Assembly (NCBI GenBank): GCA_017519045.1
Contig: JAFWTC010000040.1
Coordinates: 1-44,140 of the forward strand
Origin: Candidatus Methanomethylophilaceae archaeon
GTDB taxonomy: Archaea; Thermoplasmatota; Thermoplasmata; Methanomassiliicoccales; Methanomethylophilaceae
Direction: 5' to 3'
DNA: 44,140 nucleotides
Under the pieces are notes generated by a model, which was given only the letters and a program-made list of their open reading frames with translations, did no database searches and had not been told where the DNA came from. This document shows, in pieces, positions 1 to 44,140 of this stretch. Every line of letters starts with the position of its first letter. Position 1 is the stretch's first letter. Both the position numbers and the translations under genes were made by a program.

Positions 1-98
1 AGGTCGCCTCGCATTGGGGTGTTCGAACTGAGATTCAGCAAGGAAGGTTAAGTCGTAACAAGGTATCTGTAGGGGAACCTGCAGATGGATCACCTCCT
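1..98 (+). rRNA. rrs: 16S ribosomal RNA, 3' end (partial)
   Basis: The sequence carries the universal 3' end of small-subunit rRNA: GTCGTAACAAGG near 52, then the helix 45 region and the terminal GGATCACCTCCT ending at 98, which holds the anti-Shine-Dalgarno CCUCCU. The 5' part lies outside the window. No 23S or 5S rRNA and no spacer tRNA follow; the next gene is a protein gene at 344. Unlinked rRNA genes are known in Thermoplasmata, so this fits the suggested lineage. Confidence 0.97.
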
Positions 99-101
99 AT
101 G

Positions 102-125
102 GGGGGCGGGCCCGCGCCCGCCCCC
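102..125 (+). terminator. GC-rich hairpin just after 16S rRNA
   Basis: A perfect 10-bp stem, GGGGGCGGGC (102-111) with GCCCGCCCCC (116-125) and loop CCGC, starts three bases after the mature 16S 3' end. It may be a processing signal, a transcript end, or both. No U-run follows directly, so processing or protection of the 3' end is at least as likely as termination. Confidence 0.6.
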
Positions 126-292
126 GCAACACAATCGACGCAAGACAAAAGCAAGGGAACCTGACGGTTCCCCGCTGTTCCACGGCGGCTTCCCATGCAT
201 CAAACGTAGCATCGAACGTCATACCATTATTCTCATCAGATGTGTTCCAAAGTTCGTAAAACATGTGAACAGTATCCCGCCCTGACAACTTG

Positions 293-303
293 GCTTTAAT
301 AAA
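293..303 (+). promoter_or_regulatory. TATA box of antiporter gene
   Basis: The AT-rich element TTTAATAA (295-302) lies about 45 bases before the ATG at 344 in otherwise featureless spacer, allowing a leader of about 20 bases. Apart from the hairpin after 16S, I see nothing else in 126-343. Confidence 0.45.
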
Positions 304-343
304 AGATATAGTAACCCAATAGTATACGGGCGGTGGGAAATGG

Positions 344-2110
344 ATGGATGAGACACTCCTGCTTACGAGCATTGCGCTTTTCACACTGTTAGCGGGAGTA
401 TGCTCCATCATCTTCAACAAGGCCAAGCTGCCCCCTCTTATCGGTTATCTCACCGCGGGAATAGTCATAGCGAACGCATTCACAGTCGACGAAACCGGAA
501 TGTCCGCGATCGAGATCCTGTCGGATTTCGGACTGGTCCTGCTGATGTTCTGCATCGGGCTGGAAATCAACCTGAAGAAAATACGCAAACAAGGCTCGTT
601 CGCCATCCTGGTAGTCATAACCCAGCTGCCCCTGACGGTGCTGTTCGGAACGATCGCCGGGAACATCATGGGATTCGATGCAATTCAGTCGATAGTCCTA
701 GGGACCGTGCTTTCCGGATGCAGCACAGCGGCTGTCATGAGCGTCATGACGTCCCAGAAGACGTTCAGCAAGGAGCACATCAACACGATAGTGCTGATCA
801 TCATAATGCAAGACATAGGACAGGTCATAATGCTGTCCATCCTGACCCCGGTCCTTGCCGGGTCTACCATGGAGGTCTCCGGCCTCGTGGTGCTGATCAC
901 CTCCATCGCTATTTTCATGGTCGCCAGCATCGCCATTGGGTTGAGGTACATACCCACGCTGATCAACAAGATAGCAGACAACGTGCCCTCGGAGATCCTC
1001 ATAGTGTTCTCCGTCGGCCTTGCGTTCTTCATGGCATGGCTGGCAACCATCGCAGGACTGTCCATGGCCATCGGGGCCTTCATCATGGGTCTGCTCATGT
1101 CGTCGGCCAGGAACAGCGAGAGCATAAACTCGTCCGTGGAGCCGATGAAGAACCTGTTCATGGCCATGTTCTTCATATCCGTGGGGATGGAGGTCCACCT
1201 CGCCACCCTTGGGGCGAACATAGGGACGATCCTCATTTTCTACCTGCTGTTCGCCGGATTCCTGGTCATCACGGTATTCCTCGGGTTCTGGCTTGGAGCC
1301 AAGAAAGGCAAGATCGGATTCATGTCGGCCATAGGGATGACCGCCATGGGAGAGTTCGCCTTCATCATATCCAAGGAGGCGCTGGACTACGGCGTCGTCA
1401 CGGAGAACTTCTACACGTCCATCATCGGTGCCGCGCTGCTGTCCATGATCTGCATGCCCATACTCTCGAGATACTCCGAATGGCTGTGGGACAAGGGCTC
1501 GAAGATGACCCCCGCCAAATTGAAGGACCGTTTCGACAGGGTCAATGAATCCAGGGACTATCTGTACGACTCGGTGAAGGAGACCACCAAGAAGACCCAG
1601 AAGAAGTTCCGCAAGAGCATGACCCACGCGTACATCAACTTCATGGCGATCGTGATTATCGAGATCATATTCTTCGTCGCCGTGCCCGTGATCAGCCCGA
1701 TTCTCAGCGACATGTACGGCGGGAACCCCCACCTGTGGGACTTCGCGCTGGTCATGCTGAACTTCGTCGTGCTCATTCCGCCTACAGACTATCTCGTTGA
1801 CAACGTGAAGTTCTTCGACGACATCATCAACGAGACCTCCAAGCAGGGCGCATCCAAGGAGCTGGACGCGATGAACAGAGGGAAGAGGTATCAGGAGCTC
1901 CTCGCTATCAACGAATACATAGCAGTGGTGATCATCGACCTGATCATCATAGCGGTGGTCCCCAACCCGCTGAGCCTGGCGGAGCACATTTTCGTCGCCT
2001 TGGCGGCGATAGTCATCCTGTTCCTGATCCTCAGGCGCATAAAGAACAGGAACAAGGGCCTCGCCCTCGAAGACGGCGACGAGACCCTTGAGCCTATCAA
2101 AGAAGATTGA
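344..2110 (+). CDS. Cation:proton antiporter, CPA2/KefB type
   Basis: A 588-residue membrane protein. Residues 1-390 form about 12 hydrophobic helices with the Na+/H+ exchanger (CPA2) pattern, including the SMAIGAFIMGLLMS helix typical of KefB/NapA-like antiporters, so it probably exchanges K+ or Na+ for protons at the cytoplasmic membrane. After a charged linker (about 395-430, rich in KKTQKK) come further hydrophobic helices near 435-460, 470-490, 520-540 and 545-565, in place of the TrkA-N nucleotide-binding domain of KefB. The protein ends in an acidic tail. The ATG at 344 is preceded by a TATA box; the nearby ATG at 340 stops after a few codons. It converges on the amidohydrolase gene with only 9 bases between the stops. 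Confidence 0.85.
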   Translation: MDETLLLTSIALFTLLAGVCSIIFNKAKLPPLIGYLTAGIVIANAFTVDETGMSAIEILSDFGLVLLMFCIGLEINLKKIRKQGSFAILVVITQLPLTVLFGTIAGNIMGFDAIQSIVLGTVLSGCSTAAVMSVMTSQKTFSKEHINTIVLIIIMQDIGQVIMLSILTPVLAGSTMEVSGLVVLITSIAIFMVASIAIGLRYIPTLINKIADNVPSEILIVFSVGLAFFMAWLATIAGLSMAIGAFIMGLLMSSARNSESINSSVEPMKNLFMAMFFISVGMEVHLATLGANIGTILIFYLLFAGFLVITVFLGFWLGAKKGKIGFMSAIGMTAMGEFAFIISKEALDYGVVTENFYTSIIGAALLSMICMPILSRYSEWLWDKGSKMTPAKLKDRFDRVNESRDYLYDSVKETTKKTQKKFRKSMTHAYINFMAIVIIEIIFFVAVPVISPILSDMYGGNPHLWDFALVMLNFVVLIPPTDYLVDNVKFFDDIINETSKQGASKELDAMNRGKRYQELLAINEYIAVVIIDLIIIAVVPNPLSLAEHIFVALAAIVILFLILRRIKNRNKGLALEDGDETLEPIKED

Positions 2111-2119
2111 CGGTCCGGA

Positions 2120-3409
2120 TCATCTAAGACAGAGCGATCTCCAGACGTCCTCGGATTCCGCAAGCACGGATTCCGCGTCCAAGGTGGCAATCCTGCCTTC
2201 GTCGACCACCACGTCACCCTGGCACATGACGGTCTTCACGTTGAGGCTGTTGCCGGAATAGACGATGTTGGCCACGATGTTCTCCGGCAGGAGCGGCCTC
2301 AGGTTGGGGGCCTTCCCGTCCAGGATGACCACGTCCGCATATTTGCCGGGCTCCAGGGATCCGATGGAATCCTGCATGCCCACGGCCTTCGCGCCGTTGA
2401 CCGTGGCGAAATCCAGAAGCTCTTGGGCGGTGGCGACCGTGGGGTCCCACCTGCTGGCCTTCTGGAGGAGCCCGAGGGTCTTCATCTCCGCGAACATGTC
2501 CAGCGAGTTGTTGGTGGTGTTGCCGTCGGTCCCTATGGACACGTTCACCCCGTTCTTAATGAACTCTGGAACCGGCGCAACGCCTCCGGTGGCGAGCTTC
2601 ATGTTGGATACCGGGCAGGAGGAGATGGACATCCCGGCCTCCCCCATCATCCTGACCTCCCTCATGGTGAGCCATGCGGAATGGGCGGCAACCGCCCTGG
2701 GCCCCAGGACCCCTATGTCGTGCAACCACTCGCCCGGCCTCTTGCCGGTCTTCTTCTTGTGGTCGTTGACCTCGCCCCTGGTCTCGGAAAGATGAAGGTT
2801 CATGGGGGCCCCGACCTCGTCGGAGAACTCCTTGGCGCCGACGCAGGTCTCCTCTCCGCAGACGTAGACTCCCTGAAGACCCACGCCGGGGACGATCTTC
2901 CTCCTCCCCTTGTACTTCGAATGGAACCTCTTGCAGTTGTCCAGCGGATTCCCGACCTGGGTGGTCGCCTCCTCGTCCAGGACGCACCAGCACAGGACGC
3001 CCCTGATCCCCGCCTTCTGGGTGGCCTCGGCGATGACGTCTTCCGAATAATAGAGGTCCATGAACGTCGTGGTGCCTCCGCGCATCATCTCCATGCATCC
3101 CAGCTGGGTCCCGATGGTGAGGTCCCTGTCCGTCCTGTCGGAATCGATCTTGAACACCTTATTGAGAAAATCCGGGAAGGACAGGTCGTCCACGACGCCT
3201 TTCATGACCGACATGGCCACGTGGGTGTGGGTGTTTATCATGCCGGGCATCACGATGTCGCCGGAGGCGTCGATCTCCCTGTCGGCGGTGCCGTTATACT
3301 TCGGCCCGACGGAGACGATCCTCTCGTCCTCGATCACGAGGTCCCCTCTGACCACGCTTCTGCAGGCGTCCTGAGTGACTATCCAAGCGTCACGAACCGC
3401 GGTTATCAT
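2120..3409 (-). CDS. dadD: MTA/SAH/5'-deoxyadenosine deaminase (amidohydrolase)
   Basis: A 429-residue metal-dependent hydrolase of the TIM-barrel amidohydrolase superfamily, in the MtaD/SsnA branch. Visible metal ligands are HTH in MINTHTHVAM (about 58-66), HLSE near 205, AAHSAW near 242 and GTDGNTTNNSLDM near 294. In methanogens this family deaminates 5'-deoxyadenosine, S-adenosylhomocysteine and methylthioadenosine, recycling radical-SAM and methylation by-products. The exact substrate cannot be told from sequence, and the symbol is assigned by family. It is transcribed divergently from the MBL hydrolase; a TATA-like TGATAAAATC lies near 3455-3465 on the minus strand. The length is normal for the family. 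Confidence 0.82.
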   Translation of the reverse strand: MITAVRDAWIVTQDACRSVVRGDLVIEDERIVSVGPKYNGTADREIDASGDIVMPGMINTHTHVAMSVMKGVVDDLSFPDFLNKVFKIDSDRTDRDLTIGTQLGCMEMMRGGTTTFMDLYYSEDVIAEATQKAGIRGVLCWCVLDEEATTQVGNPLDNCKRFHSKYKGRRKIVPGVGLQGVYVCGEETCVGAKEFSDEVGAPMNLHLSETRGEVNDHKKKTGKRPGEWLHDIGVLGPRAVAAHSAWLTMREVRMMGEAGMSISSCPVSNMKLATGGVAPVPEFIKNGVNVSIGTDGNTTNNSLDMFAEMKTLGLLQKASRWDPTVATAQELLDFATVNGAKAVGMQDSIGSLEPGKYADVVILDGKAPNLRPLLPENIVANIVYSGNSLNVKTVMCQGDVVVDEGRIATLDAESVLAESEDVWRSLCLR

Positions 3410-3478
3410 GCCTGCGAATCCTGATCGCCCGTCATAATTGTTTCCACATGGATTTTATCAGGGATGCGTGTGAAAAAA

Positions 3479-3490
3479 GCGATATATCGA
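3479..3490 (+). promoter_or_regulatory. TATA box of MBL hydrolase gene
   Basis: GCGATATATCGA lies about 24 bases before the ATG at 3508. This favours that ATG as the start of a leaderless mRNA over the upstream in-frame ATG at 3448, which would lie before the promoter. Confidence 0.5.
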
Positions 3491-3507
3491 GCATCCGATG
3501 CACGTCC

Positions 3508-4341
3508 ATGACTTTCCGCATCACCTTTCTGGGAACAGGGGGCGGCAGGCACACCACCGCTTTCCAGGTGCGCAGCACGGGCGGAATGCTCATAGAACAC
3601 GACGGGAGGTTCCTCCACGTCGACCCCGGGCCGGGCGCCCTCACCCAGATGCATAGGATCCACTACGATCCCGCGAAGACGGAATCGGTGATCGTGTCGC
3701 ACTGCCACCCGGACCACTACTCGGATGCGGAATCGGTGATCGAGGGGATGACCTACGGAGGGTGGAGGAGGCGCGGACGCCTTTATGGCTCGCCGACCGT
3801 TCTCGAGGGCAAAGGCAACCTCGGGCCATGCATATCGCCCTACCACAGGGGTCTCCCGAAGGAGTGCGTAGTGTTCAGGCCCGGGGACGTCCTGGACGTG
3901 GACGGGATGAAGGTCGACATCCACGTGGCGAGGCACAGCGATCCGACGAACGTGGGGTTCACCTTCCATACGCCGCACGGAAAGGTCTCGTACGTCAGCG
4001 ACACCGAGTTCACCGAGGAGATCGCCAGGCAGTACATCGGCACCAGGGTGCTCATACTCCCCACCACGACTCCGCGCGGAAACAGGATCAATTACCACAT
4101 GTGCACCGACGACGCGGTCGAGTTCGAACGCATCGTGAAGCCGGAGCTGGCGGTCTTCGTCCATCTGGGCGTGGCCATCATTCGGGCCGGGGCGGAATCG
4201 GAGGCGAAGTACGTGGAGGATGAGACCGGGGTCCGCACTATCGCGGCCCGTGACCGCATGGTCCTGGACGTCGGCGAGGACGTGTCCGTCTCGGATGCCG
4301 AGAGCTTCGACGACGAGTGGATACCCCCGTCCTCGGTCTGA
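3508..4341 (+). CDS. MBL-fold metallo-hydrolase, RNase Z-like
   Basis: A 277-residue metallo-beta-lactamase-fold protein. It opens with the ITFLGTGGGRHT strand-turn seen in RNase Z-like enzymes and has the di-metal motif SHCHPDH (HxHxDH), a further His in VARHSDPTN, the metal-bridging Asp in YVSDTEF and a late His in FVHLGV. The family includes tRNA 3'-processing nucleases and phosphodiesterases; no RNase Z exosite arm is evident, so the substrate is open. I chose the ATG at 3508, not 3448, because homology begins there and a TATA box sits 24 bases upstream. Its 3' end faces a minus-strand reading frame that stays open across the whole gene. Confidence 0.8.
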   Translation: MTFRITFLGTGGGRHTTAFQVRSTGGMLIEHDGRFLHVDPGPGALTQMHRIHYDPAKTESVIVSHCHPDHYSDAESVIEGMTYGGWRRRGRLYGSPTVLEGKGNLGPCISPYHRGLPKECVVFRPGDVLDVDGMKVDIHVARHSDPTNVGFTFHTPHGKVSYVSDTEFTEEIARQYIGTRVLILPTTTPRGNRINYHMCTDDAVEFERIVKPELAVFVHLGVAIIRAGAESEAKYVEDETGVRTIAARDRMVLDVGEDVSVSDAESFDDEWIPPSSV

Positions 4342-5163
4342 CATCGATATGCGGGAAGACAGGTCCTCGTACAGGCGCAGGGTCTCTTCGACGGAGGACT
4401 GGTTGAACGCGTACATCTCGCCCCCGTACGATATCGCCACGCAGGGGCCGACCTTCACGTACGACGCCAGCTGGTATCTTCCGAACATGTCGTTCTTGAA
4501 CGTCCCGCTGGCTATGGCGCCGTCCGCGTAGCCCATCACACGGATGCCCTTGCTGAAGTCTTCGAAGTACTCGCAGTCGTCGATGTCGTCGTAGGAAAAA
4601 TAACGGTCGAACATCGGGGCCTTCACGGTCATCCCCTCCTCGCCCATGGAGATCTCGACGGATCCGGAGCCTTCGTGGTCGAACATGTACATCGAAGGGA
4701 CCAGGGCGATCGCGGACGCCAGGACGACGGCCAGCACGCGCTTGGACGGCGTCATCAGCGGCAGGCGCTCCTTGCGCCTGGGCTTGCGGACCACGGGGAT
4801 CAGGACCATCGCTATCGAAACGGCCATCAGGACGAATCCGAGCACCATGCTGCTCAGAAGGATGGAAATTGAGAACAGCAGAAGCGCCATGCTGGCTGCA
4901 AGCCACGGCCCGTACCCGGACGCCACCGACTTGGACTCCTCCTCGGTCATGCGGCTCCAGTCCACGCCGATGTTGAGGTACTTGTACCATCCCCCGTGCA
5001 GCCACATGTACAGTCCGCAGCACACCATCGGGTAACAGCAGAACAGGGATATCGTCGTCAGAAGAAACGACGCCTGGCTGCATCCCGAGGCGAGGCACCA
5101 CACGGCGAGAATCGAAGGCACCGCGATAGCCAGCGCGACGTATGCCTTGGCCGTCTTGTCCAT
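4342..5163 (-). CDS. Membrane protein with C-terminal PH-like domain (3' end unclear)
   Basis: From the Met at 5163 the product has four to five hydrophobic helices (near residues 5-25, 28-50, 80-120, 140-155) and then a beta-rich extracellular part with features like the bacterial PH family bPH_5: FSYDDI, a GTFKND...GRYQ segment, YAFNQSSVEETLRLYEDL. Function unknown. The natural end should fall near 4342, but no stop occurs there; this frame stays open to 3406-3408, antisense to the MBL gene, so the end given is the likely domain end only. At the 5' side the frame is continuous with the AlkD-like gene. A TATA-like TTTTTATC at 5183-5192 lies 24 bases before the ATG at 5163 and could drive separate expression; an ATG at 5178 is in frame too. 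Confidence 0.6.
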
Positions 5164-5874
5164 GCACGGACAGGGCATTGAAGATAAAAATCGGTATCGG
5201 CGCATGGCTCTGAGACGGGACTTCACGTCCTCTTCCACGCGGTAGGACTCCGACGCCTTCCTGATCGTCATGCGCCTGGTCTCCTCGTCGAGGCGGTTGT
5301 CCCCTTCGAGGTAGGCCATCGTCCTCTCCGGATGCTTCGCCAGGCATGTGGCGAGACACCATGCCTTCCCCATCTTGAAGTAATAGCCGTCGTCTTGAGC
5401 CTGGTCCAGCTCCTCCAGGACGTCGTCCACGTGCCCGTCGTCCAGGAAATGGCTCATCATCATGACGGCCGCGAACCTCATCCGGAACTCCCCTCCGCGC
5501 CTCAGGCATTCGATGAGATAGCTCCAAAGCTGCCGTTTCTCATCTTTCTTGGGCTTCCAGGTGGTGCATAGCGAATCGCAGACCGACCAGTTGTCGATCA
5601 GGGGAATGAACCCGTCGTAAAGCCGCAGACGCTCGTCCACCGGAACCTTCGCGTAGGCGATGACCAGCCCTCTGAGCATGTAGTCCTCGAAATATTCCGG
5701 GTTCCAATCCTCCAGGTACCCGCGCCAGTCCTCCGAGGCTATGCGCTTGGCCAGCCTTCTCAGCGCCGGGATCCTGGCTCCGAGGAACCGATGCCCGCAC
5801 GGGGTGAGCGAGGCCTCGAACTCGGCGTTGGAGTCGTCCCTAAGCGACAGAAGCTCGTTCCTGACGTCCATCAT
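5164..5874 (-). CDS. AlkD-like DNA alkylation repair protein (no own stop codon)
   Basis: About 232 residues of a helical-repeat protein of the DNA alkylation repair family (AlkC/AlkD, PF08713), which removes alkylated bases. The motif PLIDNWSVCDSLC (about 91-103) carries the conserved Asp (D100) and Trp expected in the AlkD active cleft, and EYFEDYMLRGLVI and KHPERT are typical family segments. The start ATG at 5874 overlaps the stop of the upstream BspA-like gene as ATGA, indicating translational coupling. The normal family length ends near 5178, but the frame continues without a stop into the downstream membrane protein, so either a fusion protein is made or a stop was lost. The end given is the last base before that protein's likely Met. 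Confidence 0.75.
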
Positions 5875-8792
5875 CGCCCCTTCATGCGATACCTGTACGA
5901 AAGGATGGCGGCCAGCACGAAGAAGATCAGCAGGCCTATCGAAACGTAGGCCATGGTGTGGTCCTTCTCCACCGCTATCTCCTCGTCCAGGAGCTCTACG
6001 TCCCCGTAGCTCTCCCTCCAGCCGTCCTGCATCGCAGACGTGACGTAATACGTCACGGAGGACAGGTCCACCCCCTGGAAGGCATCCTCCATGCCGTCCG
6101 GCTTGGCGCAGTAGGCCTCTATCTCCTCGATGGACACACAGTTGGAGAACGCTCCCGCCCCCAGGGACCTCAGCGGCCCGCCCAGGACCACGCATTCCAG
6201 CAGCGGGACGGACCCGGAGTTCCCGAACGCGTTGCGGCCAAGGGCCTCGACGTTGTTCAGATCCACATACGGGATCGAGCGGCAGTTGAAGAAGGCGCCG
6301 TCGCCGATCTCCGTCACTGTGTCCGGGATGGATACCGTGCCCAGGGCGGAGCAGAAGCCGAAGCAGTCCGCCGGGATCCGCGAGACGGTCTTCCCGAGCT
6401 TCGCGCCAAGCAGGTTGGAGCATCCGTAGAAGGCGCCGTCGCCGATCTCCTTGACGCCGTCCGGAAGCGCGATCTTCGCGAAGCCCTTGGCCGAGCAGCC
6501 TTTGAACGCGCCAGCGCCCAGGAACAGTAGAGAACCGGGCAGCGAAGGAGCCGTGAGGGAAGTGCAGTTCCTGAACGCCTCGTCCCAGATGCGCTCGACT
6601 GAGTCCATCCCGAGCACGGTCTTGACCGACGAGCCGTAGAACGCGCGGGTCAGCACGTCGGCGACCGTGGACGGGATCTCGACCGTCTCCAGGGAATACT
6701 GGGAATACCTCGGCCCGTAGCCTCCGACGTCCCCGCGCATGAACGCCGCGTCCCCGACGTACCTGACGGCGTACTCCCTCCCGTTGGCCGAGACCGCCTT
6801 GGGTATCTGCACGTACTGGCCGGAGACGTACCTGTGCACGACGGCCTCGTCGCCCACCACGTAGTAGTAGAACGAGAAAGGGTCCTTCTTGTAGGCGCCG
6901 TCGTAGAGGTACAGGTCCATCGGAACCCCGGTGTCCCATCCCGAGGCGTCGGAAAGGCGGTGAATTGACACGGATGAAGGGGCCTGTCCTGAGAACTCAG
7001 GGGAGTCGCCCAGGAAGTAAACGTCGGCGGCCGGACACGACCAGCCCTCCCACGAGAAGCTGGTGACGGTCGGAGGGACCACAACCGCCGAGATGTTCCT
7101 GACGTCGTTGAAGGCGCCGGGAAGGATCCCGACCAGGGTCGCCGAGGCGTACGCCGAGGGCACGAACAGGATTCCGCCGAGGCAGTCCACGGCCATGGAG
7201 GACAAGGAAGCGGAGCGTCCGTCCTCGGACAGCCCGGAGATCGTAACCTCCCCGTAGGGGACGACCACCCTCTCCTTGACCTCGCCGGCGTCCTCGCTGT
7301 CGGTCCCGACCGCGTAGAACTGCACCGCGGAGGACGTGAAGGTGACCGCGCGGCCGTCATAGGTGGACTCCATCTTCTCGAGGGCGCCTCTGGACGAGAT
7401 GTTCCAGGCGGCGCCGTGGAGGCCCTCGCCCAAGGACACCGGTATGGTGAACGTCGCCGGCGAATCCCCCAGGTCCGTGACCGGACGGCCGTCCGCCTTC
7501 AGCGAGAGGCTGTAGAAGGCGGAGTAGTTTATCCTTTTCAAAGCGGACGTTATCTTGATGCTGGAAGGGCCGTTGGCCACCGAGAACGTCAGCGACCCGT
7601 CTCCCGCCAAACGGCACATCTCGTCCGCGGACATGGAGATCGCGCCCCTAGACACCGCTATGCTCAGCACGGCGTCTCCGCCCAGCACGTCCCTCACGGC
7701 TTTTAGGGACGTCCCGTCCACCGAAGCGACGAACCCGCCGTCGAACTGCGACACGTCGCATACGCATCCCGTTCCGGACGCCTTCATCTCCGTCGCGGTG
7801 GACGCGTCGTGTCTCACCGTGACGACGTTCCCGATGACCGACCCGTCCTGGGCGCGGTCCGCGCCGTAATGCCCGGGGACCTTCCTGATGTAGATGTCGG
7901 TGTCGCCGATGACCACCGTCCCCGGCCCGGCCTCCTTGGTGAACGCGGGATCCCTGTAGAGCTTCGCCATGCCGTCGCTGAACAGGTCCAGGACGGCCGC
8001 CGCGCCTATCGTGGAGTTGTACCTCACGGACGTCTCCGAGATCACCTCCCCGTCCGCATGGAACCTCACCTGGTATTCCCTGGGGATGGGGGCGTAGAAG
8101 GCGAACACGAACGCCGTGTCGGTGATGCCGTCGAACCTGGCGGGGCTGTTCCCGTTGGCGGTGATGCTCCAGCAGACGAACTCGTACGCGTACCCGACCG
8201 TGGGGCTCCTGGAAGGCTCTTCCGGAAGATCGGTGAGCGTGCCTCCGTAAGGAACCGTCCTCACATGGAGGAGCGTCCTGTCGTAGTCGAAGAAGCGGAC
8301 CTCGCAGGCCCTCGGCACGGCGGAGAACACCGCGTGGACAGAAATGTCCGACCTCACGTCGGATAGGTCCGCGCTCCAGCCCTCGAACCTGTAATCGTGC
8401 TCCTGGTCCGACGGCTTCCCTGGAATCACCGAATACCTGGCCGGAGAGCCGTCCATCACCACCTCCCTGTGGATGCAGGTGCCGCCCGGCGAGTCGTAAT
8501 AGCTCACCACGTGCGCGGCGGCCCTCCCCACGAACGTGGCCGTGAAGACCGTGTCCTCATGTATCGGCTTGGTGACGTCGCCCCAGAACACCGCCACGTC
8601 CTCCGGGACCTCCAGCTCCGGGATCAGGGAGAGGTCCGCCTGCGCCCCGTCGGCCACCTGCTGGACGGACAGCACCGTCCCGTCGGGAAGGGCGAACGAC
8701 ACCGTGTGGCTATCGGCGGCGTCGACGAAAGATGCTGGAAGGACCAGCGCCAGGAGCGCCGCCAGCAGGATCGTGGCCTCGGCTGCCCTCAT
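5871..8792 (-). CDS. BspA-like leucine-rich-repeat surface protein
   Basis: A 973-residue surface protein. It has a signal peptide (1-26, ending near FVDAADS), three to four Listeria-Bacteroides (Flg_new/InlB-B-like) repeats over about 28-290, a middle beta-rich stretch to about 480, BspA-type LRR_5 repeats (for example IGDGAFYGCSNL and IGDGAFFNCRSI) in roughly 500-930, and a C-terminal membrane anchor (about 943-964) followed by a basic RYRMKGR stop-transfer tail. Such proteins are taken as adhesins or surface-layer proteins. A strong GGAGGGGG precedes the ATG at 8792. The start lies 83 bases inside the end of the ATPase gene, so it is part of the same operon. The same architecture occurs in the first gene of that operon. 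Confidence 0.85.
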   Translation of the reverse strand: MRAAEATILLAALLALVLPASFVDAADSHTVSFALPDGTVLSVQQVADGAQADLSLIPELEVPEDVAVFWGDVTKPIHEDTVFTATFVGRAAAHVVSYYDSPGGTCIHREVVMDGSPARYSVIPGKPSDQEHDYRFEGWSADLSDVRSDISVHAVFSAVPRACEVRFFDYDRTLLHVRTVPYGGTLTDLPEEPSRSPTVGYAYEFVCWSITANGNSPARFDGITDTAFVFAFYAPIPREYQVRFHADGEVISETSVRYNSTIGAAAVLDLFSDGMAKLYRDPAFTKEAGPGTVVIGDTDIYIRKVPGHYGADRAQDGSVIGNVVTVRHDASTATEMKASGTGCVCDVSQFDGGFVASVDGTSLKAVRDVLGGDAVLSIAVSRGAISMSADEMCRLAGDGSLTFSVANGPSSIKITSALKRINYSAFYSLSLKADGRPVTDLGDSPATFTIPVSLGEGLHGAAWNISSRGALEKMESTYDGRAVTFTSSAVQFYAVGTDSEDAGEVKERVVVPYGEVTISGLSEDGRSASLSSMAVDCLGGILFVPSAYASATLVGILPGAFNDVRNISAVVVPPTVTSFSWEGWSCPAADVYFLGDSPEFSGQAPSSVSIHRLSDASGWDTGVPMDLYLYDGAYKKDPFSFYYYVVGDEAVVHRYVSGQYVQIPKAVSANGREYAVRYVGDAAFMRGDVGGYGPRYSQYSLETVEIPSTVADVLTRAFYGSSVKTVLGMDSVERIWDEAFRNCTSLTAPSLPGSLLFLGAGAFKGCSAKGFAKIALPDGVKEIGDGAFYGCSNLLGAKLGKTVSRIPADCFGFCSALGTVSIPDTVTEIGDGAFFNCRSIPYVDLNNVEALGRNAFGNSGSVPLLECVVLGGPLRSLGAGAFSNCVSIEEIEAYCAKPDGMEDAFQGVDLSSVTYYVTSAMQDGWRESYGDVELLDEEIAVEKDHTMAYVSIGLLIFFVLAAILSYRYRMKGR

Positions 8793-9594
8793 CCCCCTCC
8801 TCCCTGGTCTTGATATACCTCTTGGGGAGGACGTAGATCTCCCCCTCCCTGTCGGTGCCGACGCAGGACTCGACCTCGTACACCTCCCTGATCAGGTCCT
8901 CGTCGATGACCTTCTTGGGGTCGCCGATGGTCACTATGGATCCTTTCTTCATTATTATGCAGAGGTCGCAGTACCTCGCCATCAGGGAGATGTCGTGCTC
9001 CGCGACGATCACGGTCATGTCGCTGCGCGCCATCTTCTGGAGGTATTCCATCACCTCCAGCTTGTACTTCATGTCCAGATGGGACGTGGGCTCGTCCACG
9101 AGCATGATCTTCGGGTTCTGCACGTACGCCTTGGCTATCAGCGTGCGCTGCTTCTCGCCCGATGAGAGGAGAGACACCTGCTTCCTCCTGTACTGGTCCA
9201 GGCCGAACGTGCGGAGGGCCTCCCTCACGACCTTCTCATCGTCCTCGGACTCCCACCAGACCCTGTTGACGAAGGGATACCTGCCGAGCATCACCATGTC
9301 CATGACGGACATCCCGTATATCGAACCGACCTCCGCGGGGACGTTGGCCACCACCCTGGCTATGTCGGCCGGCCTCATCCTCGATATGTCCTCCCCGTCG
9401 ACCCTGACGGTCCCGGTCCAGGACGTGTGGAGCTTGTTTATGCACTTCATCATCGTGGACTTCCCGCAGCCGTTCGGCCCGATCAGGCCGACGAGAAGCC
9501 CCTTGGGGACGCTGAACGAGACGCCGTGCAAAGCCTCGAAGTCGTCGAACCTCATCCTGAGGCCCTCGACCTCCAGCAAAGGCTCATCCGTCAT
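8710..9594 (-). CDS. ABC transporter ATP-binding protein, BtuD/FecE type
   Basis: A 294-residue ATPase for import of metal chelates or cobalamin. Walker A GPNGCGKST (about 38-46), a signature LLSSGEKQR, Walker B KIMLVDEP, the D-loop SHLD and switch His in AEHDISL are all present. It pairs with the permease just upstream (11-base overlap) and with the BtuF-like protein of the same operon. Homology fades at about residue 262 (near ..YIKTREEG); the last 30 residues come from reading through 83 bases of the following BspA-like gene and are low-complexity (arginine- and glycine-rich), so the tail is probably not functional. Cobalamin is the preferred substrate from context only. Confidence 0.88.
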   Translation of the reverse strand: MTDEPLLEVEGLRMRFDDFEALHGVSFSVPKGLLVGLIGPNGCGKSTMMKCINKLHTSWTGTVRVDGEDISRMRPADIARVVANVPAEVGSIYGMSVMDMVMLGRYPFVNRVWWESEDDEKVVREALRTFGLDQYRRKQVSLLSSGEKQRTLIAKAYVQNPKIMLVDEPTSHLDMKYKLEVMEYLQKMARSDMTVIVAEHDISLMARYCDLCIIMKKGSIVTIGDPKKVIDEDLIREVYEVESCVGTDREGEIYVLPKRYIKTREEGDEGSRGHDPAGGAPGAGPSSIFRRRRR

Positions 9595-10735
9595 ATTCGC
9601 GCCCCCTCTTCACCAGCATGTACGCGAACACCGGGGTCCCGATCAGCGCGGTTATGGCGCCAACGGGGAGCTCAAGCGGCGATATGGCCACCCTCGCTAT
9701 GATGTCCGCGAACAGCATCAGGCATCCCCCCAGGACTATGGACGCCGGCATGATCAGCCTGTGGTCGCTCCCGAGCATCATCCTGCACGCATGAGGGACG
9801 ATGAGCCCCACGAACCCTATGACCCCTACGAAGGCGACGCAGACGGAAGTCAGGACGGAGGCCACGACCATCATAATCGCCTTGAACCTCCTGACGTTCA
9901 TCCCCAGGAGCCTGGCCTGGTCCTCCCCCGACATGAACAGGTTGAACTCCCTCGCCCAGAGCATCGCGATGACCGCGATCCCTATCGACGGGATCAGGAC
10001 GAGGAAGGCGTTCTCCCAGGTGATGTTGCCGAAGGACCCGTACAGCCACCACATGACGTTGGTGAGGTTGTCCTTGTTCAGCGACAGGAATATCGTCTGA
10101 ACAGATGAGAATGCGAATCCGACTATCACTCCGGAAAGGATGTAGTTGGTGGCCGACCCTCCGGCTCCCTCGGCGACCGCCAGCGTGAGCCCGAAGGCCA
10201 GAAGCCCTCCCGCGATCGCCGCCAGCGGGATGATGTATGCGGAATAGCCGGCGAGGAAGGACAGGGACGCCAGGGTCGTGGACGCGGCTACCGCCAGGCA
10301 TCCCGCCCCGGAGGACACCCCGGTGATGTACGGGTCCACCAGCGGGTTCCTGATGAGGGCCTGGAACATGCACCCGGCTATCGCGAGCCCGGCTCCCACG
10401 CCTATGGCCGCGACCACCCTCGGAAGCCTCGACGAGAACACGTACAGCTCCTCGGTGGTCAGGTCCTCCCCGCCCTTGGATATGGCGGAGACCAGCGCCG
10501 AGAACGCGTCGGTTATCGGTATTATGCCTCCGGACGATATGGAGATCGATATCAGGAACATCGCGAACAGGAACACCAGCCCCGCGGCCAGGATTATCCT
10601 GAAGCGGCGCTTCTTCACCCCGACCTCGCTCTTGTCGTCCTCTGAGGGGACCATGCTCTCGCTCATCCCCTTGAATCCCTTGCGGAGCGTGGAGAACGCC
10701 CCCTTCAGCGGTCCGCGCCCGCTATCCTCGACCAT
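9584..10735 (-). CDS. ABC transporter permease, BtuC/FecCD type
   Basis: A 383-residue permease of the FecCD family (cobalamin, heme or Fe-siderophore import), with about ten membrane helices after a charged N-terminal tail of some 45 residues. Family hallmarks include LPRVVAAIGVGAGLAIAG, NPLVDPYITGVSSGAG and GFVGLIVPHACRMMLGSDHR, the latter contacting the ATPase. The ATG at 10735 directly abuts the stop of the upstream propeller gene (10736-10738). It overlaps the ATPase start by 11 bases. The long basic/acidic N-terminal extension (with MSESMVPSEDDKSE) is unusual; the Met within it is an alternative start. Confidence 0.88.
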   Translation of the reverse strand: MVEDSGRGPLKGAFSTLRKGFKGMSESMVPSEDDKSEVGVKKRRFRIILAAGLVFLFAMFLISISISSGGIIPITDAFSALVSAISKGGEDLTTEELYVFSSRLPRVVAAIGVGAGLAIAGCMFQALIRNPLVDPYITGVSSGAGCLAVAASTTLASLSFLAGYSAYIIPLAAIAGGLLAFGLTLAVAEGAGGSATNYILSGVIVGFAFSSVQTIFLSLNKDNLTNVMWWLYGSFGNITWENAFLVLIPSIGIAVIAMLWAREFNLFMSGEDQARLLGMNVRRFKAIMMVVASVLTSVCVAFVGVIGFVGLIVPHACRMMLGSDHRLIMPASIVLGGCLMLFADIIARVAISPLELPVGAITALIGTPVFAYMLVKRGREYDG

Positions 10736-12637
10736 TCACGCACCTCTGTAGAGCTTGACGACGCACAGCGTGAACGCCGCCAGCAATGCGAAAAGGGCTA
10801 TCCATGACCAGTGGGCCAGCCCCTGCGACTCGTACGTTATGTCCGACGTGGAGTCCCTAGGGATCCCGCGCGTCTCCGATATCACGTAAACTGCGCCGTA
10901 GTCGTTGCCTACGAACACCTTGCCGTCCGCCACGGTCGGGGCGCACATGCTGTACGCGGACCCCCCGTACGGGGACGCCTTGGCCTTCCAGACCACCGTG
11001 CCCGTGTCGGCGTCCATGCACCAGACCCATCCGCCCAGCGACCCCTCGGATCCCGGCGAGTAGTCCATGCTGTAGACTCTGCCGTCGCAATAGGTGACCC
11101 CGCCTATCGACAGGGCGTCGGTGTCCTGGACCCAGCCCATGGAGCAGTCGGACAGCCAGAACGAGTAGTATCCGCTGACCAGCTCCCTCTCCGCGCCGGT
11201 GTCGTGGTCGGTCACCGACCTCTCCCCGTCCGGCGTGTAGGAAACGTACGAGTAGAACCTGTCCCCGAACACCGCCGGCTTGCTGCACAGTAGCCCCTTC
11301 TGCCAGATCACGGACCCGTCGCGGAGGTCCACCAGCATGATCCCTCCGCGGCTGGAGGTCATGCCGCCGTCCGCATAGCACACTAGGATCCTCTCCCCGG
11401 GGCAGACGGATACGGAGGTGACCGCGCCCACCGGATTCCCGGACAGGTCGTGCATCTGCCTGCCCCAGACGGGCCCGCCGTCGACGGCGCTGACGCATGT
11501 GAGCCTTCCGGAATAGTTCCCGGAGACTAGAACCCTCTCGCCGCCCAGCTCCGCCAGATACGGCGGATAGTAGTAGAAGCATCCCCTGAGGGAGTCCTCC
11601 GGGACGTGGGTCCAGATCTCCTGGAATCCCTCCTCCCTGTCTACGGAGTAGCACCTGGTAACGCCGTCGGAGGCGTTGAAGTACAGTGCGCCGTTCTCGT
11701 AGACGGCGTTGGTGACGCCCGCGTTGACGTGTATCCTGTCCCTCACGACGGGCGCGTCGCCCTTCATCACCTTGTACTCGGTGGACCTGGCCATGTTGCA
11801 CTTGTCCGGGGACGAGCCTTCCGGATACAGCTCGGCCAGAGGCTCCCCAGTGAACCTGTCGAAGCAGTAGACGTGCCAGTTCCCGGAAGTCAGCACTATG
11901 GTGTCACCTATTATCACCGGAGTGGTGATCTCTATGTTTCCTGAATCAGAATAGCTGAGGGACCACGCCACCTGCTTGTTCACAGGATCCAGACAGTAAA
12001 GCCATGCCAGGCTCTCCATGCCGACGCTCCCGTAAACCCCGGCGACCGTGTGGTAGATCAGGCCGTCGGCGTACAGGATGCTGGAATCCACCGCCCCCTG
12101 GTAGGCGTTGTACCACTCCAGCGGAACCGCGACGCTGTCCGGCCCGTAGGAGCGGCTGACGCCATCGGACGAGGAGTTCCCCCTGAAGGAGGTCCAGACG
12201 TCCTCGTAATCCGGAGTGGATGCGGGCACGGCCAACCCGGCTGGATAGAATCCGAGCGCCATGCTGCCTCCCAGATATTCCAGATCCACGTCGTATGGCT
12301 CGGGATCCCAGGACACGCCGTTCCAGGAATACAGCCTCCAGGAGCATTCCTGCATGCCCGGGGTGGACTCGCTCCCGACGGTCACGGGGCCGCGTCCTCC
12401 CACGGACAGGACCCTCACGCCGTCCTGGAAGTCCTCGAACTCTATCGCGACCCCGGCGGAGGAGAGCGTGCCTTCCAGGGTGTCCTGGACGGATCCGGAA
12501 GGAGCCACGTCGTACCAGCGGATGTCCCCGTTCCCGAAATCGATCAGGAGCCTCTCGTGACTGTCCTCCCCGTCGGCAGACGAGGCGGGAACGGCCAGAA
12601 ACAGCAGCAGAAGCAGAAGCGTCAGTCCCTTTGCCAT
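10736..12637 (-). CDS. Surface protein: DUF4430-like domain + PQQ-type beta-propeller + membrane anchor
   Basis: A 633-residue protein with a signal peptide (1-22), an N-terminal domain (about 28-135) that resembles DUF4430/transcobalamin-like domains (LLIDFGNGDIRWYDV, then WRLYSWNGVSWDP and LGFYPAGL), a beta-propeller of PQQ/outer-membrane-assembly type over about 140-590 (repeated blades such as WLYCLDPVNKQVAWSL and WCMDADTGTVVWKAKA) and a C-terminal helix (about 604-626) ending in KLYRGA. It is predicted to sit outside the cell anchored at its C terminus. The start at 12637 overlaps the upstream BtuF-like gene by 16 bases. A longer open frame upstream of 12637 is the shadow of that gene. 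Role in cofactor capture is inferred from the operon; no enzyme activity is implied by the propeller. Confidence 0.8.
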   Translation of the reverse strand: MAKGLTLLLLLLFLAVPASSADGEDSHERLLIDFGNGDIRWYDVAPSGSVQDTLEGTLSSAGVAIEFEDFQDGVRVLSVGGRGPVTVGSESTPGMQECSWRLYSWNGVSWDPEPYDVDLEYLGGSMALGFYPAGLAVPASTPDYEDVWTSFRGNSSSDGVSRSYGPDSVAVPLEWYNAYQGAVDSSILYADGLIYHTVAGVYGSVGMESLAWLYCLDPVNKQVAWSLSYSDSGNIEITTPVIIGDTIVLTSGNWHVYCFDRFTGEPLAELYPEGSSPDKCNMARSTEYKVMKGDAPVVRDRIHVNAGVTNAVYENGALYFNASDGVTRCYSVDREEGFQEIWTHVPEDSLRGCFYYYPPYLAELGGERVLVSGNYSGRLTCVSAVDGGPVWGRQMHDLSGNPVGAVTSVSVCPGERILVCYADGGMTSSRGGIMLVDLRDGSVIWQKGLLCSKPAVFGDRFYSYVSYTPDGERSVTDHDTGAERELVSGYYSFWLSDCSMGWVQDTDALSIGGVTYCDGRVYSMDYSPGSEGSLGGWVWCMDADTGTVVWKAKASPYGGSAYSMCAPTVADGKVFVGNDYGAVYVISETRGIPRDSTSDITYESQGLAHWSWIALFALLAAFTLCVVKLYRGA

Positions 12638-14046
12638 TCCAGCAGCCCCTGCGCCTTCACGTAAGTGAGGTATCCGTTGTCCCCGTCGTTGTAGCTGTTC
12701 CCGTAATACTTCACGCCTACGGTATCCGTCGGATCCGCCGCCTCGAAGGAATCCGGATCCATTATCTTCGCCAGAAGCTCCAGCGACTCCGGAAGCCTGG
12801 CCCCCGGCCTGGAGAGGAGGCTGGCAGCGTCGGCCGAGAACACGTAGACCTCGCCGTTCCTGTACGCAGGAGTCTCCTTCCACATGTCGTTCAGGCTGGC
12901 CAGCACCGTCCGATATTCCCTCTGGGACTTGATCTCGGACAGCTCGTAGATTATGACGATCACGTCGGGCTGCCTGTCGTACACCGCCTCCTTGTCCACC
13001 ATGAACCAGGACTCGGACTCTGTGGAGAACACGTTGACGGCGCCGAGGGACTCTATCATGTTGGTGACGTAGGTGTTCCCTCCGGCCGTGTACGGCGACT
13101 CGCTCACGCCCAGCGAGACGAACACCTTCTTCCCGCTGAGGTCCGCGACCCTGCATATGTTGTTGATCGCCTCGTTCACGTCCTTGATGTAGGCGTTGCC
13201 GACCTCGGAGAATCCCAGCGCGGAGGCGCATATCCAGAGGTTCTTGAGGAGATCGTCGGTGTTGTTGGTGGCGTTCAGCACCACGCAGTTTATCCCCGCC
13301 TTCCTGAGCTTGTCCGCCATGGTGACGTGCTCCCCGGTCCCGCCGTCCATGAACACCAGGTCGGGGGACTCCGCCGCTATGAGCTCGAAGTTCGGATCGG
13401 TGAAACCCCCGACTATGCGGACGTCTCCGCTCCTCTGGCGTTCCACCAGGCTGTGCGGGTAGTCGCAGTAGCGGTCGGTGGCGATCACGTACCGGAGGCC
13501 CCCTACCGCGGCCACGGTCTCAGCCACCGAGGGCGCCAGGGCCACGATCCTGAGCTTCTCTCCAGCGTTGTTGAGGCCGCGGTCGGCGTAGTTGTAATAC
13601 GTGAACCCGGTGGCGTCCACGGCCGGCATCATCCCGCTTCCCGTCCCGGTTCTCGCCCACGATATTATCTTCTGGCTGGAGACGTCGAAGGAGCCGGGAT
13701 CCTCGACCTCCGCCCAGCGGACGTCCTTCCCCTGGCCCTCGAGCACGTACATGCCCCAGCTCACGTTGAGAAGCTGGGGGACGTTGTTCACGGAATACAC
13801 CGTGCCGTCGTCGTTCATCTCCAGCTTGTATCCCCTGGAGCCGCACACGGACTCCAGGGCGTCCATGCCGCTCATGCTGTCCTCGAAGCGGAGCTCCGCC
13901 CATTCGACGTTGTAGTAGGCGTAATCGATCATCACGCCCTGCTTCTCGTCGACGGTGTCCACCGTGAAGCCGATGAACGGCACCGAGGCCACGACCGCCA
14001 CGGCTATGACGGCCGCGACGACCAACTTCACGTTAGAGGCCTTCAT
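12622..14046 (-). CDS. DUF4430-like + BtuF-like substrate-binding protein
   Basis: A 474-residue membrane-tethered binding protein. An N-terminal helix (7-27) is an uncleaved anchor or signal. Residues about 38-135 resemble a DUF4430 (transcobalamin C-domain-like) fold: MDALESVCGSRGYKLEMNDD, then a Trp-rich WGMYVLEGQG. Residues about 165-430 are a helical-backbone periplasmic binding domain of BtuF/FepB type (LRIVALAPSVAETVAAVGG, ESPDLVFMDGG, ADLSGKKVFVSLG). Such domains deliver cobalamin, heme or siderophores to FecCD permeases, and the matching permease and ATPase follow downstream. The ATG at 14046 overlaps the upstream stop as ATGA. Joining a cobalamin-grip-like domain to a BtuF-like domain in one chain suggests a corrinoid ligand; ligand identity is inference. 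Confidence 0.82.
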   Translation of the reverse strand: MKASNVKLVVAAVIAVAVVASVPFIGFTVDTVDEKQGVMIDYAYYNVEWAELRFEDSMSGMDALESVCGSRGYKLEMNDDGTVYSVNNVPQLLNVSWGMYVLEGQGKDVRWAEVEDPGSFDVSSQKIISWARTGTGSGMMPAVDATGFTYYNYADRGLNNAGEKLRIVALAPSVAETVAAVGGLRYVIATDRYCDYPHSLVERQRSGDVRIVGGFTDPNFELIAAESPDLVFMDGGTGEHVTMADKLRKAGINCVVLNATNNTDDLLKNLWICASALGFSEVGNAYIKDVNEAINNICRVADLSGKKVFVSLGVSESPYTAGGNTYVTNMIESLGAVNVFSTESESWFMVDKEAVYDRQPDVIVIIYELSEIKSQREYRTVLASLNDMWKETPAYRNGEVYVFSADAASLLSRPGARLPESLELLAKIMDPDSFEAADPTDTVGVKYYGNSYNDGDNGYLTYVKAQGLLEWQRD

Positions 14047-16073
14047 CGGCTCTTCCTGCTCCTCATGACCAGGAACGCGACCACCAGCAGGGCCACGACC
14101 GCCGCCGCGCCTATGGCGACGTACATCATCGTGTTGTCGCCGGAGGAGGTGGGCGCCGAGGCGTCCGTCAGCTTTCCGCCGGAGCCCGCGAACTCGCGTC
14201 CCGCCAGGTCCGATGCGGACGTGACCTTCTTGGCCCCGTCCGAGAACTCCACCGAGAACGAGTCTGCGGAGACCGACTTGAGCATGTGAGAGAACGACAC
14301 GTGCTCCAAGGCCCCGCATCCGGAGAACGCCGAGCTGGATATCGTCTCCGCATGCCCCATCTTGAGCTCCTTGAGGGCGGAGCATCCCTGGAACGCCTTC
14401 TCCCCTATGACCGCGAACGGGCCCGTGTCGACGCTCGCGAGGTACTTGCATCCGGAGAACGCCTCGTCCCCTATCTTCATACCCCGGTCCTGCTCCGCCC
14501 CCAGCGGCCCGCTCCTGAGCGTGAAGGCGTCCTTGAGGGCCAGCGAGGTTATGCCGGACCCGCTGAACGCCCTGGCGCCGATGGAGTCCACCGAGAACGA
14601 GCGCCCGTCGAAGGAGACGGTCGCGGGGACGACCAACGCGCCGACCGCGGAATCCGCTCCGATGACGGCCGCCTTGGCAGGATTCAACGACGTGACCCTG
14701 CACCTCAGCCCGTCGGAAGTGAACTCGTCCCCGACGGCTGCGCCCTTGGAGACGGCCTTGAACACCGGGGTCACGTCCATGTCAGACACCACGGAGGAGA
14801 GGTCCTTGCTCCAGCCGGCGAACTCGTAGGAGAAGCCGTCTGAATCCGGCTTGTACGGGACGGACCCTTCGAAACGGGACGGGGATCCGCTGACGACGCG
14901 GTCCACGTACAAGACGGCCTTCATGGACTCGTCCCAGTAGCGGACCAGATACACCTTGGCCTCCTCGAACTTGGCCACGAACTTCGTGTCGCCCTTTATC
15001 TTGGCGGTGGTGTCCCCCCATCCGGCGAATATCTTCCCGGCGGGGGCCTCGGGCTCCGGAACGAGGGACATGTCCGGAACGCCGCCGTATTCGAGGTACT
15101 GGCTGGCGATGACCGTCCCGTCCTCGAGCTCGAACGTGACCAGAGGGGTGCTGGAAATGCAGAATATCTCATCGGTCTCCGGGTTAGGCTCAGGGCCGCC
15201 CTTGTCGATGACGAAGCCCTCGGCGTACGGGTCCTCGGTCGAGATGAGGTAGATGCACTCGACGTACTTGTACACGGCCGGGTCGTAGAACCCCAGGGTC
15301 CAGTCGTTGTAGTACCACTCATGGTCCACCCAGGTCCACTGGCTCCAGTAGGACCAGACGTCGTTCTCGATCAGGACGTCGCCGAGGCCGAACATGCTGT
15401 TGATCCAGCTCTGCAGGTCATTCCCGTTGGCGTCCATTCCGGACTTCAGGTCTATCTCGAACCCGTTGGAGTCCATGGCGTCCTTCAGGACCTCCCCCAT
15501 GGAGGACCCGGTCCCCTTGAGCCAGAAACCCTCCTTCCTGGTCTCTGCGTCGAACGCGGCCAGCATGTCCGGGACGTCGGGAGCGAATCCGTTGGCGAAC
15601 CTTATGAACACGTAGCCCTCGGCCTCTGGCTTGAAATCCGGGACTGAATACACGTTGGTTCCGTCGACGTTGCTGAGGGTGCTCACGTGGAGGCAGTATG
15701 CGGACCCGGAGGCCATCATGCCGTCGGAGTTGGGGTCGAAGGCCATCATCCCCCAGCCCGAGGTCCCCAGCTGAAGCCACTGGTGCACGCGCCAGTAATG
15801 GCTGTCGTCCAGCTCGCGGCCGTCCACGGACCTGATGTTGCCCCTGTCGTTGAGCGCCATCGTCTTCCCCTGGTCGGCCAGGGCGGCCTCGATGGCGCCC
15901 CTTACGTTGGAAACACCGTCCACCACGGACAGGTCGTACCCGCCGCCCTCGTTCTCCACGTAGACCCTTACGCCGTCACATGTGGCCGCAGAGCTCTCGT
16001 CCGACATCAGAAATGCCGGAGCCAGCAGCACCAGCGCGACGACGACCCCTATCATGACGCTCCAGAAGCGCAT
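14043..16073 (-). CDS. Surface protein with two DUF4430-like domains, Listeria-Bacteroides repeats and LRR
   Basis: A 676-residue protein, first gene of the operon. Signal peptide about 1-30; DUF4430-like domain 1 about 35-133 (SHYWRVHQWLQLGTSGWGMM, a YWxxxQW core); domain 2 about 153-277 (GSSMGEVLKDAMDSNGFEI, then WSYWSQWTWVDHEW); Listeria-Bacteroides repeats about 311-440; BspA-type LRR_5 repeats about 480-600 (IGDEAFSGCKYL, IGEKAFQGCSAL); membrane anchor about 649-670 with tail RSRKSR. DUF4430 is related to the C-terminal domain of transcobalamin and intrinsic factor. I infer a surface receptor that hands ligand to the BtuF-like protein made from the next gene. The repeat and LRR half resembles the 973-residue protein at the other end of the operon. 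Confidence 0.8.
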   Translation of the reverse strand: MRFWSVMIGVVVALVLLAPAFLMSDESSAATCDGVRVYVENEGGGYDLSVVDGVSNVRGAIEAALADQGKTMALNDRGNIRSVDGRELDDSHYWRVHQWLQLGTSGWGMMAFDPNSDGMMASGSAYCLHVSTLSNVDGTNVYSVPDFKPEAEGYVFIRFANGFAPDVPDMLAAFDAETRKEGFWLKGTGSSMGEVLKDAMDSNGFEIDLKSGMDANGNDLQSWINSMFGLGDVLIENDVWSYWSQWTWVDHEWYYNDWTLGFYDPAVYKYVECIYLISTEDPYAEGFVIDKGGPEPNPETDEIFCISSTPLVTFELEDGTVIASQYLEYGGVPDMSLVPEPEAPAGKIFAGWGDTTAKIKGDTKFVAKFEEAKVYLVRYWDESMKAVLYVDRVVSGSPSRFEGSVPYKPDSDGFSYEFAGWSKDLSSVVSDMDVTPVFKAVSKGAAVGDEFTSDGLRCRVTSLNPAKAAVIGADSAVGALVVPATVSFDGRSFSVDSIGARAFSGSGITSLALKDAFTLRSGPLGAEQDRGMKIGDEAFSGCKYLASVDTGPFAVIGEKAFQGCSALKELKMGHAETISSSAFSGCGALEHVSFSHMLKSVSADSFSVEFSDGAKKVTSASDLAGREFAGSGGKLTDASAPTSSGDNTMMYVAIGAAAVVALLVVAFLVMRSRKSR

Positions 16074-16083
16074 ACCTGTTCCC

Positions 16084-16103
16084 CCGGTCCGGACCGGTCC
16101 GGA
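16084..16103. promoter_or_regulatory. GC-rich palindrome in leader of corrinoid-type operon
   Basis: TCCGGACCGGTCCGGA (16088-16103) is a perfect 16-bp palindrome; an overlapping 14-bp palindrome spans 16084-16097. It lies 11-30 bases upstream of the start codon at 16073, within the transcribed leader if the TATA box near 16175 is used. It could be an operator or a leader hairpin covering the ribosome-binding region. Confidence 0.45.
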
Positions 16104-16170
16104 TCACGATGACGATTGCCGCCTGACCGGACGGCACCATCCATCCAATGATGATGTCAGCGATTATTGA

Positions 16171-16187
16171 TGTATAATAATTATAGA
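16171..16187 (-). promoter_or_regulatory. TATA region of DUF4430/Btu-like operon
   Basis: The AT-rich block GTATAATAATTATAG (16172-16186) gives TATA-like elements on both strands in an otherwise GC-rich spacer. On the minus strand it would place transcript starts about 75-80 bases before the ATG at 16073, leaving a leader that contains the palindrome at 16088-16103. Apart from these two signals I see no gene in 16074-16300. Confidence 0.5.
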
Positions 16188-16300
16188 CAAGCGGGCTTAA
16201 TATGCCAATAGCGTACGAACGAAAACCGTCGCCGCATGCCAGTGACCGCGGAAGGGCGATCGAATCTACGTGGAGAGAATTCGATAGAAGATGCACAAGG

Positions 16301-16373
16301 TGGGCCCGCCCAGATTTGAACTGGAGTTACGTGCACCCCAAGCACGAAGGATACCAAGCTACCCCACGGGCCC
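16301..16373 (-). tRNA. tRNA-Pro (anticodon GGG)
   Basis: A complete 73-base cloverleaf on the minus strand: acceptor GGGCCCG / CGGGCCC, D-arm with GGTA loop, anticodon stem CGTGC / GCACG with loop TTGGGGT (anticodon GGG, proline), a four-base variable loop, T-arm TCCAG-TTCAAAT-CTGGG and discriminator A. No intron. The 3' CCA is not encoded. It stands alone between two protein operons. Confidence 0.96.
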
Positions 16374-16397
16374 ACAAAAGGCGTGAACCAATTCCCG

Positions 16398-16408
16398 ATT
16401 ATAAATCT
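16398..16408 (-). promoter_or_regulatory. TATA box of tRNA-Pro
   Basis: ATTTATAATC on the minus strand, 26-34 bases before the tRNA 5' end, a normal archaeal promoter distance. Confidence 0.6.
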
Positions 16409-16439
16409 TGCGATACCGGGAACCAGGCTGGAATGTAGA

Positions 16440-16474
16440 TGGGAAAGAAAAATGGAAAGGGTCCGAGGACCCTG
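16440..16474 (-). terminator. Terminator of the L18e-L13-S9-RpoN operon
   Basis: On the minus strand, GGGTCC-TC-GGACCC (16459-16472) is followed by the pyrimidine-rich run TTTCCATTTTTCTTTCCC, about 35-65 bases after the rpoN stop. Confidence 0.6.
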
Positions 16475-16506
16475 TTTTACAGCCCAGAGGGCCTTGAAGG
16501 TTCTGC

Positions 16507-16698
16507 TCATCCGAGAGGCGCGATCTCTCCGATCAGATCGGCGTGCGCCACTATCATCCTGCGGCAGCAGTATCTCTCGAATCCCAGGTCGTCGAGGACC
16601 GCCTGAGGGTCTTCGCCGTTCCTGACGCGATCGACGTAGGGCTTGTAGGAGGATCCCACGACCTTGCCGCATGTGAAGCATCTAACCGGAATTATCAT
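16507..16698 (-). CDS. rpoN: DNA-directed RNA polymerase subunit N (RpoN/Rpb10)
   Basis: A 63-residue zinc-binding subunit that helps assemble archaeal RNA polymerase around subunits D and L. The zinc ligands are CFTCG near the N terminus ([12 protein letters not shown]) and the adjacent CC of RYCCRRM. Length matches the family. I chose the ATG at 16698 because GAGGTG sits about seven bases upstream; a GTG at 16704 is in frame but falls inside that ribosome-binding sequence. It is the last gene of the classic archaeal L18e-L13-S9-RpoN operon. Confidence 0.96.
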
Positions 16699-16707
16699 GC
16701 ACACACC

Positions 16708-17109
16708 TCAACGGTAGGACTTCTGCTTCTTGGCGCGGGCGCCGGGTCCAAGAGGGTTCTTGGGAAGCTTGCGCCTGTCATCGTTGATTATGAGGGTCCT
16801 GTCGTAGGCCCTGAATACCGCCTCGAGCTCCTCGTCCTTGTAGAACTCGACGAGCCCCCTGGCGATGGCGGTCCTGGCGGCCGCGGCCTGGCCCATGACT
16901 CCTCCGCCGTTGACGGTGACTGCGATGTCGACGTTCTGGGCCTTCTCGGGAACGAGCCCGAGGGGCTCCTCGATCTTGAGCTTCGCCAGCTCGGGCGTGA
17001 ATACGTCGATGGGGACCTTGTTGATGGTGACCTTTCCGTTGCCGGCCTTGACGACTGCCCTCGCGATGGCGGTCTTCCTCTTTCCGCTAGTGTTTACGCA
17101 CTCAACCAT
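16708..17109 (-). CDS. rps9: 30S ribosomal protein S9 (uS9)
   Basis: A 133-residue small-subunit protein whose C-terminal tail reaches the P-site tRNA. Typical segments are SGKRKTAIARAVVK near the N terminus, VNGGGVMGQAAAARTAIARGL in the middle and the basic tail GARAKKQKSYR ending in Arg. It lies a few bases after L13 and before rpoN in the conserved archaeal operon. Confidence 0.97.
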   Translation of the reverse strand: MVECVNTSGKRKTAIARAVVKAGNGKVTINKVPIDVFTPELAKLKIEEPLGLVPEKAQNVDIAVTVNGGGVMGQAAAARTAIARGLVEFYKDEELEAVFRAYDRTLIINDDRRKLPKNPLGPGARAKKQKSYR

Positions 17110-17113
17110 GGGA

Positions 17114-17539
17114 TCATCTCACAGTGGAACCCAGGAATTTGGCGACGGCTCCTAGGGTCGTGTATTTGCCGGTGATCTTCCTGCAGGCTTCAGCGGGCCT
17201 CTCCTTCTCGGCGTCCTCGAACTGCTTGGGCGTTCCGACGAAGACGTGGAGCCTCCTGTAGGCTTCCCTTCCGCTGGTGGTGGTCCAAGGGATCATTCCC
17301 CTGACGCACCTCTTGAACAGGAGGTCTGCCCTGCGGGGATAGAACGGCCCCTTCCTCTTGGTGGTGTCTCCACGGACGACCTTCGCCCTGAAGTCCGCAT
17401 AGGTGTTCTCTTTCACTCCGGTGATGACGATGGCCTCGGCATTGAGGACAACGATTTCCTCCCCATTCATGATCCTCTCAGCGACGACGCTGGCGAGCCT
17501 TCCATGGATGAGATTCCTTCCGTCGATTACTGTGACCAT
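17114..17539 (-). CDS. rpl13: 50S ribosomal protein L13 (uL13)
   Basis: A 141-residue large-subunit protein of archaeal type (VIDGRNLIHGRLAS, ...KRKGPFYPRRADLLFKRCVRGMIPW). The ATG at 17539 is chosen because GAGGTGA is about six bases upstream; the GTG at 17548 in frame overlaps that sequence. The start lies five bases after the L18e stop. Confidence 0.96.
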   Translation of the reverse strand: MVTVIDGRNLIHGRLASVVAERIMNGEEIVVLNAEAIVITGVKENTYADFRAKVVRGDTTKRKGPFYPRRADLLFKRCVRGMIPWTTTSGREAYRRLHVFVGTPKQFEDAEKERPAEACRKITGKYTTLGAVAKFLGSTVR

Positions 17540-17544
17540 CAAAA

Positions 17545-17904
17545 TCACCTCATGATCCTGACGCCGGTTCCCTTGGGGTTGGACTTGGCCAGCTCCTCGA
17601 AGGTGAGCGTCTTTCCGCCTGCCGCCACGATGGCCTTGGCAGCAGCCTCGGAGAAGCTGTACGCGGCCACAGTGACCTTCTTGTCTATTCTACCTGCCGC
17701 GAGGACCTTCCCGGGGACGACTATGGTCTCTCCCTCGTTCGCGTACCTCTCGATCTTGCTGAGATTCGCTTCGGCCCAGTTCTTCCTGGGTTTCTCCAAA
17801 CGAAGCGCAATATCACGCCAGATAGCGGCCTCTGTCTCCCTGGTCTTCGCCTTCAACGAGTCGATGGTGGCGACGAGCTCGGGATTCGTCTTGTTGCTGC
17901 TCAT
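17545..17904 (-). CDS. rpl18e: 50S ribosomal protein L18e (eL18)
   Basis: A 119-residue archaeal/eukaryotic-type ribosomal protein, first gene of its operon. Recognised by LRLEKPRKNWAEANLSKIERYA and VVPGKVLAAGRIDKKVTVAAY. The true start is the ATG at 17904 (MSSNKTNPEL); the frame stays open further upstream to 17991 but that part shows no homology and lies over the promoter. Confidence 0.95.
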   Translation of the reverse strand: MSSNKTNPELVATIDSLKAKTRETEAAIWRDIALRLEKPRKNWAEANLSKIERYANEGETIVVPGKVLAAGRIDKKVTVAAYSFSEAAAKAIVAAGGKTLTFEELAKSNPKGTGVRIMR

Positions 17905-17949
17905 ATTCTGACTCTCCCAACATTGGGCAGGCGCTCGTATACTAGGGTC

Positions 17950-17965
17950 GCATATAATATTAACT
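17950..17965 (-). promoter_or_regulatory. Promoter of the L18e ribosomal operon
   Basis: GTTAATATTATATG on the minus strand (plus 17951-17964) is the only AT-rich block in the spacer and stands about 50-60 bases before the L18e ATG. Confidence 0.55.
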
Positions 17966-18034
17966 GATGCCGCGGGGCCCGCCGACGCCACGATACAATT
18001 AATAGGAGGTGGGCGATACGTCGCCAGTGATCAC

Positions 18035-19072
18035 ATGATAAGATTCGGTCCCGCCGGAATCCCCCTGTCCTGCAAAGGCCGCACCCTCCAGGACGGCGTC
18101 GAGGACGTACACAACCTGAGCCTGAACGCCCTCGAGGTCCAGATGGTCAGGCCCATGTACGAGATGAAGGACCCCGACGACGACGAGATCGGAAAGGGCT
18201 TCAGGGACATCTCCGACTACTTCGTCCTCTGCCTGGACAGGGACGGGGAGCTCGTGACGGACCCGGACGAGCCCATCGAGGAGACCGACGGCCTGATAGT
18301 CCTGGGGGACGACATAGTCCAGAGGTACTCCGACCTCGAGATGATCGGGGACATGGCCAAATGGCTGGACGTCAGCCTCTCCATCCACACCCCCTATTAC
18401 ATGGACCTCGGGTCGGACAGCGACCTCGCCGGGAAATGCGTCGAGAGCATCCAGAACTCCGCGCTCATCCTGAACGCGCTGGGCGGCGACATACTGGTCA
18501 CCAGCCTCGGCGTCTACAAGGAGGGGCAGGACCGCGAGGAGGTGGACGACACCATACGCGCGAACCTGGAGTACCTCCTGGACTGGTGGTCCGACTACAA
18601 GATCAAGCCCAGGTTCGGGGTCGAGATCACCGGGCAGCAGGACGTGTTCGGCTCCCTGGACCAGGTTCTGGACCTCTGCAAGGATTTCGACGGAATCACG
18701 CCCGTGGTGAACTTCTCGCACCACCACTCCCGCACCAACGGGTCGCTCCTGGACATGGAGGACTTCATAGACGTACTCGAGGAGGTCTCGCCCTACTGCG
18801 ACGGGAGATTCCACCTGGCCTTCGCCGGAGTGGAGTACGCCGACGGCGACGAGAAGAGGCTCACCCCCATCAAGAAGGGAGACCTGAAGTTCGACCCCCT
18901 GGCCGAGGCCCTTATCGACATGAAGCCCAACGCCACGGTCATTTCCACGTCGCCCCTGCTGGAGCACGACGCCATGTACATGAGGATCATCCACGAGAGG
19001 ATCCTTTCCAGAAAGGTGTCCAAGATGCTCAAGGACAAGAAGAAGAGCGAGGGCAGTGAGGCAAGTGCCTGA
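18035..19072 (+). CDS. TIM-barrel protein of the endonuclease IV / xylose isomerase-like family
   Basis: A 345-residue protein that starts like archaeal endonuclease IV relatives (IRFGPAGIPLSCKGRTLQDGV, then LSLNALEVQMVR). Candidate metal ligands are His in LSIHTPYYMDL, Glu in FGVEITGQQ, the NFSHHHSR run and a late Glu/His pair. True endonuclease IV repairs abasic sites; close archaeal relatives are annotated both as AP endonucleases and as sugar isomerases, so the reaction is not certain. It overlaps the hexuloisomerase gene by 17 bases, which could argue for a sugar-phosphate role. The lysine-rich C-terminal tail (MLKDKKKSEG) is not part of the barrel. Confidence 0.75.
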   Translation: MIRFGPAGIPLSCKGRTLQDGVEDVHNLSLNALEVQMVRPMYEMKDPDDDEIGKGFRDISDYFVLCLDRDGELVTDPDEPIEETDGLIVLGDDIVQRYSDLEMIGDMAKWLDVSLSIHTPYYMDLGSDSDLAGKCVESIQNSALILNALGGDILVTSLGVYKEGQDREEVDDTIRANLEYLLDWWSDYKIKPRFGVEITGQQDVFGSLDQVLDLCKDFDGITPVVNFSHHHSRTNGSLLDMEDFIDVLEEVSPYCDGRFHLAFAGVEYADGDEKRLTPIKKGDLKFDPLAEALIDMKPNATVISTSPLLEHDAMYMRIIHERILSRKVSKMLKDKKKSEGSEASA

Positions 19073-19595
19073 CGAGATAGACAAGATACTGGACGTCTGC
19101 AGGAGCGCCGTGAAGTCCGTGGACGAGGCCGCCAAGGACGTCCTGCTCGAGGCGATATTCGACAGCAGGAGGATCTTCATCTACGGGTCCGGCAGGTCCG
19201 GGCTCGTAGGGCAGCTCTTCGCGGTCCGCCTGGTGCAGCTCGGCTTCGACGTGCACTTCGTCGGAGAGATGACGACGCCCATACTGACGTCGAAGGACCT
19301 TCTAATCCTCCTCTCCAACACCGGCAAGACGTCCTCCGTGGTCCAGACCGCCAGCATAGCCAGGCGCATAGGAACGAAAGTCGTGTCCCTCACCGCCAAC
19401 GGCTCCAGCGACCTCGCCTCGGTCTCCGACGCCGTCCTGCTGTTCGACATGCCCGAGGCGTCCGAGGTCTCCCCGCTGGGGTCGGCCTTCGAGAACTCCG
19501 CGCACATGTTCTTCGAGTGCCTGGTGTGCGAGATAATGAAGAAAGGCAGCATCACCGAGAAGGAGATGCGCGCCCGCCACGCGATCTGGGTCTGA
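19056..19595 (+). CDS. hxlB: 6-phospho-3-hexuloisomerase
   Basis: A 179-residue SIS-domain protein. Family features: IYGSGRSGLVGQLFAVRLVQLGF (phosphosugar binding), LLSNTGKTSSVVQTA, and the C-terminal catalytic region with SAFENSAHMFFE. It interconverts fructose 6-phosphate and 3-hexulose 6-phosphate; in archaea this serves ribose-phosphate synthesis by the reverse ribulose monophosphate route. Here it is free-standing, not fused to the synthase, and no synthase gene is in the window. Its stop and the stop of the convergent JAB-like gene form one TGATCA. Confidence 0.9.
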   Translation: MRQVPDEIDKILDVCRSAVKSVDEAAKDVLLEAIFDSRRIFIYGSGRSGLVGQLFAVRLVQLGFDVHFVGEMTTPILTSKDLLILLSNTGKTSSVVQTASIARRIGTKVVSLTANGSSDLASVSDAVLLFDMPEASEVSPLGSAFENSAHMFFECLVCEIMKKGSITEKEMRARHAIWV

Positions 19596-19970
19596 TCACT
19601 CGGTAAGGACGGCGGAGGCGGACCTCAGGCCGTCGCCGGAACGGACGTACAGGGCCAGCTCGTGGGCGTACGCGTCGATGACCACCAGCACCCCGCTCTG
19701 GAAGGCGGACAGGAACCTTATCTCGGTGTCCCCGGTGGGTACGGTCCCGCCGGCCTCGTACGCCACGCAAAGGCCGACTACGACCTCCCCTGAGGACGCG
19801 ATCCCCTCGATCGTCATGTAGTCGCCGGAGGAATCCCTTCCGAACGAGCCGGAGAGAGAGGCGGTCATGTCCTTTCCGCGGGAGACGGAGTCCTCCGCAA
19901 GGGAGATGGCGTTCTCCAGCGCCTGCGGATTCATGACCACGTCCGCCTTGGCGCGCAGCCTTCCGCTCAT
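19596..19970 (-). CDS. JAB/MPN-like protein lacking the metal ligands
   Basis: A 124-residue protein. Its layout resembles the JAB/MPN (Mov34) fold: VVMNPQALENAISLAED helix, a beta meander, then GGTVPTGDTEIRFLSAFQ followed by strand GVLVVIDAY, as in the HxHP..P.PS..D region of JAMM peptidases. The His-x-His pair and the catalytic Glu are not present (AYEAGG stands where HSHP would be), so any peptidase activity is unlikely. The start at 19970 overlaps the stop of the beta-grasp gene as ATGA, so the two are coupled. The family call is by pattern only and could be wrong; hypothetical protein is the safe alternative. Confidence 0.6.
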   Translation of the reverse strand: MSGRLRAKADVVMNPQALENAISLAEDSVSRGKDMTASLSGSFGRDSSGDYMTIEGIASSGEVVVGLCVAYEAGGTVPTGDTEIRFLSAFQSGVLVVIDAYAHELALYVRSGDGLRSASAVLTE

Positions 19971-20209
19971 ATCCGGCGGACCTCCGGAAAGAAATCCGGA
20001 TCCGGGACGACGTCGATGACGTCCCCGTCGGAGATGCGGTCGCCGACCCTGTCCTCCGGCCTCAGGAGGTCGTATCCGCTGCTCAGCATGAATCCACCTC
20101 CCCAGCACTCGCTAGCCACGCCACCTATCTCGGAGACCGCTTCGTTTTCTGCAAGCTCCACCTTCATGGACATCCCCTCGGACCTGTTCCTGAGAACGAA
20201 CCTGACCAT
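19967..20209 (-). CDS. Small beta-grasp (ubiquitin-like) protein
   Basis: An 80-residue protein. The pattern MVRFVLRNRSEG-SMKVELAENEAVSEI, then LLRPEDRVGDRISDGDVIDVVPDPD resembles the ubiquitin-like beta-grasp fold (beta-hairpin, helix, LxxxxLxDxxIxDGDxIxV). There is no C-terminal Gly-Gly, so it is unlikely to be conjugated or to act as a sulfur carrier. I chose the ATG at 20209 because GGAGG lies seven bases upstream; the ATG at 20215 is only one base from GGAGG. It overlaps the JAB-like gene by four bases. A TATA-like GTTTATC lies near 20260-20268 on this strand. Confidence 0.6.
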   Translation of the reverse strand: MVRFVLRNRSEGMSMKVELAENEAVSEIGGVASECWGGGFMLSSGYDLLRPEDRVGDRISDGDVIDVVPDPDFFPEVRRI

Positions 20210-20309
20210 TTCCATGCCTCCGCGCCTCAGCGCGTGGAAAGCACCTGACGGCGGACTGATAAACCTGGAGGAACGGGATTAAGGTTGTTATTCCCGGGCC
20301 GGCAACAAT

Positions 20310-20317
20310 CTTATACG
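20310..20317 (+). promoter_or_regulatory. TATA box of zinc-ribbon gene
   Basis: CTTATACG about 24 bases before the ATG at 20338, consistent with a leaderless mRNA. Confidence 0.45.
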
Positions 20318-20337
20318 GTCCCGGAGTTGCACCATGC

Positions 20338-20685
20338 ATGGCGACGGTCAGGCTGCCGGAGCATTCGCATTGCAAATACTGCGGGGACCCGGTCCCGTTC
20401 GGGGAGGAGTACTGCGGAGAGGAATGCAGGGAGGCCGACCGCGAGAGGGACAGGAAGGAGAAGAACAAAGACATCGCGTTCTATGCGGTTTCCATAGCCA
20501 CCATCGCCGTCATAATCGCCGCCGGATTCCTCCTTCGAAGGCGGATACGGTTGCGGCGACGTCGTGGACCCTCACCATGTCTGCGCCCCAGGCGGCTGCC
20601 TCGCATGCGGACCTTATCGACGCCTCCTCGCGATCCAGCCCCGGATACACACGGGCCAGGAACCTCTTGCGGGAGGTCGCCATGA
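20338..20685 (+). CDS. Small zinc-ribbon membrane protein, DUF2116-like
   Basis: Residues 1-70 look like archaeal DUF2116: a zinc ribbon CKYCG...EYCGEEC (Cys 12, 15, 26, 30), a charged helix (EADRERDRKEKNKD) and one membrane helix (about 45-67) followed by RRR. Such proteins are thought to be tail-anchored with the ribbon in the cytoplasm; function unknown. The expected end is near 20550, but no stop occurs and the frame runs 176 bases into the convergent folP gene; residues after about 75 are arginine/proline-rich and look like read-through. An ATG at 20334 is in another frame. Confidence 0.7.
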   Translation: MATVRLPEHSHCKYCGDPVPFGEEYCGEECREADRERDRKEKNKDIAFYAVSIATIAVIIAAGFLLRRRIRLRRRRGPSPCLRPRRLPRMRTLSTPPRDPAPDTHGPGTSCGRSP

Positions 20686-21319
20686 GCACCGGGAAGCCGC
20701 CCGAGAAGTACCTGGAGCTCCTGGATATCACTGCGTTCTGCTCGGGGGTCTTGCCGAACCCCACGCCGGGATCCAGCATTATGCGGTCCCTGCGAACTCC
20801 GGCGTCCACGGCGGCCTGGGCGCGGGATTGGAGGAACGAGCGTATCTCGGACATGTACCCGTCCCCCATCTCGAAGGAATGGACAGCCGACGGCTCGCAG
20901 GGCATGTGCATTATGACAGTTGCCATCCCCGTCTCCGCGCACAGGTCCAGCATCCCGGGGGCCCTCAGGCCGTAGACGTCGTTCACGATGCTGGCGCCCA
21001 GTTCCGCGGCCGCCTCGGCGACCTCGGGCTTCATGGTGTCCACCGAGACGGGGACGCTCAGGGAAGGCGCCATCTCCTTCAGGACCGGCCTCAGCCGGGA
21101 GATCTCCTCCGAGGCCGGGACGGGCGTGGCGGACGGACGGGTGGACTCCGCCCCCACGTCTATCACGTCCGCGCCGGCGTCCTCCATCTCGAAGGCGTGG
21201 CGCACCGCGTCGCGGGGATACGCCCACATCCCCCCGTCCGAGAAGGAGTCGGGGGTGACGTTAAGGATCCCCATGACCATGGGGGCATCGCCCGGAGACC
21301 TGCGCCTGAAGGACGTCAT
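20510..21319 (-). CDS. folP: Dihydropteroate synthase
   Basis: A 269-residue canonical DHPS: MGILNVTPDSFSDGG (about 16-30), DVIDVGAESTRPSA (51-64), SVDTMKPEVA (92-101), ASIVNDVYG, LDPGVGFGKT, SRKRFLA and RVHDV. It joins 4-aminobenzoate to the pterin pyrophosphate in folate synthesis. Methanogens usually make methanopterin without a bacterial-type DHPS, so a full-motif copy suggests that this organism makes folate-type C1 carriers. The start ATG at 21319 shares one base with the stop of the LarA-HdrD gene (TGATG). Confidence 0.93.
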   Translation of the reverse strand: MTSFRRRSPGDAPMVMGILNVTPDSFSDGGMWAYPRDAVRHAFEMEDAGADVIDVGAESTRPSATPVPASEEISRLRPVLKEMAPSLSVPVSVDTMKPEVAEAAAELGASIVNDVYGLRAPGMLDLCAETGMATVIMHMPCEPSAVHSFEMGDGYMSEIRSFLQSRAQAAVDAGVRRDRIMLDPGVGFGKTPEQNAVISRSSRYFSGGFPVLMATSRKRFLARVYPGLDREEASIRSACEAAAWGADMVRVHDVAATVSAFEGGIRRRL

Positions 21320-23646
21320 CAGAGGAGCTCGTCCACGATCTCCACCAGGTCCCTGACCTTGATCTTCCTGTCTCCCTTGGCGGAATCCAGGTTGTTGACG
21401 CAGAACGGGCAGGTGGTTATCATCACGTCGGCGAACGAGGCCTCGTCCAGCCTGGTCTCGGCGATGTCCTTGGACTCCTGGGGGTATGCGGACCTCACGC
21501 CCCCGCCGCCTCCGCAGCAGTGGCTGGTCTTGCGGTTGTACTCCATCTCCCTGAACTCCAGGCCGGGGATCTTCCTGATGACCTCCCTGGGGGCCTCGTA
21601 CACGCCGCAGTGCCTTCCGAGATGGCAGGGGTCGTGGTAGGTGGCCACGCCCTCCATAGGCTTGAGCTTGAGGTCCTGGGCGGCCAGGAACTCGGTGATG
21701 TGGAGCACCTCGAACGGCACGTCCACGTACTTGGGGTACTCGAGCTTGAACATCCTGTAGCATCCGGCGCAGGCGAGGACGAGCTTCTCGACCCCCATGG
21801 CCTTGATGGCCTCGACGTTCCTCCTCATCAGCTCGGTGACGTCCTCCTGGGGCCAGCCGACCCTCTGCAGGACGGACCCGCAGCAGACCTCGTCGACCGT
21901 GGTGTAGTCGACCTTGAGCTTGTCCAGGATGGAGAAGGTCGCCTGCGCGGTCTTCTTCGACCTGAAGGTGGCGGTGCATCCCACGAAGTATCCGACCTTC
22001 GCAGGGCGGGGGGCCTTTCCGAGAGCCTCATGCCTGGAGGTCTTCTCGCCGAAGGGGTTGCCGTCGGCCATGACGTTCTCGCACATCGTCTTGTGCTTGG
22101 GCAGGATGTGCCCGTTCTTGACCAGGTCGGCGCGGCACATCTCGATGATGTCCACGATCTCCACCTTGGAGGGGCATCTCCTGACGCAGTCGGCGCAGGT
22201 GGTGCAGGTGTACATGTTCCTGACGACGGAATCGTCCGGCTCGAGCTCTCCGTTGAGCAAACCGTAGGTCAGGACTATGCGCCCCCTGGACAGGGCGGTG
22301 TCCCACCCGATGGCCTTGAAAGAGGGGCAGACGCTCTTGCAGAACCCGCACATCGTACAGACGTTGAGGGCCTTCCTGACCGCCTCCAACCTGTCCGGGG
22401 AGAACGAGGCGACCCTGGGTATGGTGACGCTGCCGTCCATCAGCACTATGACCTTCGCGTCGGGCTTCTCCTTCAAGGCGTCCCCGACCGCGTCGGCGAC
22501 GTTGCTATAAGGAGTGATGTTGGCGTCGGAGATGAGCTTGGGGTCGAGGTCCGTGACGGCGCAGATCTTCGCCCAGGTGGCGATCTCGGCCATCTTGGCA
22601 GCCTTGTGGTACCCGAGCTTGTACTCGGCCTTGAGGTTCTCCAGGACCTGCCTGGGGTCCTTGGAGGTGGAGAGCTGCTTGAGGAATGTGGCATGGCCGA
22701 CGCCCTCCCTGCACTTGGAGACCATTATGATGGTCCCGCCCTCCTTCAAAGCCCACTTCCCGTTGTCCAGGGCCTTCTGCGACTGATACAGGTCGACGTC
22801 CATGGGGTACGGAGCGACGGAGATGACGATGTCGGCCTTCTCCGGGATGGGGACGGAGAACACCTCGTTGGCCCATCCGACGGCGCGGTCGAACGCCTTG
22901 TTCAGATCGCCGGACGCGACCTTGTAGATGTTCTGATGCCTGTCCAGGACCATCTGGATGGAGAAGATCTTCTTCCCCTTCACGACCTCGAGGGCGTCCA
23001 TCATGTCCTCGTGGACCGGGTTCCCCTTCAGGGCCAGGGACTGGGCGTCCATGCTCATGGCGAGCTTGTGGTTCGCCTCCACGGTCTTGAATGACGCCAC
23101 CCCGGGCAGGAAGGACTTCCTCCCGCCGGTGTATCCCGCGAAGTAGTGGGGCTCCACGGAGGTGATGATGACGAGCCTGTCGGCGTCGACGGCGACCTTG
23201 TTGACTTCCATCGGGGTGCCATTCTTGGACGTTCCCAGGAACACGCATTCGGAGTTCTTGGCGTCATGGCAGACGATGCGGTCCTTCAGCTCCTGGCGGT
23301 GGGATCCGAAGACGAAGCCGTACTCCTCCTCGGTCATGTCCCTGTGCGTCCCCGTGGCGATGAGATACCTGGCGGACCTGAGGTCCATCCTCTTGGAGAG
23401 GGCGTCCAGGACCTTGGCCGTGGGGGTCGGGCGGGTCCCGTCGTTCACTATGAAAACGACGTCCTTGCCGCCCTCGAGGAAGCTCTCCAGCGAGTCGTAT
23501 CCTATGGGATCGTCGATGGATGCGCCGATCACGGCGTCGGGGTCGCCGCAGACGACGTCCTTGGGATAGAACGTGCCTATGTAGTTGGCATCGGGGATGT
23601 CCACCTTCTGGACCCCGTCCTTGCCGTATTTCACGTCGATTATCAT
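21319..23646 (-). CDS. Fusion of LarA-like (nickel-pincer) domain and HdrD/GlcF-like iron-sulfur domain
   Basis: A 775-residue fusion. Residues 1-about 415 are a LarA (lactate racemase) domain. All residues that bind or react with the nickel-pincer nucleotide in L. plantarum LarA have counterparts: D69 (VNDGTRPTPT), H101 (GTHRDM), H167 and K177 (EPHYFAGYTGGRK), H193 (EANHK). Residues about 425-500 hold two 4Fe-4S motifs, C430xxCxxCxxxC and C481xxCxxCxxxC. Residues about 550-760 have two CCG-type domains (VDEVCCGSVL with CAGC; HDPCHLG with SHCCGGGGG and CPFC), as in HdrD/GlcF. LarA abstracts a hydride from a 2-hydroxyacid; fused to an electron-transfer module this suggests an oxidoreductase. 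Cytosolic; no signal. A TATA-like ATTAATTATC is near 23673-23683. Confidence 0.88.
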   Translation of the reverse strand: MIIDVKYGKDGVQKVDIPDANYIGTFYPKDVVCGDPDAVIGASIDDPIGYDSLESFLEGGKDVVFIVNDGTRPTPTAKVLDALSKRMDLRSARYLIATGTHRDMTEEEYGFVFGSHRQELKDRIVCHDAKNSECVFLGTSKNGTPMEVNKVAVDADRLVIITSVEPHYFAGYTGGRKSFLPGVASFKTVEANHKLAMSMDAQSLALKGNPVHEDMMDALEVVKGKKIFSIQMVLDRHQNIYKVASGDLNKAFDRAVGWANEVFSVPIPEKADIVISVAPYPMDVDLYQSQKALDNGKWALKEGGTIIMVSKCREGVGHATFLKQLSTSKDPRQVLENLKAEYKLGYHKAAKMAEIATWAKICAVTDLDPKLISDANITPYSNVADAVGDALKEKPDAKVIVLMDGSVTIPRVASFSPDRLEAVRKALNVCTMCGFCKSVCPSFKAIGWDTALSRGRIVLTYGLLNGELEPDDSVVRNMYTCTTCADCVRRCPSKVEIVDIIEMCRADLVKNGHILPKHKTMCENVMADGNPFGEKTSRHEALGKAPRPAKVGYFVGCTATFRSKKTAQATFSILDKLKVDYTTVDEVCCGSVLQRVGWPQEDVTELMRRNVEAIKAMGVEKLVLACAGCYRMFKLEYPKYVDVPFEVLHITEFLAAQDLKLKPMEGVATYHDPCHLGRHCGVYEAPREVIRKIPGLEFREMEYNRKTSHCCGGGGGVRSAYPQESKDIAETRLDEASFADVMITTCPFCVNNLDSAKGDRKIKVRDLVEIVDELL

Positions 23647-23703
23647 GTTATCTGCCCCGTCTAACAGAACACTGATAATTAATGCTACGTCCCTCGCCGC
23701 GCC

Positions 23704-24534
23704 TCAGGCGTCATCCGTCCCGCTCGTCGGCCTTATGGTCAGATTGTCCTCCAGGTGAGAGTCGAGCTCGTCCCCGTCCAGCAAGGCGATGTGCGGACGG
23801 CCTTGGATGTCGATGATCTGGCATTCTATCCCGTATAGGATTTTTATGTTGTCCTCGGTCAGGACCTCCGCCGGGGTGCCGTCAGCATAGATGCGGTGGT
23901 CGTACAGCATCACGACCCTGTCCGCGTACATCGAGGTCACGTTCAGGTCGTGGCAGATGGTGACGACGGTTATGCCCTTCAGCCTGGCGACGTCCCTCAG
24001 AAGCCTCATTACCAGCATCTGGTACTTGACGTCCAGATTGGCGGTGGGCTCGTCCAGGAGCATCAGCTTCGGCTCCTGCGTCAGGCTCCTGGCGATCATC
24101 ACCTTCTGATGCTGCCCCGCCGAGAGCTCGTCGAACCCCTGCATCGCGTATTTCTGCATGCCGAGGAGCTTGAGGTTCTCGGCGGCTATGAGGACGTCCT
24201 CCTGGGTCGTCAGCGTCCCGGCATGGGGGAGCCTCCCGGTCAGGACGGTGTCCAGGACGCTCATGGAGAACGTCGTGTCCTCGGTATGGGGGACGAAGCT
24301 CACAAGCTTGGCCAGATCCTTGAGGGAATAGGTCTTGAGGTCCTTCCCGTCGAGGTACACGGTCCCGGACGTGGGGGCCTGGAGCTTGTTCATGCAATGC
24401 ATCAGGGTGGATTTTCCCGCCCCGTTCGGCCCCAGGATGCATACGAGCTCCGGCTTGTCGATGACCAGGTTAATGTCCTTGAAGACGGGGACGCTTCCGT
24501 ATGAGAAGCTCAGGTCCTCCAGCCTTATCTCCAT
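23704..24534 (-). CDS. ABC transporter ATP-binding protein, FecE/BtuD type (second system)
   Basis: A 276-residue ATPase: Walker A GPNGAGKST, signature DELSAGQHQKV (with ELSAG in place of LSGGQ), Walker B KLMLLDEPTANLD, switch His in TICHDLNV. It energises the FecCD-type permease just upstream, whose stop overlaps its ATG by one base (24534). The C-terminal 45 residues (from about IECQIIDIQGRP) are an acidic extension beyond the usual fold. Substrate class is metal chelate, heme or cobalamin. Confidence 0.88.
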   Translation of the reverse strand: MEIRLEDLSFSYGSVPVFKDINLVIDKPELVCILGPNGAGKSTLMHCMNKLQAPTSGTVYLDGKDLKTYSLKDLAKLVSFVPHTEDTTFSMSVLDTVLTGRLPHAGTLTTQEDVLIAAENLKLLGMQKYAMQGFDELSAGQHQKVMIARSLTQEPKLMLLDEPTANLDVKYQMLVMRLLRDVARLKGITVVTICHDLNVTSMYADRVVMLYDHRIYADGTPAEVLTEDNIKILYGIECQIIDIQGRPHIALLDGDELDSHLEDNLTIRPTSGTDDA

Positions 24535-25619
24535 CACCACACCTCCTTCTTCTGCCTGATGATCAGGAACAGGAATACCGGGCCTCCGACGAAGGCTGTG
24601 ACGATCCCTATCGGAAGGGCCGTCGTGGTGAACGATTTGGCCAATATGTCGCAAAGAACCAGCATGGTCGCCCCCATGAGCATGGACCCGGGAATCAGAT
24701 ACCTGTTGTCGGAGCCGAGGAATATCCTGGTGACATGGGGGGCCACCAATCCCACGAAACCTATGATTCCGGTGAAGCTGACGACGGAGGCGGACACCAC
24801 CGAGATTGTTATGAGAAGAATCACCCTCATCCTCTCGACGTTGATCCCGACCGTCTTGGCGTAATTGTCGCCGGAGTTCATGGCGTTGAGGAATCTGGAC
24901 AAGATCATCAGGACCACGGATCCTGCCGCCACCACGGACGCCATCACCGGGAGGGAGGACCAGCTCGCCTTGTTCAAGGTCCCGATGGTCCACTCGAACG
25001 CGGACGCCGTGGTCTCGGCGTCGGATACGAGCATCATGTACTGCGTCATGGCGTTGAAGATGTACATCACGGAGATTCCAGCGAGGATCATCATCGCCGC
25101 GGTAGCCCTCTTGAACCTCGACAGCAGAACGATCACGGCCGCGGGGACGAGGGAGAAGACGAAGGCGAATATCACGGTGGCAGCGCTGTGGGAGCCGATG
25201 GATATGCCCAACGTTATCGCGATGACCGCGCCGAAGCTAGCTCCGGAAGAAATCCCAGTGGTGTACGGATCGGCCAACGGGTTCTTCATCATGCTCTGCA
25301 TGGAGGCTCCGGATACCGCCAATCCCGCGCCGGCAACCACGGCGGTCAGAAGACGGGGCATGCGCTGTTCCCAAACGACGCGCTGGTCGATGTTCTCCAG
25401 CGGGCTACCGAGATCGAACAGGTGATCGACTATCACCTGGTATACCTCCCCCATCGTGATGGGATACGACCCGACGGTCATGCCGTAAAGGGAAGCTACC
25501 AGCAGAACCACAATAAGGGACGCTATCGCGATTACTTTCTTGTAACGAAATGAAGAATACTGCCTGTAGATGATCCTGACGTCCTCGTCGGTCGTCTCAA
25601 TTACTTCTTTTTTGCTTAT
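24534..25619 (-). CDS. ABC transporter permease, FecCD type (second system); start codon unclear
   Basis: A FecCD-family permease with about ten helices (RMPRLLTAVVAGAGLAVSG, NPLADPYTTGISSGASFG, GIIGFVGLVAPHVTRIFLGS). The first standard start in frame is GTG at 25511, but this cuts the first membrane helix (KVIAIASLIVVLLVASLYG). The frame is open and protein-like further upstream (SKKEVIETTDEDVRIIYRQ), and a strong GGAGGGG at 25632-25638 and a TATA box at 25671-25681 lie before that. No ATG, GTG or TTG is in frame between; ATA at 25617-25619 is one candidate, used here as the boundary. The minimal gene is 24534-25511 (325 residues). Confidence 0.82.
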   Translation of the reverse strand: MSKKEVIETTDEDVRIIYRQYSSFRYKKVIAIASLIVVLLVASLYGMTVGSYPITMGEVYQVIVDHLFDLGSPLENIDQRVVWEQRMPRLLTAVVAGAGLAVSGASMQSMMKNPLADPYTTGISSGASFGAVIAITLGISIGSHSAATVIFAFVFSLVPAAVIVLLSRFKRATAAMMILAGISVMYIFNAMTQYMMLVSDAETTASAFEWTIGTLNKASWSSLPVMASVVAAGSVVLMILSRFLNAMNSGDNYAKTVGINVERMRVILLITISVVSASVVSFTGIIGFVGLVAPHVTRIFLGSDNRYLIPGSMLMGATMLVLCDILAKSFTTTALPIGIVTAFVGGPVFLFLIIRQKKEVW

Positions 25620-25668
25620 TCTCGCAGCCGTCCCCTCCTTACGTAAGATTGGTGATGGATGATTAGTC

Positions 25669-25682
25669 CATTTAAATAAATC
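25669..25682. promoter_or_regulatory. Bidirectional TATA region between binding protein and permease
   Basis: ATTTAAATAAAT (25670-25681) contains the palindrome ATTTAAAT and suits both directions: about 30 bases before the ATG of the binding protein (25706, leaderless) and, on the minus strand, before the GGAGGGG leader of the permease gene. This would co-express the two halves of one importer. Confidence 0.55.
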
Positions 25683-25705
25683 TTTGTTAATCCACAGCCG
25701 ATAAT

Positions 25706-27103
25706 ATGCAATTTACCAAAATCCATGCAATTATCATCGCAGCGATTGCCATAGTCGCCATTGCGGCGGCGGCAGTGCTGCTAATGAACAACGGAGGAAA
25801 CGGAGGCGAAGAGAAAGAAGACGTCAGTGTAGACGCATACTCTTCCAATCCCGTTCTCTGGATCCGTGGCAACTGCGACGGGGACAAGGACATCGACGCG
25901 GACGACGTCCGCGTGATCAACGCCGTCGTAAAGGCCAGGGGCTCCGCCAGCGCGTACCCCTGGTGCGACGCCAACAACGACGGGAAGGTCGACTCCAAGG
26001 ACGCCGACGCCGTGCAGTCCATGATCAACGGCACCGCGAAGACGCTCTACTTCAAGGACATCGACGGGGACGTCGAGAAGTTCACCGTCCGCGACGGCGT
26101 GAACGTCGTCGCGGTCAACAAGTGCCAGGCCGAGGACGTCCTGATGGTCATCAACAAGGACCCCAAGAGCAAGATCGTCGGAGGGGACCAGCAGGTGTAC
26201 AAGTACAACAACGAGGTCGCCCTCAACTTCGGGACCGACGCCTCCAAGGGCCAGGTCCTCGTGACCGGCACCTCCAACGGCGAGGTCCAGGCCGAGGTCG
26301 TCTCCACCCTCGTGAAGGCGTACGGCCACGTCGAGATCTGCCTCGGCAGCGCCGGGTCCTACGGGAAGAACCTCGAGAACGACTTCGGCAGCAACCCCGA
26401 CGTGTCCATCGTGCGCCTCCCGTCCTGGGAGGACGGGACCCTCAGCGGGGTCATGACGTACGGGTACCTCTTCGGAGGCGTCCAGAAGAGCAGCTGCTGG
26501 GACCAGGCCCTGAGGTACTACGACTGGTACATGGGCTACTACGAGCCCATCGTGAAGGAGGTCTCCAAGATCCCCGCCAGCGACAGGCCGAAGGTCCTGA
26601 CCGTCTACGTCAAGGACTGCTACCCCGGGGCGACCAACAAGGTGCTCTCCAAGACCAGCGGGGACTTCGAGAGGTCCGTCGAGTGCGGAGGCAACAACGT
26701 CGGCGAGTACTTCGGCAACGGGTACGTCGCCTTCACCGCCGAGGACATGGCCGCCTGCCAGAAGGTCAAGGGCCTGGACAAGATCATCGTCGAGCCCTCC
26801 GGAATCTACGGCGAGGGCGGGGAGCAGGCCGTCATCGACGCGGTCCAGCTCGGCATAAACGAGCTGAAGGGCTACGTCAGCGACAGCACGGAGATCTACT
26901 CCCTGTCGTTCATGGTGACCGCCGGGCCCGGATGCCCCGTGAGCTTCGTCTTCTTCGCGAAGACGTTCTTCCCGGACAACGCGGCCTTCAAGGACTTCGA
27001 CACCGACAAGGCGTTCAAGGAGTACCTGGACCTCATCGGATGGGGAGACCGTACCGACGTGTCCAAGATCTGCAGCTACGGACCTGGATACCCCACCGCC
27101 TGA
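25706..27103 (+). CDS. Dockerin-containing substrate-binding protein of metal-chelate ABC importer
   Basis: A 465-residue extracellular protein. N-terminal membrane helix or signal (about 6-27), a Gly/Glu linker, then a type I dockerin-like domain (about 56-110) with two EF-hand-type calcium loops, NCDGDKDIDADDVRVI and DANNDGKVDSKDADAV. Residues about 115-465 form a BtuF/FepB-like binding domain (GVNVVAVNKCQAEDVLMVIN, SNPDVSIVRLPSWEDG, FGNGYVAFTAEDM). It faces its own permease and ATPase across a shared promoter. Codon use is more strongly C- and G-ending than its neighbours (AAG, GAC, ATC, GTC nearly throughout), which suggests high expression. Dockerins bind cohesins; whether a partner exists here is unknown. 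Confidence 0.85.
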   Translation: MQFTKIHAIIIAAIAIVAIAAAAVLLMNNGGNGGEEKEDVSVDAYSSNPVLWIRGNCDGDKDIDADDVRVINAVVKARGSASAYPWCDANNDGKVDSKDADAVQSMINGTAKTLYFKDIDGDVEKFTVRDGVNVVAVNKCQAEDVLMVINKDPKSKIVGGDQQVYKYNNEVALNFGTDASKGQVLVTGTSNGEVQAEVVSTLVKAYGHVEICLGSAGSYGKNLENDFGSNPDVSIVRLPSWEDGTLSGVMTYGYLFGGVQKSSCWDQALRYYDWYMGYYEPIVKEVSKIPASDRPKVLTVYVKDCYPGATNKVLSKTSGDFERSVECGGNNVGEYFGNGYVAFTAEDMAACQKVKGLDKIIVEPSGIYGEGGEQAVIDAVQLGINELKGYVSDSTEIYSLSFMVTAGPGCPVSFVFFAKTFFPDNAAFKDFDTDKAFKEYLDLIGWGDRTDVSKICSYGPGYPTA

Positions 27104-27112
27104 ATTCAAACA

Positions 27113-27144
27113 GGACGGGCTTGCCCGTCCAACCTTCTTTTATT
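27113..27144 (+). terminator. Terminator after dockerin-binding protein
   Basis: GGACGGGC (27113-27120) pairs with GCCCGTCC (27123-27130), followed by CTTCTTTTATT. It lies ten bases after the stop codon. In the remaining spacer to 27333 I see only a small inverted repeat (CGCGA...TCGCG near 27168-27182) and no gene. Confidence 0.7.
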
Positions 27145-27333
27145 CACGCATAGCGTCTCTGACCGCCCGCGATACAATCGCGAACGATGCGATCCCATTT
27201 ACAGAGTAATACGGCTCTATAGCGGCTCAAACATCGGTTACTACACAATTCTTGACGGAAAACGCATGTTCAAGGAATTATTGCATCTGTTCCTCTTGAC
27301 TTCACATCGTCGGCGGATGCCGCATACCCAAGA

Positions 27334-27345
27334 CAACGTTTTATC
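27334..27345 (+). promoter_or_regulatory. TATA box of thiL-amrS operon
   Basis: CGTTTTATCC about 28-35 bases before the ATG at 27370. Confidence 0.45.
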
Positions 27346-27369
27346 CGATGTCTGCAGATTCCCCGGCCG

Positions 27370-28302
27370 ATGACCCTGCTGGGAGATATCGGCGAACGCG
27401 AGCTCATAGCGGACTTCAGGACCTTCATAAGACCGGAGGGACGCGTAGGCCCGGGAGACGACGCCGCCATCACTTCGGAAGGAACCGTCGCCTCCACCGA
27501 TATCGTGACCTTCGACAGGCATTTTCCCGCAGGGATGACGTACGAGCAGTTCGGATGGTATGCGGCCGCAGTCAGCTTCAGCGACCTGGCCGCCATGGGG
27601 GCCAGACCTACCGGATTCCTCGCCGCGCTGGCCCTTCCCGCGAACCTGGAGGCGCAAGCCGCATACGACATCATGAGCGGGATAGACCAATGCGCCGAGT
27701 TCTGCGGCACCGGGATCATCGGAGGCGACACCAAGCGCGGACCCGGAATCGTGACCGGCACCGCCATCGGCGTGATGGACGGGAGGAGGCCGATGCTGAG
27801 GACCGGGGCGGTCCCCGGAGACGTGGTCGCGGTGACCGGCCCCCTAGGAGGCCCTGCCGCCGCTCTGGAGGCCATCGACCTGGGCATCGACGCAGAGGAG
27901 GCCAGGAGCACGCTGTACACGCCGATTCCGAGAGTGGCCGAAGGGATGTCCCTGGCGGAGTCCGGGGCCGTGTCGTCGTGCATGGACCTCTCGGACGGAC
28001 TGGGGACGGCCCTGAACACTCTTTGCAAGTCCTCAGGCGTGGGCATGGACGTAGAACTGGACTTCATTCCGCGCGAGGAGTACGTCGAAGACATCGCAAG
28101 AATGTCCGGAAAGCCCGTCAAGGAGCTCCTCCTGGACTGCGGAGGCGAATACGAGCTCCTGTTCACCGCCGACAGGGAGAGGCTGGGCAAGATATACGAG
28201 GCGGAAGTTCCATTCCATATAATCGGGGTCGTCACCGAAGGGGATTCCCCGGAACTGCTGGAGAACGGAGAGAGGAGCGCGATTTCCAATGGCCGTTATT
28301 AA
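27370..28302 (+). CDS. thiL: Thiamine-monophosphate kinase
   Basis: A 310-residue kinase of the PurM-like fold that phosphorylates thiamine monophosphate to the diphosphate cofactor. Markers: LGDIGERELI at the N terminus, GPGDDAAI with metal-binding Asp pair, STDIVTFDRHF, SFSDLAAMGA, GGDTKRGP and CMDLSDGLGTALNTLC. Length is normal. It overlaps the radical SAM gene by 14 bases, so the two are co-translated. Confidence 0.93.
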   Translation: MTLLGDIGERELIADFRTFIRPEGRVGPGDDAAITSEGTVASTDIVTFDRHFPAGMTYEQFGWYAAAVSFSDLAAMGARPTGFLAALALPANLEAQAAYDIMSGIDQCAEFCGTGIIGGDTKRGPGIVTGTAIGVMDGRRPMLRTGAVPGDVVAVTGPLGGPAAALEAIDLGIDAEEARSTLYTPIPRVAEGMSLAESGAVSSCMDLSDGLGTALNTLCKSSGVGMDVELDFIPREEYVEDIARMSGKPVKELLLDCGGEYELLFTADRERLGKIYEAEVPFHIIGVVTEGDSPELLENGERSAISNGRY

Positions 28303-29317
28303 CGAGCGCGTCGAAGCTAGATATTACGAGAGGGACGGGGACGCATACATATGCGGGCTCTGCCCCCACAAGTGCAGGATCGCAGTCGGGAAGTACGGCA
28401 GATGCGGCGCCAGGAGGGCGGACGAGGACATGCTCGTCGCATACTCCTACGGCAAGGTGTCGTCCCTGTGCGTGGACCCGGTGGAGAAGAAGCCGCTGTT
28501 CCACTACAGGCCGGGTTCCAGATGCTTCTCGGTCGGAGGCGTCGGATGCAACATGAGCTGCAAGCACTGCCAGAACTATGCGATATCCATGCTCCCGTCC
28601 GGAAAGAAGCGCACCACCTACGAGAGGCCGGACGAGCTGGTGGCGCTCTGCCGCAAGGAGAGGCAGGACGCCGTCGCATTCACCTACAACGAGCCGATGA
28701 TCTGGTTCGAGTACATCCTGGACGTGATAAAGGCCGACCCCGACCTGGAATGCATCATAGTCTCCAACGGCCTGATTTGCGAGGAGCCGCTCAAGGAGCT
28801 CTGCAAGGTCGCCGACGCCATGAACATAGACGTCAAGGCGTTCACCGACGAGTTCTACTCGAAGGTATGCGGGGCGCATCTGGATGACGTCCTGAGAAGC
28901 GTCGTGACGGTATACGAGTCCGGGGTCCACCTGGAGCTCACCTATCTGGTCATCCCCGGATACAACGACTCCGAGGAGGAGGTCGGAAGGTTCTGCGAAT
29001 GGGTGCGCGACACCCTGTCGGAGGACGTCCCCGTGCACTTCACAAGATTCTATCCAGACAACGAGATGATGGACGTCCCCTGGACTCCCGTGGAGACCGT
29101 GATGCGCTGCAGGGAGATCGGCATGGAGAAGGGCCTGAACTACGTCTACGTCGGCAACACGCTCACCGACGACGCCGACGACACCTACTGCCCTGAATGC
29201 GGGACCGCCGTCATCAAGAGGCTGGGATACCTGGTGGACATAGTCTCCCTCGACGGGGACAGGTGCTCATGCTGCAAGCACAAACTGAACATCGTGAGAC
29301 GATTCTCGAATACATGA
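28289..29317 (+). CDS. amrS: AmrS-type radical SAM protein (AmmeMemoRadiSam system)
   Basis: A 342-residue radical SAM protein. The SAM-cluster motif is CNMSCKHCQN (C87, C91, C94). N-terminal CGLCPHKC and GRCGAR, the FTYNEPMIWFEY strand and YLVIPGYNDSEEE match the AmrS family, known for a three-gene set with AMMECR1 and Memo proteins; neither partner is within this window. The C terminus has a zinc-ribbon-like CPECG...CSCCKHK. The reaction is not established for archaeal members. Confidence 0.88.
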   Translation: MAVINERVEARYYERDGDAYICGLCPHKCRIAVGKYGRCGARRADEDMLVAYSYGKVSSLCVDPVEKKPLFHYRPGSRCFSVGGVGCNMSCKHCQNYAISMLPSGKKRTTYERPDELVALCRKERQDAVAFTYNEPMIWFEYILDVIKADPDLECIIVSNGLICEEPLKELCKVADAMNIDVKAFTDEFYSKVCGAHLDDVLRSVVTVYESGVHLELTYLVIPGYNDSEEEVGRFCEWVRDTLSEDVPVHFTRFYPDNEMMDVPWTPVETVMRCREIGMEKGLNYVYVGNTLTDDADDTYCPECGTAVIKRLGYLVDIVSLDGDRCSCCKHKLNIVRRFSNT

Positions 29318-30273
29318 TTGTTGCCGTGACTAGATGATGGAATATACATCCAATAATTTTTATATCGGTTAACGAATGCCAATCCGGTGTCGGGACGGAC
29401 AAGATCCGGAAGCCGTCCGCAACCCGGCCCCTTTTCTCGAAACAACGCGAACAGGGGGTTCCCCAGCACCGCTGTCGCCAGGAACCCCGCCGCTATGAAC
29501 GCCACGAACGGCACCATCGGGGTGGCCCTCACCGTCCTTATCCCGGCCTCCTCCAGCCTGTCCAGCGCCCCCGGATCCTCCGACGGGGCGGTGCGGACGA
29601 CCCTCCCGCCCATGTGGTCCTCGAGGGTCCAGACGAACGACGCCCTGGCCTTGTCGGTGGGCATGACGAACTCCGTGAACATGCCCCTGCCAGAGGTCCC
29701 GCGGAACGCGTTGCAGACTCCTAGGAGAAGCATCGGGGCCGCCGTGAACATCGCCGCCAGCGACAGCACGGAGACCGGGAGGCAGAGCACCAAGGAAGCC
29801 GGCCATGAAGGGGCCCAATAGAGCGGAAGCCCGCTTATGGCGGGATACGCCGGGAAGGCCAGCGAAAGGGACATCAGCGCCTTGGCGTCCGCCCCTCCCC
29901 TTATCAGCCCGGAGACGTACATGCACAGGAACGCCGCGAAAGCCGCCGGAGGACCCAGAAGGGCCGCGCATCCCGTCTCCGCGTAAGCTCCCGCGACGAC
30001 CGCCGCGGCCAGAGGAAGCGCGACTGCTCCCGGGACCTTCTCGGAGAGCATGTACGCGGCCAGGACCGCGGACGATACGGCGTAGGCGGCGACCGACACG
30101 TCCGGGGCCGACCCCAGCCAGATCATCGAGGCGCATGCGATGCCCGCCGCGGATACCGCCGCCCAGTGCCAATCGGGGACGTGCCTGATGCGGACGTCCC
30201 ACGCTCCCGCCGAGATCAGGACGGCGGCCGTGAACGCGGTGAGGAGAGACCACAGGAGCGAAGCGTACCACAT
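29185..30273 (-). CDS. Type IV prepilin / preflagellin peptidase (A24 family)
   Basis: A membrane aspartic peptidase that removes the leader from class III signal peptides of pilins and archaellins. The two catalytic Asp are D26 (GAWDVRIRHVPDW) and D129 in IRGGADAK (GxGD-type). About eight helices, with a soluble insertion near 205-245. Homology ends near residue 275 (ATAVLGNPLFALF); after that no stop is met and the frame crosses the AT-rich spacer and 133 bases of amrS antisense. The true product may be shorter in relatives. Start at 30273 is about 25 bases from a TATA box, so leaderless. No pilin gene is nearby. Confidence 0.82.
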   Translation of the reverse strand: MWYASLLWSLLTAFTAAVLISAGAWDVRIRHVPDWHWAAVSAAGIACASMIWLGSAPDVSVAAYAVSSAVLAAYMLSEKVPGAVALPLAAAVVAGAYAETGCAALLGPPAAFAAFLCMYVSGLIRGGADAKALMSLSLAFPAYPAISGLPLYWAPSWPASLVLCLPVSVLSLAAMFTAAPMLLLGVCNAFRGTSGRGMFTEFVMPTDKARASFVWTLEDHMGGRVVRTAPSEDPGALDRLEEAGIRTVRATPMVPFVAFIAAGFLATAVLGNPLFALFREKGPGCGRLPDLVRPDTGLAFVNRYKNYWMYIPSSSHGNNHVFENRLTMFSLCLQHEHLSPSRETMSTRYPSLLMTAVPHSGQ

Positions 30274-30292
30274 GAGAAGCCATCCAACGTCT

Positions 30293-30303
30293 TGATATAT
30301 ATT
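30293..30303. promoter_or_regulatory. Shared TATA region for prepilin peptidase and MscS genes
   Basis: TGATATATATT lies 23 bases before the MscS ATG (30321) and 25 bases before the peptidase ATG (30273). One element could position two divergent leaderless transcripts. Confidence 0.5.
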
Positions 30304-30320
30304 CGGAATATCCCGTATCC

Positions 30321-31916
30321 ATGAATGTTAGAACGGCGGCGGCCCTTCTGCTGCTGGTGCTCCTGACGGTCTCCCTGGTCCCTCCCCATTCCGAAGGGGC
30401 CACGGACGAGGAGGTCCGCATCAGCATCCCGGAGCTCAGATTCGATTCGTCGAGGAGCTCCGACATCGGGACCATCGACATGAGCAGCAACAGCCAGCGG
30501 TCTCTCAAGGTGTACATGACCAACGAGCTGGACGTCCCCGTCGCCGTCGTCTTCGACACCAGCACCGTCGCCAAGACGGCCACCGTCAGCTCATACTCCA
30601 GCAGCATAGACGTGGAACCTCACAACTATGCCGTCGACGAGCTGGTCGTGAAGACCCTCGAGTACGCCGACACCGGCGCATACAGCATTCCGATCACGGT
30701 CTACGTCCAATATCTGGACGGCTTCGGCGAGAGGATAGGATACGAGAGGGAGCTCACCCTCACGGTGAACATAACCTCCCTGTACTACACCGACGCCCAG
30801 TACAACAAGTTCTTCGGGTTCATACCGAACGACCTGGAGGGCCCTCTCGGAGAGCCCTGGTTCGCGGCACTGGCGACGCTCATCATGACCATCCTGGCGA
30901 ACATCCTGCTCTGCTACCTGATCGTGCCCCTCCTGACCAACCATTTCGGAGAGAAGGTGACCAAGATCGAGAAGGTCAAGCTGAAGAAGTCGGTCACCAA
31001 GATAATGAGCGTCCTGATGTTCGCGTACTCGCTGAACCTGTGCGCCCAGATCATAGGCGCCAGCCCGGAGGTATGCCATGTCATCGGCGCGGTGTCGGTC
31101 TTCTTCTACGTATGCATAGGCGCGGTTCTGGCCTGGCGCATATACGTGTTCATCATAAGCGCCATCCTCAAGAGCGTGGACGACGCGGACGTCGGAGGAG
31201 GCCTGGACATCTCCCTGCTCCCGCTCTTCAAGATGATAGGCGAGATAGTGATAGCCGTCGTGGCCGTCACCGTCATCCTCGCCACCATGGGAGTGGACTT
31301 CGCGGGAATCCTGATGAGCGCGGGAGTGGTGACCCTGGGAATCACCATGGGCGCCCAGAACATACTCAGCCAGTTCTTCAGCGGAGTCATCCTCCTGTCC
31401 ACCCGCCCGTTCAAGAAGGGGGACTTCATCAAGATCAACAACACGGTCTACATCATCAGGAAGGTCAAGCTCATGTTCACCGAGCTGTACACCTGGGAGA
31501 AGGACCAGGTCGTCACCATGCCCAACAACACGCTGACCTCCGCCACCATCGTCAACGTCACGAAGGAGACCCCGGAGTTCAGGGTGTACGTGTACATGTC
31601 CATCGCCTACGAGGCGGACCTGGCCAAGGCGAAGGAGCTGATGGTCCAGGCCGGAATGGAGCACCCCCACGCGGTCATAGACGGATCCAGAGCCAAGCCC
31701 TCCGTGAGGCTGACCGACTTCCAGGACTCCGGGATAGAGCTCCGCCTGGCGGTCTACGTGGACAACTTCGACGACAGCGGAACCTATGCCGGAGAGCTCA
31801 GGGAGAGGATGTTCCAGCTGTTCAAGGAGAACGACATAGAGATCCCGTACACCAAGTACGAGATCACCCTGAAGAACTTCGACGGCCGCAGAAGGCCGGG
31901 GGACAACCTCGATTGA
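30321..31916 (+). CDS. Mechanosensitive ion channel, MscS family
   Basis: A 531-residue channel. Signal peptide about 1-27, then an extracellular beta-sandwich-like domain (about 28-165, with repeated Thr/Val strands such as YSIPITVYVQYLDG), membrane helices near 185-210, 225-255 and 260-285, and the MscS core: helix near 300-325, pore helix VDFAGILMSAGVVTLGITMG, then QNILSQFFSGVILLSTRPFKKGDFI and the cytoplasmic beta/alpha vestibule. It releases osmolytes on hypo-osmotic shock, which matters in a cell probably lacking a rigid wall. The extra N-terminal domain is not in minimal MscS. Confidence 0.9.
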   Translation: MNVRTAAALLLLVLLTVSLVPPHSEGATDEEVRISIPELRFDSSRSSDIGTIDMSSNSQRSLKVYMTNELDVPVAVVFDTSTVAKTATVSSYSSSIDVEPHNYAVDELVVKTLEYADTGAYSIPITVYVQYLDGFGERIGYERELTLTVNITSLYYTDAQYNKFFGFIPNDLEGPLGEPWFAALATLIMTILANILLCYLIVPLLTNHFGEKVTKIEKVKLKKSVTKIMSVLMFAYSLNLCAQIIGASPEVCHVIGAVSVFFYVCIGAVLAWRIYVFIISAILKSVDDADVGGGLDISLLPLFKMIGEIVIAVVAVTVILATMGVDFAGILMSAGVVTLGITMGAQNILSQFFSGVILLSTRPFKKGDFIKINNTVYIIRKVKLMFTELYTWEKDQVVTMPNNTLTSATIVNVTKETPEFRVYVYMSIAYEADLAKAKELMVQAGMEHPHAVIDGSRAKPSVRLTDFQDSGIELRLAVYVDNFDDSGTYAGELRERMFQLFKENDIEIPYTKYEITLKNFDGRRRPGDNLD

Positions 31917-31918
31917 TT

Positions 31919-31933
31919 CTGCGGAATCCGCAG
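31919..31933 (+). terminator. Small hairpin after MscS gene
   Basis: CTGCGG-AAT-CCGCAG just after the stop; a T-run (CATTTTTGCC) follows some 35 bases later. Weak candidate terminator. Confidence 0.35.
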
Positions 31934-32006
31934 GCAGTTAAACCCATTACCCCACTTAACTCATTTTTGCCTATGAATTCCGTCAACCTCATGACGATTT
32001 ACCATT

Positions 32007-32016
32007 GTTTATATAA
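32007..32016 (+). promoter_or_regulatory. Promoter of lysine operon
   Basis: GTTTATATAA, about 50 bases before the Lrp ATG at 32064, allowing a leader of some 25 bases. The following genes have no other clear promoter until after dapL. Confidence 0.55.
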
Positions 32017-32063
32017 CTGGAACAGATAACGGACGGCAGGCTCTGAGAGCTGCGGGGGATAAT

Positions 32064-32486
32064 ATGATAGACAACCTTGACAAGAAGATCATCGAGATCA
32101 TGAAGAAGGACTCCAGATGTCCCTTCGTCGAGATCGCGAACCAGCTGGGCGTCTCCGAGGGGACCGTCCGCAGCAGGGTCCACAGGATGACCGAAGAGGG
32201 CGTCATCCGCGGATTCACGATCAGGACGAGCTCCAAGAACGTCAAGGCACTTGTCGAGATAAGGATAGACGTCAACACCGACACCCAGCAGATCGCCAGG
32301 GAGCTGGCGGGCTACGACGGGGTGACGGAGGTGTTCGAGGTCACCGGAGACCAGGACATCATAGCCATAATAGACGTGGAATCCTCCCAGCATCTCAACG
32401 ACATAATCGAAAGGGTCAGGCGCTACGACAACATACTCAGCACCCGCACGCGCCTGATACTCAAGGAGCACTTCGGGGAGGCATGA
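32064..32486 (+). CDS. Lrp/AsnC-family transcription regulator
   Basis: A 140-residue regulator: N-terminal winged helix-turn-helix (about 4-50, LDKKIIEIMKKDSRCPFVEIANQLGVSEGTVRSRVHRM) and a C-terminal ligand-binding RAM domain (about 65-140). As first gene of the lysine operon it probably senses lysine or a related amino acid and controls this operon; relatives of this kind (LysM) regulate lysine synthesis in Sulfolobus. The target is inferred from position. It overlaps or abuts dapA. Confidence 0.9.
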   Translation: MIDNLDKKIIEIMKKDSRCPFVEIANQLGVSEGTVRSRVHRMTEEGVIRGFTIRTSSKNVKALVEIRIDVNTDTQQIARELAGYDGVTEVFEVTGDQDIIAIIDVESSQHLNDIIERVRRYDNILSTRTRLILKEHFGEA

Positions 32487-32488
32487 AA

Positions 32489-33358
32489 ATGTTCGCAGGT
32501 ACCGGCACAGCCATAATCACGCCGTTCGCAAAGGACGGGTCCATAGACGAGGACTCCCTCAGGAGGCTCGTAGACTTCCAGGAGGAGAACGGGGCGAACG
32601 TCCTCGTCCCCTGCGGGTCCACCGGGGAATCGGCGACCCTGAGCCACAAGGAGCACATACACGTCCTGGAGATCGTCATAGACCAGGCCAAGAAGGCGAA
32701 GATCCTGGCAGGGGCCGGGAGCAACAGCACCTCCGAGGCGGTCGGGCTCAGCAAGGGTGCGGCGGACCTGGGCGCGGACGGGATCCTCTCCATATCCCCG
32801 TACTGCGTCAAGCCCACCCAGGAGGGGCTCTACCTCCACTACAAGACCATCGCGGAGTCCGTGGACTGCCCGCTGGTGGTCTACAACATCCCCGGAAGGA
32901 CCGGATGCAACGTCAACGTGGACACGCTCATGAGGCTCGCAGAGATCCCCGGGATCGCGGGAGTCAAGGAGGCCAGCGGGAACATGGCCCAGATCCAGTC
33001 GGTCCTGGCCCGCAGGCCCGCGGGATTCGAGGTCCTCAGCGGGGACGACAGCCTCACCCTCCCCCTGATCTGCCTGGGCGCGGACGGAGTGATATCGGTG
33101 GCGGCGAACTGCTGCCCCGGCCTGGTCTCCGAGATGGTCTGCAACGCCCGGAGCGGCAACTTCGAGATCGCGTCCAGCATACACGGGGAGCTGCTGCCGC
33201 TGTTCACCGCCCTGTTCTGCGAGAGCAACCCGATCCCCATCAAGTACGTCATGGGGCGCATGGGATACGGCGCGGGCGTGCCAAGGCTGCCCCTCACCCC
33301 CCTTTCCGAGCAGGGAAGGGCCATCATAGACCCGATCCTGAAGGATCTGGGCATCTGA
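32489..33358 (+). CDS. dapA: 4-hydroxy-tetrahydrodipicolinate synthase
   Basis: A 289-residue class I aldolase that condenses pyruvate with aspartate semialdehyde, first committed step to diaminopimelate and lysine. Active-site elements: GSTGESATL (43-51), Y132 and R137 in YNIPGRTGC, and Schiff-base K160 in GVKEASG. I chose the ATG at 32489, seven bases after GGGGAGG; the ATG at 32483 is in frame but one base from it. The latter overlaps the Lrp stop as ATGA. Confidence 0.95.
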   Translation: MFAGTGTAIITPFAKDGSIDEDSLRRLVDFQEENGANVLVPCGSTGESATLSHKEHIHVLEIVIDQAKKAKILAGAGSNSTSEAVGLSKGAADLGADGILSISPYCVKPTQEGLYLHYKTIAESVDCPLVVYNIPGRTGCNVNVDTLMRLAEIPGIAGVKEASGNMAQIQSVLARRPAGFEVLSGDDSLTLPLICLGADGVISVAANCCPGLVSEMVCNARSGNFEIASSIHGELLPLFTALFCESNPIPIKYVMGRMGYGAGVPRLPLTPLSEQGRAIIDPILKDLGI

Positions 33359-33380
33359 CACTAGACACGAGGCATCGCAA

Positions 33381-34742
33381 ATGATCACCGTGATGAAGTT
33401 CGGGGGGACCAGCGTGGGCTCCCCAGAGGCACTGAGAAGGGTGGCCGGGATAATCGCCGGCACCGAGGGCGAGAGGATAGTCGTGGCGTCGGCCATGTCT
33501 GGGGTGACGAACTTCCTCGTCTCCATCGTGGAGAACCCTCTGATGGACTACAAGTCGATAAGGGAGCAGTTCGTGAACAAGCACGTCTCGGCCGCGGCCC
33601 AGCTTTTCGAGGGCGAGGCCATGGACGCGTTCATGAAAGAGATGGACGAGAGGATGGAGGCCTTCGACAAGGCCGTCAACTCCGACAGGAACGACCCGTT
33701 CTACAAGGACGGCGTCGTCAGCCAGGGCGAGAGGTTCTCGACGCTCCTGCTGGCCCACGTCCTCAAGGGGATGGGCGTGGAGGCCAAGGCCATCACGTCG
33801 GAGGACGCCGGGATCGTCGCCGAAGGGCACCCGCTCTCCGGGTCGGCGAACCTCCAGCTCAGCGAGAGCGGCATGACCATGAACGTCACGCCCCTGCTGG
33901 CGATGGGGGTCGTGCCGGTGATAACCGGATACTACGGGGTCACCGCGGAGGGCAGGCCCCTGACCTTCGGAAGAGGGGGGTCGGACTACGCCGCCGCCGT
34001 GGTAGCCAACGCCGTGAGCGCCGACGTGCTGGAGATATGGACGGACGTGGACGGGTTCATGTCCGCCGACCCCAGGATAATCCCCAACGCCATCAAGATA
34101 GAGGAGATGAACTTCGGCGAGGCCGCCGAGCTCGCCTACTTCGGCGCCAAGGTGCTGCACCCCAGGACCATCGAGCCGGTCAGGCTAAAGCACATCCCCC
34201 TGAAGGTCAAGAACTCCTTCAAGCCCGAGGAGCCCGGAACCCTCATCCACCACCTCAGGAAGCCGAAGAACGAGCTCCTGAGGAGCGTGGCGGCCAAGAC
34301 GGACCTGTCCATAATCACGATCAGCTCCGCGGAGATGGCTTACAAGCCGTCCATGGTGGCCAGGATACTCGACCTCATCGCCGAGACTGACACCATAATC
34401 TACTCCATATCCACGTCCCTGTCGACGGTGGCCTTCCTGGTCCACAGCAACGACGTCAAGAACACGCTGAGGAAGCTGAACTGCCTCACGGGATACGAGA
34501 TAGAGAGGATAGACGTGAAGAACCACGTGGCGCTGATCTGCGCGGTCGGGGACAACCTGCTGGGCAAGTGCGGCGTGTCCGCGGACATATTCTCCGCCGT
34601 GAAGGAGGCGAACGCCAACGTCGAGATGATCTCAGAGGGGGCCTCGGAGGTCTCCCTGAACTTCGTCGTCCCCATGAGCAAGGTCATCGACGTGGTCAGG
34701 ATACTGCATGACAAATACATCGGTGAGCGAGATGATGCGTGA
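33381..34742 (+). CDS. lysC: Aspartate kinase
   Basis: A 453-residue kinase: KFGGTSVGS at the N terminus, SQGERFSTLLLA, GRGGSDYAAAVVA (ATP/aspartate site), TDVDGFMSADPR and two C-terminal ACT domains (about 310-450), which usually give feedback inhibition by lysine or threonine. It phosphorylates aspartate to start the aspartate-family pathway. Monofunctional, with no homoserine dehydrogenase fused. Position inside the lysine operon suggests it is the lysine-linked enzyme. Confidence 0.95.
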   Translation: MITVMKFGGTSVGSPEALRRVAGIIAGTEGERIVVASAMSGVTNFLVSIVENPLMDYKSIREQFVNKHVSAAAQLFEGEAMDAFMKEMDERMEAFDKAVNSDRNDPFYKDGVVSQGERFSTLLLAHVLKGMGVEAKAITSEDAGIVAEGHPLSGSANLQLSESGMTMNVTPLLAMGVVPVITGYYGVTAEGRPLTFGRGGSDYAAAVVANAVSADVLEIWTDVDGFMSADPRIIPNAIKIEEMNFGEAAELAYFGAKVLHPRTIEPVRLKHIPLKVKNSFKPEEPGTLIHHLRKPKNELLRSVAAKTDLSIITISSAEMAYKPSMVARILDLIAETDTIIYSISTSLSTVAFLVHSNDVKNTLRKLNCLTGYEIERIDVKNHVALICAVGDNLLGKCGVSADIFSAVKEANANVEMISEGASEVSLNFVVPMSKVIDVVRILHDKYIGERDDA

Positions 34743-35991
34743 ATTCGAGAGCAGGGACGGCCAGATGGTCATAGGCGGCAAGTCCGCCGTGGAGATCGCG
34801 GACGAGTTCGGGACGCCCGTGTACGTCACCGACGAGAAAAGGCTCAGGGAGAACTACCGCAACATCCACGACGCGTTCTCCAGGCACATGGACGCCAAGG
34901 TGCACTACGCGTGCAAGGCCAACACCAACCTGGCCATCCTGAGGATACTGGAGCAGGAGGGGTCCGGCATAGACGCGGTCTCCATCGGGGAGGTGAGGAC
35001 CTGCCTCAAGGCCGGCTTCTCCCCCGACAGGATCATGTACACCGGCGTGAACGTCAGCGACGCGGAGCTCAAGGAGGTCTCCGACCTGGGAGTGATGATC
35101 AACCTGGACTCCGTGTCGGAGATGGAGAGGCTGGCCGCGATAGCCCCCGGATACCCCGTCTCATTCAGGATAACCCCCGGGGTGGGCTCCGGGCACGGCG
35201 CCAAGGTCATAACCGGGACCAAGGGCGCCAAGTTCGGGATCCCCCTGGACGAGGTCATCGGCACGTACGCCAGGGCCAAGGACCTGGGGTTCGACATCAA
35301 GGGCATACACGCCCACATAGGCTCCGGAGGACAGTCCGTCGAGCCGTTCATGGACATGATGGAGGTCCTGGTGGACCTGGTGAACCAGATCTCCGAGCTC
35401 GGGATAAACCTGGACTTCATAGACATGGGGGGCGGGATCGGGGTCCCGTACCGTCCCCAGGAGGAGGAGATGGACGTCGGCGAGCTGGCGGTGAACCTCA
35501 CGGACATGGTCACCGAGGAGACCGACATAAAGACCCTCATCCTGGAGCCCGGAAGGTACATCGTGTGCGACACCACGGTGCTCCTGACCAGGGTGAACGA
35601 CGTCAAGGACGCCGGCACGAAGAGGTACGTCGGATGCGACGCGGGATTCAACACCCTGATAAGGCCGGCCATGTACGACTCCTACCACTACGTGGCGATA
35701 GCCAACAAGTTCGGGAAGGCCTGCACCGGCAAGTACGACGTCGTCGGCCCGATATGCGAGTCCGGGGACTACCTGGCTCACGACCGCGTGCTCCCCGACC
35801 CGGAGGAAGGCGACATCGTCGCGGTGTACAACGCGGGCGCATACGGGTTCTCCATGAGCAGCAACTACAACTCCAGGCCCCTCTGCAGGGAGGTCCTCGT
35901 CAACGACGGGAAGGCCGAGCTCATACGCGAGGCGGAGTCCGTGGAGGAGCAGTGGAGGCACCAGATCATCCCGGAGAGGCTCAGGCGATGA
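34732..35991 (+). CDS. lysA: Diaminopimelate decarboxylase
   Basis: A 419-residue PLP enzyme of alanine-racemase fold III making lysine from meso-DAP. PLP-Lys is in HYACKANTN (K62); other marks are HIGSGGQ, the GGGIGVPY glycine loop, EPGRYIV and the CESGDYL cysteine/aspartate segment of the partner active site. I chose the ATG at 34732 (in ATGATG), which overlaps lysC by 11 bases and has GGTGAG upstream; the in-frame ATG at 34708 would add eight residues. Confidence 0.95.
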   Translation: MMREFESRDGQMVIGGKSAVEIADEFGTPVYVTDEKRLRENYRNIHDAFSRHMDAKVHYACKANTNLAILRILEQEGSGIDAVSIGEVRTCLKAGFSPDRIMYTGVNVSDAELKEVSDLGVMINLDSVSEMERLAAIAPGYPVSFRITPGVGSGHGAKVITGTKGAKFGIPLDEVIGTYARAKDLGFDIKGIHAHIGSGGQSVEPFMDMMEVLVDLVNQISELGINLDFIDMGGGIGVPYRPQEEEMDVGELAVNLTDMVTEETDIKTLILEPGRYIVCDTTVLLTRVNDVKDAGTKRYVGCDAGFNTLIRPAMYDSYHYVAIANKFGKACTGKYDVVGPICESGDYLAHDRVLPDPEEGDIVAVYNAGAYGFSMSSNYNSRPLCREVLVNDGKAELIREAESVEEQWRHQIIPERLRR

Positions 35992-36821
35992 GGTTCTGGA
36001 AGTACCAGGGAATCGGCAACGACTTCATCCTGCTGGACGGCACGGACGGGAGCCTCCGGATAGACCCGGAGTGGTGCAGGAAGGCGTGCGACCGCCATTA
36101 CGGGATCGGCGCCGACGGCGTGCTGTACGTCATGCCGGGGGAGTCGACCGACATCACGATGAGGATAATCAACGCCGACGGGAGCGAGGCGGAGATGTGC
36201 GGCAACGGCATAAGGTGCGTCGCGAAGCACGCCTTCGACTTCGGGATCGTGAAGAAGGAATCGTTCACGGTGCACACGCTCGCCGGCGACCTGACCGCGG
36301 ACGTGTCCGTGAAGGACGGGAAGGCCGTCGCGGTTAGGATAGACATGGGCGCCCCCGTCCTGGACGGAAGGTCCGTGCCGGTGGACGCCGACGGGAGGTT
36401 CATCGACGAACCGTTCGAGGCTGGAGGCGTCTCCTTCAGGGGGAACGCCGTGTCGATGGGGAACCCGCATTTCATAATCTTCTCGGATCTGGACGACGCC
36501 GTCGTCGACAGGCTCGGCCCGATCCTTGAGAGACACCCGTTCTTCCCCCGCAGGACCAACGTGGAGTTCTGCAAGGTGATCGACGGAAAGATCCACATCA
36601 GAGTTTACGAGAGAGGCGCCGCATGGACCCTCGCCTGCGGCACCGGGGCCTGCGCATCCACGGTCGCCGCCGCGCTCAACGGGCTGGTCCCGTTCGACGA
36701 GCCGGTGGACGTCCGCCTTCCCGGCGGATGGCTGAGGATCACGGCCGACAGCGGCCTGAGGAGGGTGCTCATGGAAGGGCCCGCCGAGATGGTCTTCGAG
36801 GGACAATGCCGAAGGAGATAG
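35988..36821 (+). CDS. dapF: Diaminopimelate epimerase
   Basis: A 277-residue epimerase converting LL-DAP to meso-DAP. The two catalytic cysteines sit in EMCGNGIRC (C71) and in TLACGTGAC near residue 220; GIGNDFILLD opens the protein. The ATG at 35988 overlaps the lysA stop as ATGA. Confidence 0.95.
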   Translation: MRFWKYQGIGNDFILLDGTDGSLRIDPEWCRKACDRHYGIGADGVLYVMPGESTDITMRIINADGSEAEMCGNGIRCVAKHAFDFGIVKKESFTVHTLAGDLTADVSVKDGKAVAVRIDMGAPVLDGRSVPVDADGRFIDEPFEAGGVSFRGNAVSMGNPHFIIFSDLDDAVVDRLGPILERHPFFPRRTNVEFCKVIDGKIHIRVYERGAAWTLACGTGACASTVAAALNGLVPFDEPVDVRLPGGWLRITADSGLRRVLMEGPAEMVFEGQCRRR

Positions 36822-36822
36822 G

Positions 36823-37983
36823 ATGACGTTCGAACAGGCAGAGAGGCTGAAGCAGATACCCCCGTACCTCTTCGTGAGGCTGGAGAAGCTCTCCGCGGAA
36901 AAGAGGGCCGCGGGATGGGACATGATAGACTTCGGGATAGGGGACCCGGACCTTCCCACCCCCGGATGCATCGTCGACGCCATGCGCGAGGAGGCCGGGG
37001 TCAACGAGAACCAGAAGTACTCCTCCTCCGCGGGGGAGAAGGACCTCCGCGCCGCGGTGGCGAGATGGTACAAGAAGAGGTTCAAGGTGGACGTGGACCC
37101 GGACACGCAGGTCTGCGTCACGATCGGCTCCAAGGAGGCGATCTTCAACATAGCGCAGGCATTCGTGAACCCCGGCGAGACCATAGTCGCGCCCTCGCCC
37201 GGATACCCCGTGTACTCCGGTGCGGCAACCGTGTTCAACGAGGCCAGATGCGTTAAGGTCCCCCTCAAGGCGGAGAAGGGATGGCTTCTGGACGTTGACG
37301 AGTGCCCCGAGGGCGCCAGGATGCTGTACCTGAACTACCCCAACAACCCCACCGGGGCCACCTGCGACCTGGAGTACCTGAAGAAGGTCTACAGCTGGTG
37401 CAAGAAGAACGGCACGATCATGTGCTACGACAACGCCTACTCCGAGATGTGCTACGACGGGTACCAGGCGCCCTCCGCGCTCCAGGCCGGACCGGACTGC
37501 ATCGAGTTCGGGTCGTTCTCGAAGACGTTCAACATGACCGGGTTCAGGCTGGGATACGCCGTCGGGCACCCCGATCTGATAGCAGGCTTGAAGAAGTGCA
37601 AGGGCCAGACGGACTCCGGGGCGCCCATATTCATCCAGAAGGCCGGAATCAAGGCGCTGGAAATGTACGGCGACGACGGGAAGCTCCCCAAAGCCATCGC
37701 CGACAACATGGCCGTGTACGCCGAGAGGAGGAAGATCCTGGTCGACGGGCTCAGGGGGCTCGGATACGACGTCGTCATGCCCAAGGGCACGTTCTACGTC
37801 TGGTTCGACTGCAAGACGTCGTCCGCGGAGTTCACCCAGAGGATGATTGACATCGGCGTCATCGTCACCCCCGGATCCGGATTCGGCGAGTCTGCGGAGG
37901 GATACATCAGGATGACCGTGACGGAGCCTGTCGAGCGCATAAAGCTGGCGCTCGAGAGGATGAGACAGAACAAGTACATCTGA
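36823..37983 (+). CDS. dapL: LL-diaminopimelate aminotransferase
   Basis: A 386-residue class I/II PLP aminotransferase. PLP-Lys is in FGSFSKTFNMTGFRLGY; other marks are IDFGIGDPDLPTP, YSSSAGEKDLR, YLNYPNNPTGA and FYVWFDCK. The family includes DapL and other aminotransferases; the operon with dapA, dapF and lysA makes the direct tetrahydrodipicolinate to LL-DAP step the likely role. GAAGGAGATAGG precedes the ATG. With this enzyme no succinyl or acetyl branch genes are needed; only dapB is missing here. Confidence 0.9.
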   Translation: MTFEQAERLKQIPPYLFVRLEKLSAEKRAAGWDMIDFGIGDPDLPTPGCIVDAMREEAGVNENQKYSSSAGEKDLRAAVARWYKKRFKVDVDPDTQVCVTIGSKEAIFNIAQAFVNPGETIVAPSPGYPVYSGAATVFNEARCVKVPLKAEKGWLLDVDECPEGARMLYLNYPNNPTGATCDLEYLKKVYSWCKKNGTIMCYDNAYSEMCYDGYQAPSALQAGPDCIEFGSFSKTFNMTGFRLGYAVGHPDLIAGLKKCKGQTDSGAPIFIQKAGIKALEMYGDDGKLPKAIADNMAVYAERRKILVDGLRGLGYDVVMPKGTFYVWFDCKTSSAEFTQRMIDIGVIVTPGSGFGESAEGYIRMTVTEPVERIKLALERMRQNKYI

Positions 37984-37992
37984 AACCGTTTC

Positions 37993-38018
37993 CCGGGCGG
38001 TCGCGCCCGGTCCTTTTT
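37993..38018 (+). terminator. Terminator of the lysine operon
   Basis: CCGGGCG (37993-37999) pairs with CGCCCGG (38004-38010), loop GTCG, then TCCTTTTT. It starts ten bases after the dapL stop. Confidence 0.78.
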
Positions 38019-38079
38019 CCTAAACGCTCCGACCTGACGACAGACATCGTTAACAACGACCTCGCGATAGCCCGCCGGG

Positions 38080-38829
38080 ATGACGGAGAAGATCAGGTTC
38101 CCGTGCGAGCTCTCGCTGCTCTGCGGGCTGCTGCTGGTGGCGTTCGCGGTCTGCCTTTTCATCCAGAGCGGATACGGGGTCACGGTCATCTCGTCGATAC
38201 CGCTCACGGTCAGCTACGCCTTCCCCGCGCTGGACTTCGGCACCTGGAACATCGTATACCAGCTTGTGCTCGTATGCATGTGCCTCGCGGTCACCAGGAA
38301 GCCCGACGCCGGATACGCGTTCTCGATCATCGTTACGCTGCTGTTCGGGATCTTCCTGAACTTCATGAAGTCGGCCATGTCCGGGCTTCCGAGATCGACG
38401 GAGCTGGACCTGCTGTATATCGTCGTCGCCCACGTCCTCCTGTTCTTCGGGGTGTCCTTCTTCATGAGATGCTATCTGCCCCTCCTCCCGGTGGACCTGT
38501 TCATCCGCGACGTCGTCATCACGTTCAAGATAAGGTACAGGCTGGTCAAGACGGCCTTCGACCTCACCTGCATCGCGATATCCGCGGCCGTCTGCCTGCT
38601 GTGCCTGGGAGAGATCGTCGACCTCGGGGCAGGGACGCTGGTGTCGGCGTTCATAACCGGGTATTTCGTGACGTTCATCACCACGCGCGTTTACGACAAA
38701 ATCTTCGAGTTCGTCCCCGCCACCCGCATGGCCAAGAGGCTGCTGTCCGCGGATGCCCCCTGCAGGAAGGCCGCGAATGATTCCCGACTCCGTTTGGAGA
38801 ATCGAAGCGATTCGCTTCGATTTTCATAA
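38080..38829 (+). CDS. YczE/YitT-like membrane protein
   Basis: A 249-residue membrane protein with about five helices (near 10-30, 38-55, 85-105, 112-130, 155-175, 180-200). The segment GLLLVAFAVCLFIQSGYGVTVISSIPLTVS and a later GVSFFMRCYLPLLPVDLF match the YczE/YitT (DUF6198-like) family, whose function is unknown. The last codons (ENRSDSLRFS) are encoded by an inverted repeat that looks like a terminator. It has no clear operon partner. Confidence 0.75.
   Translation: MTEKIRFPCELSLLCGLLLVAFAVCLFIQSGYGVTVISSIPLTVSYAFPALDFGTWNIVYQLVLVCMCLAVTRKPDAGYAFSIIVTLLFGIFLNFMKSAMSGLPRSTELDLLYIVVAHVLLFFGVSFFMRCYLPLLPVDLFIRDVVITFKIRYRLVKTAFDLTCIAISAAVCLLCLGEIVDLGAGTLVSAFITGYFVTFITTRVYDKIFEFVPATRMAKRLLSADAPCRKAANDSRLRLENRSDSLRFS
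38801..38825 (+). terminator. Hairpin and T-run overlapping the end of the YczE-like gene
   Basis: ATCGAAGC (38801-38808) pairs with GCTTCGAT (38814-38821), loop GATTC, followed by TTTT. The stop codon lies just behind it at 38827. Confidence 0.55.
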
Positions 38830-38911
38830 TCAAAGCTTTTTCCTTCGATTATCACATAAGGAAAACGCGCCTCAATACGTCATTTTCCACTTTCGGGCAC
38901 CCCTAGGTCTC

Positions 38912-38923
38912 GGTTAAATACTA
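38912..38923 (+). promoter_or_regulatory. TATA box of radA
   Basis: GGTTAAATACTA, about 35 bases before the ATG at 38955. Confidence 0.5.
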
Positions 38924-38954
38924 AACTCCGGATGGAGAGATTCGAGGAATCACA

Positions 38955-39896
38955 ATGGCCCAGAAGACCCTTGAGGACATACCAGGAGTAGGACCAGCCA
39001 TATCAGAGAAACTCCGCGAAGCAGGATACAACGATCTGATGGCCATTGCCGTTGCTTCCCCCAAAGAGCTCGCAGAGACATGCGAGATCGGCGAGAAGAA
39101 GGCGATGGACATCATCGAGGGTGCCAAGCTGTGCGCTGACATAGGCGGTTTCGAGACCGGTTCCGACATATTGGAGAGAAGGAAGGCCGTGACCAAGCTC
39201 ACGACCGGATCGAAGGCGTTCGACGAGCTCCTGGACGGAGGTCTGGAGAGCCAGTCGATAGTGGAGTTCTTCGGAGAGTTCGGAAGCTGCAAGACCCAGG
39301 TCTGCTTCCAGCTCGCGGTGAACGCCACGCTCCCCGAGGACAGGGGAGGACTCGACTCGGACGTCATAATAATCGACAGCGAGAACACGTTCAGGCCGGA
39401 GAGGATAATCCAGATGGCCAACTACCTCGGCGTGGACCCGGACGTCACCCTGAGCAGGATACATGTCGCCAGGGCGTTCAACTCCCAGCACCAGGTGCTC
39501 CTGGTGGACAAGGCGATGGAGATGGCCCAGAACCTGAAGGTCAGGCTCCTGATAGTGGACTCGCTCACATCCCACTTCAGGGCGGAGTACGTAGGCAGGG
39601 GATCCCTCGCGGAGAGGCAGCAGATCCTCAACCGCCACATGCACGACCTGCTGAACTTCGCCACCGTGAACAACGCGGTCATAGCGGTCACCAACCAGGT
39701 CGCCGCCAAGCCCGACGCCTTCTTCGGGGACCCCACCAGGCCCATCGGAGGGAACATCGTCGGCCACACCGCAACGTTCCGCATATACCTCAGGAAGGGC
39801 AAGGCCGGGAAGAGGATAGCCAGGCTCATCGACTCGCCCAACCTCCCCGAGGGCGAGGCCGTCTTCACCGTGACCGAAGACGGTATTAAGGACTGA
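38955..39896 (+). CDS. radA: DNA repair and recombination protein RadA
   Basis: A 313-residue archaeal RecA/Rad51 recombinase. N-terminal helix-hairpin-helix domain (about 1-60, [20 protein letters not shown]), ATPase core with Walker [17 protein letters not shown]1 with [10 protein letters not shown] and L2/NQV region [20 protein letters not shown]. It forms filaments on single-stranded DNA and drives strand exchange. Odd: the Walker A reads GEFGSCKTQ (107-115), with Cys112 (codon TGC at 39288) where the invariant Gly before Lys is expected. The rest of the protein is intact and of normal length, so decay is unlikely. Confidence 0.95.
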
Positions 39897-39904
39897 TTTC
39901 TAAC

Positions 39905-39921
39905 GGGGGGCGTGTCCCCCC
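39905..39921 (+). terminator. G6-CGTGT-C6 hairpin between radA and tRNA methyltransferase
   Basis: GGGGGG (39905-39910) pairs with CCCCCC (39916-39921); AATTCTTCTTC follows. The loop holds the GTG start of the downstream gene, so it may act as a terminator, a translational control element, or both. Confidence 0.5.
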
Positions 39922-40910
39922 AATTCTTCTTCGAGCTTTCCGGCGAGTCCAAGGACATGCCGAAGGCGGAGGTCTCCGGATGCGTCGGAGCCGTCGCCGA
40001 CTCCTTCGAAATCGTCTCGTCCGGACCCGGGTACGTGGTCGCCTCCTTCGACCAGCGCTGCTTCGGGGAGATCGCGGACCGCATCTCGCTGACTCACAGC
40101 CTCGGACGCTACCTGGGGGAGTACGATCCGGACGACGTGTCCGGCCTGGAAGGCGCCGAGCTGCCGGAGGGGACCTTCGCGGTCCGCGGAAAGAGGTTCG
40201 AGGGGATGATGAAGGACGTAGACTCCCAGGGTCTGGTCCGCAAGATCGGAGGGATCCTGTCCCGCTCCAACGACGTGGACCTGAAGGATCCGGACTTCGT
40301 GGTCAAGATGCACATGAGCGACAAGGTCCGCCTCTTCATCGAGGAAAGGGTGACGGACACCGACCTCCTGAACAAGAGGAAGGTCAGCGAGCGCCCGTTC
40401 TTCTCGCCCATATCCCTCCATCCGAAGTACGCCAGGGCACTGATCAACATGACCCGCGTGAAGACCGGGGGAACCGTCCTGGACCCGTTCTGCGGAACCG
40501 GCGGAATCGTAATAGAGGCGGCCGCGATGGGAATGAAGGCGATAGCGTCGGACTTCGACGAGGAGATGATCGCCGGATGCCGCGAGAACATGGACTTCTA
40601 CGGATACAAGTTGGCGGACTTCGACGTCGCGGACATCGGGGAGATCGGCGAAAGGTTCCACGACGTGGACGCCGTCTGCACCGACCCGCCGTACGGAAGG
40701 TCCACCAAGACCGGCGGCGAGGACATCGACAGGATATACGCCAGGGCGGGAGATTCCATTCCCGACTCGCTTCGCCCCGGGGCCCGCGCAGGCATAGTGC
40801 TGCCGCATCCGGCGGAGTTCCCGAAGATGGAGCTTGAGGGGATGTACGTGCAGAGGGTCCACGGCTCCCTATCGAGGCACTACCACGTCTTCAAGAACCT
40901 TCGCGCATAA
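39912..40910 (+). CDS. tRNA (guanine-10-N2) methyltransferase, Trm-G10/Trm11 type
   Basis: A 332-residue methyltransferase. N-terminal THUMP-like region (FFFELSGES to about 155), then a Rossmann methyltransferase with SAM motif DPFCGTGGIVIEAA and catalytic TDPPYG. It methylates G10 of tRNAs in the cytoplasm. The FELSGE opening is normal for the family, so the start must lie before it: GTG at 39912 is the only suitable codon. That GTG lies in the loop of a G6/C6 hairpin (39905-39921) that also looks like the radA terminator. Confidence 0.88.
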   Translation: MSPQFFFELSGESKDMPKAEVSGCVGAVADSFEIVSSGPGYVVASFDQRCFGEIADRISLTHSLGRYLGEYDPDDVSGLEGAELPEGTFAVRGKRFEGMMKDVDSQGLVRKIGGILSRSNDVDLKDPDFVVKMHMSDKVRLFIEERVTDTDLLNKRKVSERPFFSPISLHPKYARALINMTRVKTGGTVLDPFCGTGGIVIEAAAMGMKAIASDFDEEMIAGCRENMDFYGYKLADFDVADIGEIGERFHDVDAVCTDPPYGRSTKTGGEDIDRIYARAGDSIPDSLRPGARAGIVLPHPAEFPKMELEGMYVQRVHGSLSRHYHVFKNLRA

Positions 40911-40936
40911 TATCGCATCCGAGTTGGATTGGATAT

Positions 40937-40948
40937 CCTATATCTATC
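40937..40948 (+). promoter_or_regulatory. TATA box of large BspA-like gene
   Basis: TCCTATATCTAT, about 60-70 bases before the ATG at 41007; GGAG lies eight to eleven bases before the ATG. Confidence 0.45.
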
Positions 40949-41006
40949 TCAGAACGCATGCCGACACGGGTCCGACATTCAATGCGCCGGCCCCGGAGAT
41001 GTCAGC

Positions 41007-44000
41007 ATGGGAGCAAACGTGTTGAAGGCGACGACGGCCATCGCCATCCTGATCGTCGCGGCGGCGGCGTTCTCATCGTTACAAACCAGCGATGCGGAGC
41101 CCGTCAATATCGACGGCATCGAATACGACTTGAAGGAAGGAGGCGGAGTCAGGACCGCCATGGTCACTGCATATTCCGTAACGACCATGACAGGGGACGT
41201 GGCCATCCCCTCTCAGGTGACTCATAGCGACAAAACGTACGCCGTGACCGGCCTGGCGAAGACGCTCAGAGGGAACGCGGGGATAACGTCCGTCTCGCTC
41301 CCTGAGACGGTCGTTTCCATTGACCCATACTTCTTCAACGGATGCACCTCGCTGAAATCCGTCACCATGGACGGCGTCCTTTCCATTCCGCTCCAATGCT
41401 TCGGCAGATGCACATCCCTGACCGAGGTCAGCGCCGTTTCGGCCACATCCATCGGAGCCAACGCCTTCGACGGCTGCTCCTCACTATCAAAGATCTCCAT
41501 CGGAACTCCAGAGACGATATCCGACTACGCCTTCCGCGGATGCTCCGATCTGACATCGTTCGAGCTTGACGAGAAGACGGTCCTCGGAACCGCCCCGTTC
41601 GCGAACTCGGGGATCGCGGAGCCGATGATATGCGACGGGCTTCTGGTCTACGTCCCGTCCAACATAGGATCATACACGATCCCGTCCAGCGTATACACCA
41701 TAGGCGCAGGCGCATTCTACAACGTCGCACTCGACCATCTGGACGTCCCCGGGACGGTCCTGACCGTCAGCGACTACGGATTCTATTGCTCGAAGATCTC
41801 CTCCATCGCATTCGATCCCGCCGTGGCCGGAATTGGAAACTACGCCTTCGCGGACGTGGCCGCCAACAGCTCCAGGCTCACGGAAGTGATGCTTCCGACG
41901 GCTATCACCTATCTAGGCGAAGGTGTGTTCCAGAACTGCGGCTCCCTTAAGACGATAGACATCCCCGAGGAGATCGTGATGATAGGGACGGACACGTTCA
42001 ACAAGTGCTCCTCCCTGGAATCGGTGGGGTTGCACGGCGCCACGCTGTTCGGAGACACCGTGTTCTCCGGATGCTCGGCGCTCAAGAGCTTCACGTTCCC
42101 TGAGGGGTGCATTCCCGGAGCAGGCATGTTCAGGGAATGCAGGTCCCTCGAATCCGTCACCCTATGCCAGTCCATCGCCGACATACCCGACTACATGTTC
42201 TACAAATGCGCCAAGATGACGTCGTTCGAGATCCCGGACCAGGTGAAAACCATCGGAAAGTACGCCCTGTCGGAGTCTGCCGTAGAGGAGATAGCCATCC
42301 CCGCCACCGTCGACCCCGACGGAATAGACAAGCAAGCGTTCAGGGCCTGCGCGTCTTTGAGGAAGGTGACGTTCATGGGGCCTCTCGTCACCATACCCGA
42401 ATACTGCTTCTTCGGATGCAAAGGCCTCTCCGCGATGGAGATCCGCGGAATGGTCAAGACGGAAAACGCCAACGCGTTCAACAACACCTCCTTGAAGGAG
42501 TTCATCGTCCACACCGGAACCCCGTTCAAGGACTCCGTCATGTTCAACAACGCCGCTCTCAAGCCGCTAATCAAGGATGACGAGACCAACGGATGCAAGT
42601 ACGTGGACGTCAAGGTCCCCTCCGGCTCTGGATACGCCGATGCGAAGGTCCTGATATCCTCAGGCTCGACGCCGATCAAGATAGACGGCAGCTACGCCGG
42701 ATTCGTCTGGGATGCGCTCGACTCCGCCCTATCCAACGGCGGAACCATCTCTTCTGGAACCTCGGACATCCGCATGATCGACGGTTCCGTCTACCGCGGA
42801 AGCGAGCTCCTATACGTCTCGCCGTCCACACCCCCTTCCATAGAGAATGGAACCTTGGCGATACGTCCCTTCGCGACCTCCCTCACCGGCGTCGACACGG
42901 TTTCGGTGCCGGCATCCGTGAAGACAATCGACACTGAAGGGATCTCCGCCCCTCAGCTGAAGCACGTGGTGATGTACGGTTCGCCTTCCACCGTCCCGGG
43001 ATCAATCAGCTCCCCCGAGACGAAGGTGTACTTCCTCGAGGGGAACTATCATCCGGAAGTCAGCGTCGGAACCCCGCTGTCTGGATACTTCGCTGACACC
43101 GACGGCGGACGCGTCCTCTTCACCATAAACGACACGGAGCACTCGACGTTCTCCGAAAGCCACTCTGGAAACACCATCGATTTCGAAATAGGCCTGCTGG
43201 AAGGCTACACTGACTCCGCCGTGACGGCATCGGCAGACGGAAAGCCCGTTCCTGGATCCGCCGGGAAGTTCTCCCTGAAGGACGTCTCCAAGGATACGGA
43301 GGTCATGGTCTCCGGAGTAGATCTCAACAGGTACGACGTCTCCTGCCCGAAGGAGAATGGATTCAAGTGGAGCATATCCCAGAGCAAAGGCATCATCCAC
43401 GGCGACGAGGTCCTCTTCGGGATACGCGCCCTCCCCGGATACCGGCTGTCGGAATCGTTCGCCGCCATGATAGACGGCGTCAAGACTGCCCCCTTCTATT
43501 CCGAAGACGACTACAGGGTCTACAGCTTCACCGCCATCAAGGACGTCACTATAACCGTGACGGGCGTCCAGCCCAACGACTCGTTCACCGTCACCTTCGA
43601 TGCCCGCGGCGGCTCCCCCGTGACATCGCAAAGAATCCTGGACGGAGCCTGCGCATCCATCCCCTCTGAGCCGACGAGAACTGGATTCTCATTCATCGGA
43701 TGGTACGCTTCCTCCGATCTGAAGGACCTGTACGAGTTCGGCCCGGTCCATGGCGACGTCACCGTATATGCGGGATGGGCGGACGACTCCGCTGGAAATT
43801 ATACCGTCTCCTTCGACGCCGACAATGGGTCCGTGACCGCCTACGCCAACGGCTCCTCGACGCCGATCGCATCAGGGACGAAGGTCCCCGCCGGTTCAAC
43901 AGTGAAGGTCGTATTCTCCCCCGACGAGGGCTGCGAGGCGACCTGGTGGACCATAGACGGGGCCACGGAGTGGGACTGCTCTTCCGAGCGCGTCTTCATC

Positions 44001-44140
44001 GTCGACAAGGACCTGTCGATCAGCGTCTCGTCCCAATACTACGCCACTGGATCGTTCATCAACTCCGTCGGATTCGACACCCCCACGGCCGGCGACTACG
44101 TCCAATCTTGGACGTTCGGAAGAGGCGGAACCACCGGGGC
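41007..44140 (+). CDS. Very large BspA-like surface protein (3' end cut by window)
   Basis: An open frame of at least 1044 codons running off the window. Signal peptide about 1-30 (LKATTAIAILIVAAAAFSSL). Residues about 60-520 are BspA-type LRR_5 repeats of some 22-24 residues (for example IGANAFDGCSSL, IPEYCFFGCKGL). A second LRR-like block lies near 600-680, then beta-rich domains. Near residues 855-925 is a clear Listeria-Bacteroides repeat (VTFDARGGSPVTS...GFSFIGWYAS...VTVYAGW). The last visible residues (DYVQSWTFGRGG) resemble the entry to the PQQ-like propeller of the protein at 10736-12637. A membrane anchor would be expected beyond the window. Probable adhesin; ligand unknown. GGA-glycine and TCC codons are favoured over the GGG/GGC mix of neighbours. 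Confidence 0.85.
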   Translation, partial: MGANVLKATTAIAILIVAAAAFSSLQTSDAEPVNIDGIEYDLKEGGGVRTAMVTAYSVTTMTGDVAIPSQVTHSDKTYAVTGLAKTLRGNAGITSVSLPETVVSIDPYFFNGCTSLKSVTMDGVLSIPLQCFGRCTSLTEVSAVSATSIGANAFDGCSSLSKISIGTPETISDYAFRGCSDLTSFELDEKTVLGTAPFANSGIAEPMICDGLLVYVPSNIGSYTIPSSVYTIGAGAFYNVALDHLDVPGTVLTVSDYGFYCSKISSIAFDPAVAGIGNYAFADVAANSSRLTEVMLPTAITYLGEGVFQNCGSLKTIDIPEEIVMIGTDTFNKCSSLESVGLHGATLFGDTVFSGCSALKSFTFPEGCIPGAGMFRECRSLESVTLCQSIADIPDYMFYKCAKMTSFEIPDQVKTIGKYALSESAVEEIAIPATVDPDGIDKQAFRACASLRKVTFMGPLVTIPEYCFFGCKGLSAMEIRGMVKTENANAFNNTSLKEFIVHTGTPFKDSVMFNNAALKPLIKDDETNGCKYVDVKVPSGSGYADAKVLISSGSTPIKIDGSYAGFVWDALDSALSNGGTISSGTSDIRMIDGSVYRGSELLYVSPSTPPSIENGTLAIRPFATSLTGVDTVSVPASVKTIDTEGISAPQLKHVVMYGSPSTVPGSISSPETKVYFLEGNYHPEVSVGTPLSGYFADTDGGRVLFTINDTEHSTFSESHSGNTIDFEIGLLEGYTDSAVTASADGKPVPGSAGKFSLKDVSKDTEVMVSGVDLNRYDVSCPKENGFKWSISQSKGIIHGDEVLFGIRALPGYRLSESFAAMIDGVKTAPFYSEDDYRVYSFTAIKDVTITVTGVQPNDSFTVTFDARGGSPVTSQRILDGACASIPSEPTRTGFSFIGWYASSDLKDLYEFGPVHGDVTVYAGWADDSAGNYTVSFDADNGSVTAYANGSSTPIASGTKVPAGSTVKVVFSPDEGCEATWWTIDGATEWDCSSERVFIVDKDLSISVSSQYYATGSFINSVGFDTPTAGDYVQSWTFGRGGTTG

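Follow-up and report, generated by a model that had tools for sequence, protein, structure and literature searches.

Six genes lie on the minus strand of the window (the whole stretch of 44,140 nucleotides analyzed here, from a gut methanogen, a Candidatus Methanomethylophilaceae archaeon) and together span 5871..16073. They encode the following proteins, with the signal peptides of A and Q and the membrane anchors of A, F, and Q read by eye from the sequence:

14043..16073, minus strand: surface protein A, 676 aa, with a signal peptide, two DUF4430-like domains (at about residues 31-137 and 151-283), Listeria-Bacteroides-type repeats, a short LRR_5 stretch, and a C-terminal membrane anchor
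12622..14046, minus strand: BtuF-like protein F, 474 aa, with an N-terminal membrane anchor, a DUF4430-like domain (35-137), and Peripla_BP_2 (167-405)
10736..12637, minus strand: propeller protein Q, 633 aa, with a signal peptide, a DUF4430-like domain (25-136), a PQQ_2/BamB-type beta-propeller, and a C-terminal membrane anchor
9584..10735, minus strand: FecCD/BtuC-type permease C, 383 aa, by Pfam, NCBIfam, and PDB sequence matches and by tree
8710..9594, minus strand: BtuD-type ATPase D, 294 aa, by Pfam and NCBIfam
5871..8792, minus strand: BspA-type LRR surface protein, 973 aa, by Pfam LRR_5

Four of the five gene junctions overlap (by 4, 16, 11, and 83 nt) and the propeller/permease junction abuts, such that an earlier sequence-only reading of six co-directional, overlapping genes was right as to strand and as to all junctions except this one. 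The arrangement does not appear to be due to chance, because gene order is kept in relatives. A rule-based tally over 21 loci with operons of the window type found the propeller at 19, the permease at 18, the ATPase at 16, the A protein upstream at 11, and A domains downstream at seven, one of which (L057) was a weak match. Misses of the propeller, permease, or ATPase in this tally came from contig ends (L032, L036), from a propeller or permease split into two ORFs (L040, L044), and from failure of the rule itself (L048), and the genes of the latter three loci were present on inspection. Apart from a 16S end, neither a cobalamin riboswitch nor any other Rfam element reached its gathering score in the window.

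The importer genes were assigned to family with Pfam, where F matched Peripla_BP_2 (100.6 bits), C matched FecCD (296.6 bits), and D matched ABC_tran (101.4 bits), all above cut-offs. A FecCD permease, an ABC ATPase, and a Peripla_BP_2 protein encoded in one operon define a BtuCDF-type (type II) importer, the type that the sequence-only reading had named. The NCBIfam equivalog cut-offs for BtuC (213.8 of 334 bits), BtuD (213.6 of 537), and BtuF (60.3 of 234) were missed by a wide margin; the best NCBIfam model for D was the corrinoid ABC transporter ATPase (the same 213.6 bits against 537). The last residues of D (about 29) were without counterpart in the three relatives compared.

Of the surface proteins, A matched LRR_5 (49.1 bits) in Pfam and, below cut-off, Flg_new (19.2 bits), while the BspA-type protein matched LRR_5 at 191.3 bits, above cut-off, and shares homology with A over the C-terminal part of the latter. 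A single polypeptide of about 1,250-1,290 aa combines the A domains with the LRR protein in six relatives. The Pfam matches of Q were to PQQ_2-type propeller models (PQQ_2 itself at 57.1 bits, above cut-off), and its PDB sequence matches at E ≤ 0.1 were BamB entries, without BtuG among them, so that kinship with BtuG was not recovered at the sequence level. The role of BamB is that of a scaffold.

The extracellular proteins had been proposed to carry domains akin to DUF4430. Direct detection with Pfam failed: PF14478 (gathering score 23.8) gave no match at E ≤ 10 in any of the six window proteins, and in the genome it had no place over cut-off and one sub-threshold place located elsewhere. We therefore compared profiles. 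Using hhalign against 30 Pfam-found DUF4430 domains, the domain of the BtuF-like protein gave 91.2% (41 members), that of the propeller protein 69.8% (38 members), and the first and second domains of protein A 60.6% (24 members) and 56.7% (36 members), respectively, from profile sets that had no domain in common, although the two surface-protein sets had 21 ORFs in common and set members were chosen with profiles from overlapping iterations. None of 27 control windows of other domains exceeded 0.9%, and shuffling the columns of the BtuF set 20 times gave at most 1.7%. These sets replaced those of a first comparison (F 93.0%, Q 91.4%, first A domain 75.4%, second A domain 30.4%), in which ORFs were common to several sets; making the sets domain-disjoint lowered three of the figures and raised the fourth, that of the second A domain. 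Among themselves, the BtuF-like, propeller, and first surface domains matched at 96-97%, and the second surface domain matched these at 87-89%. Hence, the claims that three consecutive extracellular proteins have a common N-terminal domain type and that this type is related to DUF4430 both withstood the comparison, the latter at the profile level.

Additional links came from individual matches. One protein in another locus (L102:5474-5905) was matched both by PF14478 (E 2.9e-10) and by the window-domain profile (E 2.5e-6). Against PDB, the top three matches of the DUF4430 profile were transcobalamin-1 and intrinsic factor, weakly (E 0.012-0.083), and the window-domain profile found chance-level matches only, with no transcobalamin. 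The profile-level kinship supports the assignment of DUF4430 domains, probably of transcobalamin type and distant kin of the animal B12 carriers, to the extracellular proteins of the operon, the second domain of protein A being the least certain call.

The gene neighborhoods of relatives were connected to corrinoid metabolism. In L089, a BtuF bearing the domain, a permease, and an ATPase are placed between cbiD-cbiG-cbiJET and cobD-cbiB; in L093, the same three genes adjoin cobD-cbiB-cbiZ; and in L049, a form in which propeller and permease are in one frame, as in other sister systems, is followed by cobD, cbiB, and cbiZ. L092 has an operon of the window type with a cbiC...cbiD-cbiG cluster about 3 kb away. 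Among the places listed, 49 of 109 homologues not of the window type were within 15 kb of cbiZ, with about 2.6 expected if places fall at random in genomes of 1.5 Mb without contig breaks, and the link was densest for BtuF proteins without the DUF4430-like domain. Of the 41 listed window-type copies, none had a listed CbiZ within 15 kb, and only one (L092, in genome G057) had a CbiD at that range. A recount that took CbiZ on the relevant contigs and left out the weakest CbiD rows again gave 0 of 41 and 49 of 109. In the permease tree, the window clade (19 rows, support 100/100) nested among the salvage-linked permeases, with matches below 230 aa (L032 included) left out and the nesting dependent on the choice of five other FecCD rows as outgroup. 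The window permease clusters with the transporters of corrinoid salvage operons and most likely derives from them.

DUF4430/propeller genes also adjoin ECF transporters, a separate line of context. ECF S or T genes were within 1.5 kb of 19 of 30 DUF4430 loci, or 18 of 29 independent loci, since L075 is the same place as L100, the source of query proteins; a loose control of 186 tiles from other genomes gave no matches. The S component of L100, which is beside a DUF4430/propeller pair, had only one PDB match at E ≤ 1, namely 6FNP, the B12-transporting ECF-CbrT (chain A, 182 aa, presumably its S component). Because the match of the S-component profile to 6FNP went from E 2.8e-12 with the L100 row to E 0.13 without it, a likeness to CbrT is claimed for L100 only, a protein named riboflavin-type by Pfam (52.3 bits, cut-off 26.7) and NCBIfam (28.2 of 99). 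Fusion of the DUF4430-like domain to an ECF-S-like protein was also seen.

Taken together, the cluster is probably an operon for the capture and import of corrinoids (vitamin B12, cobinamide, and kin) in this archaeon. A corrinoid is the likely substrate, favored by the placement of sister transporters that carry the same BtuF domain within cbi/cobD/cbiB/cbiZ clusters, context that lay beyond the view of the sequence-only reading, which had proposed this substrate. The missed NCBIfam equivalog cut-offs and the lack of a listed CbiZ near window-type copies count against it, as does the denser cbiZ link of BtuF proteins without the domain. We infer that capture occurs at the surface. The two-domain protein A and the LRR protein would gather or retain corrinoids there, Q would serve as a docking platform above the permease, BtuF could use its DUF4430 domain as a second jaw that closes over the corrinoid in the manner of the C-terminal domain of transcobalamin, and permease and ATPase would drive import. 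The dependence on corrinoids that had also been proposed does not imply an inability to make them: the source genome has cbiD and, among the matches listed, three to CbiZ, such that import is not forced. Loss of corrinoid synthesis as the reason for the receptor domains was likewise unsupported, given that the source genome, like 91 of 147 genomes from the order Methanomassiliicoccales, has cbiD.

The DUF4430-like domains might instead be spacers or adhesion modules without ligand contact, in a corrinoid importer with ordinary BtuF capture. In line with this, the surface proteins are rich in repeats (LRR_5, Listeria-Bacteroides), the domains are so divergent from DUF4430 that Pfam does not match them, and salvage-linked transporters of L054, L058, L095, and L096 are without the domain; furthermore, among listed places not of the window type, cbiZ was within 15 kb of 30 of the 33 that do not span the domain, versus 19 of the 76 that do. 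However, three different partner proteins have retained the domain, which is found again with importers of the ECF type and even in fusion with an ECF-S-like protein, and we consider this reading unlikely.

It is likewise unlikely that, after duplication from a corrinoid importer, the window-type copy shifted to heme, a siderophore, F420-0, or another tetrapyrrole, which the surface domains would then hold. The absence of listed CbiZ near window-type copies would fit such a shift, as would the presence of several copies in some genomes, and C and F match proteins for other ligands at least as well as BtuC and BtuF: by PDB sequence, C matched FhuB (187 bits) and the heme transporter HmuU (167) ahead of BtuC (161), and in NCBIfam the F420-0 permease model scored it at 213.9 bits against 213.8 for BtuC, while the best NCBIfam model for F was TIGR04281, not BtuF, and its best PDB match was 4m7o, an 'Iron-binding protein' (E 2.8e-11), followed by Vitamin B12-binding protein entries (E from 1.2e-10 upward). 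Against it stand the identity of the unusual domain set in salvage-linked sisters, the position in the permease tree, the transcobalamin-type domains, and the window-type copy beside the cbi cluster. Finally, a role for Q as a PQQ-type dehydrogenase, a redox enzyme acting on the ligand ahead of import, would suit its PQQ_2 match, but is highly improbable, since its closest solved relative by sequence is BamB, sister systems have propeller and permease in one frame, and pqqE is stated to be absent from Methanomassiliicoccales (PMC10804542).

The corrinoid capture-and-import operon would combine known parts in an unusual way. It has the FecCD permease, ABC ATPase, and Peripla_BP_2 protein in common with the BtuCDF vitamin B12 importer, from which it differs in its membrane-anchored binding protein (by eye) with an extra DUF4430-like domain and in the propeller and surface proteins of the operon. 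Secreted or surface beta-grasp domains of a transcobalamin-like SLBB clade, in operons with CbiO/CbiQ (ECF-type), were proposed to scavenge B12, with a second paralogue in some operons and one beta-propeller fusion named (Burroughs et al. 2007; PMC1796856). We equate DUF4430, as the Pfam name, with this clade on the basis of the PDB ranking above and PMC4350170. Unlike in the account of PMC1796856, the window pairs the domain with an importer of the BtuCDF type and fuses it to BtuF, and sister types are linked to archaeal corrinoid salvage genes. The BtuG of Bacteroides is a seven-bladed surface propeller and a partner of BtuB, the outer-membrane transporter (PMC6143338). As a surface beta-propeller beside a B12 transport system it resembles Q by analogy; Q is PQQ/BamB-like by sequence. 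ECF-CbrT (PMC5997447, PDB 6FNP) compares through the L100 S component and belongs to the ECF class, absent from the window. In strain LGM-RCC1, BtuCDF next to adhesin-like genes, in the same gene order as in the window, was proposed in 2024 to capture B12, in a paper whose main text does not use 'DUF', 'propeller', or 'transcobalamin' (PMC10804542).

The architecture had been thought undescribed, which these 2007 and 2024 accounts contradict in part; a limited, largely title-level literature search found neither the BtuF fusion nor that of propeller and permease in published work. Apparently new are the BtuF fusion, the single reading frame for propeller and permease in sister clusters, the salvage-gene linkage, and the two-domain/LRR receptors.

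More tentatively, transcobalamin-type domains may be a portable corrinoid-capture module in gut and rumen archaea, shared by importers of two unrelated classes, BtuCDF and ECF. The module would form a second jaw on BtuF, sit on the propeller as part of a docking tower for the permease, and occur in duplicate on long, anchored receptors with LRRs. Such a relay from receptor to importer, in a wall-less cell, would parallel animal B12 carriers and Bacteroides BtuG; a wall-less, single-membrane cell has been reported for Methanomethylophilus alvi, another organism than the source of this genome (PMC10673518). Corrinoids serve the methyltransferases of methylotrophic methanogens, and the cluster provides a concrete set of candidate receptors. 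B12 handling has been proposed to shape the place of these methanogens in low-methane sheep (PMC10804542). Archaeal transcobalamin-like members were suggested as possible scavengers of a distinct metabolite (PMC1796856), and as to what they scavenge, the cbiZ-cobD-cbiB link and one CbrT-like ECF S component point to corrinoids. If real in the protein, a beta-propeller and a BtuC-type permease sharing one chain would change the picture of the outer face of such an importer.

The window began with the last 98 bases of an archaeal 16S gene, pointing to an archaeal origin, and the window lay near rumen genomes of Candidatus Methanomethylophilaceae, with its BtuF-like protein (F) 92% identical to the counterpart in a water-buffalo rumen assembly (locus L032). 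Six genes ran leftward from 16073 to 5871, encoding a two-domain surface protein (A), F, a propeller protein (Q), a permease (C), an ATPase (D) and an LRR protein. Neighboring genes overlapped or abutted, bearing out the row of same-direction, overlapping genes described in a sequence-only reading. Pfam labeled the binding protein, propeller, permease, ATPase and LRR protein, and gave no DUF4430 label in the six proteins. At 8710-8799 (-), D had about 29 extra C-terminal residues, present in none of three relatives compared, and an 83-nt overlap with the start of the LRR gene; a frame change or sequencing error may be the cause.

That reading had also related the N-terminal domains of F and Q, and both domains of A, to DUF4430, a kinship that HMM-HMM comparison upheld. 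Specifically, the reference set comprised 30 domains that Pfam had identified as DUF4430 in the phylum Thermoplasmatota, translated without stops, and the test sets, with no domain in common, held 41 BtuF-like sequences, 38 propeller sequences, and 24 and 36 sequences for domains 1 and 2 of A (21 ORFs being common to the latter two). Against the reference, hhalign gave 91.2% for the BtuF-like set, 69.8% for the propeller set, and 60.6% and 56.7% for the surface domains, as against at most 0.9% for 27 windows of other domains and at most 1.7% after shuffling the columns of the BtuF set 20 times. HMMER agreed in part, in that the BtuF-set profile picked up several genuine DUF4430 domains in a test of 30 sequences (best E 1.7e-8). 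Moreover, one protein (L102:5474-5905) was matched by PF14478 and the window-domain profile alike, as was the N-terminal domain of the L100 propeller protein by the DUF4430 and window-domain profiles. A link from DUF4430 to transcobalamin was weakly visible: the top three PDB matches of a DUF4430 profile (E 0.012 to 0.083) were to transcobalamin-1 and to intrinsic factor (two chains), and such kinship of prokaryotic domains is already published (PMC1796856). Another L102 protein, 6657-7181 (-), had a weak C-terminal DUF4430 match and an N-terminal sequence that appeared ArsR-like by eye, resembling HTH fusions reported in 2007 (PMC1796856).

Homologues of F (E<=1e-10) were present in 116 of the 147 genomes of the order Methanomassiliicoccales and those of the next query protein (P0003) in 74, while the domain profile had matches in 30 of the phylum's 292 genomes, 27 of them within the order. 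Among 21 window-type loci, the order BtuF-like, propeller, permease, ATPase was seen by inspection wherever the contig continued; a strict rule recovered the propeller in 19, the permease in 18 and the ATPase in 16. Protein A was located upstream in 11 of the 21, and its domains were on a downstream protein in seven. A single long protein carried both the A domains and the LRR part in L037, L038, L039, L041, L042 and L056, so the first and last genes of the six seem to encode members of a single receptor family. In single relatives, the propeller (L040:8024-9922, -) and the permease (L044:13440-14695, +) were each split into two open frames, reflecting either decay or assembly error.

Other loci presented these parts in different combinations. 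Propeller and permease shared one open frame in L049 (995 aa), L050, L051 (from the same genome as the window), L052, L055, L057 and L091, and in L053 a single 1,044-aa frame joined propeller, DUF4430-like domain and BtuF. A domain-bearing BtuF adjoined the permease, with no propeller, in L089 and L093 (L090 was similar, truncated by the contig end), and BtuF had neither propeller nor domain in L054, L058, L095 and L096.

With respect to substrate, sequence models by themselves do not decide between BtuC-, F420-0-, FhuB- and HmuU-like choices, since BtuC and F420-0 models tied on the window permease and FhuB and HmuU scored above BtuC in a PDB sequence search. The BtuF-permease-ATPase set of L089 was located between cbiL, cbiC, cbiD, cbiG, cbiJET and cobD, cbiB (NCBIfam), and cobD, cbiB and cbiZ followed the transporter genes in L093, L095 and L096 and the propeller-permease frame of L049. 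By Pfam name, the cbiZ product is adenosylcobinamide amidohydrolase, a corrinoid salvage enzyme. Among the matches listed (150 BtuF-like places, 41 of window type at 39% identity or more and 109 others), CbiZ was within 15 kb of 49 of the 109 others, with about 2.6 expected under random placement in 1.5 Mb genomes; by architecture, it was near 19 of the 76 places whose match covered the DUF4430-like domain and near 30 of the other 33. The link was thus densest for plain BtuF, yet far above chance for domain-bearing BtuF. In a maximum likelihood permease tree of 40 rows, rooted on five other FecCD permeases, both the window clade (19 rows, support 100/100) and the clade with the fused form (8 rows, 98/92) branched among salvage-linked rows; four of the five outgroup rows, and L054, were flagged for long branches. 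Context and tree position together indicate that the ancestor of the window importer was very probably a corrinoid importer. That the window copy kept this substrate is likely. Within 15 kb, and among the matches listed, CbiZ was near 0 of the 41 window-type places and CbiD near one (L092, about 3 kb from the edge of a cbi cluster).

The window-type operons L043 and L045, from genomes (G015 and G016) that belong to a different family of the order, fell inside the window clade of the permease tree, and may reflect transfer between families. The window also carried another FecCD permease paired with an ATPase (23707-25511, -), for which Pfam found no binding protein in two neighboring frames; its permease grouped with distant FecCD rows, apart from the operon permease.

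The ECF-linked loci provide a putative independent line toward a corrinoid substrate. L098 and L100 encoded a propeller protein and a Pfam-level DUF4430 domain, followed by a CbiQ-like T component and double ECF ATPase (L101 was alike, with differences). The L100 S component had one PDB match, 6FNP (E 3.7e-12); that entry is the dedicated B12 transporter ECF-CbrT (PMC5997447). Pfam and NCBIfam named the component as riboflavin-type. Additionally, a DUF6580 membrane protein carried a C-terminal DUF4430 fusion at L062:652-1740 and L084:1486-2511; we consider DUF6580 S-like because it weakly matched the L100 S component and because that component itself matched DUF6580. Searched singly against PDB, the L062 protein best matched transcobalamin-1 (E 0.0071).

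From the established parts list, kinship and genomic context, we infer that the anchored receptors (A and the LRR protein) and, at the permease, the propeller protein would catch corrinoid, that BtuF and its DUF4430-like jaw would then close around it, and that C and D would import it. Surface propeller BtuG, whose affinity for B12 is femtomolar (PMC6143338), offers a precedent for such a role of Q, with no homology claimed. Methanomethylophilus alvi is reported to have a single membrane with no wall or S-layer (PMC10673518), and in such a cell anchored receptors could reach both medium and importer. In the sequence-only reading, the architecture appeared undescribed. An association of such domains with ECF transporters, and their fusion to a propeller, had already been published in 2007 (PMC1796856). 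Neither the BtuF fusion nor the propeller-permease fusion was described in the passages that our literature search covered. What the window adds, as far as those sources extend, is the tie of a DUF4430-type module to BtuCDF-type importers.

Elsewhere in the window, a second long LRR_5/Listeria-Bacteroides-repeat surface protein (40929-44138, +) continued past the window end. Finally, a 775-aa single frame (21322-23646, -) encoded lactate-racemase-like (Lar_N, LarA_C), 4Fe-4S dicluster and CCG cysteine-rich domains, which we take to be an unusual combination of a nickel-pincer-enzyme fold and a module of the heterodisulfide-reductase type.
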